DNA from: Isoetes taiwanensis
Lineage: Eukaryota > Streptophyta > Lycopodiopsida > Isoetales > Isoetaceae
Length of the DNA stretch: 64,000 nt
Reading direction: 5' to 3'
NCBI GenBank assembly: GCA_021234155.1
Contig: JAJEKV010000012.1
Location: forward strand, 7,115,650 to 7,179,649
The notes below the pieces were generated by a model, which searched no databases, was not told where the DNA came from, and worked only from the letters and a program-made list of their open reading frames with translations. Shown piece after piece: positions 1 to 64,000 of this stretch (position 1 is the first letter of the stretch; each line of letters begins with the position of its first letter). The position numbers and the translations under genes are program-made.

Positions 1-1554
1 AACCGCCCGCCGATCTATATTGTTGCTTTGTGGATTTTGCGGCGGCGTTTGACAATTGCCCTTAGGGAAAAACTATGGGCAAGACCGCAATGGTACCGGG
101 GTTCCTGTAGATTTGCGTAATGCGCAGGTACAAGCTATATGAAAGCTGCTTTCGCGTCCGGTTCGCAGCCAACAAGCCAACTATTTGATAGTAGTATCGG
201 GGTTAGGCGTGATGCCCTCTCCCCAACATTGTTTGGGCTTTACATTGATCAATTGGAGAGTCGGCTTTGCCGATAATGGGGGGCGATGGAGCTCACCTTC
301 TCTATCGATCATTAGACAATTAATATATGCCGGATGATGTGGACCTCCTAGCTTACACACCAGCGGACATGCAACGACATCTCGATGCCCCCGGACACAT
401 TCTCGCCAAGCAACCGATATGCGCCACCAACCCGCCAAGACTAAGGTGGTTTTCATATCATCTTCACGTCCACCGAGGGTCCCCTCCTTCGATTCTGAGA
501 GGCCGAATGTGGAAGTTGCATCCACATATACAAATATTTGGGAGTGGAGTTTCCTTCTACTATGCACCGGGACACATCCATATGGCTACGACGAGTGACT
601 AAGCAGTCGGAAGGCACTATATGCAATGCAAAACAATAGTCATAGAGCCGGAGTTGTATGATTGGGCCCATCACCACACACCTGCTCAAGGTCTTAATGG
701 AGCCCGTCCTTTTATACGTGGTGGAAGTATGGGGACCAATAGTATCACTTGCTATTGGAATGACTTGGAGCAGTCCGTAAAGCCTTCTTAGCACGAAGCT
801 AGGGGTGAAGTCCACAGTCCCATATCAAATTCTACTGTAGGAGATAGGATTCTTGCCTCTTGGGCGGGCCCTTGATCGCCACATTGTCTATTTTCTAAGG
901 TGGTCAATATGGACGATGCTCGCCTCCCTAAACTAGCTTATATCATGACAATGGGGCCTTGGCGCCCAAGGCCCGCTGGAGGAAAAAAGAGAGCTCAATG
1001 GTTGGCTAGATGGAATGTGCAGAGCACAGTGCATACATGTGCAAACAGGCGCATCGCCATAGCTTGAGGCAATATCTGACGCTTGCTTCCTCGGCAAAGC
1101 TTTGGGATGCCAATGCCTTTAAACATGTCAAGACAAAGACACTACCAAATACCACATAAATCCCACATTGAACGAGGGCCCACAATGCTACCTCGCTAAG
1201 GCTGCACTCATTGCCTCCATTCGCATTGGGGCACATCATCTTCGAATTGAGACAGGCGGATGGATTGGTGAGCCACGCCAGATTGGACTCACAATCTTTG
1301 CCAAATGGGAGTCATTGAGGATGAATCTCATACCCTTCAAAGTTGCCCAGCATATGATCAAATTCGACGCTGTTATGCCGAAGTTGGTCGCCCGGCCAGC
1401 CGCTACATGTGACATTGAGCACAAAGATCCGTGACGGGTCTTTGGATCATACCTTCAGGAGGTTATGGACATGCGAGATCAGCTATGTCCTCGGGCACAC
1501 ACTTGACATGTATATATACATTGATGTATACTTGTACAGTTTGACAGCATTCTT
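1..1554. other. unassigned sequence, no recognisable gene
   Basis: Both strands contain only short open frames (up to about 128 codons) that overlap each other in antisense and show no motif I recognise. No LTR, TIR or tandem structure is visible. It may be the decayed interior of an older element, but nothing in it supports a specific call. Confidence 0.5.
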
Positions 1555-1706
1555 ATTACTGCCACGGTTTTTCCCTCGAAAACCCTTCGGGGCAGGGGTT
1601 TTTTAACCCGGACAGTAATAACTTTGCTGTGCTCCTTATGGGTCCCATAGGCCGATTGGCCTCAGTGGACGATAAAAAATCATTCTCATTCTCATTCTCA
1701 TTCTAT
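1555..1706 (+). repeat. LINE/SINE-like 3' tail, copy 1
   Basis: This segment shares a recognisable order of blocks with 36055-36177: TTACTG, a TTTTTCCC block, AAAACCCTTCGGG, a GTTTTTTAA block, CCCATAGGCC, then GGACGATAAAAA. AAAACCC can pair with the following GGGTTTT to form a small stem-loop. In this copy the end runs into a short (CATTCT)n array at about 1680-1706. Ending in a simple repeat is typical of non-LTR retrotransposon or SINE insertions, so a 5'-truncated LINE tail is the best guess. No reverse transcriptase is present, so the class is inferred. Confidence 0.45.
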
Positions 1707-3902
1707 TCTTGTAGAGTATGGTTTCATTAAACTTAACATCTCTGCTAATAATAATTCTTCTTTCCTCTGGAGCATCAATCCTGTAGCCCTTTGACATTTC
1801 ATCATACCCTACTAGGAAACCTTTTATTGCTCTATTGTGGAGTTTTTTTCTTACTTCCTTAGGCACATGAGAGAAAGCCATACATCCAAAAGCCTTCAAA
1901 ATATTCATACCTTGTATTTGTCTTGCTCCACAAGTTTTCAGCTATCTGTCCATTTAGACTAGAGGAAGGTAATCTATTTTGAATATAGAAAGCTGCTCTT
2001 ACTGCTTCTTCCCATAAGAAATTAGGTACGCCAGATTGCTTTAACATAGATCTGACACAGTGTCCAGAATGTACCTATTTTTCCTCTCAGCCACTCCATT
2101 TTGCTGAGGAGTGTGACTGCATGTAATTTACCTTTTTATTCCCTTTTCTCTGCAGTAATTTTTGAATGTATCATTAACAAATTCACCACCACGGTCTGAT
2201 CTCAAGCATTTAACCACTCTTCATGTCATTCTTTCTGCTTCTGCTTCAAAAATCCCGTAGGCCTTGTATGCTTGACTTTTTCGACTAAGGAAGAAACACT
2301 TAGTATACCTAGAATGGTCATCAATAAAGGTAATAAAATATCTTTTCCCATGCATACTTTTAACATTAATAGGTCCACAGAGGTCAGAATGTACCAGTTC
2401 TAGTAGTTCTTCAGCTCTTTCATGTCTTTTTTAAAAAGGTAATCTCGTGCTTTTTCCCACCATGCATCCATAACAAACAAAGTCATTACTTTCTGCTGCA
2501 GTGGTCATGCCTTTTTTAATCATTTCCTTAATATTTTCTATATTAGCATATCCCAATCTCTCATGCCAAAGCTTTAATGTTGGAATCTCCACTGAGTTTA
2601 TACTTCCAGACAAGATTCTGTTATGAAACCCAAATAGATTGCCCACACGTTTTGCAAGGAACTTAATTTTATTATTCTCAAATACTTTGCAACAGTATTT
2701 GTCAAATATAAGTTTGATTCCCATGTCAACCAGTTGGCTTACTGAGATCAGGTTCCTCACAATATTTGGAACTGACAAAACATTATACAAATTAACAATA
2801 TTGCCTTCCAGGTCATATAACTCAAGCATTCCAGATTCTTTAACTTCTTGCAGCTCACCATCACCCATTTTCACAAATGTGGAAGTCCTTTTCTTCCTGT
2901 CCTTGAGAGCATCAGTAGATTTCATTACTGATTTCTCAGCTCCACTATCTATTACAAGCATGTCACTGGTTTTGTTAGCCTTTCCATTTGAAATAGAGCA
3001 TGTAGCAAATTTACATACCTCAACTTCATGATCTTCTTCCTCAGTTCCACCAACTTGTGCTAGATTTACACTGCTAGAACCTTCATTCCTTCTCATGTTG
3101 CTGGTCCTTTTACCATAACCAGCAGCTAAATGCCCAAGACCCTCACAATTAAAGCATCTATTTTCCTTCAACTTTGGACAATTGTTTTTCAAATGGCCAT
3201 ATGAGTTACATCCATAGCATGGTCCTAATTTCCATTTCCCATTTCCCATTCGTCCTTTCTTTTTCCCTGCAAACAACACCCCAGAGTTTTCTTCTTCTCC
3301 TTTTAATATTTTCTGTTGTTCAATTTCAGTTCTTATCATAAGCTCAACCTTTTCTCTATTTCTAGCTACTGTTCTTACCAAGGTAGACAGTTGCTGAAAC
3401 TCAGAAAATGCCCTTGAAAGAGAGAGTACATGAAAGTCTTTTGTAATGGGAACTCCAACAGCCTCAAGATCTGTAACAATGTTGGCATACTTTTGAAAGA
3501 AAACAGTTAGATTATCTTCTTCCTTGAATTTTAATCTTCTTAGCTCCCTGTCAAGTAATTCAATTTGAGATGAATGTTTCACCTCATAGTTCTTTATCAA
3601 AAAATCCCACATCTCCTTGGGTGTTTTATTTTTTATTTTGAACATGATACTGGAACTTAGCTATGTGTTCTTTTTGTGTTTCTTCCACTTGCAACAGCAT
3701 TTTATTGATGCCTCAGTGCATCACTGTCTCTTGAGTTTGCTGCGCTGCTCTCACCTTCTTCAGCACTTTCTCCAATCACCAGATCCCACAGATCTTCAGC
3801 TAGCAACACATCCTTCATTCTTTCCTTCCATGTCTGAAATCCAGCTTCCCTTTGAAATGTCTCAACTCCTTTGAGCAAAGAGGAACCAAATCTAGTTGCC
3901 AT
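1707..3902 (-). pseudogene. Ty1/copia gag-pol fragment (gag, protease, partial integrase)
   Basis: Reading leftward from 3902, the start MATRFGSSLL leads into a UBN2-type copia Gag (KTPKEMWDFL, then a TDLEAVG region). Two CCHC-like knuckles follow (CYGCNSYGHLKNNC, and CFNCEGLGHLAAGYG, which has lost its final Cys). The aspartic protease motif VIDSGAEKS and the integrase zinc region (WHERLGYANIENI, with CYGC) lie in one 404-codon frame, 3645-2431. Integrase core remnants (FITFIDDHSRY, then HTPQQNGVAERKNR) are readable but broken by stops and frameshifts down to about 1707. There the copia sequence stops at the LINE-like tail, so reverse transcriptase, RNase H and the 3' LTR are missing. A stop and a shift near 3700 separate the start from the main frame. 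This is a dead, 3'-truncated element. Confidence 0.9.
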
Positions 3903-3904
3903 TT

Positions 3905-3917
3905 GGCTCTGATACCA
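3905..3917 (-). promoter_or_regulatory. copia primer-binding site (tRNA-iMet)
   Basis: On the minus strand this reads TGGTATCAGAGCC, the classic plant complement of the initiator-Met tRNA 3' end. It lies one base inside the LTR end at 3919 and just before the Gag start at 3902, which fixes the element's orientation. Confidence 0.9.
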
Positions 3918-3918
3918 A

Positions 3919-4464
3919 TGTTAAACAATGTGTGAGTAACAACTTAGAACAATATTTCTAAGTAATAGATAGGCAACTAACTCAATTGTAATAATTAAGC
4001 TAGATAAACAGCTTAATAATTATGGATTTCAGCAATACAACTAGAATGCAAAATAACCAATATTTCAATTCATTGCATTGTCATTCGATGAGTGACCATT
4101 TCCCTGCACATATACTGCATCGAATCACACCCAATGAGTATCCATCTTGTTTTATTTTATAGATCCGATCCTAACCGCTTGCAGGCGGTTCCGGATCGAT
4201 CCATTTCGGTCGCCTCTACAATAGGATGGCAGTTCGATCCTATTCGACCTCTTAAAATATCCATAAATAACGTGTTCTAACTTTTCATAATGACCATGGT
4301 TCATAAGATTTAAGTTAAACCGTTATTTTTCAACCTTCGACCATTGAGGTTCTTAACCTTGTCTTCGCAATGACCATTGGAGTTATTAACCTCATCTTCA
4401 CAACTTACATGCTCCTTTCCACATCTTGATCTTCATACTATATCTAACATTAATATTTCTAACA
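3919..4464 (-). repeat. copia 5' LTR
   Basis: The 546-bp block is bounded by TGTTA at 3919 and TAACA at 4464, the inverted TG..CA ends expected of an LTR. It sits directly beside the primer-binding site. The outer boundary coincides exactly with the start of dispersed repeat R1, whose other copy at 32033 lacks the LTR. The partner 3' LTR is not in the window. Confidence 0.8.
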
Positions 4465-5361
4465 TAAACTACTTTGGTTCGGTGGTTGGGACTCCAAAAC
4501 TTGGTGGCTATAAATTATTTGTCAAGACACGAGGATCGGCTATTGTATTTTAAACTTAGAACCCTCAAATATTTAAATTTAGGTTACCTTGTATTATTGG
4601 CCTATATTGCAATACATGATGGTCAATGGACTAGCTTATTGGGCCATTAAAATGGCATATTAATGAAGAAGAAGCTTTTTATTGATCATATTAACTTAGC
4701 TTGCAACATGAGCTCTCTCAGTTTATCATCGAGTTAAGGCGAACCCCATTTGCATCAACATTGGAAGTGGTGGCTTTTGGTTCCGGAAGCCATTATGCAT
4801 TAATCCTGGTAATGTGAGTTGCATGTGTGGTATTCTTGTCTTGACGAAGAGATAATATTTATCCCCCTTATAGGTCCAGATGGTTTTCCATGTCAGTACC
4901 TGGAATTAACAGCAAATAACGAAAACTACAAAATAAATAGTATTTTTGCACGATGCAATGTAGAGTTATTAAGTTGTGAAATGTAATTCCCATGTTTCTT
5001 AGTGTAAATGTGTAATCTCATTTCCTTTTGTAGTAATGTTGTGAATATGTTGCGATACAGACATTAATCAACTCCCAACAGCAAGAAAAAGACCTTAGAT
5101 CACCAAATCTGATCCCCATGCTTTGCCAAATATGAGAATGCACATAAACATACTTTTTGATGTGCATTAGATGTTAACTTCATATTTGGACAAGATTTGA
5201 CATGTTACCTTCACATTTAAGCAAAATTTAACATGCTGGAGGGCTTTTTGAACACAAGGTGTGGTGCAGGTGATTCAAAATATAGCTCCCAATTTGTATT
5301 CCAGAATAGTGTAAGAGTGCAAGGCCCTATTCTGGAATAGCATAAGAATGCAGGGGCAATT
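4465..5361 (+). repeat. dispersed repeat R1, copy 1
   Basis: This block matches 32033-32866 over almost its whole length, with scattered substitutions and short indels (for example extra bases around 4660 and 4800-4920). It begins TAAACTACTTTGGTTCGG and has a short inverted repeat near its right end (TTCCAGAATAG ... CTATTCTGGAA). No coding capacity is visible. Here it is flanked exactly by the copia LTR on the left and the gypsy LTR on the right, so both elements appear to have landed at or in the repeat. Confidence 0.85.
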
Positions 5362-6114
5362 TGTAACGTTCCAGTATAATATATGTCCCAAAATACGTAT
5401 ATTATACTGCCACGTCACACGTACATGTCATCATGACAAGTACTAGCGAGATGTAAAGGGTTGCACCTAGGGGGCATCCTCATTGCACCTAGGGGGCAAA
5501 CTCGTATGTTGTGCATGTTTAATAAACATATGCAACCATAAACCCCATGCCAAATGGCAAAACCCCATTTGGCCAATGTTAACCTAACCCTAATGGTTTC
5601 TATATAACGACTTCCCCCTTAAACCCTAAACCCTTCTTCTTTTCACAATTAGGGTTTCCCAGAGCCATTCCGGCCAAGCCAAGACCCTAGTTCGCACTGC
5701 CAGGCTCTGAAAAGCCGTCTTTGCACATCAGATCTTCCAGCATCAGCAGTCTTCAGCAGGATCAAAGGCATGGATGCATTCCGAGGATCTGGAGCAAGTC
5801 AGGCGCCAGGTAAATGGTCATTCTGTTGTGCAAAGCCGTAGAGGCCTTATAGATCCCGAGATCATAAGCTCTAACAAAAGAACCTAACTTTGGATGTTTA
5901 GGTAGGTAGATTAGATGTTATTCTACAATCCAGTTCTTGATGATGATGGTGTTCATTCTATGCTCTCCCGTGTATTGGGAAGTAGAGACCCTAAAAGCCT
6001 CTATAGCAGATGTTCCTAGAATAGCCTCATTAATACCCAATAAATGCGGCCTGTGCACAAATGCCCGCCGGGTTGTAGGTGGAGGGGCTAGACCGGTGGA
6101 ACAAGGGGGGCTTG
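5362..6114 (+). repeat. gypsy 5' LTR, left part
   Basis: This is the left half of a 1.5-kb LTR beginning TGTAACGTTCC. It carries a promoter-like stretch (TATATAA at about 5601) followed by a pyrimidine- and AAACCCTA-rich leader, as expected around an LTR transcription start. It breaks at 6114, where the Gag-only element is inserted, and resumes at 9353. The imperfect five-base flank GCTTG / ACTTG is the likely target-site duplication of the insert. Confidence 0.85.
5600..5607 (+). promoter_or_regulatory. gypsy LTR TATA box
   Basis: The sequence CTATATAA is followed about 30 bases later by a CCCTTAAACCCTAAACCC leader. Its position in the LTR fits the U3/R boundary of the gypsy element. Confidence 0.55.
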
Positions 6115-6875
6115 TGATATGAAGCAGGCTAGGGGGAGTGATCCAAAATAAAATGGCTAAGGCAATTCAAGGGGTGATAATATCTTAATGGTTGACAAGG
6201 GGTTCAAGCAAAAATAAACAACCATGGACAAAAGGGGTCTTTATACAAATGCAACACATGCTAATACATAAAGTAGGGGTCGTGAATAAAAAAAGGTGAA
6301 TACAACAAAAATATTTGGTGAACAGCTATCTTTTACGGCAAAAAGGTCAAAGACCAGAATAGCTGAAGAAATGCCTTTTTCAGAAGAGAAAAGGCCCGAA
6401 CTGGGTTTAAGAGGGGACGTCGGCATCGATTTAGAGATCAGAAGACCCCTGCCTTCAAATCCGATGCCAGCAACCCGGTTTTTAGCCTCTGCCTCCAGAT
6501 TCAACTTGCAAGGGCTGTATACAGATTGGAATCTGTTTTTGAAGCTCCCTGGTTTATAGCAACTGATTTTCTGTGATATTTGGGTCGAATCCCTGATCCT
6601 GTTAGTCTTCTATCTGGGCAGACTCAGGTGTACATCGGTTTATCGGGTGCTTAAGGAAGATAAGCCTTGATCTAATCCTTTACTGTGAACCCCTTTGGAA
6701 TTGGCCTTAGTCTTGGATCCGGTTGGGCGGATAAACTGCTGCTTCATTTCCTTTTGTAGAAATTCTGTATTCTTGCTCATGTGTTGAGCGAATCTATAAG
6801 TTTATTCTAAGTTTCAATCCTTGCCCGTGTTCTTGTTGACGGAATTTTTAAGCTGTAACTCTCTGAGTTGTATCA
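6115..6875 (+). repeat. 5' LTR of the Gag-only element
   Basis: This 761-bp LTR has TGATA/TATCA ends. It contains an 87-codon open frame that is also largely preserved in the 3' LTR, but the frame has no recognisable motif and I do not treat it as coding. It is followed two bases later by the primer-binding site. Confidence 0.92.
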
Positions 6876-6877
6876 AG

Positions 6878-6889
6878 TGGTATCAGAGC
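6878..6889 (+). promoter_or_regulatory. primer-binding site (tRNA-iMet)
   Basis: TGGTATCAGAGC is complementary to the 3' end of initiator-Met tRNA and lies two bases past the 5' LTR. The Gag start codon follows only 23 bases later, so the leader is extremely short. Confidence 0.92.
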
Positions 6890-6912
6890 TTATCGATCCA
6901 TATACCTGATCA

Positions 6913-8139
6913 ATGGCCCAAAACCGTTTCAATATCTCTGATAGTCAGTATCAGCAAGCTTTAGCTAATGCCAGCTACATTGCCTCCCAGATAGCCTTGC
7001 CTACGCCCGCTAATCAGCAGGAATTTGAAAAGCAGATTGAGCAGTTGGCAATTTTGTACCGTTTCTTACCGGATATTCCCCAGCAGCCACCTCTGCCGAA
7101 TGATCCTCCACCTGTAAATCCTCCACCGCCGCCGCCAGCTAATCCCAGTAAGATCAGGAAATGGTTGGAGAAAGTAGATATGCCTACTTTTAAAGGGAAG
7201 AAGATCACGAGGCCAATCAAAGTAGTCAGTTTCTTAAGTCAGTGGGAAAAATTCTTTGATCGAGTGCAAGCAACTGACGTGGAAAAACTGCAAGCTATGG
7301 ATAGCTATTTGAAAGACCAAGCCCAAGCCTGGTGGCAAGGTCGACGAGAGTGTGATCCTAAGATAGACACATGGGAAAAATTCAAGAAAGCATTTGAATC
7401 GCAATACCTTCCTTCTAATTATCAAAGTGAGCTAAGAAGAGCATGGGATCAACTGAAACAGCAAGACAAAGAAACAATTCAGTCTTACACCTCGAAATTT
7501 ACCCATTTGGCCGCTCTAATAAGGAACCTAGATGGGGATGAACTTCTACGAAAATATGTTAGTGGATGTAAGGATGATATATACGCAGAATTGGAGATCC
7601 TAAATCCGAAAGATTTAGATGGGGCTATAAAGATGGCATCTGCAGTAGAAAGGAAGTTGGATCCCAAAACGCGAAAGTTAGATATTTGGGACGAGGGTAC
7701 CTCTGACGAAGAGATTAAGAAGAAAGAGAAGAAAAATGGAAATAAAGATTCTGAAAGACAGTTCAAAAGAAAAAGATACAACGGAAGGTACAACGGAGAG
7801 AACAATGGATCTGAAAGAAGGCAAGAGGAAGTTCACACCTCAAATAAGAAGAATGAACCAAAAAGAGGATGCTTTAGATGCGGAGGAAAGCATTTTATTA
7901 AGAACTGTCCTTTTGGAGAGGGGGGTATTACAAAAGTTGAACCTCCTAAATCCCAGCATACAATTCAGATGCATGCTTTAAAGGCACCTAAGGACGTGGA
8001 GCCAATAGCTGAGACTTCGAAGGCGGGAGAGACTTCAAAGGCGGGAGAGGAGCGAAGAAGAGTAAGCTTCCATGAAGAGGAGCGAGAGAAAGCTGCCGCT
8101 AAGGAGAAGAGATGGCTCCAGATGGGAACTCTAGGATGA
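6913..8139 (+). CDS. retrotransposon Gag polyprotein, intact
   Basis: This is a 408-residue Ty3/gypsy-type Gag. Residues 1-60 are a Gln/Ala-rich N-terminus and residues 66-78 a proline run. About residues 90-230 form a Retrotrans_gag capsid domain (QWEKFFDRVQATDVEKLQAM, then AQAWWQGRR and YTSKFTHLAALI). A Lys/Arg-rich linker leads to a single CCHC-type knuckle, CFRCGGKHFIKNC, near residue 325. The tail has a short duplicated AETSKAG/GETSKAG motif and an acidic-basic end. The frame is open from the first ATG after the primer-binding site with no internal stops, unusual in this otherwise decayed region. It presumably builds the particle that packages the element's own RNA. The enzymes would have to come from another gypsy element. 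Confidence 0.93.
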   Translation: MAQNRFNISDSQYQQALANASYIASQIALPTPANQQEFEKQIEQLAILYRFLPDIPQQPPLPNDPPPVNPPPPPPANPSKIRKWLEKVDMPTFKGKKITRPIKVVSFLSQWEKFFDRVQATDVEKLQAMDSYLKDQAQAWWQGRRECDPKIDTWEKFKKAFESQYLPSNYQSELRRAWDQLKQQDKETIQSYTSKFTHLAALIRNLDGDELLRKYVSGCKDDIYAELEILNPKDLDGAIKMASAVERKLDPKTRKLDIWDEGTSDEEIKKKEKKNGNKDSERQFKRKRYNGRYNGENNGSERRQEEVHTSNKKNEPKRGCFRCGGKHFIKNCPFGEGGITKVEPPKSQHTIQMHALKAPKDVEPIAETSKAGETSKAGEERRRVSFHEEEREKAAAKEKRWLQMGTLG

Positions 8140-8267
8140 ATAACTGGTAACCTCTCTTGGAGAGATTACGGAAGGTTTTGTAAGTGAAATTCTTTATTAG
8201 GTATAAAGCGTAGCTTTTTCAAGGTTGATTTTCTTTATTTGGTATAAGGAATAGATACTTTGAATGT

Positions 8268-8326
8268 GTATACCATGGTAGATTAGTGACTACGATTGCA
8301 ACGTAGCCGGCTTGAACATGGTATAC
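8268..8326 (+). ncRNA. structured stem-loop 1 of Gag-only element
   Basis: The outer stem GTATACCATG/CATGGTATAC (8268-8277 with 8317-8326) is a perfect 10-bp pairing. It encloses an inner stem CTACG/CGTAG (8290-8294 with 8302-8306) closed by the 7-base loop ATTGCAA. The joining segments GATTAGT and GGCTTGA are shared with the next two units, while both stems differ in sequence yet still pair. Being in the transcribed part of the element, it is presumably an RNA structure. Confidence 0.75.
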
Positions 8327-8336
8327 TAGTTGTAAA

Positions 8337-8392
8337 TGCCTCTTGAAGATTAGTGGTTGTGACTGCAGCACAATCGGCTTGACAAGAGAGCA
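8337..8392 (+). ncRNA. structured stem-loop 2 of Gag-only element
   Basis: The outer stem TGCCTCTTG pairs with CAAGAG-A-GCA (8337-8345 with 8383-8392, one bulged A). The inner stem GGTTGTG/CACAATC (8355-8361 with 8369-8375, one G-U pair) closes a 7-base loop ACTGCAG. The conserved GATTAGT and GGCTTGA joiners are present. Confidence 0.72.
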
Positions 8393-8395
8393 TAA

Positions 8396-8458
8396 GATGT
8401 AATTCTTGGAAGATTAGTAATTGTGATTGCAACACAATTGGCTTGACAAATTACATCT
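8396..8458 (+). ncRNA. structured stem-loop 3 of Gag-only element
   Basis: The outer stem AGATGTAAT/ATTACATCT continues, after a small bulge, into TTG/CAA. The inner stem AATTGTG/CACAATT (8419-8425 with 8433-8439) closes the loop ATTGCAA, identical to loop 1. Joiners GATTAGT and GGCTTGA are conserved. Compared with units 1 and 2 both stems have changed on both strands in a way that preserves pairing. Confidence 0.75.
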
Positions 8459-8578
8459 GTACCTTGGAGGTACGAAGGGTATTCAGGTACTTTGGTAGTA
8501 CAAGAATATCCGTAACTATTTCTGAGTTGTGCAGGAATAAAGATATCTCTAGAACCTTGTTGATCGTGGGCGATCAAC
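8459..8578 (+). ncRNA. further hairpins before the purine tract
   Basis: Three more hairpins follow the homologous set. They are GTACC/GGTAC (8459-8473); GGGTATTC/GAATATCC enclosing GTAC-TTTGGTA-GTAC (8477-8511), again with a 7-base inner loop; and GTTGATCG-TGGG-CGATCAAC (8559-8578), ending four bases before the purine tract. Most of the non-coding interior between gag and the 3' LTR is therefore foldable. Confidence 0.6.
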
Positions 8579-8581
8579 CTT

Positions 8582-8595
8582 GAGAAGGGATGGAT
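8582..8595 (+). promoter_or_regulatory. polypurine tract
   Basis: GAGAAGGGATGGAT lies immediately upstream of the 3' LTR start TGATA at 8596, where plus-strand synthesis would be primed. Confidence 0.75.
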
Positions 8596-9352
8596 TGATA
8601 TGAAGCAGGCTAGGGGGAGCGATCCAAAATAAAATGGCTAAGGCAATTCAAGGGGTGATAATATCTTAATGGTTGACAAGGGGTTCAAGCAAAAATAAAC
8701 AACCATGGACAAAAGGGGTCTTTATACAAATGCAACACATGCTAATACATAAAGTAGGGGTCGTGGATAAAAAAAGGTGAATACAACAAAAATATTTGGT
8801 GAACATCTTTTACGGCAAAAAGGTCGAAGACCAGAATAGCTGAAGAAATGCCTTTTTCAGAAGAGAAAAGGCCCGAACTGGGTTTAAAAAGGGACGTCGG
8901 CATCGATTTAGAGATCAGAAGACCCTTGCCTTCAAATCCGACGCCAGCAACCCGGTTTTTAGCCTCTGCCTCCAGATTCAACTTGCAAGGGCTGTATACA
9001 GATCGGAATCTGTTTTTGAAGCTCCCTGGTTTATAGCAACTGATTTTCTGTGATATTTGGGTCGAATCCCTGATCCTGTTAGTCTTCTATCTGGGCAGAC
9101 TCAGGTGTACATCGGTTTATCGGGTGCTTAAGGAAGATAAGCCTTGATCTAATCCTTTACTGTGAACCCCTTTGGAATTGGCCTTAGTCTTGGATCCGGT
9201 TGGGCGGATAAACTGCTGCTTCATTTCCTTTTGTAGAAATTCTGTATTCTTGCTCATGTGTTGAGCGAATCTATAAGTTTATTCTAAGTTTTAATCCTTT
9301 CCTGTGTTCTTGTTGACGGAAGTTTTAAGTTGTAACTCTCTGAGTTGTATCA
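8596..9352 (+). repeat. 3' LTR of the Gag-only element
   Basis: This 757-bp copy of the 5' LTR has the same TGATA/TATCA ends. Relative to 6115-6875 it lacks four bases near 8804 and has scattered transitions. It is followed by ACTTG, matching the GCTTG before the 5' LTR at four of five positions. Confidence 0.92.
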
Positions 9353-10103
9353 ACTTGTCCCATCACTGATTGATCCCTCTGGTGTGTAAAGCCTACCAGG
9401 GATCTTAGTGAGCTAGGCTTAATGGTTTGCCACTGCGTGTGGGCAAGGCATGAGCTCGACATCTCTGGGGTGATGTGTCGCCTTCCATGAGGTTCAAGTC
9501 GAATAAGGGCAGTGGCCCTCTAGCCACCTGTGATGGGCATGGATGCCTCTGGAGGGGAGGTGACTCTCCTCCTGCCTCATCGGGACTGGGGAGATGCAAC
9601 CCAGCAGTAGCCCTCTTGGCTATGTACCCGACAGGCTACGGTCCGGTCCCAATACTTGTCAACCTACTCTGCAAAGTGTGCACAGGAGGGGCGGATGGAG
9701 TGGACTACCCAACAGCCATGTTCTTATGCCAGCCCAATCCATTGCCATGACTCGGTCTGCATTGACTTCTGGAGACCCAAGCCGTCAGTCGATCCCCTAT
9801 TCTGAGCCCTGGGTAGGATCTCCCCATGTTGATGCTATTTGATGTTGTTGTACATGTGATGTTATGATGTGTTCACCCTTCGAGGTGAACTTATTGATGT
9901 ATTGATGCATGTGCTCATGTTTATTCACGCTTCCGCGGCTAGGACGGTCCCGAAGGAAGACGGGCAAATGACCCATCCACTCTTCCCTCACTGGCCCAGT
10001 TCATGGGATTGGTGTCAGGTGCCTTGCTAGTTGGGCTATCAGGGGGATGAACTCCGCCTTCGAATACGATGGGAGCATCGTAGACGAAGTAGGGGACGTT
10101 ACA
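9353..10103 (+). repeat. gypsy 5' LTR, right part
   Basis: This is the continuation of the split gypsy LTR, ending GGGGACGTTACA, which mirrors the TGTAACGT start at 5362. With the left part it gives an LTR of about 1.5 kb. The primer-binding site follows after one base. Confidence 0.85.
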
Positions 10104-10104
10104 G

Positions 10105-10116
10105 TGGTATCAGAGC
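10105..10116 (+). promoter_or_regulatory. gypsy primer-binding site (tRNA-iMet)
   Basis: TGGTATCAGAGC lies directly after the LTR end at 10103. It proves that 9353-10103 is the end of an LTR and that the element reads to the right. Confidence 0.9.
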
Positions 10117-10172
10117 ATGCTCTTGGTAGACCAAGATCGAGCACTAACCATTCCCTGTTAGGACTAACAGTA

Positions 10173-10222
10173 GACTTCCAGTCTTGGGAATAGCCACGAC
10201 TTCCAGTCTTGGGAATAGCCAC
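10173..10222 (+). repeat. 25-bp tandem duplication
   Basis: A 25-base unit beginning GACTTCCAGTCTTGGG occurs twice without a gap, just upstream of the Gag-like ATG. Confidence 0.9.
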
Positions 10223-10228
10223 CCAAGC

Positions 10229-10291
10229 ATGAACCTCGAAAATTGGGAAAAAAAATTCCAATCTCTAGTGCAGCAAGTAGAAAAATGCTAA
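10229..10291 (+). pseudogene. possible gypsy Gag N-terminus, interrupted
   Basis: About 110 bases past the primer-binding site, an ATG opens MNLENWEKKFQSLVQQ, a Gag-like beginning, but it stops after 20 codons. The main gag frame resumes around 14528. If this is the true Gag start, the two-gene module was inserted a few codons into gag. It could also be a chance short frame. Confidence 0.4.
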
Positions 10292-10347
10292 GTTAGTAAG
10301 AAATTTTTAGCAAAACCCTAGAAATTATGGCCAAAAAGGTGTGACCC

Positions 10348-10410
10348 CTCACAGAGTGCGCCCAGGACCAATCCGAGATTTTTGGATTTGCCTCTCACGC
10401 ACTGTGTGAG
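10348..10410 (+). repeat. hairpin repeat HP1
   Basis: An outer imperfect stem CTCACAGAGTGCG / CGCACTGTGTGAG encloses an inner AATCC/GGATT stem around GAGATTTTT. It is the first of five dispersed copies in this module. Confidence 0.85.
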
Positions 10411-10560
10411 TGGTGGACCCATGTTGACCTAGATAGATGCATAATTAGTGTAATCTGATAGTGCAGGGCAGCTTAATCTTTAGATTTGAGCTAGATTTGT
10501 ATGTTACAACACTAAGAAACACCTTGGAAATTGAAAATAGAGTAAAAAAGGGATGAACCT

Positions 10561-10622
10561 TCACAGAGTGCGCCCAAGGCCAATCCGAGATTCTTGGATT
10601 AGCCTCTCGCGCACTGTGTGAG
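10561..10622 (+). repeat. hairpin repeat HP2
   Basis: This copy has the same outer and inner stems as HP1, with a C in the inner loop. It lies about 110 bp upstream of the TATA box of gene A. Confidence 0.85.
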
Positions 10623-10734
10623 TGGTGGGCACTTTTTGCGCAAACAAACCTAATGTATTGATCCTATAAACACTAATACCTTGCGGGATTGTACAACATG
10701 AATTTGTAGGTCCAAACCTTAAAACCCCCAGACC

Positions 10735-10742
10735 TATAAATA
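10735..10742 (+). promoter_or_regulatory. TATA box of gene A
   Basis: TATAAATA is preceded by CAAACCTTAAAA and followed by a CTCATTTACAC leader. The same arrangement recurs at 12713 in front of gene B, so the two promoters look duplicated. The ATG of gene A is about 105 bp downstream. Confidence 0.65.
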
Positions 10743-10846
10743 GACCTTTAGGGTTCCTCATTTACACTTTCCTTCTCCAGTTAGCTGCTCGTCGTTCAAG
10801 AAGGCGATTTTTAGGCGCCAGGAAGGCGATTAGACCAATTCAAAAC

Positions 10847-11923
10847 ATGGCCCGCACCAAACAAGCTACTCGAATAGTAGTGCGAGACGACTTCATCAGC
10901 GCCCAAGAGCGGGCTGCCCAACAGAAGGCAAGACAGGTTCAGAAGTGAGCCAGGCAAGAGCAAGATCCAGATGCAAATCCTGATGCCCAAGAGGATGATC
11001 AGGAGCATCATGAGGAGGAGGAGCGCGCCCAACACACGGAGGAGCAGGAGAACCCTGAGGGCCAGGTGATGGAAGGCAGAATGTGGAGGAGCGGGACGAG
11101 GAGATGACAGAGGAAATGGTGGAGAGACTCAAGGAGATGGAGAAGAAGGGGAAGGAGAAGAGAGAATTTAAAGGAAGAGAAAGGAAGAGAAGCTGGAGTG
11201 CAAGAGGAGAAAAGAGGAGTGCAAGAAGCAGAGAGAGGAGAACAAGAAGCGGAGAGAGGAGAAAGGAAAGGACCCGGAGCTACCGAAGAAACCCCGGTGA
11301 AAGACTAAAACAACACCGGCCAAAGGTTGTGATAGCGGAGCGGGAGCCCGATAGACCACCCTCATCCTCTGACACTGAGTCAAATGAAGAGACAAGGGTC
11401 TCGGGACCTTCAAACGCAGCTGTCGAAGTGGAGGAATTGACAGGAGCAGCACCACCCTACCCCAAATGGCCCAAGCCCAAGGCAGATGACAAGAAGGGCA
11501 AGCCAGCAAGGGAGTCATATGTACTCAAGCACGAGCAGGAATATAGGAAAAAGCTCAAGGAGTACAACCAATACATGAAAATGTATGCGGAGTACTCCAA
11601 ATACTACGAGGAGCACAAGGCCGCCCCCAGAAAGACCAGCACCCCCGAAGAAGCCAATGAAGAGAAAAGTTGATTCTTACTTCGCGAGAGCTGCTTGGGA
11701 GATCTGCCACTTTCAGAGGAGCTACGGGCTGTTGATCCCACGAGCCGCCGTCGCGAGACTCACCCGCAAAATTTTGCAGGAGTTCGACAACTCAAAGAGA
11801 GTAACAGATGATATGTTACTCGCACTACAAGAGGCAGTAGAACAGAGGATAGTTCAGCATTTTGAAGACTCTTTAGCATGTGCCCTCCATGCAAAAAGAG
11901 TAACTTGTATGCCTAAGGGCTAG
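10847..11923 (+). pseudogene. gene A: histone H3-like fusion (ARTK tail, charged insert, H3 fold)
   Basis: The ATG begins MARTKQAT, matching the start of histone H3 (MARTKQT). A stop (TGA, plausibly from CGA) falls 34 codons in. A shift near 11070 leads to a 197-codon frame (11083-11673) rich in Glu, Lys and Arg, with an RS/RE-like stretch and an acidic SSSDTESNEE segment. After a second shift near 11600 the first frame resumes with KKPMKRK, an alpha-N-like region, alpha-1 (LLIPRAAVARLTRKILQEF) and alpha-2, ending CALHAKRVTCMPKG at the stop. From ALQEA to MPK, 21 of 34 residues match canonical H3 by eye. Helix alpha-3 is missing. Loop 1 has the length of ordinary H3, not the longer loop of CENH3. 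The gene sits between the gypsy primer-binding site and its gag-pol, behind its own TATA box. Function is unknown; nucleosome or chromatin mimicry is an inference. Confidence 0.82.
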
Positions 11924-12086
11924 GTTCATTAGAAAGGAAGATTTGTAAATACAGACTTTTTGTAAATACAAAATTAAGTTTTGAACATGTTAATGTGCAA
12001 AATCATAAGTAATTAGGTTGTACTAATGGTATCTACATTTGAAATTACCAAATTTGGGGCAAAACTCAGTGTTTTTGGCCCTACCC

Positions 12087-12149
12087 CTCACAGAGTGCGC
12101 CAGGACCTAATCCGAGATTTTTGGATTAGCCTCTCGCGCACTGTGTGAG
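12087..12149 (+). repeat. hairpin repeat HP3
   Basis: This copy has the same two-tier hairpin as HP1. It is followed immediately by the perfect palindrome AGTGGTCGACCACT. Confidence 0.87.
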
Positions 12150-12291
12150 TGGTCGACCACTGATCTTTGCCAATACTTGGCCAAATATAGAAAGTAAGGG
12201 CACAATCCGACTTAACTCATGGAGATAAGTAGGATTTGACCCTTAGATTGTAGAAATTGAGTCATCCTAGACCCAAACAGAGCCCCACCCC

Positions 12292-12354
12292 TCACAGAGT
12301 GCGCCAAGACCCAATCCGAGATTTTTGGATTAGCCTCTCGCGCACTGTGTGAGT
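12292..12354 (+). repeat. hairpin repeat HP4
   Basis: This is the fourth copy, again followed by the AGTGGTCGACCACT palindrome. Confidence 0.87.
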
Positions 12355-12494
12355 GGTCGACCACTGATCCATGCCAAGACTTGACCAAATGAAGAAAGTA
12401 AGAGCATTGTCCGGCCTAACTCGTCGAGATAAGCAGGATTTGACCCTTAGTTTGCATGTTTTGAGTCATCCTCGATCCAAATAGGGCCCCACCC

Positions 12495-12556
12495 CTCACA
12501 GAGTGCGGCAGGACCCAATCCGAGATTTTCGGATTAGCCTCTCGCGCACTGTGTGA
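12495..12556 (+). repeat. hairpin repeat HP5
   Basis: In this fifth copy the inner stem is extended to AATCCG/CGGATT by a T-to-C change that turns a G-U pair into G-C. It lies about 160 bp upstream of the TATA box of gene B. Confidence 0.85.
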
Positions 12557-12712
12557 AACTTGCCCCAACTTTCTCCAAATTAGATGAAATTTGTTGCAAT
12601 AGGATCCTTAGAAAGCACTCTTTAACCTAGTTTTGCTTATGAATTGCATAGCAACACCTTAGAATCATAGATATTCCCAAACCTTAAAATTTCCCAAAAT
12701 TAGGGTTTAGTC

Positions 12713-12720
12713 TATAAATA
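12713..12720 (+). promoter_or_regulatory. TATA box of gene B
   Basis: TATAAATA is preceded by CAAACCTTAAAA and a TTAGGGTTTAG block and followed by CTCATTTGCACC. The arrangement parallels the promoter of gene A. Confidence 0.65.
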
Positions 12721-12831
12721 GGACCACAACCCTCATTTGCACCCTACTCATTTGCTCCTCACTCCAAGGCAATTTTTCAACTTCTAAAGGCGCTTCCCCA
12801 TCTGTTTGACATCCCCAACTGCTCTAGTATC

Positions 12832-14326
12832 ATGGCAACATCCGCATTCAGGCGATGGTACAGCGCCACAGCGACATCAACTCAGTCTTCGCCGTCTTTC
12901 AGAAGGAGATTGATGTGGATGCAACCATCAATGCCACCCCCTATTACCAGGACATCATGACCGAATTCCATGCCAAGATAGGACCTTCTCTAGTAGAACT
13001 CCCATCTTGCATAGGATATTTTGCTCCAAGCATAGCCATTTCGTACAGCTCTGCAAGACATCCCTAAGATAGACAAGTACTTAGAAAACAAGGCTAGCCG
13101 CTTGCCTAATTATATGTCAGTATCTGTAAATAGAAGGAGATATTTCTCATACACCGCAGCTGTAGCTATTTTCCTATCCCATAGAGCCCAAACCCAGATA
13201 GGGGAACCATCTGTCCAACCCCTAGACATTGAGCCTATGGCCATGGCAGCAGGAGAAGAAGAGCAGATGCTCCTGGACTATGAAGGGAAGAGCAGGAGGA
13301 AGATGAAGGGCATTGACGTCGACCCGGCACAAGAAAGGCAGCAAGCAGAGCAGGAACTCCAGAGCTTTGAAGAAGGACTGAGAACCACGCGGACAGCTCC
13401 ATCACTTGGGCTAGGCATCACAAGCATAACCCCAGTAATCATCCAAGGAGAGTAGGCGCACTGAAGCCCGCAGACGACATCAAGAACCTTCCAGAGTGCG
13501 GTGGACAAAATAGATAGACGAGCTCCTACATCTCCTACGTCAACAACCGGACCTCGATGACTTCATCGACCGGGAGACACAGGACTTCCCCATCAGCATA
13601 AGGGAGGCCCAGACGTACACTGGCCAAACATCGACGGACATAGAAGCCTACACCGGCATCAGGCAGATGATGGCTCAGCAGGAGTTGCCCACAGAGGAGG
13701 AGTTCATGGAAATCCAGGAGCGGATGGGAATCAGAGGGAAATCAACGACTGCGTTCCTACCCAGCACCTCGGCATCAGCACCAGCACCAGCCGAAGGCAG
13801 CATTAGCTTAGTATCTTCCATGTTCAGCGACTACAGGGAAATGGTAGAAGTACCGGTCGATGAATACTCTGGAAGACACAGGGCTACAATAAGATCTGGC
13901 GAGGAGGCAGGGGAGGCAGGGCATGACAAAGCCCTCAGGTTCTATCTACCTTTGCTTAGAGATGGAAGGATAGCGGTTATACACTGCCAATTCAGCCCAC
14001 ATGGGGAAGAAAGAGTTTTCATGCTTATTGCCCTCTCGGGATTCAGAAGACATGCTCGCACGGCCCCAAACATCGATCATGTCATCCTTGTCAAGAGGAC
14101 AATAGCTCTAAGCATCTTCGACTTCGCGGTCCCTTATAGTCGACAGGGCAGGTTGGCAGTCACCGCAGCCTATACATCAGACAGAAGAATTGAAGACTTG
14201 GTGACCGCACTCCAAGGAGGCACAGCCACCAATATCCTGAGGAACTTAGGGCGAACGGTCGGCACAGCCCAAGTGAAGAAATTCTTGGAGGACAACCCAG
14301 ATTATATCAGAAGACTCCAAGAATAA
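12832..14326 (+). pseudogene. gene B: unrecognised protein, frameshifted
   Basis: I do not recognise this protein. From an ATG about 110 bp after the TATA box the coding signal passes through several frames. One segment includes INSVFAVFQKEIDVDATI; a second (13102-13455) includes NRRRYFSYTAAVAIFLSHRA and an acidic, Gln-rich linker. The third (13667-14326, 219 residues) has KALRFYLPLLRDGRIAVIH and SIFDFAVPYSRQGRLAVTAA and ends in KKFLEDNPDYIRRLQE. The last segment looks like a compact beta-rich domain. No cysteine motif, membrane span or catalytic signature is visible. The repeated promoter and hairpin arrangement shared with gene A suggests the two genes form a unit. At least two frameshifts would be needed for a single protein. 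Confidence 0.55.
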
Positions 14327-14527
14327 AAACTTAAAATTTTCAATTTTCTATATCTATTTTTGAATGTAAAAATCTTATATCTTATAAATATAAATGATGA
14401 TATTGATCATGTTCTCTTGATATATTTTGTCCCCACAATTATATCACAAAACAAACGAATGCAATAACAAAACAATGAACTAATCATCAGAGTGCAATCT
14501 AATGTGTATGTAGCTAGAGTACCTAGA
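14327..14527 (+). other. AT-rich 3' flank of gene B
   Basis: This AT-rich stretch (several TATA- and AAAT-rich tracts, with AATAAAAAC at the gene B stop) separates gene B from the resumed gypsy gag. The junction back to gypsy sequence is near 14500. A CTAGAAATG here resembles TAGAAAAATG at about 10277 and could be a decayed target-site duplication. Confidence 0.4.
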
Positions 14528-15337
14528 AATGTCGAAGAACAAGGACAGCATGAGCAAGAGCATACACCGGCAAGGCAATTCCAGCCCAGGAACCTGTACT
14601 AAGAGTTCGCGGCACCAACCTCAGAAGAAGAGATATCACAGATAAGGTCGGACATCCACGAAATAAGAGCCTTGCTGGCAGGAGCGGCACCAATAGGACC
14701 AGACCAGAATGTCCAACTACCTGAGACACCAGCTGGCAGAGCAGTCAAGACAAAGAAGAGAAACCAAAGAAGGAGATCATCAAGCTCGGATTCATCCAAT
14801 TCTAGTTCCGACTCCGACTCCGAGTCTGATGAGCAGGAGAACGAGCGACAGGACCGCCGGGAGGGTCCCAACCATGATAGGGGCAGAATGGAAGCTGACT
14901 ATCAGAAGAAAGTTGACTCGGCACTGAGCAATGTGTGGAAAGCCAGGAAGTTAGAGCAGTTCTCAGGGGATAACAGGTCTGGAATGGAAGCCGAGGCATG
15001 GTTAGATGAAATGAGGGAGTATGGAAATACTTATAGCATGAAGGATAAGGACACGGGCAGAGTAGCAACAGCCAACCTTAAGGAAGCAGCCAGGATTTGG
15101 TGGAAAGGCTATGCCAAAAGCCATGGGTTAAGCAGAGATAGTTGCAGGTTCAAGAAGTTTGCCAAAGCATTTAAGCGCCATTATATGCCAAGGGAACACA
15201 AGTGTCACATGATGCAACAGTTTTACAGGTTGCAGCAGGGCAACAAGACAGTCCAGAAGTACACCGAAGAGTTCATGAGGCTGAGGCTATATGTGCCGAA
15301 ATTGAGTGAAAGACATGCAATGGAGGGGTACAATTGA
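14528..15337 (+). pseudogene. gypsy gag, capsid part
   Basis: An open frame (from about 14528, one TAA at 14600, then continuous) gives an N-terminal EISQIRSDIHEIRALLA helix. A Ser/Asp-rich segment follows, then a Retrotrans_gag capsid domain (LEQFSGDNRSGMEAEAWLDEM, AARIWWKGYAK, TVQKYTEEFMRLRLYVPKL). The frame shifts at about 15320 into the next segment. The upstream start is lost or lies at 10229. Confidence 0.88.
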
Positions 15338-16307
15338 AGGCTTGAATGAAGAGATCAGGAAGCTAGTGAGAGCAATAAACCCCATGATAGTATCAGAAGC
15401 AGAGTCCAAGGCAGTGAGCTTACAAGGAACAGGACCTCAAGAGAGTGGGCAGAGGCATCAATACTATCAGGACAAGGAGAAGGCTACAGGAAGCTACAGC
15501 CCAAGAGCAACAAGCCCAGCAGCTAGCAGACCTCAGTACAATGCGAATTCCGGGAAGCAAGGCAACGAAAATTTTGGCAAGCAGGATAAGAAACAGGTCA
15601 GCTTCAAGGAGCATGGAGGTTCAAACTACTCCAAGGCAGTAAAGCAGTTCTTACAGTCCATCCCCAAGGAGAAGAGGCAAGAATGTATTGAAAAGCAGTT
15701 GTGCTTCAGGTGCTTCCAGCCAGGACATCGGACACATAATTGCCCATTTGTGATGAACGCGGCATTAGCAGAGCTAGGGTGGGAGACACCCACGGAAATC
15801 GACGAAGAAGATGCGCCCGACTACATCCAGGGTGAGTGCCACATCTTTGCTGCTATTGACTTCGAGAATGCTGAGAGTCAGTACCAAGTCATTTCGATGA
15901 TTGGGAAGGCCCAAGCCAAATCCTTCATAGTGTTGATAGACACAGGGAGTACCCACAATTTTGCCTCGCCAAGGATGGTAGAAATGTTGAAGCTGAAGCC
16001 TTTGAAGTCCAAGTCTAGACCGGTTGTGTTAGCAAGTGGGGCAATCCGTCATATGGCAGGGAAGAGGATCAATTTCGACATTGACTTGCCAGGTATCAAT
16101 GTTGGAATGGGAGCAGAAGTGATGAACATTGGCAAGTACGACTTGATCATAGGCATGGAATACCTTGGACCGGCTGGAGCCGTGATTGATTGTGGGAAGC
16201 GGAGAGTAATCTTAACAACGCCAGAGGGCAAGGTCATTGAGATAACAGGTAAAGAAGTCACCCCAATCATGCAATGCATGTCTAGTAAGAAGTTACTTAG
16301 ATCCTGA
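15306..16307 (+). pseudogene. gypsy gag C-terminus and aspartic protease
   Basis: This frame continues gag with a Gln/Ser-rich linker and the CCHC knuckle CFRCFQPGHRTHNC. The retroviral-type protease follows, with active site LIDTGSTHNF and the downstream DLIIGMEYLG motif typical of gypsy proteases. It ends at a stop after a short linker. The next ~80 bp still encode spacer-like [10 protein letters not shown] in another frame. Confidence 0.9.
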
Positions 16308-16326
16308 AGGAAGGAGCAAGTGGCCT

Positions 16327-17430
16327 ATGTCTTTAAACTCGAAGTTGACGAGCAAGAGACAGCGGAAGAGAAAGAGGCCAAAGCATTTCGTGAAGAAGAA
16401 GGATGAAAGTCTTAGAATGTGCATTGACTATCGTCAATTGAACAAGCACACCATCAAGAACAAATATGCTCTACCTCGATCAGATGATTTGATGGATCAA
16501 CTGCAGGGGGTAAAGGTCTTCTCCAAGATAGATTTGACGTCAGGTTATCACCAGATCAGAATCAAGGAAGAAGACATCCATAAGTCTGCATTCCGGACGA
16601 GATATGGCCATTATGAGTTCACAGTGATGCCGTTTGGATTGTCCAATGCTCCAGCAACCTTCATGAGGCTCATGAATGATGTTTTCTGCGAGTTCCTAGA
16701 TGCTTTCATCATAGTTTTCCTTGATGACATTCTAGTCTATAGCAAATCCTTAGAGGAGCATGCCCAACACTTGAGGAAGGTACTTGAGAAGTTGAGGAGG
16801 CATCAGCTTTTTGCGAAGCTATCCAAGTGTCACTTCGCAACAGAAAGAGTGGAGTACTTAGGGCATGTGATCTCGGCGGAAGGGATCTCCACCGACCCTG
16901 CAAAGATTGAAGCGGTAACTGATTGGCCGGCACCAAAGAACACACATGAAGTGAGGAGCTTCCTCGGCCTAGCAGGGTATTACAGGAAGTTCGTCAAGAA
17001 CTTTGCAAAGGTGGCAGCTCCATTGACGGACCTCACCAAAGCAGGAAAGATAAAAGATTGGGCAAGTCATTGGCAAAAGAAGGCCCATGCAGCATTTGAG
17101 ACGTTGAAGGAAGCTTTAACGACCGCGCCAGTCTTAGTCTTGCCAGATCCAGCCAAGGATAAGCTTGTAGCAACAGACGCAAGCAGGATAGCAACAGGTG
17201 CAGTGCTCATGCAGGAGGAAAGAGTAGTCCCATACGACTCCAAGAAGATGAATGATGCGGAGCAGCGATACCCAACTCATGACCAAGAGCTCTTGGCCAT
17301 TGTAAGAGCATTGCGAATCTGGAGACACTATTTGTTGGGAAGGAAGTTCCAACTAGACACAGATCACCAAAGTCTCCAATATATTTTCACACAACCATTC
17401 CTAAATTTGAGGCAAAGGAGGTGGATGTAA
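16327..17430 (+). pseudogene. gypsy reverse transcriptase and RNase H
   Basis: RT motifs run from [20 protein letters not shown] through [24 protein letters not shown], the catalytic FLDDILVYS (YVDD-box equivalent) and [11 protein letters not shown]. They are followed by the RT connection ([11 protein letters not shown]) and RNase H ([35 protein letters not shown]). The usual RT start before FVKKKD is missing; a deletion joins protease spacer to mid-RT at about 16385. A TAA at 17428-17430 interrupts WM-FLKEYDFEI, where the family normally has Glu. Confidence 0.93.
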
Positions 17431-18053
17431 TTTCTCAAAGAGTATGACTTCGAGATAGTCTACAAGCCAGGCAAGCTGAACGTAGTCGCAGATGCGCTCT
17501 CCAGAAAGCCATTGACGACAAGGACGCATTGCAATGCCATATCGACACTCACAAGTGAGTATGGCAAAAGAATTGAGGAAACGTTGCCATCCGACGGCGA
17601 CTTTAAAGAAGTGTGGATTAGCCTCTCCAAAGAGGCAAGACCAGATAAAGAAAGGGAGGCCTTCAAGAACTATAAAAAGGAAGGAAACCTCCTATACCAT
17701 AAGAACAAGTTATATGTACCAGAATCTTCGGGAGTAAGAAAATTAATTCTACATGATACACACAATAGCTCCATAGCTGGTCATGCAGGGTTCATGAAGA
17801 CATATTTCAAGATCAGAAGTAGCTACTTCTGGCTCGGCATGAAGAAGCAGATAGCAAGTTATATTCGGGAGTGCCAGTTATGCCAGCAAATAAAAGCAGA
17901 GCAACTCCGAATTCCAGGAGCTTTGGAGCCATTGCCGGTGCCGAACGCTAAGTGGGAGGTCATAAGTATGGATTTCATTACAGGGCTCCCAAGAACAGCA
18001 AGAGGCAAGAATGCCCTGATGGTGGAGGTGGATAAGTTGTCGAAGATGGCACA
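17431..18053 (+). pseudogene. gypsy integrase, N-terminal half
   Basis: After the stop, RNase H finishes (GKLNVVADALSRK) and integrase begins. The HHCC zinc module is HDTHNSSIAGHAGF with CQLCQQIKAE. The first catalytic aspartate lies in ISMDFITGLP. The sequence then breaks off at KLSKMAH, where the family continues with the rest of the catalytic core. Unrelated AT-rich DNA follows, so the element was truncated here by recombination or deletion. Confidence 0.92.
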
Positions 18054-21000
18054 CCGTCTTGTAAGCAAATTATCTTGCCTTGAAATTAATCTGCTTATCT
18101 TTTCTAGAATCTTTCAACATGAACTTGGACTTGGGGGATTCTGATACGAAAAAGCTATTTTATTGTCAATAAAATTCGTTTCACTTTGGATGTAGGCTTT
18201 TGCTCTTCTAGACCAGCAGTATCTGATATTTTGACATTGCAACCACAAATACTTTTCTGTAAGGTCTAAGCTGTTGGGCAACTCAACAATTTCTTCTTGC
18301 GGCACTGATGGCATGATGTTCGGTGCTCTGAAAATGCCCAATGTATGGAGGCCATGCGGAATAACATGGTGGAATAATATAGTGGGATAACATAGTGGCC
18401 TATATAAATGCATGGGCTTTATGTCTGCCTGGAACAAATGCAGTTACAAGCCTGAGACACACGAAAGATCCAAGGCGAAGTGGAAAATTCCAGAGGACAC
18501 TAGCAATAAATACTTTCTTGAGGTTTGTATCTTCTTGTAGATTAGTTATGCATTAGTGCACTATGAGGAAACTAACAGTCAAAGAAATAACTATGTACTT
18601 TTATGTTGTGTTTATAGTAACAAAGGACCTATTGGTATGGCACACAGCCTTAAAATTACTTAGCTCCCATCATTTCTGAATGCCAGTTGTTTTTTTTTTC
18701 CTGAATGCGAGTTATATACAGAATGATGCGATTCTTCTTGTTATCCCAAGCCTCATTTCTGTCCAGGTCAATAGCAATATGTATAATTTGACTGTAATGA
18801 CCCATTTTAAGTCTACTTATGCTGTCTGGTAGGGATATTTCAAGCATGCGCGCCTTTAGTCTATGGTGTAGATTGCTATTTTTTTGTTTGCAATGGTGGA
18901 AGCACATCTTTGGCACTCTGTTTGAGAGTTTTAAGATGAGCTCTCAAGAACATCTCTCTCAAACTAGCATGCTGAACCAATAAATCGAGTATAGTCCTGT
19001 TCTTTAATTATGCAATCCATTTTGTAATGAGCATGAGACAGAATCGTCTTTAAACTAATCTAGGATAAGCAGGAACCCATTCAGCATGAGGATATCCAGG
19101 AGGTGACACTCATAACTATTAGTTACCATATTCTTTGACATGTCATCTTTATGCCCTTTGATACATCACCCTTCCTGCACTTTTATGCGTTTCACTTGTA
19201 TACTAACTTTGACCACTGCTTTGTATCTAGGTGTCTACAAATTTGGCAAATGCAAATCAAATGACACTTTAGCCTTGAGGTTAGTTAAAAGCTGAAGTTA
19301 TATTAGTCCAATTTTGAAAAAAATATTAAAATTTGTATAGCACAACTTTTTTGGACTTTAGTGCTTTGGGCATGAAGCCTTGGGCACGAAAATACCATTT
19401 GGGAGAAACCCAATGAAATTGTCTAGCAAATTGGTTGTTGGATCAGTAAAGAGCATCTTCGTGAGAATCAAAAGGACTACAAGCTATATAGTTCCATCAA
19501 AATAGGTCTTCACGAGCAGAACATTCAATTTGTTGAGGCAGTGGACAAAGACTTAGTATTGATAGAATATGATAAAGCAAAAGCATTAAGTAGACAAGCT
19601 CTTAGGTATTTGTTAGCCTTGGAACTTGCCCTTCTATACATTTTTACATATGGCAAGATGTGCTTTAGCATTGCAGAATAGTCGTGGAATCCAAAATGCA
19701 TCCCAATCAAGAACAAACAACAATATTTTATCATCATCCCCTTTTTTCTTGCTTTGGTAAGTGCCTATACCTTCGTTTTGAATATTTATCTTGCCACCTA
19801 ACTTCTTCAACTTGGTCTTAACGATTACAACTAACCTTATGCGCTCATTAAACACTCTTAGACTTTAATTCATTTGGCAGAAGCCAACCAAGGTTCTATG
19901 GTAGGACATTGATCTTTTTATTTCTCCAATTTCTGTGCTCTAAATGCTTCCTAATTGTTATTTGTAGAGCGATATAAAAACATGGTTAACGGAATCAGAG
20001 ATGCTTCTAAATCGTTGTCTTTTTTTAAGAGAGAATTTTCATACTCGGACTAGTTATTTCTAATAAAGAAATGACTCATTTTTTACCATCAATCTGACTA
20101 TGTCATACCACAGGTCAAAGGAGAAGCATGCTAAATGCCTTGACTATCTTGTTGCAATTTCGGAGTATAGCTTGTGTTGCTGAGAACTGAAGCATTTTCA
20201 AAAAACTGAAGCATTTGCAGAGAGGAAGATGTAGATCTTGATTGCCATATACACACTACAAGCAATGACCAAGGTTGTCCATGTTTATCCATCTAAATGG
20301 CAGGGACAGTCTTCACCAACTTTGCTGCTTCATGCAAGTACCGTGTTTGTGCAATGTGGTCCACTTAACATGTATAATGATCCTATATTTTTAAAATCCT
20401 ATGTTTCTTATTCATATGCATAAAGTAATCATGCCCTTCTTGCAACTTGCAAGAGTAGAGATATGGAGTTTACCATGTTTTGCAGTCCATGCTCATATCT
20501 AAGCTACCTTTCTAATATGATAGATCAAGGGCTGAGCTGTCAAAGATGTGCTTACCAAAAGATGATATAATACAAGCGAGATCTTTCAAAACTTAGATCC
20601 TTCAAGCTAGAACACAATTAGACAACTCCGACTTCAATGACGCTACAATTAGAAAGAAAAGTAGGAACACCGAAATTCACATTGTCTTAGCTTCATCCTT
20701 AATCTGGGCCTTCAAAGCAGATCTCATTTGACTTTTTTACCATTGTATATGAATGTTCCGGACATATCCCACAATCACACCCTCCAGCCCTAGGGTTTGC
20801 TCTTTGGACAGCCCAAAAATCTTTAATTTACAACTTTGAACCATATTACATAGCATTAGCAGCATTATCATTTCCTTAAAATACTATTGAACTCTATAGT
20901 TTATACAACTCAAAAATCAATATGTCATACACATACTCTTTAAGTTTCAACAGTTCCAAATTGTTAGAAATAGAAAGGTGCGAATGTTCTACCTCAACAA

Positions 21001-21539
21001 AAAAAAGGGCAAATAGTCTATTATTATTCTAGAGTACAACTTACCTTTTTGTTATTTATCTTATGTCATGTAGACAAATTCAACCGACCAATTCAAGACA
21101 CCAAAACGTTTTAATCATGCAATGCTAAATCACCAAACACTAAAACCTACTTTCCCTTTTACATTGACCTCAACAACAAAGCCATGAGAATGTGGCACAT
21201 TCTAGCTGCCTATATGCATATCAATAGCCCCCCTATAAACAATCATCCTCACTACTTTTCTCATATTTATCAAGATTGAATATTCATCCTCTATCCTTCT
21301 GTATCGCCACCTTGGGTCCTTTCGCCACTAGGAGTAGGTGTAAGGAAGCATGTTCCAGGTGAGTCTCATGAACATTTTTGGTATCAATCATTTGAGCCAT
21401 CAAGATATAAATGTGCCACTACTTTTTAGTTCTTCACAGATCTTCTTATATCGTAGTGCTTTGGAATGGTTTTAAGATCCCTAATCCACTTTGTTCTAAA
21501 ATAAAGCCTATCCTTCTTTTAACTTCCTTTATCTACCCT
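18054..21539. other. AT-rich intergenic sequence
   Basis: Nearly 3.5 kb without a supportable gene. Short open frames (up to 107 codons) on both strands carry no motif. There is no clear LTR, TIR or tandem repeat. Fragments such as CCCTAGGGTTTGC near 20790 are plant-typical but uninformative. Confidence 0.6.
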
Positions 21540-21812
21540 TTACCCCAAGTTTGCCCTACTGCTAGTTTTAAAACATGAAATTTTATGTTGACGTTTGTAG
21601 CGGCGTATCTGGGTGGCACCCCCTGCTTCCTTTGTTTCTGCCCCTCTGTTTCTGCTCCCCTGTTTCTTCCCCTCTATTTCTGCGTATCTGGGCGCCGCGC
21701 ATCTGAAGTTCTGAGGCGATTAATTAAGCTTTGTAATTTAGATTCTATTGACTCATGCATGATCACGCGATTTTATTTTAATATCAAACTCTCTACATTG
21801 GTTTATCTTGTA
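21540..21812 (+). repeat. dispersed segment related to the TPR gene upstream region
   Basis: 21540-21735 matches 25965-26125 (shared AAAATTTTATGTT, CCCCTCTATTTCTG, TCTGGGCGCCGC, CTGAGGCGATTAAT). 21735-21812 matches 30245-30335 (GATTCTATTGACTC, GCATGATCACG, CTCTACATTGGTTTATCTTG). The three partial copies suggest one longer repeat, or a duplicated promoter region, that has broken up. Confidence 0.7.
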
Positions 21813-22333
21813 GTCTAAGGTTAAATTTTCTATTACATGCCATGGGATAACCTAAGATTTTGTAAGGTTTTGGGATGTATTCGTCGGCCAAATTGTTATA
21901 ATGCTGACGTCAGTAAATGGGTTTTGGGATTGCAGTGGTCGATTGGGTTAGGTCTGAAACTTGTGATTTTTAGAGGGGCAGTGGTGTCGATGGCTTCGCG
22001 TTCGCGTGGAGCGGATGGAGCAGAGCAGAGGCAGTTCCGGCCACAGCTTTGGAGTCCGTCGGTATGTCCTGTGGGAGTATCAGGTAAGTCTGCTGTTGGT
22101 TCTTGGCGATGTCGTGTGGGAGTGCCGGGTATTTATGTGCTGTGTACGGGCTGTTCTTGCCAAAGCTTTTGAAGTCGCCTTCATCCTTGCTCTGGTTATA
22201 CCTGCGTCTTGTGCTTGTGGTGTTGCTGCTGCAGTGGATGTTTTCTTTCGGCTGTGCCATTCTGCAGGTCTGATTCCCTTTCAAGGGCTATAGCCCCAGC
22301 AACAGTCTGGGTCTTCAAAAAATCCACAAGTTT

Positions 22334-23263
22334 GTGAAACATGGCAAGGGGAACATCAGTCCCAGCATAACCCAGAGTAAGGCTCACATCCAACAGCCCG
22401 GTGTCCTCATCCTCACCCTCTACTCTACCCCTACCCTTGGACGTGCCCTCCCTATCCCCCACAGAGAAAGCATCCTCAACACAAGGGAATTTAGCTTCAT
22501 GAGCCAAGGATTGTTTTCTATATCTAGCTGCCCTCTTCAGCATCGCCAGGGGGTGCTGAGGAGCACGTTCAAGACTCCTCGTGCCGTGAATGCTGCCATC
22601 AAGAGGTTTTTTGGGTGGGGATCTCAAAGGCCGGCATGGATCCTTCTGATATGCAAGGCTCTTAAAAATACGAGGATGCATTGTTTTGAGGGGTTGGTGG
22701 GATATTGCTTGAAGGACCTTGGTAAACTCCACTTCAAAGTTTGTTTGCATAACATTACTGAGAGGCAGATCGAGATGGGGAAGGATCTCTATCTGCTTCA
22801 TGGTGCAGGTGACCTGAAGAGTGTCATTGTGTTGGATTTGTTGCACGGGGCCCATCACTTTGTTAAGTACCATGGTAGAAAGCAGTTGTCTGCTTCCATC
22901 GTCTATACTGTATGCCGGATGCTGAGGACTGGGAAGTTCATTCTCTCTAGTCAATGGATCTTGCCTACTAACTGTGCTTTTACTTCAGAGCATCGGGTGA
23001 AGGCAGCATGGAGAATAACTCTTAATCCCTCGCAGGCCATGCCTAGTGACGTACGATGTGTGATTTTTAATGTCCCTGCAGGTATGCAACCCGTGGAGCG
23101 AATAGGTAAGGCATGGAAGATTTACTATGACGATGTCCCCAGTCCTGGAGAGGGTTTCGTGGACATTGCTGAGGACGAATTCAGGCCTGGGATGGAAGGG
23201 ACTTCCGAGCAACCCGATTACATCTCCTTGGATTGTGCTGATTACACAATGGCTGTTAATTGA
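22334..23263 (+). CDS. Rep-like protein fragment (Replitron/HUH-type element, tentative)
   Basis: This is a 309-codon open frame. From about residue 80 it has a coherent domain: AIKRFFGWGSQRPAW, then MHCFEGLVGYCLKDLGKLHF, CLHNITERQIEMGKD, then ASIVYTVCRMLRTGKFILS and SQWILPTNC. The GYCLKD-x-GKLHF pattern followed by H-N-(I/V)-T/S and a G-x-Y/F-I-P-like segment recalls, from memory, Rep proteins of HUH-type DNA transposons seen in charophytes and seed-free plants. The HUH catalytic part would lie upstream and is not visible. The first ~75 residues look non-coding, so the real exon probably starts near 22560. Possible introns around GGTAAG (22083) and GCAG sites make a spliced gene possible. 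Without a search the family is provisional. Confidence 0.42.
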   Translation: MKHGKGNISPSITQSKAHIQQPGVLILTLYSTPTLGRALPIPHRESILNTREFSFMSQGLFSISSCPLQHRQGVLRSTFKTPRAVNAAIKRFFGWGSQRPAWILLICKALKNTRMHCFEGLVGYCLKDLGKLHFKVCLHNITERQIEMGKDLYLLHGAGDLKSVIVLDLLHGAHHFVKYHGRKQLSASIVYTVCRMLRTGKFILSSQWILPTNCAFTSEHRVKAAWRITLNPSQAMPSDVRCVIFNVPAGMQPVERIGKAWKIYYDDVPSPGEGFVDIAEDEFRPGMEGTSEQPDYISLDCADYTMAVN

Positions 23264-23334
23264 TGGAATGTTCCATTAAGTTCTGCAATTTTTGTTTGGG
23301 AATGGTATTACTTAAGATTTTGTAAGGTTTTTGG

Positions 23335-23877
23335 ATGAATGGCATGTTCCATTGTTTCAGTTTTTTAACATGTTTGCTATGTTTGTATGTCTTCTCTTGC
23401 TGCAGCCTTGGAGTACTGACCTCGCATGCGTGCAGGGGTATGCCTATGCCATTGTCTCCTGATGCTGAAATGGACAATGGGCACCAAGAAGTGGCTGAAT
23501 TCCCTCCACCTCCTGATAGGCCTCCTGAGCCTGCATTGCCTCGACCTGCTGCCCCTGGGCCCCCTTCTGTAGAAAATATGATTTCCAATGGCCTCCCACA
23601 TCCTAGTATAGCATCTGCAGATGCAGAACATGCTCATGTCGCATCTGAGTTACTCACTAGCGTTGTCAACATAAACACGCTTGCTGAAACTGTTGCAGCC
23701 TCTGTGCGTTTGCTTCAAATGCAGTTGGGTCGTCTTTTTCATGAGCTAGAAGAGACGATTGGCACTATGGAGTGGGATGAGGTTGCGGTGTCTACAAGGG
23801 AAAGGCAGGCTCTTAGGAGTCATATGAACTTGGCGCGGGCGTTGTTGCTGCGAAAACTCAGGCATATTGACAGGTAG
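23335..23877 (+). CDS. unrecognised 180-residue ORF after the Rep-like gene
   Basis: I do not recognise this frame. The first ~35 residues are hydrophobic and Cys-rich and may be intron rather than protein: a TTGCTGCAG acceptor-like site lies at about 23396. Then comes a proline-rich stretch (PPPPDRPPEPALPRP) and a helical C-terminus with a heptad-like pattern (VRLLQMQLGRLFHELEETI) ending in basic residues. It is in the same direction and 70 bp after the Rep-like frame, so it may be a downstream exon or second product of the same element. Confidence 0.3.
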   Translation: MNGMFHCFSFLTCLLCLYVFSCCSLGVLTSHACRGMPMPLSPDAEMDNGHQEVAEFPPPPDRPPEPALPRPAAPGPPSVENMISNGLPHPSIASADAEHAHVASELLTSVVNINTLAETVAASVRLLQMQLGRLFHELEETIGTMEWDEVAVSTRERQALRSHMNLARALLLRKLRHIDR

Positions 23878-23911
23878 ATTCTTAGGATATTGCAATTCGC
23901 TTCAGGGTGAA

Positions 23912-24172
23912 AGCATGTTAGGGCCTACATAAAAAATTACCAAAAAGGTACTTTTCTGTGTACTTCTGTGCAAGTACATAATTGTATTTTAAAGTACCTA
24001 GACTACAAGATTGACTAAAAGAAATTGTGTTATGTTCAAGAGTAGTAGTACATACATGTTGTAAGGTACTTTGTGATGTCAAGAAGATGTTAAGAACTCA
24101 AATATATCATCATCTTTGACTACCCAGAGTATTTTCCAGGTAGTTTCCAAAACATGTAGGCCCTAACATGCT
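23912..24172. mobile_element. MITE with 19-bp perfect terminal inverted repeats
   Basis: AGCATGTTAGGGCCTACAT at 23912-23930 is exactly inverted at 24154-24172. The 261-bp interior is AT-rich and non-coding. No clean target-site duplication is visible, so the superfamily is uncertain. Confidence 0.8.
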
Positions 24173-24447
24173 CTTACCCCTCATGTCTTCTGCTTCTAAC
24201 TTGTTCATAGGCGTAGGACAGGCTGGCGAGGAGGCACGCGGAGGCACTAAATATTACAACCAACTGATGTGAACTGCTGTGTTATTGAAGTTTGAATAAT
24301 TTCATGCTGCTGGTTTTTTTCTGTAGTTGCATTCCATAGTCTGCATGGAGCATGAATTGTGCATTTTGAAAATTTAAAAAGGTTTTACTGAATTGTTATT
24401 GCATATGCATTTGTATGCTTGAGCATTTGCACGGGACTAGCCCCCTG

Positions 24448-24540
24448 CCATAAAGGGGAGCCCTTTGGGGAGCTCCATTATGGTTGGCGAAGCATCAGGG
24501 TACTGGCTTTGGTCGGCGGGGTTCAACTCCCCATGCTTCG
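24448..24540 (+). ncRNA. paired hairpins with a tRNA T-arm-like module
   Basis: The first hairpin is CCATAA/TTATGG with an inner GGAGC/GCTCC (24448-24483). Four bases later CGAAGCAT/ATGCTTCG (24488-24495 with 24533-24540) encloses GGGG-TTCAACT-CCCC, whose 3' side runs straight into the outer stem as a tRNA T-arm does into the acceptor. The GGTTCAACTCC core resembles a pol III B box. Only about 22 bases are left for the D and anticodon arms, so this is not a normal tRNA. It may be a SINE relic or structured RNA. Confidence 0.4.
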
Positions 24541-25227
24541 TTATTTTCTTTGTTTGTCTGTTGCTGTGGGAAGTATGACAGAGGCTGCAAGGGAAGGCCA
24601 CTTATCGGGTGTAATGGAGCTGCTGCTTATAGTTGCATGCATGTAACAGCTTGACCTTGTTTTCAGATTGACCTCAACCTTTGGGTGACGTGGAAATGGG
24701 GATTTGACCCCATCTTAATTTGTGATGGACGGTTGTGGTCATTGGCTTTTGGATATGCTTGGGGATATTCCTTTTTTCAATGGCCAGGATAGAGCGATTA
24801 TAGGATAGAGCGAAATCGGAATAAATTTACTTAATAATTTTGGTTTTCTTGGCAAGTCTCAAAAACCTTTTTGGTCTTTTCTAGTATTGCTTCTTTTTTA
24901 AGGTTTCGATTATCGTAACCTACAACAGGTAACTTTAGGGTCTAGGTTTCTGGTGGCGCTTCCAGGGTATTTCTTAAGGCACAATTTTTGGGTCCCTTCG
25001 GCATCTCATTCCGGCGACTTCGCTACTTTGAAGATCCTATGGCAATGAAGGTGGCTGGCTACATGATCTGTTGCCGTGATCTGAAAAGGAATAATATACA
25101 ACAAACTTAACTGAAATAATTCAGTAGATCCAGAAGAGAAAATATATTAGGCAAAAGCATCAGTCAAAGACTAGAATGCCAAATAAATGATGAATGACAA
25201 GTACCTGATGAGTTATTTGATATCTTT
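24541..25227. other. intergenic
   Basis: No gene or clear repeat is visible. The sequence is moderately AT-rich with short homopolymers. Confidence 0.5.
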
Positions 25228-25346
25228 GTGACATTTTTTTCCTAGCTGCTTGTCTTTTTGCTTGGCCTCTTTATTCAAGCTTAACCAAATTTTTCTCCTA
25301 GCTGCTTGTCCTTTTGCTTGGCCCCTTTATTCAAGCTTAACCAAAT
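25228..25346 (+). repeat. tandem ~58-bp duplication
   Basis: Two adjacent units share TTCTCCTAGCTGCTTGTC, TTTTGCTTGGCC and TTTATTCAAGCTTAACC, with a few substitutions. Confidence 0.88.
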
Positions 25347-25632
25347 GACACCCGGCTGGCATTCTTTCGATTTTTCCATGTGCTGCTTAAATAATATTAT
25401 AGAAGTTATTTTCTGTTATGGAGATACGACAAAAAGAGTTGTAAGTTTGAGCCTCAGCCGCCTTGACCAAAAAGAATAATGCTTTAGTGCTTTTCTTCTT
25501 GATAAAAAACACACTATGCTTGCAGAGACTAGGGCATTAAGAAATAGCTCAAAAGCAAGGCTCAAACTTAGTGGTCCACCCAACTCGAAAAAGTTACCCG
25601 ATAAAAAAAAAAAAATTCAACCTTTTTTGTTA

Positions 25633-25740
25633 GAGATAATGGGTGCCCGCAGGCCCTAATGCGGGGTAAGGGCTTGGCGAGCCCGGCAGGGCGAGCCTGG
25701 TCTACACCCCGTGTAAGGGCCTGCGGGCGCCCATTTTCTC
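25633..25740. mobile_element. short foldback element (108 bp)
   Basis: Arms of about 36 bp (25633-25668 and 25705-25740) pair with few mismatches around GGGTGCCCGCAGGCCCT. The ~36-bp loop is GC-rich, in contrast to the AT-rich flanks. It looks like a small hairpin MITE. Confidence 0.7.
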
Positions 25741-25964
25741 ATGTAAAGTAGGGGGGAGAATATTTCCTACCATGTGGCGCCATCGTAGCCACAAAACTTT
25801 GATTAATCCGTTATCAGCCAGCGTCGGAGGAGAGGAAGTCAACATCGGAGGAGAGGAAGCGAGCTGCAACAGATTATTTGTTTAAGATGGCTTGAAATAT
25901 GACGAAATATTCTACCCCCAACTTTACAAAATTTTAACCACCTTAAAATTTTGTCCTATTGCAG

Positions 25965-26130
25965 CTGATTTTTAAAACATAAAATTTTATGTTAGAGTGC
26001 ATGTTGAAATTTTTGTAGCCGCCTGCTTCCTATGAGGCCCTCTGTTTCTGCATGCTTTCCCCTCTATTTCTGGGTATCTGGGCGCCGCCCGCCCATCTGA
26101 AGCTCTGAGGCGATTAATGAAGCTTTGATG
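25965..26130 (+). repeat. copy of the 21540-type segment, upstream of the TPR gene
   Basis: It matches 21540-21735. Here it ends 335 bp before the TPR start codon, so it may include that gene's promoter or 5' leader. Confidence 0.65.
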
Positions 26131-26234
26131 CCGATCTTGCCGTTATTAAGACAGATCCGGTGGCCCTAGACAGAACCGAGCTCAAGATCATCCCCTTTTC
26201 TTATGATCAAGGTTGGATCATGATTCACGGCTTG

Positions 26235-26425
26235 CTTTTCTCATTTTCTTTCTTCAGTGCATGAATCCGGTTGAATTAGAGGTATTTCTTTCTGTCCTGA
26301 ATCAGATATCCTCAAGAACAGGCTGATTTTCTGATTTTTTCTTCTTTAGTGCATGAATTTGGATGAATCAGAGGTGTTTTTTTCGGGCCTGAACCAGAGA
26401 TCCTCGTGAACGTGCTAAAATTTTA
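26235..26425 (+). repeat. imperfect ~97-bp tandem duplication in the TPR gene leader
   Basis: The blocks AGTGCATGAAT, GAGGT-TTT, TCCTGAA/GCCTGAA and AGAT-ATCCTC recur in order in two adjacent units before the TPR start. Their role, if any, is unknown. Confidence 0.65.
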
Positions 26426-26464
26426 AGGTAGTTCAAATTTCGTCGGAAATTTTCAGCTGACAAG

Positions 26465-27340
26465 ATGAGGTTCGATTTTAGTTCGTACGTGAAAAATATT
26501 ATGGCTTCGGTAGCGCAGGACAAGGAAAGCCTTGTTGCAGTTCATGAGAAAGCCCGTTCGGAATTATGGGCAGCTTCCCAACGTGGCGACCAGATGATTT
26601 GTATTACTCAGACCTCTATTCCGACGCCATTGGCCCCTCATCTGTCGCTCCTTCGTCCTGTCTCCCTTTCAGAGCTTCAAATCGGCACCATCCACAAAAA
26701 CCGAGTATTATTTGGTACTCTGTGCGTCCATCCCTTCAAAGGAAACGCAGTCAATACAGTAATCGAAGATTTGCAAGGTAAAGCATGCCGGGTTTTTATT
26801 TATAAGGTTGAAGAATCAGATGTGGCCACAAAATATCCCAATGGTCTCAGGGTTGCTATCCGAGAACCCTTTTTCAAAGTGGGGAACGATGGCAGCAACA
26901 TTCTACGCGTTAACGAGCCTAGAAATATCGACGCTGTTACTGAATTTCCAACCGAATTTGACCCCAGTTTTTTGAAGGCAGAGGGCAATCGGCTGTTTCG
27001 TGCTAAGAATTGGGACGATGCTGTGCATCATTATACGTTGTGCCTTGCAGCTTGCAAATTGCCGCAGCACAGAGAAATTGTGTTGGCTTGTCTGTCAAAC
27101 AGATCAGAAGCTTTGATCAGAATGCAGGCCTTTGGCAGAGCATTGGAGGACGCAAATAAAGCCCTTGAGATCGATCCTTCTCATTTGAAGAGCCTGTACC
27201 GAAAAGCCCGAGCCCTTGCCCAACTCAAACAATGCGACGTTGCTTGCAGGATTCTTGAGGATGCAATTACGCAATATCCTGGAGAAAAGCAGCTTGTGGA
27301 TACTTTAAAGCAGATCGTCTTATCCGACAAACAGATTTAA
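26465..27340 (+). CDS. TPR-domain protein related to plant SET/TPR proteins
   Basis: This is an intact single-exon frame of 291 residues and the only host-type gene evident here. Residues about 60-150 form a beta-rich region (RVLFGTLCVHPFKGNAVNTV, CRVFIYKVEESD, NGLRVAIREPFFK) that resembles, from memory, the small domain preceding SET in plant SET/TPR proteins. Residues about 170-285 hold three TPR repeats (FLKAEGNRLFRAKNWDDAVH; CLSNRSEALIRMQAFGRALE; SLYRKARALAQLKQCDVACR). TPRs are protein-protein interaction scaffolds. No SET or MYND motif follows the stop, so it is either a truncated paralogue or a TPR-only member. The ATG at 26465 is chosen as the first in frame; a second Met at residue 13 is possible. 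The intact frame amid decayed elements argues that it is, or recently was, functional. Confidence 0.78.
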   Translation: MRFDFSSYVKNIMASVAQDKESLVAVHEKARSELWAASQRGDQMICITQTSIPTPLAPHLSLLRPVSLSELQIGTIHKNRVLFGTLCVHPFKGNAVNTVIEDLQGKACRVFIYKVEESDVATKYPNGLRVAIREPFFKVGNDGSNILRVNEPRNIDAVTEFPTEFDPSFLKAEGNRLFRAKNWDDAVHHYTLCLAACKLPQHREIVLACLSNRSEALIRMQAFGRALEDANKALEIDPSHLKSLYRKARALAQLKQCDVACRILEDAITQYPGEKQLVDTLKQIVLSDKQI

Positions 27341-27368
27341 GTTTCAATCAGTAAAGCCTAATAACAAT

Positions 27369-27426
27369 TTTGTACATACTCCTCCTTTAAGCAAATAGTA
27401 CATACTCCTCCTTTAAGCAAATAGTA
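27369..27426 (+). repeat. tandem 29-bp duplication after the TPR gene
   Basis: ACATACTCCTCCTTTAAGC followed by AAATAGT occurs twice in direct succession in the likely 3' untranslated region. Confidence 0.8.
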
Positions 27427-27499
27427 AGTTTTTTGTACTTTATATCTATCTATCTACTCTATATATGTTCTTATGTTTGTCGCGCTTATCCGACCATCC

Positions 27500-27790
27500 A
27501 TTCGAGATCCGACGGCTCACATGGCTTTGGGATGTATCCTACGACCCAGATGGCCTGGGAGTTTATATATAATCCGTATAGACGCGATCCTACGGTCCAG
27601 GTTGATCTGATCATGATCGTTGATCCGAGATCCTACGGCTCGCGCTGATTTGGGACATATACGGTCTAAGTTGCTCTTGATCCTGATCGTTGATCCGAGA
27701 TCCTACGGCTCACGTTGCTTTAGATATATCCTACATGATCCTACGGTCCAGATTGATCATAATCCTTGGTCCAAGATCCTACGACTCATA
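27500..27790 (+). repeat. degenerate GATCC-TACGG repeat cluster
   Basis: The motif (C)CGAGATCCTACGGCTC and relatives (GATCCTACGGTCCAG) recur about seven times at irregular spacing, each followed by similar TTG-rich linkers. It looks like a decayed minisatellite or subterminal repeat array. Confidence 0.7.
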
Positions 27791-27984
27791 TTGCATGCTC
27801 GGGCCTTGGTATAAGGAAAGGCTTTTAAAATTTTTTATGTTATTGGGGGGATTCAAACCTTGGCCATTAACCCCCCAGCCCCCCATTCTAACCACTAGAC
27901 CAATAATTAATTTTATGAATAATTTATGTTTCAAATATACTTAAAGGTAACGTTCTAATTAAGATAAAATAGAATATAATAATC

Positions 27985-28750
27985 TAGATAGTTCAAGAAA
28001 GTTCTAGAATATTCTGGAGGCTCTAGAAAGTTCTAAAATCTTCTAGAATGTTCTAGAAAGTTCCAGAATTCTAAAATGTTTTGGAATATAAGAGAATCTA
28101 AGGGGAATCTAAGAGAATCCTTCCAGAAAGTCCCAAATTGTTCTAATAAGTTCTAGAATGTAGGGGAATCTTCGGGAATGTAAGGAAATAGGGAAATACT
28201 TCCAGAAAGTTCTAGGATGTTTTGCAAGTTTCAGAATGTTCCAGAAAATTCTAGAATGTTCTAGAAATTTCTAGAATGTAAGGGAATCCAGGAGAATTAA
28301 AGGGAATCTAAGGAAGTCTCATAAATTGTAAAAGAATCTAGGAAGATATTTACAAGTCTAAGGGAATCTCTTAAAATCTAGTTGAATCTAAGGGAACTAA
28401 GAAAATCTTGATGAAATCTTAGAGTTTTTTTAAGATTTTGCGAAGAGCCACAATAGAATGTTCTAAAATGTTTCATAATAAAGGTGTACAATATAAATCT
28501 TGAAAAAAAAAAATGTTCTAGATGCTCAGGGCAAGCGCCTCAGTCTAAAAATAGAAAGTGTTTTAAAAATGTTGCACAGATCCAAAATAGATTATTTTGG
28601 AAGGTTCTAAATGCTCATGGGTAAGCACCTTAATCAAAATAGAAAATTCTAAGAGAACCTAAGAGAATCTAGGGGAATCTTCATGAATGCTAAATCTAGT
28701 ACATAGAATCTTGAAGAATATAGAGGAATCACAAGAGAATCTCAGTCGAA
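27985..28750. repeat. TTCTAGAA-rich tract with AAGGGAATCT repeats
   Basis: More than ten TTCnnGAA palindromes (mostly TTCTAGAA, also TTCCAGAA) crowd 27990-28290. A looser array of (A)GGGAATCTAAG units follows. A related tract occurs at 47005-47120. TTCnnGAA is the core of heat-shock elements, but the tract is more simply a short-motif repeat; any heat response is conjecture. Confidence 0.65.
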
Positions 28751-28859
28751 TCATTGGGTACCTGGCAAGAACATACTAAAACTGGAACAATGCACCGTAG
28801 GACGTATTAATTTTCTTGTATATATATGTCGAGGAATACGAAACTAATTATGTATGATA

Positions 28860-29174
28860 CAGTGTACATCAAGTTTACCTGGCTCAGAATTGTTGCAGAC
28901 TAGACCACAAAATAACATTATAGCTATACACTTTCATAGGCTAGGTTAGAATTACGTACTAGGTAATAGGTAATTGCCAGGAGGAGGGGCATTCCCGCCG
29001 GTGGTCCGAAGTTTGTTTGCCCGGTGCCCCCTTACGTACGAATGCCCTCCTCCTGGCAATTACCTATTACCTAGTACGTAATTCTAACCTAGCCTATGAA
29101 AGTGTATAGCTATAACTGTTATTTTGTGGTCTAGTCTGCAACAATTCTGAGCCAGGTAAACTTGATGTACACTG
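28860..29174. repeat. long near-perfect palindrome (135-bp arms, 45-bp loop)
   Basis: The left arm 28860-28994 and right arm 29040-29174 are reverse complements except for a few single-base differences (near 28918 and 28988). The loop is GC-richer. Transcription through it would give a long hairpin RNA. No TIR or target duplication marks it as an ordinary foldback transposon. Confidence 0.92.
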
Positions 29175-29196
29175 ATTCATGGCAATTACCGGACGT

Positions 29197-29912
29197 AATG
29201 ACCAGTACCTTTAAATTTCCACTCCTTTGCTTTGATCCGACAGATCCTTTGCATGAATGGAAGCTGGCCAAATGAAATTTCGTTGTTGAATCTTCAAAAA
29301 AATAGTTGGTTTATGTGATCTTTCAAGATCAAGGAGCGGCTATAGTGAAGAACGTAAAATTTTGAAGAACCGTTTTTGAAGAACCGCTCAACTGCCCAGA
29401 TGAAATTTCTTTGTTAAATCTTCCAAGCTCAAGAAGCGGCCACAGTGAAGAACCGACCAGAGATGCAAACTGGTTATAACTGAAGTCTTCAATAGTTGCC
29501 CTTGTTCTGCCGTATTAACCTATTCTTGCCCTGTTTTAAACCTAAATAAAGAACCCTGAGCAAAAAAATTCCCAAATTTGAGACCGAACCGAAGAGGAAA
29601 TTACATGAACGAAGCAATCATGGAAAAGAGACGGAGCAGCTTGGGAGGAAGGAAGAGATCGACTGCAGCGGATGCCCGGATTATGCCAGCGACACACAAA
29701 AACCCAGCGCTCATGGCTTTTTGCCGGATTATGTTCAGCTCCAGCGCAAGAGGCGTGCACACACTATCCGCAAGAGGCTGAGCTGCTGTGCACACACTAC
29801 CGTTGAAGAGGCTCTGTGGGAGAGACAAGCGGCGCCGCTCCGCAGAACCTGCACAAAATTACGTCGTATAATTTCAATATAATAATGGCGTAATTTAAAG
29901 GTACTGGTCATT
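29197..29912. mobile_element. TIR element, 716 bp, non-autonomous
   Basis: AATGACCAGTACCTTTAAAT and one further T at 29197-29217 is exactly inverted at 29892-29912 (21 bp). The interior has only short open frames without motifs, including two overlapping antisense ones near 29580-29830. It begins 22 bp after the palindrome. No target duplication could be identified. Confidence 0.72.
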
Positions 29913-30163
29913 CCTTTCGCTGAATTGGGGGGAGGAGCTTTTGGAAGAAGAATTTTTCGCCCATAAAAAATGTGGCTTTAAAATTTTTTGGTGGCTGCCA
30001 ACTGACCTCAAAAATTCTTCGACGCAAAAAAAAAAAATTGGGCGTGAAATTTGCCCACAAGTTTTTGGCGGGATCTTCGCTGGCGGCGCTGCCTAATCTA
30101 GGAGAGCACCGCTTAGCAGGGGAATGCGACCACAAGATGAAGTCGACTGGAGATCGACTCAAA

Positions 30164-30222
30164 ATTTTTGGAAGAAACAAGCTTTTGTTTGGAAATTTTT
30201 GGAAGAAACAAGCTTTTGTTTG
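30164..30222 (+). repeat. tandem ~29-bp duplication
   Basis: AATTTTTGGAAGAAACAAGC followed by TTTTGTTTGG occurs twice in direct succession. Confidence 0.85.
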
Positions 30223-30244
30223 GGGGCGAAATTTCACGCCCCTT

Positions 30245-30335
30245 TTTTTCGTAACTTAGATTCTATTGACTCGTGCATGATCACGGGATTTTATTTTGAT
30301 ATCGAACTCTCTACATTGGTTTATCTTGTACTTAT
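30245..30335 (+). repeat. copy of the 21735-21812 segment
   Basis: GATTCTATTGACTC, GCATGATCACG and CTCTACATTGGTTTATCTTG match 21745-21812 with a few substitutions. Confidence 0.8.
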
Positions 30336-32032
30336 GTCTCCACGTTCAGATCATTTTGTACATGCCATTAGAAACTCAAATGTGATACATGACACAATTT
30401 GCATTTCTATTGTACTTGCCAAGCCATTTATAGCAAATCAGAATAAATTTAATTAACAATAAGTTTATCTCCGCGGCCAAGGCCAAGTTTCTCTTTACCA
30501 ACTTGATGTTGATGGTTGTAGAAGGTCCTCAAGCCACTCTTCAACTCAATTCAATTTAGCTTCCTTAATTCATTTTAGCTTATGTCCAACAATGCCAGTT
30601 CGAAACAATGCAAAATAAGTTTTAAAACATGCGAGATTTGAACCCATGATTTTCCACAAAAAAAGATACCTTGTACTCAACTCTTCTTTTGTGATATAGG
30701 CTTGCCCACTACTTAGTTTTAGGTAAGAAAAGCCTGCTAGAAGTAAAACAAAATTATTTTTCAATGGAGCTCTTGTTATGCGGTTGCCCTAGCATACTTT
30801 TGACTGGCCCAGTTCTGCTGGGTTCTACTGCCCCAAAATTTTGACTGAACCCAACAGAACCCAGCTTGGAGATTTTAGACTGCCTCAGCTCTGCTGAGCC
30901 CCTTTTTTCTTGCTCAATATTCCTAGCTTCTGCTTATAGAGCATAGAAAAGTGCTTTTTCCAATTGCTAGAAGTAAGCATGTTCGATTTTCTGTAACTTT
31001 TAAAGACCATGGATTGAAACATGGCACCAAATATGAGCTCTTATCTAAGAGCTTCTCGCATAATAGCTCCGGTACAAACAACAGATAACCTATATGTGCT
31101 TGTCTACACTTTGTTAGCCCAGAAATTTTGCTATTTCTTAGACCAACCAAGCCAAGAATAAAGATTGGTTTTGTCTGTCATCATTCTTGATTCTTTGCTG
31201 GCATGGAAGAAGCTCCAATAAAACCCTTATTGTGAAAATCCATATCAAATACTTTTGGATGCAAATGGAGAGGCATCTGGTCCCACTCTAGTACCAAATT
31301 ATTCTTGCTGCATCATATTTGTCAAACGAATATAGGTTATTATGTCTGCTAGAAAGTCAAGATGCCCTGCTAGTTTTAGAGTAGCTAAAGCTGACTCGAT
31401 AAGCATGGTTAAATACTAACAATTTGCTGGTAAGTGTGAATGATTTGCTAGAGAGATGAATTTGCAAACTGTTCATTGAAGGAAGAAAAAAAACTTGTAA
31501 CAAGGTTACATATTAAACGAGAGTGTTGTAGCATTCTCATTTGAAGATTCCTTTTAAAAAACATATTAACTGTTTTGCCCTTCAGGGCATGGCTAGTGAC
31601 AGGACCTTAAACCGCTACACCTGAGGTCTGGCCAATATTGGCATGTGAATAATGAATTACTTAATCAAGGCTCCAGGTCTACAAAAAGCTTTCGCCATGT
31701 CCCCGAAGTATGAAGGTAGTTTCGATGCCACTATATCAAAAAATTTGAAGCTAAGAAGATTTAGAACGTTTGGAATTCTGTTTATTCTTGAGTGAGGAAT
31801 GCATACTTTGCATGAGAAATCTTGATGCTAGAAAGATGAGCTCTCATTCTATATTGCTTTATGGTTTGAATATGGGGTTGATAGGCATATGATGCTACAG
31901 ACTAGATTGGTGAAGGTTGAAATTTGCATGTAATGTATTTATAATGGTAGCTCGAGTCAACTTTGGGTTATCCTGTACTTAATTAAAGCTAACATGAACC
32001 AGATATTTACTATTTTTCCCAAGATAGCCTAT
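30336..32032. other. AT-rich intergenic sequence
   Basis: No supportable gene or structured repeat. A locally repeated CTGCTGGGTTC / AACAGAACCCAGC inverted match at about 30815-30865 could form a weak hairpin. Confidence 0.5.
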
Positions 32033-32866
32033 TAAACTACTTTGGTTCGGTGGTTGGGACTCCAAAACCTAGGCGGCTATAAATTATTTGTCAAGGCACG
32101 AGGATTGGCTATTGTATTTTATTGTAAACTTATCATTTATGTTAATATAACCTGGCATTAGAACCCTCAAATATTTAAATTTAGGTTACCTTGTATTATT
32201 GGCCTATATTGCAATACATGATGGTCAATTGACTAGCTTATTGGGCCATTAAAATGGAAGAAGAAGCTTTCTATTGATCATATTAACTTAGCTTGCAAGA
32301 AAGTTTTTAAAAAGCTCTCACAACATGAGCTCTCTTAGTTTATCATCGAGTTAAGGCGAACCCCATTTGCATCAACATTGGAAGTGGTGGCTTTTGGTTT
32401 CGGAAGCCATCAGATGGTTTTCCATGTCAGTACCTGGAATAAACAGTATTTTTGCATGATGCAACGTAGAGTTATAAAGTTGTGAAATGTAATTCCCATG
32501 TTTCTTAGTGTAAATGTGTAATCTCATTTCCTTTTGTAGTAATGTTGTGAATATGTTGTGACACAGACATTAATCAACCCCCAACAGCAAGAAAAAGACC
32601 TTAGATCACCAAATCTGATCCCCATGCTTTGTCAGATATGAGAATGCACATAAACATACTTTTTGATGTGCATTAGCTATTAACTTCATATTTGAACAAG
32701 ATTTGACATGTTACCTTCATATTTAAGCAAGATTTGACATGCTGGAGAGCTTTTTGAACACAAGGTGTGGCGCATGTGATTCAAAATATAGCTCCCAATT
32801 TGTATTCCAGAATAGTGTAAGAATGCAAGGACCTATTCTGGAATAGTATAAAAATGCCCGGGCAAC
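32033..32866 (+). repeat. dispersed repeat R1, copy 2
   Basis: This copy matches 4465-5361 and is not interrupted by LTR elements. It lacks about 100 bp of copy 1 (around 4800-4900) and adds short insertions. It retains the TTCCAGAATAG/CTATTCTGGAA inverted repeat near its right end. Confidence 0.87.
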
Positions 32867-33250
32867 TGATAATCCTATTCCAGAATACGCAGGAATTTTG
32901 AAAACACTGATTAGGATCTTCTCTAGACAGATTTGGCATGCTCTGGTGCTTTATTTCTTCTTCAAACTAGAAAGCTCTATGTTTACTTCTTTTTTTGGAC
33001 CTTCCACTCGTGTTTAGTGTTCGTAATTTAACTTGTGATATCTTGCAACTCATGATGGCCAGAGCATGTGAAAGATCTCTGCTGCTTTGATCGGATTGAA
33101 AGTGGTATGATATCCACAATCTCTGATAGCATCATTAGCGCGATTTTGGCCATAGCCATAGCCGTATAGCCTGATGCCACATAGACATAACCGCATAGCT
33201 TGATGCATATGGCCATAGCCTCGTATAGAACCCATAATGTGGCCTCTATT
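32867..33250. other. intergenic, short GCCATAGCC-type repeat
   Basis: At 33150-33230 the motifs GCCATAGCC, GCATAGC and GTATAGC recur irregularly. No gene is visible. Confidence 0.45.
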
Positions 33251-33460
33251 GTGACGATTAACCATCAGGTCTGGAACGTGTGATTTGGTTTCATCCAAAT
33301 CATCGTGGCCTTTATCCAAATCATCGTGGCCTTTTTGGTTAGGATGCACAGCTACCATTCCAGAGGTAGTGGGTTCAAGTCCCATTCAGACCCTTAAATG
33401 TGACAGTATGATTTGGATGAAACCGAATCACACGCTCCAGACCTGATGGTTAATCGTCAC
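33251..33460. mobile_element. foldback element with tRNA-like core, unit 1
   Basis: The arms GTGACGATTAACCATCAGG...TTTCATCCAAATCAT and their inverse (ending 33460) are about 55 bp each. The core contains CTACC-ATTCCAGA-GGTAG, an anticodon-arm-like hairpin, followed by GGGTTCAAGTCCC, a T-arm/B-box-like segment. This is one of five related units. Confidence 0.78.
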
Positions 33461-33495
33461 ACTATCGATTTCTGCAAGGAGTGAAACTAAGGAGT

Positions 33496-33705
33496 GTGAC
33501 GATTAACCATCAGGTCTGGAGCGTGTGATTCGGTTTCATCCAAATCATCGTGGCCTTTATCCAAATCATCGTGGCCTTTTCGGTTAGGATGCACAGCTAT
33601 CACTCCAAAGGTAGTGGGTTCAAGTCCCGTTCAGACCCTTATATGTGACAGTATGATTTGGATGAAACCGAATGACATGCTCCAAACCTGATGGTTAATC
33701 GTCAC
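33496..33705. mobile_element. foldback element with tRNA-like core, unit 2
   Basis: It has the same arms and core as unit 1, complete at both ends and 35 bp away from it. Confidence 0.8.
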
Positions 33706-33840
33706 ACTCTGATCTGGAGCGTGTGATTTGGTTTCATCCAAATCATCGTGGCCTTTTCGGTTAGGATGCACAACTACCACTCCAGAGGTAGTGGGTTCAA
33801 GTCTCGTTCAGACCCTTAAATGTGGCAGTATGATTTGGAT
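33706..33840. mobile_element. foldback element, unit 3, truncated on the right
   Basis: The left arm is shortened (begins TCTGATCTGGAGCG) and the core GGTAGTGGGTTCAAGTC is present. The right arm breaks off at about 33840. Confidence 0.7.
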
Positions 33841-33997
33841 AACTCATGCCCTAGTGGTGTGGGCAACTCATAATAGGGTTGGGGGTCCAGATGGTTGCTA
33901 TCACACTCCTTGGTTTCAGTCCCTTGTAGATCGATTTTGGTCCGCCCCAAATTTCCCCAGTTGCAAGCCTTCAAGGAGGGGGGTTTAAGGGAGGATA

Positions 33998-34145
33998 GTG
34001 TGACAATTAACCATCAGGTTTGGAGCGTGTGATTTGGTTTCATTCAAATCATCGTACCTTTTATCCAAATCATTGTGGCCTTTTTGGTTATGATGCACAA
34101 CTACCACTCCAGAGGTAGTGGGTTCAAGTCCCTGATAATATGATT
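33998..34145. mobile_element. foldback element, unit 4, truncated
   Basis: The left arm (GTGTGACAATTAACCATCAGG) and core are present; the right arm is lost after about 34140. Confidence 0.68.
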
Positions 34146-34330
34146 TGGTTAACCATCAAGTCTGGAGCGTGTGATTTGGTTTCATCCAAATCATCGTGGC
34201 TTTTTCGGTTAGGATGTACAACTACCACTCCAGAGGTAGTGGGTTCAAGTCCCGTTCAGACCCTTAAATGTAACAGTATGATTTGGATGAAACCGAATCA
34301 CATGCTCCAGACCTGATGGTTAATCGTCAT
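34146..34330. mobile_element. foldback element with tRNA-like core, unit 5
   Basis: Left arm from TTAACCATCAAG, core with GGTAGTGGGTTCAAGTCCC, and right arm ending TTAATCGTCAT. Confidence 0.72.
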
Positions 34331-35486
34331 ATCTACTGCAGACGGCTATAGCCTCACCAGACAGGGGCAAGATGGCCGCGAACCCCTGGGCTGCTTCTAG
34401 ATTTGGAAGCTTTACTAGATCCGTAAAAGCTTTTTCGAGGCCAAGCTCTATTTTCACTTCTTCATATATTACAATATTACAAGAGTTTCTGAGGCACAAA
34501 GAATCTTTATTTTCAATTAAACTTTTTTTTTCCAACCCAAAAAGTTGCAAAAAGCATTTGCCAACATGATTTGGTACAGAATCAAGCTAAATTAATTGAT
34601 AATCTAGCATACCTACTCTATAAGTTTCAATGTATTTGGATCTAAAAATTTATTTCTGGCCTGATCTTTGACATGGAAGACTGCAAAGGTGCTCTGTTAA
34701 TAGGGGGCGTGTCGGATTAGAAGTAGAATCTAATATGCTTTGTCTTACCGTCCATGAACCAGAGACCATCCGAAGATATATATGCTTTGGATATAAATAG
34801 ATTAAGATCGGCCATAACTTCTACTACTTCTAGCAAAATGCCATGTCGGTTTACACTATCTAACTGCATTGTGCAAAAAAGAAAGAAATCAAGATCGGTT
34901 GCGAAAAAATGGAAGCAGACCAAGATTCATCAAATTCAAACCAAGGAAAGAAAAACAGAGGATTCAAACTGAAAGAAGACAGAGTTGTCGGAGAAAATGT
35001 TACCTTGATCACTGTTGCTTCTTCACAAACAACGTTATCTATCACTACCATGAAGTTACAGAATAAAGCAGATGTTTTAACCCTCCAAAAATAGGGGAAA
35101 TGAAAGGACAAGAGGAAATATATTTTGTGCTAACCTAGAAGGATCGATCTTCGATTTCAAGGTTTTATAATCAGGATCGAAGTAAGGAAAGCCTTGATCG
35201 GCTCGAATCTCCATAGTGGAGTTAAAGATGGAGCGAATGATTTAGGAAGATGGATCTTTTATGCAATATTTTGGACGGTTTACTTCTCCATGCTTATTTG
35301 AGGGAAATGTGCACTTTCTCTCTCTAACTTAACTTTTAGAGAGAGAAGATGATCTTAGACCATAGAAATAGACAAACTGGGTGGATTTTTTTGCTTTTTG
35401 AAGGTGGTGGATGTATGGTGGGTGTGTCATTTATGGATGGTGTGTTTTGACTAGAAAAAATACTTTTTGCCAACTTTGCCTAGGGA
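34331..35486. other. intergenic, no gene recognised
   Basis: Short open frames on both strands lack motifs. Nothing repetitive stands out except TCTCTCTAACTTAACTTTTAGAGAGAGA near 35320, which can form a weak hairpin. Confidence 0.45.
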
Positions 35487-35856
35487 AGATGATGGTAAGG
35501 CAAGAGAATATGAATTATGAAGCATGTATGATGTTTATGGATGGGAATGAGATGGTAAGGTTATGTAAGAAGCCTTGTGAAATAGAACTCATGCCCAAAT
35601 GACTTGAAACTAGCCACATATCAAGGAATCTTGAGGGGTCTTCCAAACTTCATTCTTGAGGGGTCTTCCAATCTTCAAACTCAACTATGCTTGCTTGAAT
35701 CCTTTCCTCCTTGCCATGCTTGCATGATATCCAATGAATGTCCTTCCCTTGGTTCTTCAACAAAGGTGTCAACTTGTGATCTTCAAAGATGAGAGTCTTC
35801 ATGCTTTAGTACTTGCACACATGTTTTAGTCAAAAGTTAGACAAAAATGTGTAGAT
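35487..35856 (+). repeat. 370-bp duplication, copy 1
   Basis: By eye this is identical to 44807-45176. It includes an internal CTTGAGGGGTCTTCCAA doublet. Copy 2 ends exactly at the CACTA-like boundary. Confidence 0.93.
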
Positions 35857-36054
35857 TGTGGGCATAGCTCTTCTATGCTGCCAAAATGTGTCAGCACCAG
35901 TCCCTTCATGCGCTACTAGACACAACCTCAGTAGGTTTATTAGGTTATTTTCTCCAAGACATCATGGATACACACACTCAATTGTGTCCTCAAACATGAC
36001 ACTGAGATGAAAATGTACCATAATGTATCATTGCATAATCTCTCAACATACCTA

Positions 36055-36177
36055 TTACTGGCAAAGGTTTTTCCCTTGAAAACCCTTCGGGCTAGGAGTT
36101 TTTTAATCCTACGTGCTTATTGTATCCTTTCTTTAGTTCCCATAGGCCCAGTTAGTCTCCCCGGACGATAAAAATTG
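36055..36177 (+). repeat. LINE/SINE-like 3' tail, copy 2
   Basis: It has the same block order as 1555-1706, ending GGACGATAAAAATTGAATTC. No microsatellite tail is present here. Confidence 0.5.
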
Positions 36178-36223
36178 AATTCAATACTATTTATCTGCTA
36201 GTCGGCTCTTCATATACCTTAAT

Positions 36224-36988
36224 TCTAGAGCCTAGTTGCACTCAACCAATACTTCGCAACAACATGCTGATATGAGCCATGTGGCCCTCCCCTTTATTTC
36301 CAAAATAGCAGTACAAAAATATTTCACTTCTAATAATCCCTCATGCACACCGGCCTTTTTGGGCATATAAAAAGCATCAAAGTAACACAAAGGATCCAAA
36401 CTCAAATAAGTCCATAAAGATTTAGGGCTTCCGTTGCTAATGTCCAACACGACCCCAACATGCCAAGACTCCTGCAAAACTCACAAAGGACGTCTCCACA
36501 TCCATCCCTAAGCAAACCTGCAAAAGGAACAAGGAAACACGTGGTACGAGGACCCCAATCATGGCACAAAGGCCGCCACATCTATGGCATACGAGGGCCC
36601 ACCACCATGGCGCAAGGGCCCTCAACATCTACCCCACTTAAAACCCAACATTCAAGCCATAAGAGTTGCCCCAACAACAATGCTTGGCATGAGAGCCTCC
36701 AGCCATTGTACAAGATAACCGCAAGATCAAGAAGTCAAAACACTGAGCTAACCAACATACAACAAAGACATTGACTATAAGAATACTTCAATGACGCAAG
36801 GTAAGAACACATGGCTAAAACTAAAGGGGGGGGGGGTGGGGCGTGGGACTACAAAGGGGGAGGCTCAAAGACGGCTGATGAAAATGGGAGGAATGCAACA
36901 AGGCTATAAATACTCCAAGGGAGGCACTCTCAACTAGCCTCAAGAAGCGGATTTATCTGCTAATCTCAAAACGCAGATAAATCGCACT
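36224..36988 (+). mobile_element. head-to-tail element unit 1 (Helitron-like termini, tentative)
   Basis: It begins TCTAGAGCCTAGTTGCACTC and ends with a 150-bp block (36838-36988) containing GGCTATAAATACTCC and a terminal hairpin GCGGATTTATCTGC/GCAGATAAATCGC three bases from the end. The same left and right ends bound the next unit, while the interiors differ. Shared termini with different interiors, a 5' TC and a hairpin near the 3' end recall non-autonomous Helitrons, though the canonical CTRR end is not clear. No coding capacity. Confidence 0.45.
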
Positions 36989-38857
36989 TCTAGAGCCTAG
37001 TTGCACTCAACCAATACTTCGCAACAACATGCTAAAAAAAGAGGCAGAAACAACAAGAAACTAAATGCCTAAGAAGCTAAGGGCATAATATCACCACTCA
37101 GGGACCACCAAAGCAAAGAAAATGAGTAGGCGAAGGGAAGCAAGAGACCAGGGCACATCTAAACAACCAAGAGTACGAAAAAGAATACTATGATACCCTG
37201 CAAGTACGGAATGAGGAATCTAAGCAAGAAAGCAACGACGCGAAGGCTGACCTATCAAGACAAATAGCCAAACATAGCCTACAAGAGAAAGGGTTCGGTG
37301 CCATATTTAATGCAAGGAAAAGGGACATGAGATTGAGAGTGAGAATTGAGAGCCTAAGACAAAGGCAGATGCAAACAGCTAACACCACCATAAGAGGAGA
37401 TGAACGAAATGCTCTACTAACCTGTGAATGAGCAAAGAGCCAAGAGCAAGCGACCTACACATCGAGCTTAACAGGTTTAAACCTCCATGGTCAATATACA
37501 CACCCACAACCAACTCGTTCAAAGGTCCTACAAGATGCAGCAAGCCTAAGAGCATGAAATCTCAAGATATCTGATTATGCCTCTCACGTGCCAACCAATT
37601 GTTGCAAAGATGACACTGTATTGTCCTGAGCTAACAAGTAAAACGCGCTATGAAATTCAAATGGGAACCCGAAACCCATAAATTCAAGAAGAGAACAACC
37701 TTATCCTTCAAACAATGCGATAACGCATGAAAACACCACAATAAAACTTAAGAAGTTTGCAAAAGTAAACAACCAAACTCGTACAAAGGACAATCCTTAA
37801 ATGTATGACTAAAGGAAAATGCAATTAGTCGACAAAGGTCCAGGAACCACGAAGCTCGTACCCGAAAAACATGTGATAGAAAACATGCATAGAAGGAGAA
37901 AAACTAAAACCCAATGTGATGAAACTCTGACCTAGAAAAGGCAACTTGAGAATAGATTCAAGCATATATCCCTAAAATGGAAGGGAGTACACCAATAGAC
38001 CATGACCTACGACACAGTTAGTGAAAACGTTAGTGAAAACAAAAGCTCTAAAACTTCAAAAAATATTACAAATTAAACACCATAAGTTCCAATAAACCAA
38101 CTTGTACAAGGGTCCTTCCAAAGTCGCAATGCTAACCTCCAATCCGACGGCGTACAATTCAAACTATAGACCAATCAACTCCTGTAAAGAGAGAACTAGA
38201 TGCCATTAACCTTTACAGAGGAGTAACTAAGCATAGCTTGCGAGAAGGGTAAGGGTTCAAGGGCCAGGAGATGAAGAGCAAGAGACCAAAGTAGATCCAA
38301 CAACTAACACCATCAAGGAGAGATGAAAGAAGCATTAAAACCTCCAAAAGGAATTTACATACAACTTCCAGCTGCAATAAATATACAAGATGACACATAA
38401 AGACTTTAAGAGCACAAAACTACACGCAATAAAGCCACCCAAATACGACAACAGAGCTCCAAACTTGCAAGTCCCAAGACAAACAACTTCAGAACAACAT
38501 AGCACCAAAGTAGAACCTAGATCAGTGTAACTCAAAGCATACTCAAAACAACAAGCAGATCAAAATCTCCAACGTTGGAAATGTACGACCCTGAGGAGGA
38601 GGTTTGAGAAGGCAAAATAAAATGCTGAAAAATCGAAAGCTTAAAACAAGCACACTTGCTAAAACACCCCCTCACCTCAAGCACGATCTAACGCCCCATC
38701 AATTTATGCACAATCTAAAGCACACAAGAACTGGCAAACTAAAGGAGAGAATACGCTCCAACAAACCCACTCCTACGAAGTCTTTTAATGTGAGCTTAAT
38801 AACCTTGAATCTAAAGGCACTGAAGGATGAACCAGCTTGCTACTAAGTGAGCCCTAA

Positions 38858-38969
38858 GTTGAAAGGTGAAAGGTTTCATTGGAAGCCTCTACCACATTGG
38901 AAGGATTAAACCTTGTTGAAAGGTGAAAGGTTTCATTGGAAGCCTCTACCACACTGCAAGGATTAAACC
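38858..38969 (+). repeat. tandem 57-bp duplication
   Basis: Two adjacent units start GTTGAAAGGTGAAAGG and end AAGGATTAAACC, differing at two or three bases. Confidence 0.92.
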
Positions 38970-39294
38970 CTATCTACTGGAGTGAAGAATGCCTGAAGAA
39001 TGCCTAAAGCTACTGTTTAATTGGAACTCACTACGGGCCATCTAGATGGGAGCAAATTGACATCTTTAGACTAGGCGAACGGTCAGCCACAAACCACAAT
39101 CTAAGGGAAGCAACAAGAGAGGCAAAGTTCCATGTTTGGCAAGAATCATAAAATCCTAAAATACTGACCAACATCAACAATACCATCTAGACAAGAAAGT
39201 CCCTCAAGGTTAACCAATTGTGGACCACTTGCGAGGCGCAAAACACAATAGAATTATGTACCACAAGGGAATCCCTAAGGCTAAATTAACTACT

Positions 39295-39430
39295 AGGCAC
39301 AAGGCTTATGATTGAGATTCCATAAGGCCATTAGATCATGAAACGCGTCAATGCAATAGTGCAGGCACAAGGCTCATGATTGAGATTCTATAAGGCCATT
39401 AGATCATGAAACGCGTCAATGCAACAATGC
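39295..39430 (+). repeat. tandem 68-bp duplication
   Basis: Two adjacent units start AGGCACAAGGCT and contain CATTAGATCATGAAACGCG, with about four differences. Confidence 0.92.
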
Positions 39431-41928
39431 AAAAGCTTATGTTAAATCAAACTACAACTCAACCAACACACATTCCCCAAGAAAATACCATCGAAGCATA
39501 GAAGCATACGTCCTGCAACCAAACCCAAAACTATTGCAAACGTTTAACGGTGGAGTGACGTATGCTAGAATTATAATGGCAAGGACAAGTCAACAAAGAT
39601 GCAAGTAACAAATGATCTAAAGCTCCAAAACTAGATAGGCAAATCAAGTAGGTTACACAAAAGCAAAAAGTTAGACTGATCTAAAGACTAACAATATCCA
39701 TATTCCTTAAAACAAGATCAAAGGTCACGGACGATTTCTCAATATGAAGAGAGTATATAGGTAAAAAAGCCTACAGGTGAAGCTTGATGGTGCATAAAAG
39801 ATGCGCGATGTAATTTGTGAAAGAGCAGAAAAAAGATGCGGCAGAAGTTACATAACTATAATGAACAAGTAGTAGTTCAAGATACTAGGATTGCTAGCAA
39901 TATGCAAGGGCAAAAAATAAGTTCTTCAGCTCATAAAAAAAAAAGGTATGAAGGATTCGATCCGATAAGCCTCAAGAGAACTTATATAAAGTCAAAATAC
40001 CTCAGGGCCAAGAGGCCTCAAATTTGTAAAGTCACCAATCCAGCCAAAAAGTAAAAATACTTCAAAACGAGAAGCTCCTCCTCCAACGAATGAAGCGGGA
40101 CATCTTTGCACGCCTTGGTTCCAGTTCCAGATAATTAATGAAGTCTAAATGATTGTTGGCGCCTACAAGACCTAGCTTTATAGAACCTTCATTGAATAGC
40201 TAGTTGAACCACCATCGCTGCTACAAGAACCTGCACTTGGCATTTCACAACAATAGGACAACAGCAATAGGACCCCGATGCATGCCCAACGATGCTGAAC
40301 CGATCCAGCTTCGCCACAAAGATATTCCTATGGACATCATAGCATGAAATCTGTGCTCCAAATGCTCATCTTTGATGAACTCTTGCATGTTGCACTGCAA
40401 AAATGAGAAAGCAAAGGGAACTGGAAGACTGCAGTTAGAAACACAAGGATACTACACCAGAATGCAAAAACATCTCCATGCAAAATGAATTGAAAGCAAT
40501 GCACAGAACAAAAACACGACTAAACGGTAATTAGCTTATATAGCTCGGGTCTCAACAAAATTAGTTCATATCAAATTACATAAGTAATGGGCAAAATAGA
40601 CTAGAACAAGTAACGTTAAAGACGGTAGACAAGCAAGACCACATTCCATCTTCCTGAGAAAGAGCAGCATACTTGGCTTACCTTACCTTATCTCGCGTAC
40701 ATAACGCCCTCTAGATATCCCCTTAGGCTTCTGCTTCTGCTTTTGCCAGAGATGTCATACTGAGTAAATTGTGGAGTCCAGAAAGCTGCAAATCAGATAT
40801 GTTGAAGACGTGAAGCGACAAAGGAAGACTTGAGTATTGTGAGCAATCCAAACCCAGCCTTTGCCTGAAGCATGTGCCTTGGAGACTCTTAAAACGGCTT
40901 GGATTCAAAAGTCTCCAAGAAAAGGACTAGCAACATGGCAAGAACGAATTGCATGTAGCCTGGATTCGAACCTGTAGCTGCAACTCAGAAGCACAACCAA
41001 CAAGGCAAATAAGAACAGCGGGCTACAGGTGTGGCAAATAGAGAAAAGGCAGATCGGCTTTCATGCATCCTTCGGGACTATCAAAATAGGAAGCGACCTG
41101 GAGTAACCAACCAAGAGTACACCAAGTGTGAAGAAAACTAGGCATGTAGGTAATCTCAAACCCTGAATCTGTGAATCGTAAGTTGCACTAGCTCCTCAAA
41201 AATGGACTGGCTTTTGGATTCAACCACACTGCGACAAGCATAATCCCGCTTCCAAACCGTAGCACCACAGCTCAAGGCAACACAGCTCCAAACAGCTCGA
41301 AAAAAATCAAGCACGGCCAATGTACTTCTGCCAACGTACTTCTGAAACCCGAGAATTGAGCATCGCTTACAACCCTTTGTGAGACTAAGCGGACTCAGGC
41401 GAACTAACACAGCGAGCTATCAAACAAACAAACACCTGGTTAATCAGAAAAAATTGAAAACTGGTTTTCTAGGGACTAAAACCTAAATCGCTCTCTGCTA
41501 GTATGCATGCAATTTGTATGAGTTCACAAGATTAGACATAGCCTATAACAAGCCAGTGAGAGCGAGGAAGCTCGAATATCGTTGACGGGATAGAAGGCCT
41601 CCATCGCCTGGGGCGTGGGACTACAAAGGGGGAGGCTCAAAGACGGCTGATAAAAATGGGAGGAATGCAACAAGGCTATAAATACTCCAAGGGAGGCACT
41701 CTCAACTAGCCTCAAGAAGCGGATTTATCTGCTAATCTCAAAACGCAGATAAATCGCACTATCTGAGATTTTTAGAGATTACCATACTTCAGTTTTTGCA
41801 TATAATTAAGGGCACAAATAAGTCTTTGAAATCAACAGAGTCAAACCAAAGAACCTACTTGAGGATTTTTAAGTTCTCAAAGAAAGAACTTACTCGAGGA
41901 CAAAGACAAGATTTCAAATTAGCATAAG

Positions 41929-43163
41929 ATGACAGTAAGAAAAAGCGTGGATAGCGCAAAGGTTAGCATCGCCAAAAAGGGCTATGAGATAAGCCTCAGC
42001 AGCCTCCTGCGGTGCAAGTATAGCAAAACTTTGGAACCACAGGTCAGTCTTGAATTCCTGGTCTATTTCGCAGACCAAACGCTGAAAGGGGAGCTTCGTA
42101 ACAGTAGCTCTGTGGGCTTTTGGTACTTAGGGATCTCCCGTAAGGCCACTGTGCCCGGTTTGAACCGATGCGGTTTCTTTGGGGCCACTACCCTCTGGGT
42201 CTACGTCGGCTTCTTGGGCAAGGTCTTGTCCCCTGACACTGGGTGAGGTCGGGCTGCATCCATACGGTCTTGCCAGCGGCCAGAGCTCGTGCCCTTCCCG
42301 ACACTCCCAACAGCCTTGAGCTTTTCCTTGTATTGGCTCCCCGACTTATAGGCGGTGGACTTCCGTCGTCTCTTAATGGGAGGCTTCTCAGTCCCGTCAG
42401 GGCCCCGCGGGTTGTCTTGCCCTGGATTTGGCTCCTGCTGCTGCTGATCCCGGTTCTGCTTGGCAAGCTCCTCCGCTTGCCGTTGTTGCTCGGCCCTCTC
42501 GGCCTCTTCGCGTGCGGCACAGGCAGAGGCCATGCTCTCCTCCGCTTCGGCGAAGCGTTGGGCCATGATCCTTCGAAGCAGTTTGGTACGATAACGATCC
42601 GACCGGGCTTGCATGTCCAACTGAATCATTATCAAATAATCTGTAGTAATGTAAGATGGGACCTCACCCCAAGTGAAACTCTGGGTGGCGTCATCATATT
42701 CATAAGGGGGAAGCTCAAAGGGGTTGCCGTTTATATTGGTTCTCCCATCACCCAGGTAAATATACTCGAGCTCCCGAGCTTTTGGGTCTCCCCTCTCCAT
42801 CTCCCCGGTATCATCCAGGCGGGCTAGCTCCCTGATTCTGGCGGCCTCCCTCTTGATGGCTTCCTCCTCAGGGACCTCCACGCACGAGGGCGGATAAAAC
42901 TTAACTAGCATCATGACTTGGTCAGGTTGTTCGATCACAGTGTGAGGCTGCTGAAGAAGATTAAGCTTTATCAGAAAGTGCTCAGAGAGGTGGAAAATGG
43001 GGTAGGGAATCCTATATCCGGCGACGAAACATTGCACTAGCTCAGTCAAAAGTCGCTCGACTCAATCCAGGTCAGTAGTAAGGTGCTCTCCGAGTTGGGC
43101 AAATATTTGAAGCACACTAAGGTTGCTAGGACTTAGGGTACCTTTAGTGCGTGCCATATTCAT
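41929..43163 (-). pseudogene. histone H3 fusion gene 2 (ARTK tail, ~300-codon insert, H3 fold)
   Basis: Reading leftward, the start at 43163 gives MNMARTKGT (inner Met at 43157). One frame then runs about 320 codons with a single TGA at 43062-43064. The insert has VERLLTELVQCFVAGYRI, an acidic-basic helical middle (EEEAIKREAARIRELARL), an EESMASACAAREEAER helix, a Gln-rich linker and a basic PPIKRRRKS. A TAG at 42201-42203 is followed in the same frame by [18 protein letters not shown], the canonical H3 neck. After one frameshift near 42085 come [17 protein letters not shown] and [21 protein letters not shown]. About 62 of 79 fold residues match canonical H3 by eye. KRVTIMP and alpha-3 are degraded. 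Both stops could be C-to-T changes (CGA, CAG). The insert is unrelated by eye to that of gene A, yet tail and fold are arranged the same way. Confidence 0.88.
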
Positions 43164-44806
43164 GGGTGCTGAAAGAGAGGCGTCAAAAGGAGGCGCTAAG
43201 GGATGACGGTGGCGTTGGGCTCTAGTAGAGGCAAGGCGCTTTGACTTCAACTCCGGCGGCTATGGCAGACGGACAAGGCGAGGCGCTCAACAGAAGAAGA
43301 GTAAACAAAAATATAACCGTCACGTTTTGATTAAAGATTCGAAATTCTTTTTTGAAACTTTTTCTTTATAAAAAATTTTCTACGGCGGCGGCAAAATACG
43401 TGTTTTATACGCCCGGGCGCCGCTGTGATTATACATGTCCCGTTTAGAATTCTGAGACGCTCCGACTAGACCGGCACCCGAGTAGGGTTTTGACCCCTTT
43501 TTGTGCTAGTTCGATGTTGGATAACGATGTCCCTAAGGTAATTGGACCATGCCCGACTCGTTGGAGCAAAAATTTCGTCCATCCGAGCTACCTTGCAAAA
43601 CACGAACCTCTGGCTCCACCATCTGAACCTAACCACTCTACTATAGAACACTTTCCTACTCAGCTAAGTTATTCCTTCCATAATTAGGTCAACCCACATG
43701 CTAACTACAGAGTTGGAATACTTTAACCTAAGAAAAAGTACCGTCAACTAACGAGTTAGACTATGGCCAGTGCAATGATTTGGTCTACCAAAATCACTGC
43801 TTCCGGATGATCCGGGATGGCAAACGGGTGGCCGCCATGTGGCCCTGCCACGCAAACAGGTGCCTTCCACAGAAATAGAGGCAACGACAGAAGGCGAAGG
43901 GCAAGGCGGTCGATCTCAGAGAAAGAAAAAAGGGCTAGAAATTATGAAGAACACAAGGTAGAAGATAGATCAGGGTAGGCTGAGGCAACAGGGCAAAGGA
44001 AGACGGTCCAAAGGAATGCTGTCAGGCAAACATGGCAGGGGATGGAAACTGCCCGGGCCAGCAACCACTCAGCCACACAGAATTAACTAACAGCAATTGA
44101 ATCAAACAGGAATCAGATCAAACCTGGCAACCATCAGTCAGAGTAAATCCCAGACGGGAAGGAATGCGATGACTTCTTGGCGCCTTCACGGCTAGGGCGG
44201 TAGCGGAGAAAGGGGCCGCCCTTTTTCTCTGCTCACGGCACTGCGGTGACACCTAATTTCGTTCAAAATCTTGTTCCTGGCTGCTAGAAGGGGTTTTGGC
44301 TTCCTACATAATCCAGATTTTGCTTATATCAGGCTGTTAATTGGTGATTCTTGGATCTTCTTCATGGCGGTCTCTTCAGCCCAAACGATTTTTCCACTAA
44401 CGTGGACTTATTCTGATGCTTCCCCTTTGGTAAGCTTAGTGATTTTCATGAATTTAGCAAAGGCATGGAATAGTTCTGATAGGTTTCCAGCAGCCCAAGA
44501 TTCTTGTTTCTTGGTTAGTCCATCTGAACATGTGATTTAGGGATGAGCCGGATCTTGCAGAATAGGTTCTTCTTTGTTTCTTTTATGGATAAGCACACTG
44601 AAACGGCGCAGATGCCTATAAGGTAGAATAAAATCGAAGCAGGCTATGAGAGAAGATGATTCAAAGTTTCAGTTTTATTGGCAGTCTAAATATTTCTTAC
44701 AAGTCTATTATGCTGGAAACTTTTCCCCTCCTCTTGCTCTTTCTTGCTAGCGGAAAGATCTAAGGATGTTTTCTTGGAAGAAGCAGAGTAAATTCTTGGA
44801 AGAAGC
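43164..44806. other. unassigned sequence upstream of H3 fusion gene 2
   Basis: This presumably contains the promoter of the minus-strand H3 fusion; AT-rich TTTATAAAAAATTTTC at 43365 could supply a TATA box on that strand. No hairpin repeats like HP1-HP5, no primer-binding site and no LTR were found. An 89-codon plus-strand frame at 44271-44540 has no recognisable motif. Confidence 0.4.
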
Positions 44807-45176
44807 AGATGATGGTAAGGCAAGAGAATATGAATTATGAAGCATGTATGATGTTTATGGATGGGAATGAGATGGTAAGGTTATGTAAGAAGCCTTGTGA
44901 AATAGAACTCATGCCCAAATGACTTGAAACTAGCCACATATCAAGGAATCTTGAGGGGTCTTCCAAACTTCATTCTTGAGGGGTCTTCCAATCTTCAAAC
45001 TCAACTATGCTTGCTTGAATCCTTTCCTCCTTGCCATGCTTGCATGATATCCAATGAATGTCCTTCCCTTGGTTCTTCAACAAAGGTGTCAACTTGTGAT
45101 CTTCAAAGATGAGAGTCTTCATGCTTTAGTACTTGCACACATGTTTTAGTCAAAAGTTAGACAAAAATGTGTAGAT
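44807..45176 (+). repeat. 370-bp duplication, copy 2
   Basis: By eye identical to 35487-35856. The match stops at GTGTAGAT, immediately before the CACTA-like GGACATTTAGCGACGGG. Confidence 0.93.
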
Positions 45177-45415
45177 GGACATTTAGCGACGGGCTTGCGA
45201 CGCGTCTGCGGCGACGTGACGCCGCAAATAACGTCACCATCGCGATATATGACGGCGGTGGTGCGACGCCCGTCGACGATATGACACGCCAAGATTTATA
45301 TGTGACGACGCCATGACACGCCAAGATGTATATGTGACGATATGACACGCCAAGACGTATATGTGACGAGGGACACGCCAAGATGGTCGATGTGACGATA
45401 TTTTTATATAATGGC
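45177..45415. repeat. GC-rich subterminal repeats, left
   Basis: ATATGTGACG and ACACGCCAAGA recur four to five times. They are preceded by GCGACGCGTCTGCGGCGACG. A related GGTCATTTAGCGACGGG recurs at 45961. Confidence 0.75.
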
Positions 45416-47090
45416 GTTAATGGTTTTTAGGATTACAAATTCAATAGCCGCCCGATTGATACCGCCTAAAAAAGACTCGACGACCAACCCGCAGCTTCAT
45501 TTAAGCGCAGTTGCCTCAAGCGATGCATCATCACAAGAGATATGCTACCGCTTATAAATTGTTCATTATAAACCGACGCTTGTTCTGCGGTCAAAATCTA
45601 GTTGTTCCAAGTTTACAATCCTTGAAGGTAACTTGACAATAGGCTTGTTGTCAATCATTGTTGCCGAGAGAAGAACAGATAAAGCCTTAAAATTTGTGCA
45701 AGAACACAAGAAAAATCCCACACTTTTACCTTTTGTCCGGCCAAGCATTAGTATAGTTTTAATATGACTTGGTACCGCTTGTCCCGACGCCCTAATGGCG
45801 GATTCTAGGTTTAGGTCGATGGCTAATTCTCAAACATAGCGCAATTCAAACATCCCCTAAAAAAGGGATTTATTGATTATTGACCCATTGATCTCGCCCA
45901 TATCAATGCGGCTTCATCGTGTCTTTTCGAAGTAATCTTATCTCTAGATGTGAAAGAGAATGGTCATTTAGCGACGGGTTTTGCGACGCCCTCAATTACC
46001 TCCTTCATCTAGACTCTTCGTAAAACCGAATCATGAAAAATGGTTTTTTGGGGGCTTTGAGAGCTTGCAAGAGCTTGAAAAATATTGTCCGAACTATATC
46101 AAGAAACCAAAGAAGCACATATGGATACGTCAATACAGGGGGAAGAAGGTTATGATCTAAAATCTCATGCCGGGTATACAAGTAATTCTAATGGCACTAT
46201 GGAAGTTGAAAGATCAACATCAAGGTTGGAATCAAGCAAGAATGCTTGAACTTGCAACTTTACCCGCCAAACGCCCGATGATTTTGTGATATATGATGGT
46301 GGAGGAATTTATGCTTCAATTGCACAAGTTCCATATGAAGCCAATCCCATTGATGAGGATTTTGAAAAGCCGAGATACTATGTGGCTACACCTCGTTGAT
46401 GGCCTTGTTTCGGAGATCCATACATGGAAAGTGGAATTGAACATAGCTCGCCGCTATGCCGCAGAGTATCTAAACCGCCACCGTTACCTTGGAAGTCTTC
46501 AAAGCAGAGCATGTCATGGTGCAAAGGAAAATGGGCTTCACCGGAGCTTAGGGATCACAAGGCGGTGAGCTTGTCGACATCGGGCCGGGGTTCTTCACGA
46601 ACACCCAATACCGAAAAACGCACCTCTCTTTCTCGCCCTACATGCCAAAATCGATCCTTTGGTGCGCTTTTTAACGCCATGCTCGATTGTTTTCGCTTCA
46701 TGACTCATGAACTTGTTCCGCTTTGAGCCAAGATTTTATGGGTTGCCGCCGCATCGATTGTATGATCCGACAAATACACAACATACAAAGAAGCAAAAAA
46801 AAAATGCTTTTTTCGAGAAATCTCTTAACCGGTTTTTTAATTTCTTCATTATGGCCATTCTCAGGTTGTGGAGGTCGCTGCCTTCTTGGACAAGTTTGTT
46901 CATCGAAAATCAAGAGAATTGTGGAGTTGGTTGAACCAAAATATTTTAATTGGTCATCTAGCAAAATGCTTTGGGAAGAAAATAAGTGTATTCTCTCTCA
47001 ACATTCATTCTAGAACTTTCTACAACATTCTCGAATTTTCTAGAAGGATTCCTTAGGCTCACCCAAGATTCTCTTTATATTTTAAAACTT
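45416..47090. other. element interior, coding-like but unrecognised
   Basis: Fragments in shifting frames (VIYDGGGIYASIAQVPYEAN, EKPRYYVATP, ARRYAAEYLNRHRYLG) read like real protein, but I cannot name a family. TTCTAGAA-type repeats appear at 47005-47045, related to the tract at 28 kb. Confidence 0.4.
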
Positions 47091-47545
47091 TTAAAACTTT
47101 CTAGAACATTCTAGAACTTTCAGATATGTGACGTGATGTGACATATGTGTCGTAGAAGGTCGCATGTTCCGTAAAGGCACCATCTTCATTGTGCCCTTAA
47201 GCCCCAAAGAAGCACATGAACTTTTAATGTGAGCATTTCTAATGGATTGAGCTTCATCCGTAATAATTCTAAACCACCTAATGTTCGACAAGCAGTGCCC
47301 TTTAGCCCGGGGGTCGCTTTTTTCATCCTCTTCGATGGTTTTCTCAGAATTCAACAAATGGTTCCATATGTAGTAAGCACAATGTCGCGGCTTACAAAAT
47401 TCAACACAATTTATTCTTCTCTCTCGATCTTCATGGTATATGTACACGATAGCTTGACAGATGGTACTACTTTTTCCTTCAATTCATGTTCCCATTGTTT
47501 TTAAAGCGATTTAGGGCAAACAATCAAGGTGCAAACAATCGTGGT
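47091..47545 (-). pseudogene. captured SNF2 helicase fragment (RAD5/RAD16-type)
   Basis: On the minus strand, about 47545-47450 reads TLIVCPKSL then KQWEHELKEKV, the SNF2 motif Ia region. It is followed, in a 118-codon frame, by VYIYHEDRE-like text, CAYYIWNHLLNSE (a degraded TTYNIL motif), then IRWFRIITDEAQSIRN, the DEAQ box of RAD5/RAD16-type SNF2 ATPases. It ends before the usual WCLTGTP. Stops interrupt the first part. Being on the opposite strand to the transposase, with only one or two exons' worth of sequence, it fits a transduplicated gene fragment inside the CACTA element, not a working remodeller. Confidence 0.82.
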
Positions 47546-47615
47546 TGGCAAGGAGTATAGAAAATGATGCGCGCCATCTTTTAAGAGAGCTTGATTCACG
47601 CTTGATAATCGAGCC

Positions 47616-48123
47616 ATGCGCGCGCACAAAAGTTCAAAATTAGAGGATATTATGCTAGACACTCCACCGATATTTCGGGTGGATCTAGTTGGCTCTCAAG
47701 ATAGTGTAGATTGGTTAGATAAGAAAGTCCTTGAGACCGGCATTTCATTTCGCGGTTTGTGTGCAACCAAGTGGGCAGCTTTTGATTTGATAACCGATTC
47801 TCGCTGGATTTTTGTTTCAAATTCGCCATTCCAAAAATCAACGCAGGCACATTTGCCTTGGCGATGGAATTGTGGAGAAAAAAAAAATGAAAATCAATGC
47901 ATGTGGAAATTTAGATACAAGTATTGGGATAGTTCCCAAAGTTATGTCTTCACAAAAGGTCGGAGCAGATTTGTCAAGGCAAAGAATTTGCGTGTGAATG
48001 ATGTGGTTTCGCTTTGAGAGAGATATCCAAGGTAAAAAATTTTACATCACCGGGCTTAAGGGATCCTTCACGCCGGTGCCGGAAATTACAAGTGTTGATG
48101 CAGATGCAAATGCCTTTGCGTAA
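47616..48123 (+). pseudogene. captured B3 DNA-binding domain fragment (RAV-type)
   Basis: The 133-codon frame ends in [19 protein letters not shown], then [18 protein letters not shown], closely matching the second half of RAV-family B3 domains ([20 protein letters not shown] pattern). A one-base shift then gives ERDIQGKKFYITGLKG to a stop at 48123. The first half of B3 is only faintly present ([13 protein letters not shown] in another frame). The first ~90 residues of the frame are not recognisable. B3 proteins are plant transcription factors; here it is a fragment beside an SNF2 fragment inside a transposon, so probably captured. The helicase fragment ends only 70 bp away, on the other strand. 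Confidence 0.82.
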
Positions 48124-49039
48124 AGTTTTCAGTCGCTTGAGTCGATATTTGGTATTGAAGCAACTTAAATTCTATCTTTTGATATAACTATAATATGGTA
48201 GTTTTGAGCTCGATTAGCTCCCTCGGTTGATCCGTAATTTTTGAGCTCTAAATTTAGCTTATAGTTGATCCGTAATTTTGAGGCAATCGCCTTTATGTAT
48301 ATAAGCATGATGTAGAATACAAAAAACCGATATATGATATGATATAGATTTCAAAATCGCTTTTTTCAAAATGGAATTTGAAGATAAAAATATGAAGAAG
48401 ATGAATATGATCGATGGATATCAAGAAGATGAATGCCAATGATGAATAAGGATATGACAATAATATTGCTTGTTTTAATTTATATAGGCCTATTTGTGCT
48501 ATGGGTATTTTGAAAAAGCATGAATTTAGTGATGGACATGGAGTTGGAGATGGTTGATCCGCAATTTTTGAGCTCATAATTTAGCTTCCGTTGATCCGTA
48601 GAAAGAGAAAAAAGAAGGAATTAGAAATGACATATGGATTTACCCCTAGAATTTCTACAACGAGAAGATTGGGTAGTCAAAAAGTGGGACTCCCATATCC
48701 TCCTCCCAACATCTTTAGAGAAGCAACAAAATGCAATCCAATGAGGAACTTGGTGTCCAAAGATAGTGGGAGAACCGCTTCGACGACTCCTTGCAAATCC
48801 AAGGCATTAATGTCCCATGTGTCAAAGCTGCCCCGATCAAAATTTGCCTAAAAATGCCATCGCCCACCGCATCGCCACGACAAAATGTCACGGCAAAAAT
48901 GTCGACCCGCCACGCAATTTGCTCGCGGATGCGCCTAATCAAGCTATGTTCAAGTGTTTTGAGGTATGCGATTTTAGGTTGTTACACAAAACTTGCTCGA
49001 TTTTAGGTTGCTCGTAACAAAGATAGGTATACATAAATT
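48124..49039. other. element interior, AT-rich
   Basis: The phrase TTGATCCGTAATTTTTGAGCTC recurs at about 48227, 48265 and 48555. No family is recognised in the short frames at 48590-49020. Confidence 0.4.
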
Positions 49040-49335
49040 TCATAACCGACAAATGTCACGACAAAAATGTCACGATTAATGTCGACGCCGCATGCACGCC
49101 ATGTGACATTACGTAACCTAAGACACGCCAAGACGCATCGCCATCGGTAACGCCAGTCGCATGTGACCGGATTTTGACCGTTGACTATACGCCGCGATGC
49201 GACGCGGGTCTACACGACGATGACACGCCCGTACGCATTTCGTTGTGTGTACCGCCAAGTCGTAGGTGACCGCATGTGACCGTTGACACTACGCCGCCGG
49301 CGACGCCACGCCGCATGCGACGCTACGCATTTCTA
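49040..49335. repeat. internal GC-rich GACGCC repeats
   Basis: GACGCCGCATGC, ATGTGACCG, TGACACGCC and relatives recur irregularly, resembling the terminal repeat stretches at 45.2 and 55.6 kb. This could mark the end of a nested element. Confidence 0.6.
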
Positions 49336-49654
49336 TATAAACAACTTTTTCTCTGCATTCATTGTTATTTTCTTTTCGCCCTCTTCCAGCCTAGCTTTTG
49401 GTGTTCTTCTTTTTAACCATATCTTATACTTGTTGTCGCCTCTACATGGATCGCCATGGTCATCGGCATGATCGACGCCGAGATGGCCGTGAGACGATTG
49501 ATGTTGTCTTACCACCGTGGAGGGCCGGATATGCGAACCGCCACATGTAAGTTACCGATTCTTGTATTTAGTAGCCTAGACATATATAAACTAGGAGAGG
49601 ACGGTAATCGCGAAAGTAGTAAAAAAAAAACGCAGTGTTTTTGGTCAAGGACAC

Positions 49655-49915
49655 CTGCCGCCTCCACCTTGAGTGGAGAGGACCAAAAGTGCCAGCCCAA
49701 ACTCACCTTCATACCTTACTAAGTACAATGTAGATTACAAAATTGAGGTGTCGCAGAAGTCAAGGTCATATGTCGACTTCACCTTGAGTGGAGGGGACTC
49801 TATGTATCTGGGCTAGCTGCCTCCAAAAGATCTTTATTGAAATTGAAACTTATATAAGGGTCGCATCTGAAAGGGCATGGTCGGCTTCACCTTGAGTGGA
49901 GAGGACTACGGTCCG
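49655..49915 (+). repeat. three copies of a CACCTTGAGTGGAG motif at ~110-bp spacing
   Basis: CCACCTTGAGTGGAGAGGAC, TTCACCTTGAGTGGAGGGG and TTCACCTTGAGTGGAGAGGA recur at about 49665, 49778 and 49888, just before the telomere-type tract. Confidence 0.8.
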
Positions 49916-49932
49916 GGCCCACCCTCGGCCCA

Positions 49933-49985
49933 TTTAGGATTTAGGGTTTAGGGTTTAGGGTTTAGGGTTTAGGGTTTAGGGTTTA
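49933..49985 (+). repeat. interstitial telomere-type repeats (TTTAGGG)n
   Basis: Six perfect TTTAGGG units (49940-49981) are preceded by TTTAGGA and followed by TTTA. This is the Arabidopsis-type plant telomere repeat. Confidence 0.97.
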
Positions 49986-51739
49986 TACTACCATATATTG
50001 TATCTATCACACTGCTCAAACTATTGTGCAAGATATAGTACTTACCTTTGTAATTGGCGAGGGACAAAATAGTTTGGCGCATTGTAAAAGATGTATGGGG
50101 TGAAGAGACTACTTAGAACGGTTGTTGAAGACCATCCGATAAGATTTGGTACATTTGAACAACCCACCGATCCGATGCTCGCCATGGATATCGTTGGTAT
50201 ACAATTATTATTTGTTTTTTTTTTTTTTTTAAGAGTATCTCTCCCAATTCAAGTATATATTCAAGATGTTTATGATATCTAAATATGTAGGTAGATGATG
50301 CCGATGTCTCCTCCAAACTAGATGTGGATTTTGGTTTAATGTTGTCCATAGAGGCATATGAAACCAAGCAAAGAACCCGATTCATCAATAATGTGGATGG
50401 GTGCCGCCAACGCCGAAAGTGTTCCCCGCGAAAAGAACACGGCGGGCTACAATCATGAGAACATTGCATGTGTCGCATTTCCCAAGAACGCTTTGGCCTC
50501 ACCGCCTCGAAATGAAATTCTCAAGAATTGCAAAGATTAGTCCGACCCTTTGTTAGGCAATCGCAAGACATTTGGCTTGTGGCCGTGAGACTTACCTATC
50601 CCTATGGATCAAGAATTTGCTTATTGGGGAAGAAGATACATCATTATGCGAGCCGCATTTGTCCGTAAGTCGGATTCGCCTTATCTCCCAAGACGCCAGA
50701 TAGAAGTGGAGCGAGATACCCACATTCCATTAATGCCATATGCAGTCCCGAAAGTAATGATTGGAAAACTTGGCAAACTTTGACTAAATATGCTTGGCGA
50801 TGAGGATTTATGGAATGAATTCCAATGTCGCTACCGATAGTCGTGGGGCATGTGATGAGGAGTTGAAGTTTATTGATGGTCGGCCGGGGTTCATGGCAAT
50901 ATTGCGGGTTCATCAACAGCTTCTATTGACAACCGTGAGCCGATGCAATTGTGAATTTTTAGAGTGTCAAGGAGGGGAGGAAGATTTTTTACAAGATCCG
51001 TAAAAAGCGATATATCATGGTGTGTGCTATTAAAAGCATAAACATTGAGATGAGTTATTTATCAACTATCGCTATGATAGACCTCTCCCATTTGAGATGG
51101 AACAATAGTATTGTTGTACTAAAAAAAAGGAATAAAGAGGTTTTTTTTTAATATGTTTTTGTCATTCGTGAGTCTATACAAATGGTTGTATGTATTTTAT
51201 ACTTATTACATTATTTGACATGATGGTTAATATGTTACTCCCCGCTTAATGAACTCATTCAGAGCGTCTCCATCCCGATCCATTAGTTCTAAGTTACGTG
51301 CAAAGGGAAACCTATCGTCGTGAATTTCAAGCCGAGCACCAATATGAAGATATTGCGCACGCATCAATATGAAGAGGATGAAACTATTGACGAACCCGAG
51401 AACGGTCTTTCGTGGACGAGCCGATGCTCGATATGTTGCACGCCTTCAAGAATTACCCGATATTGATTTAGATGATGTCGAGGATGGTGGTGGAGAGGAT
51501 ATGGTAGAAGATGTTGATACCCTTCGAGGATTGGTCGCATCGACGATGACCCTATTGTTATCGGGCGTAAACGCAGCTTATTTCCTCGCTGCCTCGAACC
51601 TCTCGCTTGTCGGCGCGTTCGCTAATTCTCAATCTCCAAACCAAGTTCAAGTGGAGCAATGCAAGTGTCTCTCGCTTCTATTGAGGTGACATACTTATCA
51701 AGTCTTTCTATCTTACCACCATCTCCATCTTTTATCTTA
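49986..51739. other. upstream part of CACTA coding region, unrecognised
   Basis: Short frames read like protein (HPIRFGTFEQPTDPMLAMDI; DARYVARLQELPDIDLDDVE with an acidic stretch) and probably belong to the transposase N-terminus or a companion protein, but no family is clear. Long T and A runs occur at 50213 and 51120. Confidence 0.4.
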
Positions 51740-54700
51740 CCACTCTTAGATGCGCAGTTATTGCACGAGAAGATCCTTCCAGAGAAGAACAATATGCCTA
51801 CCGACGATCTCAAGTTAAGAAAATGATTCAAGCGAATCGCCTTGGTTATAAAGTCATACATGCATGTCCAAATGATTGTATGATCTTCTATCCCCCGCCG
51901 AAAGCATGAGAAGTCCACTCATTGTCTCGTATGTAATGAACCGAGATACGTGAATGACCTAAAGGGAAAAACGGTACCCTCGTAAAGGTTATTCGACACT
52001 TTCCAATAATCCCAAGGTATATGCATCACCACTTCTACAAATAGTTGTAAATTCACTTATTTTCTGTGACTTATATGTTGCCTATAATTTATTCTATAGG
52101 TTAAAGTTGATGTTCCGCTGTAAGACATTGGCTAGCCTAATGGATTTCACGGCTACACATGCATCTAGTGATGATGTGATGCGAGTCCCGAAATTACAAG
52201 CAGTAGCTTTTGAAGCATGTCGATGCGACATGGCCCCGACTTTGAAAAAGAACCACGAACGCGCGCTTGGGCCCGGCCACCGATGGCGAAAACCCATATG
52301 GTACACAATCGACCGCATGGTCTACATGGCCGCTGATGATAGTGAACTACAACATACCCCCATGGTTGTTGATGAAGAGGGGCACATTATGATGACTTTA
52401 TTGATACCGGAAGAAAACCAAGTAATTTAGATGTGTACCTAAGAATAATTGTGGATGAGTTACCCCTTTGGGAACACGTATTCAGTCTACGATGCCCATA
52501 AAAATGACGCTTTTAATCTTAGAGGTATACTATTGTGGACTATGCATGACTTTCCCCGGTTTGCCGAAAGTGTTCGGGGTTTAAGACATCGGGCACTTCC
52601 CTTGCATGATATGTGGGGAAAAGTTGCAGCACCGGCCACCTAAGCATCCAAGAAAGTAGTATACGAGGGTTTTAGGAAGTATTTGCCGCCACGCACCCCT
52701 TCGTAAAGCAAATAAGTAGACAATTCGGGCAATCAGACTATACGTAACCACCAAGCGCAATTACCATACGAGAATGGGGTGAGCGCTGGGATAAGAAGGA
52801 AGAGGGGAAAATCCGCAAGGGGAAATCCGCGGGGGGGGCACCTCAGAATGAGGAGGTCGTGAGCCGACCCAGACAAAGGAGGATGAGGAATTATACGCTG
52901 GTGGCGAGGAAGCCGCGAGGAGGAAGTCTTTACCGCCAATATGAAAAGGAAGTCTGCTTTTTATAGACTACCATATTGGACCGACCTATCGATTCAACAC
53001 CTTTTAGACCCGATGCATATCTTCAAGAACGGGAAACTTTTTTATGGAAGCATGTATTTGGTCAAAAGACACAACAAATGCCGATGGACCTTAAGGTAAG
53101 TAATACAAAGAAAGAGGCATGGATCCGAGGTGAAGGGCAACCACTTCCTCCCAAGAAATGGGTTATTGCTAGGGCTGACCATCGAAGCTATTTATGATGA
53201 TTTAAGGGCCCTTAGAACACCAACCGGTTACATGCAATCATTGCGAACCGCATTCACAAGTAGTGGGGAGCCGACCGGTTTAAAGTCCCATGATCGGCAT
53301 AAGTTCTTGCATGTAAGCAATTGAAGTCCACATATATATGCACTACTATAAAATGTAACCCATAACTTATATTTGGTGTTTGATCATGCGCTCTTCATGC
53401 CCCCCGACCTTTAGGGAGTTTTAGACAAGGGACCATTGAGGCAATAAGTGCCCTATCAAAGGTCATAAGGTTGTTACCCATGTTGATTTAGTGGTCCCCG
53501 CCTATTTTATTTGTGGCTAAGTTTTTGTTTTGGACCTCATAGGTGGATGTGTAAAAAACTATACCGAAAAGACTAAAATTGAAGAGATGAAAGTGAAAAT
53601 GGCAGAGGCATGTTGCTTGTTGGAGAAGGAGTTTCCTACGAAGCTTTTGACACCAAACCCATCTTTTGGTACATCTTATTGAGGAAGTGGAGCTCATGGA
53701 ACCGTATACGCCGATGGATGTTTTTCTTGAAAGGTTTATGAAGGTATTGAAGGATATGGTGCGCCAAAGAGCACGCCCCGAAGGTAGTATGGCGAGGGAT
53801 GGCTTGGCGAAAAGAGTCACTTTTCTATATGACGTAATATATTTCCGCCAGACATCCGTGATGCACCTCGCTTATGGAGTGATGAAGGGGACGAAAGATT
53901 GTGGGGGTAGTGGCGTAAGGCAATGGTATGCGTAAGTCATTTCCTACCGATATGATCATTATAGTTAATCAATTTCTTCTTTACAATTCGCACCAATGGC
54001 AAAATGGATTGCTCGCTATGAGAACGCAAAGGAAGAAATGGAAGAGAAGAGGCATGAATGGAGACGACATAATAGACGAGCCCCGCACTCGATGGATATG
54101 AACCCTTGCCTGACAAGATGGAAAGAGAATGGGTACTACAGTTTGACCGATGCATATCACAAGGGGGGAGTATATTACGCCTACTAATGGGCATACGACA
54201 AGGTGTCATGAAAAGGTAGTTGCAACAAATTATGTTGATGTCGAAATCGAAAGTATTTTCTTTTGATGTTATTGTATCTATTGACATTAATGGTGCTTTT
54301 GACAAGATATATCTTACTCCCTCGATATGGTGGCATGGGACCCACTATCGCGGTGAGTTCTCTTGACATACACAGAAGACTTGTGGATCATGAGTCATGG
54401 CATCATTCACGATGGAGTTTCAATCAAGTGTTGCCGATCGTAATCGCCGAAGCCACCGTGATTGGGCTGGAGGTTAAAGACTATAATGGAGGTGGATGTT
54501 GGTGGCAATTTTAAGACCTTCATATTCGATGTCGATTGGTTTGACCTTCAATTAAGGGGGCCAGCCTACAAAGAAAGTATGATAGAACAAGTGGCTTTTT
54601 CACACCAACTCTAGCAAGATGTACCCCGGTAGTGAGACGCTTGTCCTTCCGCATAACCGTGAACAGTACACACATACACATATCCACTTCAAAAATTTAG

Positions 54701-54880
54701 ACCATCAATATCAATCTCACGCCCAAAATTTCTTTGACCAGATTTTTTTCTTTACCGATCGACAAGACCCAACATGGTGGTTTATCATACAAACTACACC
54801 GAGGGGACGCCCAATATTCCAAGGTGTTGTGCTAGAGGAGTCAATAACGCCCTAAGAGCCCCTCCGCGCATCAAGGCATT
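51740..54880 (+). pseudogene. CACTA TNP2 transposase with DUF4218 and DUF4216 regions
   Basis: In shifting frames the TNP2 order is intact. LLHEKILPEKNNMPTDDLK and LGYKVIHACPNDCMIFY come first, then a CLVCNEPRY zinc remnant, then RCKTLASLMDFTATHASSDD. MMTLLIPEEN and FNLRGILLWTMHDFP follow, the latter marking the catalytic core. GLKSHDRHKFL, then HLIEEVELMEPY and FMKVLKDMVRQRARPEGSMA (DUF4218) come next. HEWRRHNRRAPHSMDMNP follows, then TLVLPHNREQ and TWWFIIQTTPRGR (DUF4216-like). TNP2 cuts and moves CACTA elements by binding subterminal repeats. At least ten frameshifts or stops make it non-functional. Introns could explain some breaks, but many fall within conserved blocks. Confidence 0.88.
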
Positions 54881-55616
54881 CAAACTCACCGAAAAACGAA
54901 AGCATCAAGAGGTTGGACCACCAGCCATGCAAAGATCTTACACCGTGATCAATTCCACGAAATACGATGTACTTCGCATTTTAATACAAATGTTGGTAAT
55001 GCTAACAATGACGAATTCTAGTTAGCACCTAGAGGAGACGATCATTAAATTTATATGTCAAATATTATGCACATCCTCGCAATCCTTCTCATAGGCTATG
55101 TCTATTGGTCTTCGTGGTGCAATAAAACCCATTCAATTCAATTTTTTTTTTCCCCCCCCCTTTTGGTATACATTATATCTGAGGAATAAAGAACTACTGA
55201 ACATGGGCTCAAAGAAGCCACATAGGCTCAAGCATTGCCTCTAGACTAGAACATGCAAAGAGTCTTCAATGGTATCTTAGTTACTCCCATTTTCTAACCT
55301 TAAACCAAAGCCACCACCAAGTTAACCCCGATCATTGCTTAATTTGATGCTATCCACTAGCTTTCTCATTGTGGATCAACGCTTCTACCTTTCAAACAGA
55401 TAATAATAATGGTATTTTGTAGGGTGAACAAGTCCAAATACATAGAGTGAAGCATGAGGAGCCTATAGACGCTTGAACGGTAGGCGCTTGCATTTCCTTT
55501 AGGGTCTAACATGCTACCTAGGTTCAAACAAGCCTCTTAGGCTCAAGCATTGTCTAGGCTCAAACATGCCCCAAGATCAAACATGTACACAACAAAAATA
55601 AAAAATAGTTAAACCA
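54881..55616. other. 3' part of CACTA element, non-coding
   Basis: AT-rich, with homopolymer runs at 55140. The phrases AGGCTCAAGCATTG and AGGCTCAAACATGCC recur around 55220-55570. No gene. Confidence 0.45.
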
Positions 55617-55690
55617 CGCCGCTATAATTCAAATACGCCGCGATGCGACGATTGACGCCGCATGCGACGCATTAATAAAATGACGCTTAA
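55617..55690. repeat. GC-rich subterminal repeats, right
   Basis: GCCGCGATGCGACG and GACGCCGCATGCGACGC match the style of the left-end repeats. The satellite array begins about 20 bp later. Confidence 0.6.
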
Positions 55691-55710
55691 AACACATTTT
55701 TTAGTTGGGT

Positions 55711-58700
55711 GAACATGAGTGGTCTTCGGGTCACGTAACTTGGTCCCCGTGGCAAGTCGACGCTTCGAGTCCATTGGCGAGCCAAATCGCAGCCCCGAGA
55801 GGGAGGGCGCCGGCCCGGCCCCCGTGGCCTTGGGGAGAGGAAATTCGGGCAAGCAGCTTCGGGGATTTTAGGGTCCGTGGTCGGCTGCCAACACCCCCAC
55901 TCCACGCCAAGTCACCCGCCAAGGGTCCCGCCAACCGACAAGGAGAGGGCCTCCAAAACGTAAACCCCGTGGGCTGCCGTGTTCTAGAAGGGTTTGGCGC
56001 TTTGGGGCCGAGACTTGGTCTGCTGCACTTGGGGACCCGGCCGAAAGCCGCAAAGCCGCGGAATACGGAGCAAGGGGAACTGACGGAACGGAGTTTGGGC
56101 CCGCCCTCCTCCCGATGTGGCAAGTAGAAGCCTGGGGCGCTTTGCAAAGGGCAAGACATTCATAAATTCGCAAATTAATGCATTGTACCTAAAATAAATT
56201 CTGATTTTTTGCCACCGGAATCCTAATCCATTTCAAAGACACAGCCCAATTTTCTAAATTTTCGAGAAGGTCTAGGTCAAAGGGTTAGTATTAGAACGGC
56301 CGGGGCAGCCCGCGCTGGTGGCAAACCGAAGCCGCACCCTTCCCCAAGTCAAACGAGGCCAGACCTTGCAGCATCCCTCACAAGAGGGGAGAGTCCGACC
56401 CCAAGAGGCGGGATCCAAAAAGTTCCCCGAGGCAGCCCTTCCTCGGCGCCGCCCCCCTGGCTCCACGCCAATGACCACCCTCCCGAGCCCTGCCTCCCCA
56501 TCCCACCGCTGATCCTCCGCTCAGGGCCCTTTCGAAGGCCCAAAAGATTCCAGATCGGTCCGAGAACTTGTCAAACCGCTGGGCGCCCCGAGGTCTACCT
56601 TGTAGAAACCGGGCAGTTGTCTTGTCGCTCGGCACCGGGGAGGTTCCGAATGGCAAATCGACCCCCATCGTCCTAATGGCGAAATTACCCTAGGGAGCAA
56701 GTTACAAGGTCGGTTTTGCAAAAGAAAGAAACACTCACGCCTCCACGACAAGATCCCGCATCCACATCCTAGGCCAATTGACTACGAAAGTGTGATGGAA
56801 GTGAGCTACTTTGGCGCTTCTTGAGGTCGGGTGGTCTTCGCCACGGAACTTGGTCCCCTGTGGCAACGCCGACGCTCGAGTCCATTGGCGTAGTCAAATC
56901 GCAATCCCGAGAGGGGAGGTCGCCCTGTCCCCGGCCCCCGTGGCCTTGGGGAGAGGAAATTCGGGCAAGCAGCCCGGGGATTTTAGGGTCCGTGGCTCTG
57001 GCGCCAACACCCCCACTCCACGCCAAGTCACGGGCGCAAGGTCCCGCCCGGACCGACAAGGAGAGGGCCTCCAAAACGAAAACCCCGTGGGCTGCCGTGT
57101 TCTAGAAGGGTTTGGCGCTTTGGGGCCGAGACTTGGTCTGCTGCACTTGGGACCTGGCCGGGAGCCGCAGCCGAAATACGGAGCAAGGGGAACTGACGGA
57201 GCGGAGTTTGGGCCTGTCCTCCCCGGATGTGGCAAGTAGAAGTCGGGGGCTTTTGGCAAAGGCAAGACATTCATAAATTCGCAATTAATGCATTGTACCT
57301 AAAATAAATTCTGATTTTTGCCACCGAATCCTAATCCATTTCCAAAGACACAGCCCCAATTTTCTAAATTTTCTGAGAAGGTCTAGGTCAAAGGGTTAGA
57401 TTAGAACGGTCGGGCAGCCCGCTGGTAGCAACCGAAGCCGGCACCCTTCCCCAAGTCAAACGAGGCCGACCTTTTGCAGCGATCCCTCACAAGAGGGGAG
57501 AGTCCCACCCCCAAGAGGCGGGATCCAAAAAAGTTCCCGAGGCAGCCCTTCCTGGCAGCCTCCCCCGGGGGGCTGCACGCTAATGCCCACCCTCCCCGAG
57601 CCCTGGTTCCCCTATCCCACCGCTGGATCCTCCGCTCAGGGCCCCCTCTTCGAAGGCCCAAAAGATTCCAGATCGGGTCCGAGAACTTGTCAAACCATTG
57701 GGCGCCCCGGAGGTCGGCCTTGTAGAAACCGGGCAGTTGTCTTGTCGCTCGGCACCGGGAGGCTCCTGAATGGCAAATCGACCCCCGCCAAATCGTCCGA
57801 ATGGCTAAATTACCCTAGGGAGCAAGTTACAAGGTCGGTTTTGCAAAAGAAAGAAACACTCACGCCGTCCACGACAGTATCCCGCATCCACATCCTAGGC
57901 CAATTGACTACGAGTGTGATGGAAGTGAGCTACTTTGGCGCTTTTGAGGTCGGGTGGTCTTCCGCCACGGAACTTGGTCCCCGTGGCAACGCCGACGCTT
58001 CGAGTCCATTGGCGTAGTCAAATCGCATTCCCGAGAGGGAGGTCGCCTCGTCCGGCCCCTCGTGGCCTTGGGGAGAGGAAATTCGGGCAAGCAGCCGGGG
58101 ATTTTAGGGTCCGTGGTTCAAGGCCAACACCCCCACTCCACGCCAAGTCACGGGCCAAAGGTCCCCCCGACCGACAAGGAGAGGGCCTCCAAAACGAAAC
58201 CCCGTGGGCTGCCGTGTTCTAGAAGGGTTTGGCGCTTTGGGGCCGGTGACTTGGTCTGCTGCACTTGGGACCCGGGCCGCCGAAGCCGCAGCCGAGAATA
58301 CGGAGCAAGGGGAACCGACGAACGGAGTTTGGGCCCTGTCCTCCTCCGATGTGGCAAGTAGAAGTCGGGGGCTTTTGGCAAAGTGGCAAGACATTCATAA
58401 ATTCGCAATTAATGCATTGTACTAAAAATAAATTCTGATTTTTGCCACCTGAATCCTAATCCATTTCCAGACACAGCCCAATTTTCTAAATTTTCTGAGA
58501 AGGTCTAGGTCAAAGGGTTAGCTAAGGTCAAAGGAATGGAGCCCGTGGGATCAACCGAAATGGGGTTGACCTTTGGTCAAACGAGGCTATACTTTGTCTA
58601 AGATTGCACAAGAATATAGAGTCCGATAACTATTAGAATGAAGATCCAAATGATTACCCGAAGCATCATTCCTACTAGAATGAAGATAAATGATTACGTA

Positions 58701-61700
58701 AACGCAAAAAGACCAGTGCTCCCGGTTGGGGGTTAGATTTGGCTGCTTGTGATGATGGTTGTGTTTCCCAAAAGATTCCGTGACGGCATATGAATTGTCA
58801 AAAATGCCCCCCGAGTTCAACTTTGTAGAAACCGCCAGTTGTCTTGTCGCTCGGCACCGGGAGGTTCATGGATGGCAAATTAACTTGTAAATGAACTGAA
58901 TGGCTAAATTACCCTAGGGAGCAAGTTACAAGGTCGGGTTTGCCAAAAGAAAGAAACACTCACCACCCCATGTCAAGATACCGCGATCCACATCCTAGGC
59001 CAATTGACTAAACGTAAAACCCGATGGAAGTGAGCTTCTAGAAGGGTTTTTGTTTTCGGAGCCGGTCTTCTTCGCCACGGAACTTGGTCCCTAGGGCAAC
59101 GCCGACGCTCGAGTCCATTGGCGTAGTCAAATCGCAGATCCCGAGAGGGGAGGTCGCCTCGTCCGGCCCCCCAGGCCTTGGGAGAGGGAAATTCGGGGCA
59201 AGCAGCTCCGGGATTTTAGGGTCCGTGCTCAAGGCCAACACCCCCACTCCACGCCAAGTCACGGGCAAGGTCCCGCCCGACCGACAAGGAGAGGGCCTCC
59301 AAAACGAAAAACCCCGTGGGCTGCCGTGTTCTAGAAGGGTTTGCGCTTTGGGGCCGGTGACTTGGTCTGCTGCACTTGGGACCTGGCCGAGGAGCCGCAG
59401 CCGAGAATACGGAGCAAGGGGAACCGACGGAGCGGGAGTTTGGGCCCGTCCTCCTCCCGATGTGGCAAGTAGAAGTCTGGGGGCGCTTTTGCAAAGGGCA
59501 AGACATTCATAAATTCGCAATTAATGCATTGTACCTAAAATAAATTCTGATTTTTTGCCAGCTGAATCCTAATCCATTTCCAGCACACGCCCCAATTTTC
59601 TAAATTTTCGAGAAGGTCTAGGTCAAAGGGTTAGTGATAGAACGGCCGGGCAGCCCGCTGTGGCAAACCGAGCCGGCACCCTTCCCCAAGTCAAACGAGG
59701 CCAGACCTTGCAGATCCCTCACAAGAGGGGGAGAGTCCCACCCCAAGAGGCGGATCCAAAAGTTCCCCGAGGCAGCCCTTCCCCGGGCCCGGGCCCCCTG
59801 GGTCTGACGCCAATGACCACCCTCCCCCGAGCCCTGCCCCCTATCCCACCGCTGATCCTCCGCTCAGGCCCCCTCTTCGAAGGCCCAAAAGATTCCAGAT
59901 CGTCCGGGAGAACTTGTCAAACCGCATGGCGCCCCGAGGTCGGCCTTGTAGAAACCGGGCAGTTGTCTTGTCGCTCGCACCGGGAGGCTCCTGAATGGCA
60001 AATCGACCCCGCCAAATCGTCCCAATGGCTAAATTACCCTAGGGAGCAAGTTACAAGGTCGGTTTTGCAAAAGAAAGAAAACACTCACGCCTCCACGACA
60101 AGATCCCGATCCACATCCTAGGCCAATTGACTACGAGTGTGATGGAAGTGAGCTACTTTGGCGCTTCTGAGGTCGGGTGGTCTTCTCGCCACCTTTAACT
60201 TGGTCCCCAGTGGCAACGCCGACGCTTCGTCCATTGGCGAGTCAAATCGCGATTCCCGAGAGGGGGAGGTCGCCCGGTCCGGCCCCTCGTGGCCTTGGGG
60301 AGAGGAAATTCGGGCAAGCAGCCCGGGGATTTTAGGGTCCGCGGCTCAAGGCCAACACCCCCACTCCACGCCAAGTCACCGCTAAGGTCCCGCCTCGACC
60401 GACAAGGAGAGGGCCTCCAAAACGAAACCCCGTGGGCTGCCGTGTTCTAGAAGGGTTTATGCTTTGGGGGCCGAGACTTGGTCTGCTGCACTTGGGACCT
60501 GGCCGAAGCCGCAGCCGAGAATACTTTGAGCAGGGGAACCGACGAAGCGGAGTTTGGGCCTGTCCTCCTCCCCGATGGCAAGTAGAAGCCTGGGGGCTTT
60601 GCAGCTGGCAAGACATTCATAAATTCGCAATTAATGCATTGTACCTAAAATAAATTCTGATTTTTTGCCACCGATTCCTAACCCATCTCCAAAGACACAG
60701 CCCAATTTTCAAATTTTCGAGAAGGTCTAGGTCAAAGGGTTAGCATAGAATCGGAATGGAGCCCGCTGGTGGCAACCGAGCCGGCACCCTTCCCCAAGTC
60801 AAACGAGGCCGACTTGCGGTCTATCCCTCACAAGAGGGGAGAGTCCCACCCCAAGAGGCGATCCAAAAATGATCCCGAGGCAGCATCCTTCCTCGAATGA
60901 AGCAAAATGATGCGTAAAAGCTGCACGCGCTTAATGACCACCCTCCCTGGAGCCCGGTTCCCCTATCCGGACCGCTGATCCTCCATTCAGGGCCCTCTTC
61001 GAAGGCCCAAAAGATTCCGGATCGTCCCGAGAACTTGTCAAACCGGATGGGCCCCCGAGGTCGGGCTTTGTAGAAACCGCAGTTGTCTTGTCGCTCGCAC
61101 CGGGGAGGCTCCTAATGGCAAATCGACCGCCAAATCGTCCTCCATGGCGGTAAATTACCCTAGGGAGCAAGTTACAAGGTCGGTTTTGCAAAAGAAAGAA
61201 ACACTCACGCCCACGACAAGATCCCCGATCCACATCCTAGGCCAATTGACTACGAGTGTGATGGAAGTGAGCTACTTTGGCTTTCTTGAGGTCGGGTGGT
61301 CTTCTCGCCACGGAACTTGGTCCCTGTGGCAACGCCGACGCTCGGTCCATTGGCAGAGTCAAATCGCACATTCCGAGAGGGAGGTCGCCCCGGCCCCTGT
61401 GGCCTTGGGGAGAGGAAATTCGGGCAAGCAGCTTCCCGGGATTTTAGGGTCCGGCGTTTCAAGGCCAACACCCCCACTCCACGCCAAGTCACGCCGCTAA
61501 AGGTCCCTCCTGACCGACAAGGAGAGGGCCTCCAAAACGTAAACCCCGCGGGCTGCCGTGTTCTAGAAGGGTTTGGCGCTTTGGGGGCCGAGACTTGGTC
61601 CGCTGCACTTGGGACCTGGCCGAGAAGCCGCACGCCGAATACGGAGCAAAGGGAACCGACGGAGCGAGTTTGGGCCTGTCCTCCTCCCGATGTGGCAAGT

Positions 61701-64000
61701 AGAAGTCTGGGGGCGCTTTTGCAAAGGGCAAGACATTCATAAATTCGCAATTAATGCATTGTACCTAAAATAAATTCTGATTTTTTGCCACCGGATTCCT
61801 AATCCATCTCCAAAGACACGCCAATTTTCTAAATTTTCTGAGAAGGTCTAGGTCAAAGGGTTAGCATTAGAACGGTCGGCAGCCCGCTGGTGGCAACCGA
61901 AATGCACCCTTCCCCAAGTCAAACGAGGCCGTGACCTTGCAAATCCCTCACAAGAGGGGAGAGTCCCACCCCAAGAGGCTGGATCCAAAAAGCCCCCCAG
62001 GCAGCCCTTTCCGGCAGCGCCCCCGGGTCGCGACGCCACGACCACCCTCCCGAGCCCTGCCTCCCTATCCCCCGACCGCTGATCCTCCGCTCAGGGCCCC
62101 TCTTCGAAGGCCCAAAAGATTCCAGATCGGGTCCTGAGAACTTGTCAAAACCGCTGGGCCCCCGAGGTCTACTTTGTAGAAACCGCAGTTGTCTTGTCGT
62201 CGGGCACCGGGAGGCTCCTAATGGCAAATCGACCCCGCCAAATCGTCCTGAATGGCTAAAATTACCCTAGGGAGCAAGTTACAAGGTCGGTTTTTGCAAA
62301 AGAAAGAAACACTCACGCCTCCACGACAAGATCCCGCATCCACATCCTAGGCCAATTGACTACGAAGTGTGATGGAAGTGAGCTACTTTGGCGCTTCTTG
62401 GAGGTCGGGTGGTCTTCTGGCCACCTAACTTGGTCCCCGTGGCAACGCCGACGCTCGAGTCCATTGGCAGAGTCAAATCGCATTCCGGAGAGGGAGGTCG
62501 CCCGTCCGCCCCGTGGCCTTGGGAGAGGGAAATTCGGCAAGCAGCCTCCGGGATTTTAGGGTCCGTGGCTCGGCCAACACCCCCCACTCCACGCCAAGTC
62601 ACGCCAAGGTCCCGCCTCGACCGACAGGAGAGAGGGCCTCCAAAACGAAAAACCCGTGGGTTGCCGTGTTCTAGAAGGGTTTGGCGCTTTGGGGGCGACT
62701 TGGTCCGCTGCACTTGGGACCTCGCCGAAAGCCGCAGCCGAGAATACGGAGCAAGGGGAACCGGACGGAGCGAGTTTGGCCTGTCCTCCTCCGATGTGGC
62801 AAGTAGAAGTCGGGGGCGCTTTTGCAAAGGCAAGACATTCATAAATTCGCATTAATGCATTGTAATGAAAAATAAATTCTGATTTTTTGCCACCGATTCC
62901 TAACCCATCTCCAAAGACACAGCCCAATTTTCTAAATTTTCTGAGAAGGTCTAGGTCAAAGGGTTAGCATTAGAATGGCCGGCCGGCAGCCCGCTGTATA
63001 AAACCGAGCCGCACCCTTCCCCAAGTCAAACGAGGCCGACCTTGCAAAATCCTCACAAGAGGGGGAGAGTCCCGACCCCAAGAGGCGATCCAAAAGTTCC
63101 CGGAGGCAGCCCTTCCCCGGCAGCGCCCCTGGGTGCACGCTAATGACCACCCTCCCTGAGCCCGTTCCCTATCCCACCGCTGATCCTCCGCTCAGCCCCC
63201 TCTTCGAAGGCCCAAAAGATTCCAGATCGGGTCCGAGAACTTGTCAAACCGCTGGGCGCCCCGAGGTCGGCCTTTGTAGAAACCGCAGTTGTCTTGTCGT
63301 TTCGCACCGGGAGGCTCCTGAATGGCAAATCGACTCCGCCAAATCGCCCCGAATGGCGAAATTACCCTAGGGAGCAAAGTTACAAGGTCGGTTTTGCAAA
63401 AGAAAAGAAACACCTCACCAGAGATCCCGCATCCATCCTAGGCCAATCGACTACGCAGTGTGATGGAAGCGAGCTACTTTGGCGCTTCTGAGGTCGGTGG
63501 TCTTCGCCACTTTTAACTTGGCTATCCCTGTGGCAACGCCGACGTTTCCGAAATCCATTGGCGTAGTCAAATCGCAATTCCTGGAGAGGGAGGTCAGCCT
63601 CGGTCCTCGTGGCCTTGGGGAGAGGGAAATTCTGTGGGCAAGCACCGGGATTTTAGGGTCTCAGGCTCAAGGCCAACACCCCCACCTGACGCCAAGTCAC
63701 CTGCCAGCAAGGTCCCTCACCGGACCGGCTAAGCATGGTGAGGCCTCCGTGAAACCCCCGTGGTGGGCTGCTGTGTTCTGCAAGGGTTTGCGCCTTTGGG
63801 GCCGAGACTTGGTCTCTGCTGCACTTGGGACCTCGGGCCGGGAGCCGGGCGTGCCCCTCGGTGAATACGGAGCAAGGGACGGAAATGGAGTTTGGCCTGT
63901 CCTCCTCCGGATGTGGCAAGTGAAGTCGGGGCTTTGGCAAGGGTGGCAAGACATTCCTTACACCCGCAATAGCAACGTAACTGAACGGAAGTAATACCAA
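55711..64000 (+). repeat. tandem satellite, ~1.11-kb monomers
   Basis: Monomer anchors (GAGGTCGGGTGGTCTTC and variants) occur at 55711, 56823, 57946, 59059, 60169, 61288, 62401 and 63490, spacings 1089-1123 bp: seven full units and a partial one reaching the window end. Each unit has a GC-rich part and a conserved AT-rich part (CATAAATTCGCAATTAATGC). Units differ mainly by 1-4-base indels. Open frames on both strands shift between units with no motif, so it is not treated as coding. The array continues past the window. Confidence 0.95.
58508..58870 (+). repeat. variant segment within the satellite
   Basis: In this monomer the region corresponding to 57390-57740 is replaced by AT-richer text (AGAATGAAGAT, ATGATTACGTAAACGC). 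A small relic of the same text (GAATGAAG...ATGCGTAAA) appears in the next-but-one monomer at 60895. Confidence 0.7.

Follow-up and report, generated by a model that had tools for sequence, protein, structure and literature searches.

A gene of the histone H3 family lies in sense orientation between the primer-binding site (PBS) and the gag gene of a Ty3/gypsy LTR retrotransposon in the window, that is, the whole 64-kb stretch of DNA analysed here. It codes for an N-terminus (MARTKQ) and a core that are both of H3 type, and the element copy that bears it is dead. The capture of H3 by transposons and the gain of genes by Ty3/gypsy elements are each already known; new to the literature searched is the combination, an H3-family gene that occupies the place of an accessory gene in a dead Ty3/gypsy element and shows signs of having its own promoter. 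We regard it as an even call that the window holds the remains of a Ty3/gypsy LTR retrotransposon, old and no longer active, into which the H3-family gene had been taken up as an accessory gene. That the element carried the H3-like gene is probable in our judgement, and a chromatin-targeting role of the encoded protein is conceivable, if somewhat doubtful.

Layout of the retrotransposon and position of the gene

The element is read on the plus strand in the order 5' LTR, PBS, H3-like gene, ORF2, gag, protease, reverse transcriptase, RNase H and integrase. Its 5' LTR spans 5362-10103 and is split by a nested gag-only element into a left part (5362..6114), which starts with TGTAACGT, and a right part (9358..10103), which ends with ACGTTACA and adjoins the PBS. 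These 8-bp ends, the first at 5362 and the second ending at 10103, are inverted with respect to each other and belong to the TG/CA type. The PBS, TGGTATCAGAGC (10105..10116, plus strand), stands one base past the LTR end at 10103, and we take it to be of the initiator-Met tRNA type. Three matches to it with at most one mismatch were found in the window against 0.33 expected, the one at 10105 being exact.

The coding domains follow the gag, protease-RT-RNase H-integrase order of the Ty3/gypsy elements (Metaviridae), all of them on the plus strand. The capsid part of gag (14603..15337) matched PF03732 with E=6e-14 in 14603-15334, which together with the PBS at 10105 places the H3-like gene between PBS and gag, where the original prediction had put it. 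It is followed by the gag zinc knuckle and aspartic protease (15306..16307; PF08284, E=3e-10), the zinc knuckle match itself being weak (zf-CCHC_3, E=0.01, below its cut-off), by the reverse transcriptase and RNase H (16246..17430; PF00078, E=3e-39, with PF17919 and PF17917), and by an integrase broken off in its catalytic core (17431..18060; PF17921, E=1e-18; break point placed by eye). The place behind the integrase at which chromoviruses have their chromodomain lies past this break. In the ten stretches of 10847-18141 scanned with Pfam no hAT domains were found, and the coding domains that surround the gene are those of Ty3/gypsy. Self-comparison of the 64-kb window (E<=1e-8) yielded no second LTR copy that could represent the 3' LTR; because the 3' part is missing from the window, the limits of the element are drawn without an LTR pair or a target-site duplication.

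The nested gag-only LTR element (6115..9352, plus strand) sits inside the 5' LTR and is not part of the H3 element. It has LTRs at 6115-6875 and 8596-9352, which are identical in 744 of 762 alignment columns, a PBS at 6878 and a gag ORF at 6910-8139 (PF03732, E=4e-17), and its target-site flanks, GCTTG and ACTTG, agree in four of five bases. This insertion is younger than the LTR that it splits.

Five copies of a 106-nt hairpin repeat, all on the plus strand and with a mean column identity of 84%, flank the H3-like gene. Two of them lie before it (10321..10426 and 10533..10638), the first beginning 205 bases past the PBS, and three lie between it and ORF2 (12060..12165, 12264..12369 and 12468..12573). 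The 70-nt core of each copy folds better than 200 of 200 shuffles of its own sequence, with z scores of -5.5, -7.7, -8.5, -7.0 and -3.9, respectively. None of the 28 pairs checked for covariation displayed a compensatory change, strong folding being all that is shown, and Rfam gave no match at gathering scores.

Each group of hairpins is followed by a TATA box, TATAAATA, and then by an ORF. For the box at 10735..10742 (plus strand) the next ATG is 10847, that of the H3-like gene, and for the box at 12713..12720 (plus strand) it is 12832, where ORF2 starts. The sequences surrounding these boxes (10660-10818 and 12603-12793) aligned with a score of 83, whereas 300 shuffles averaged 40 (sd 6) and reached 63 at most. 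The word TATAAATA alone proves little because the window contains it eight times (six on the plus and two on the minus strand), one occurrence being at 14383 in the AT-rich stretch before gag. The arrangement suggests that the H3-like gene and ORF2 are preceded by two related internal promoters, and with such related modules, hairpins and then TATAAATA, before both of them the H3-like gene may have had a transcript of its own. A pair of related internal promoters would be unusual for an LTR element. The hairpin repeats may just as well have served to package the genomic RNA.

ORF2 (12832..14326, plus strand) is broken into three pieces (12828-13067, 13036-13455 and 13514-14326), for which we obtained no Pfam match; two pieces compared with NCBIfam and one compared with the PDB (best E 0.78) gave no match either. 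In Ogre elements, too, the long internal region carries additional ORFs, the extra ORF standing before gag, and ORF2 would fit this pattern. The Ogre primer-binding site differs from that of the H3 element, and to our knowledge no histone occurs in Ogre elements.

Reading frames and histone match of the H3-like gene

The H3-like gene starts with an ATG at 10847 and ends with a stop codon whose last base is 11923, in agreement with the span first proposed, and 10847-11920 amounts to exactly 358 codons. The predicted MARTKQAT start was found at 10847, at the first ATG past the TATA box and in the same frame as the C-terminal piece, giving the gene the (M)ARTKQ N-terminus typical of H3. Three plus-strand pieces can be distinguished: an N-terminal piece beginning MARTKQAT (10847..10945), which ends at an in-frame stop after 33 codons; a charged middle piece of 204 codons with 47% E/D/K/R (11059..11673), which is in another frame; and a C-terminal piece (11579..11923), which returns to the frame of the first and covers alpha-N, alpha-1, alpha-2 and loop 2 of H3. 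This pattern of frames fits the one stop and two frameshifts that had been proposed. In the GC-rich tandem array at 55500-64000 (period about 1.11 kb) homopolymer length varies between copies, which makes sequencing error a possible source of additional frameshifts in the window.

Residues encoded by 11579-11920 matched the Pfam family PF00125 (Histone) with E=1.3e-17, passing the cut-off, so that the histone assignment, which the original prediction had made dependent on a significant match, holds at the level of sequence. Compared with the PDB, the C-terminal ORF matched 174 distinct sequences at E<=0.01 (best E=2.3e-14), and all 60 matches listed of these 174 bear the H3 name, making H3 the nearest class within the family. 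Because of these E-values, a chance ORF is excluded as an explanation of the histone piece. The proposed collinearity with H3 is borne out by an alignment of 76 residues, from AAWEI to MPK, that runs without gaps through 11690-11917 and has 37 identities to Arabidopsis H3.3. From ALQEA to MPK the 21 matches counted in the original prediction are right, and the length over which they fall is 32 residues instead of 34.

An AlphaFold model of the C-terminal piece, of low confidence (pLDDT 62), has helices at 33-49, 55-69 and 77-109, a predicted arrangement that follows the helix order of H3 with alpha-3 absent. Foldseek with this model gave no histone among the 50 matches listed of 83 (E<=10), and none at E<=0.001. 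A stand-alone H3-like control protein, P0004 (pLDDT 53), had no histone in its 10 matches either, and because the control missed too, the miss on the H3-like gene carries no weight.

The encoded protein ends after MPKG, just past loop 2 and ahead of histone helix alpha-3, leaving the three-helix fold incomplete. Downstream, the best score for an out-of-frame remnant of alpha-3 was equalled at 1394 of 20000 random places, and no significant remnant was found.

Accessory gene and competing explanations

We favour an acquired accessory gene because of several observations taken together: the histone match, the frame shared by both ends of the gene and the MARTKQAT at the first ATG past TATAAATA; the location of all element parts on one strand and in element order; the hairpins on both sides of the H3-like gene and the related promoter regions of this gene and ORF2; the damage by stops or shifts to the H3-like gene, ORF2 and gag-pol alike, next to a 76-codon core with neither stop nor gap; and the precedent of genes gained by plant Ty3/gypsy elements, for which the available part of PMC9289625 describes an AlkB-type ORF in orchids. 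Against this reading stand the single copy, the missing 3' part, the lack of alpha-3, substitutions no more conservative than under neutral decay, the absence of a listed Foldseek histone and of database relatives, and a TATAAATA word that is not rare.

The strongest competitor, which we hold to be rather unlikely, is that a host H3-family transcript or gene was picked up without acquiring a function and has been decaying since, as in the hAT elements of Pseudocercospora. To describe decay of this kind, canonical H3.3 was decayed neutrally by substitutions only to the same identity in 5000 runs. The observed BLOSUM sum was 158 against 151.5 simulated (sd 11.9) and was equalled in 1525 of 5000 runs, the observed positives were 46 against 46.8 simulated and were equalled in 3443, and 542 of the 5000 neutral runs were free of stops. 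No conservative-substitution signal was found in the core relative to neutral decay from H3.3, which is what a functionless copy would give, as are the stop, the changes of frame and the missing alpha-3; the available part of PMC6710886 supplies the precedent, with inactivated hAT copies. However, the 76-codon core has neither a stop nor an insertion or deletion relative to H3 despite change at 39 of 76 residues, which would be unlikely under free drift (a judgement that goes beyond a simulation of substitutions). The TATA promoter region related to that of ORF2, and a long charged N-terminal extension foreign to an ordinary H3 gene, also argue against a mere passenger. The lack of gaps in the core hints at constraint on the coding sequence, possibly older than the capture.

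Overlapping with these explanations is the question of source, namely whether the gene derives from plant CENH3 instead of canonical H3 and might direct the element to centromeres, which we consider unlikely. In a tree built from 16 sequences (ten reference sequences, among them all those of H3 and CENH3, five from the protein-database search, and the H3-like gene) the gene clustered with the CENH3s of three plants at a support of 85/82, and a forced grouping with four canonical H3s was disfavoured (p-AU 0.034, uncorrected for the four tests made). The alignment shows the CENH3-like residues P63, A65 and T85, and a long variable N-terminal tail following MARTK is also found in CENH3. However, the branch is very long (2.27), the support falls short of decisive, and three other placements were not rejected: with P0001 (p-AU 0.316), with P0003/P0004 (0.321) and with CENP-A/Cse4/Cnp1 (0.174). 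P63 and A65 are not exclusive, being present in P0003 and P0004 too, two proteins whose identity as CENH3 is not established. Loop 1 has the length of H3, without gaps relative to H3.3 and one to two residues below the three plant CENH3s, so the longer loop 1 by which plant CENH3 differs from canonical H3 is absent; MPK is likewise an H3-like feature. The single-sequence scores of the nematode protein P0001 (57.5 bits) and H3.3 (56.9 bits) exceed that of rice CENH3 (54.1 bits). Plant CENH3 also begins with ARTK, and for this reason the ARTK start alone does not point to H3K4 readers. Compared with plant CENH3 and canonical H3, the gene has in common with both the MARTK start and the alpha-N to alpha-2 core; it differs in having at least about 270 residues before the fold, in the absence of alpha-3 from this copy and in being carried by a mobile element.

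Quite improbable, in our view, is a juxtaposition: a gene or pseudogene of the host, comprising the H3-like gene alone or ORF2 as well, would happen to sit amid the remains of two different broken elements, no retrotransposon ever having carried it. Such an origin would fit the presence in the window of several elements that are nested or adjacent, the failure to find a 3' LTR or a second copy, and the long distance of about 4.5 kb from PBS to gag ORF; yet all parts keep a single order and strand, the hairpins and promoter region are common to the H3 and ORF2 modules, and the first hairpin starts 205 bases past the PBS. A plain processed H3 pseudogene without promoter was rejected, the TATA module and the charged extension arguing against it.

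Known systems, possible role and neighbouring features

Given the single copy in the window, relatives were sought elsewhere. The full-length protein had no relative among 73 protein-database candidates and the charged insert none among 310, and a third search (17 candidates) gave five matches, all stand-alone histone proteins of 164-192 residues. The search relied on short exact words, and the 17 candidates listed include no ordinary plant H3. No other copy of the element was found in the viral contigs or prokaryote genome contigs scanned, collections from which records near the window may have been omitted. With an exact-word search and viral and prokaryotic collections, these negatives are weak evidence of absence.

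The literature searched (titles and the starts of abstracts) yielded no case of a histone gene in an LTR retrotransposon, in agreement with the original prediction. The closest case is the capture of H3 by hAT DNA transposons in Pseudocercospora fijiensis and relatives and in Pyrenophora tritici-repentis, some copies of which are inactivated, as described in the available portion of PMC6710886. Both cases have an H3 coding sequence inside a transposable element. The fungal carrier, however, is a class II element with an H3 copy of approximately normal length (PMC6710886, same portion), whereas here we find an LTR retrotransposon whose H3-like gene has a core with 37 of 76 identities to H3.3, is extended by a long charged stretch at the N-terminus and is preceded by its own TATA box.

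On the side of the carrier, a Ty3/gypsy element of the orchid Phalaenopsis has an ORF of the AlkB-type 2-ODD class, so that both are plant Ty3/gypsy elements with an additional host-like ORF (PMC9289625, in the part available). That element is represented by many consensus sequences and its enzyme is active in vitro according to the same part of the paper, whereas the present case has a different domain and a single broken copy known from sequence. The screen of 121 angiosperm genomes reported there found 15 extra domains in LTR elements, and no histone is among the nine that the available part names (PMC9289625). The word histone does not occur in the main text of a review of giant transposons, as far as that text was available (PMC6431247).

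Under the reading of an acquired accessory gene, an internal promoter belonging to the H3-like gene would have driven its expression as a protein in its own right, about 358 codons in length, which suggests that the element may once have made its own histone-like protein. Nuclear entry of this protein might have relied on H3 chaperones or on pairing with H4, and its long charged tail could have brought element proteins or cDNA to chromatin; alternatively, the tail may have served to weaken chromatin-based silencing directed at the element. Chromoviruses read histone marks by means of a chromodomain, and a histone-making element would be the converse of this strategy, writing or imitating chromatin. 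A wider proposal, that a Ty3/gypsy lineage uses an internal promoter to make a CENH3- or H3-like protein of its own and thereby marks or finds chromatin (for example, centromeric or bound by H3K4 readers) for integration or escape from silencing, strikes us as very unlikely. If open, constrained copies exist, they would provide a natural experiment on the entry of mobile elements into the nucleosome and histone-chaperone system, and a test of the takeover of centromeric histone genes by retrotransposons.

The window contains further features around the H3 element. A Copia-type gag-pol fragment lies on the minus strand at 2431-3660, with a PBS at 3906-3917, and the repeats at 4932-5359 and 32438-32865, which are 94% identical, may be the LTR of this fragment and a second copy. 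The ORF at 22274-23260 matched a Replitron HUH endonuclease (PF21859, E=3e-8) and is overlapped on the opposite strand by a 262-codon ORF. The region 35487-45176 is bounded by two direct repeats of 370 bp, identical to each other and 9.3 kb apart, and within it a 152-bp repeat containing TATAAATA occurs at 36837 and 41609 and a minus-strand ORF without Pfam match at 42201-43061; this region is possibly another unusual LTR element. Finally, a match to the B3 DNA-binding domain, one of the features that speak for a plant host, lies at 47595-48014 (PF02362, E=5e-9).
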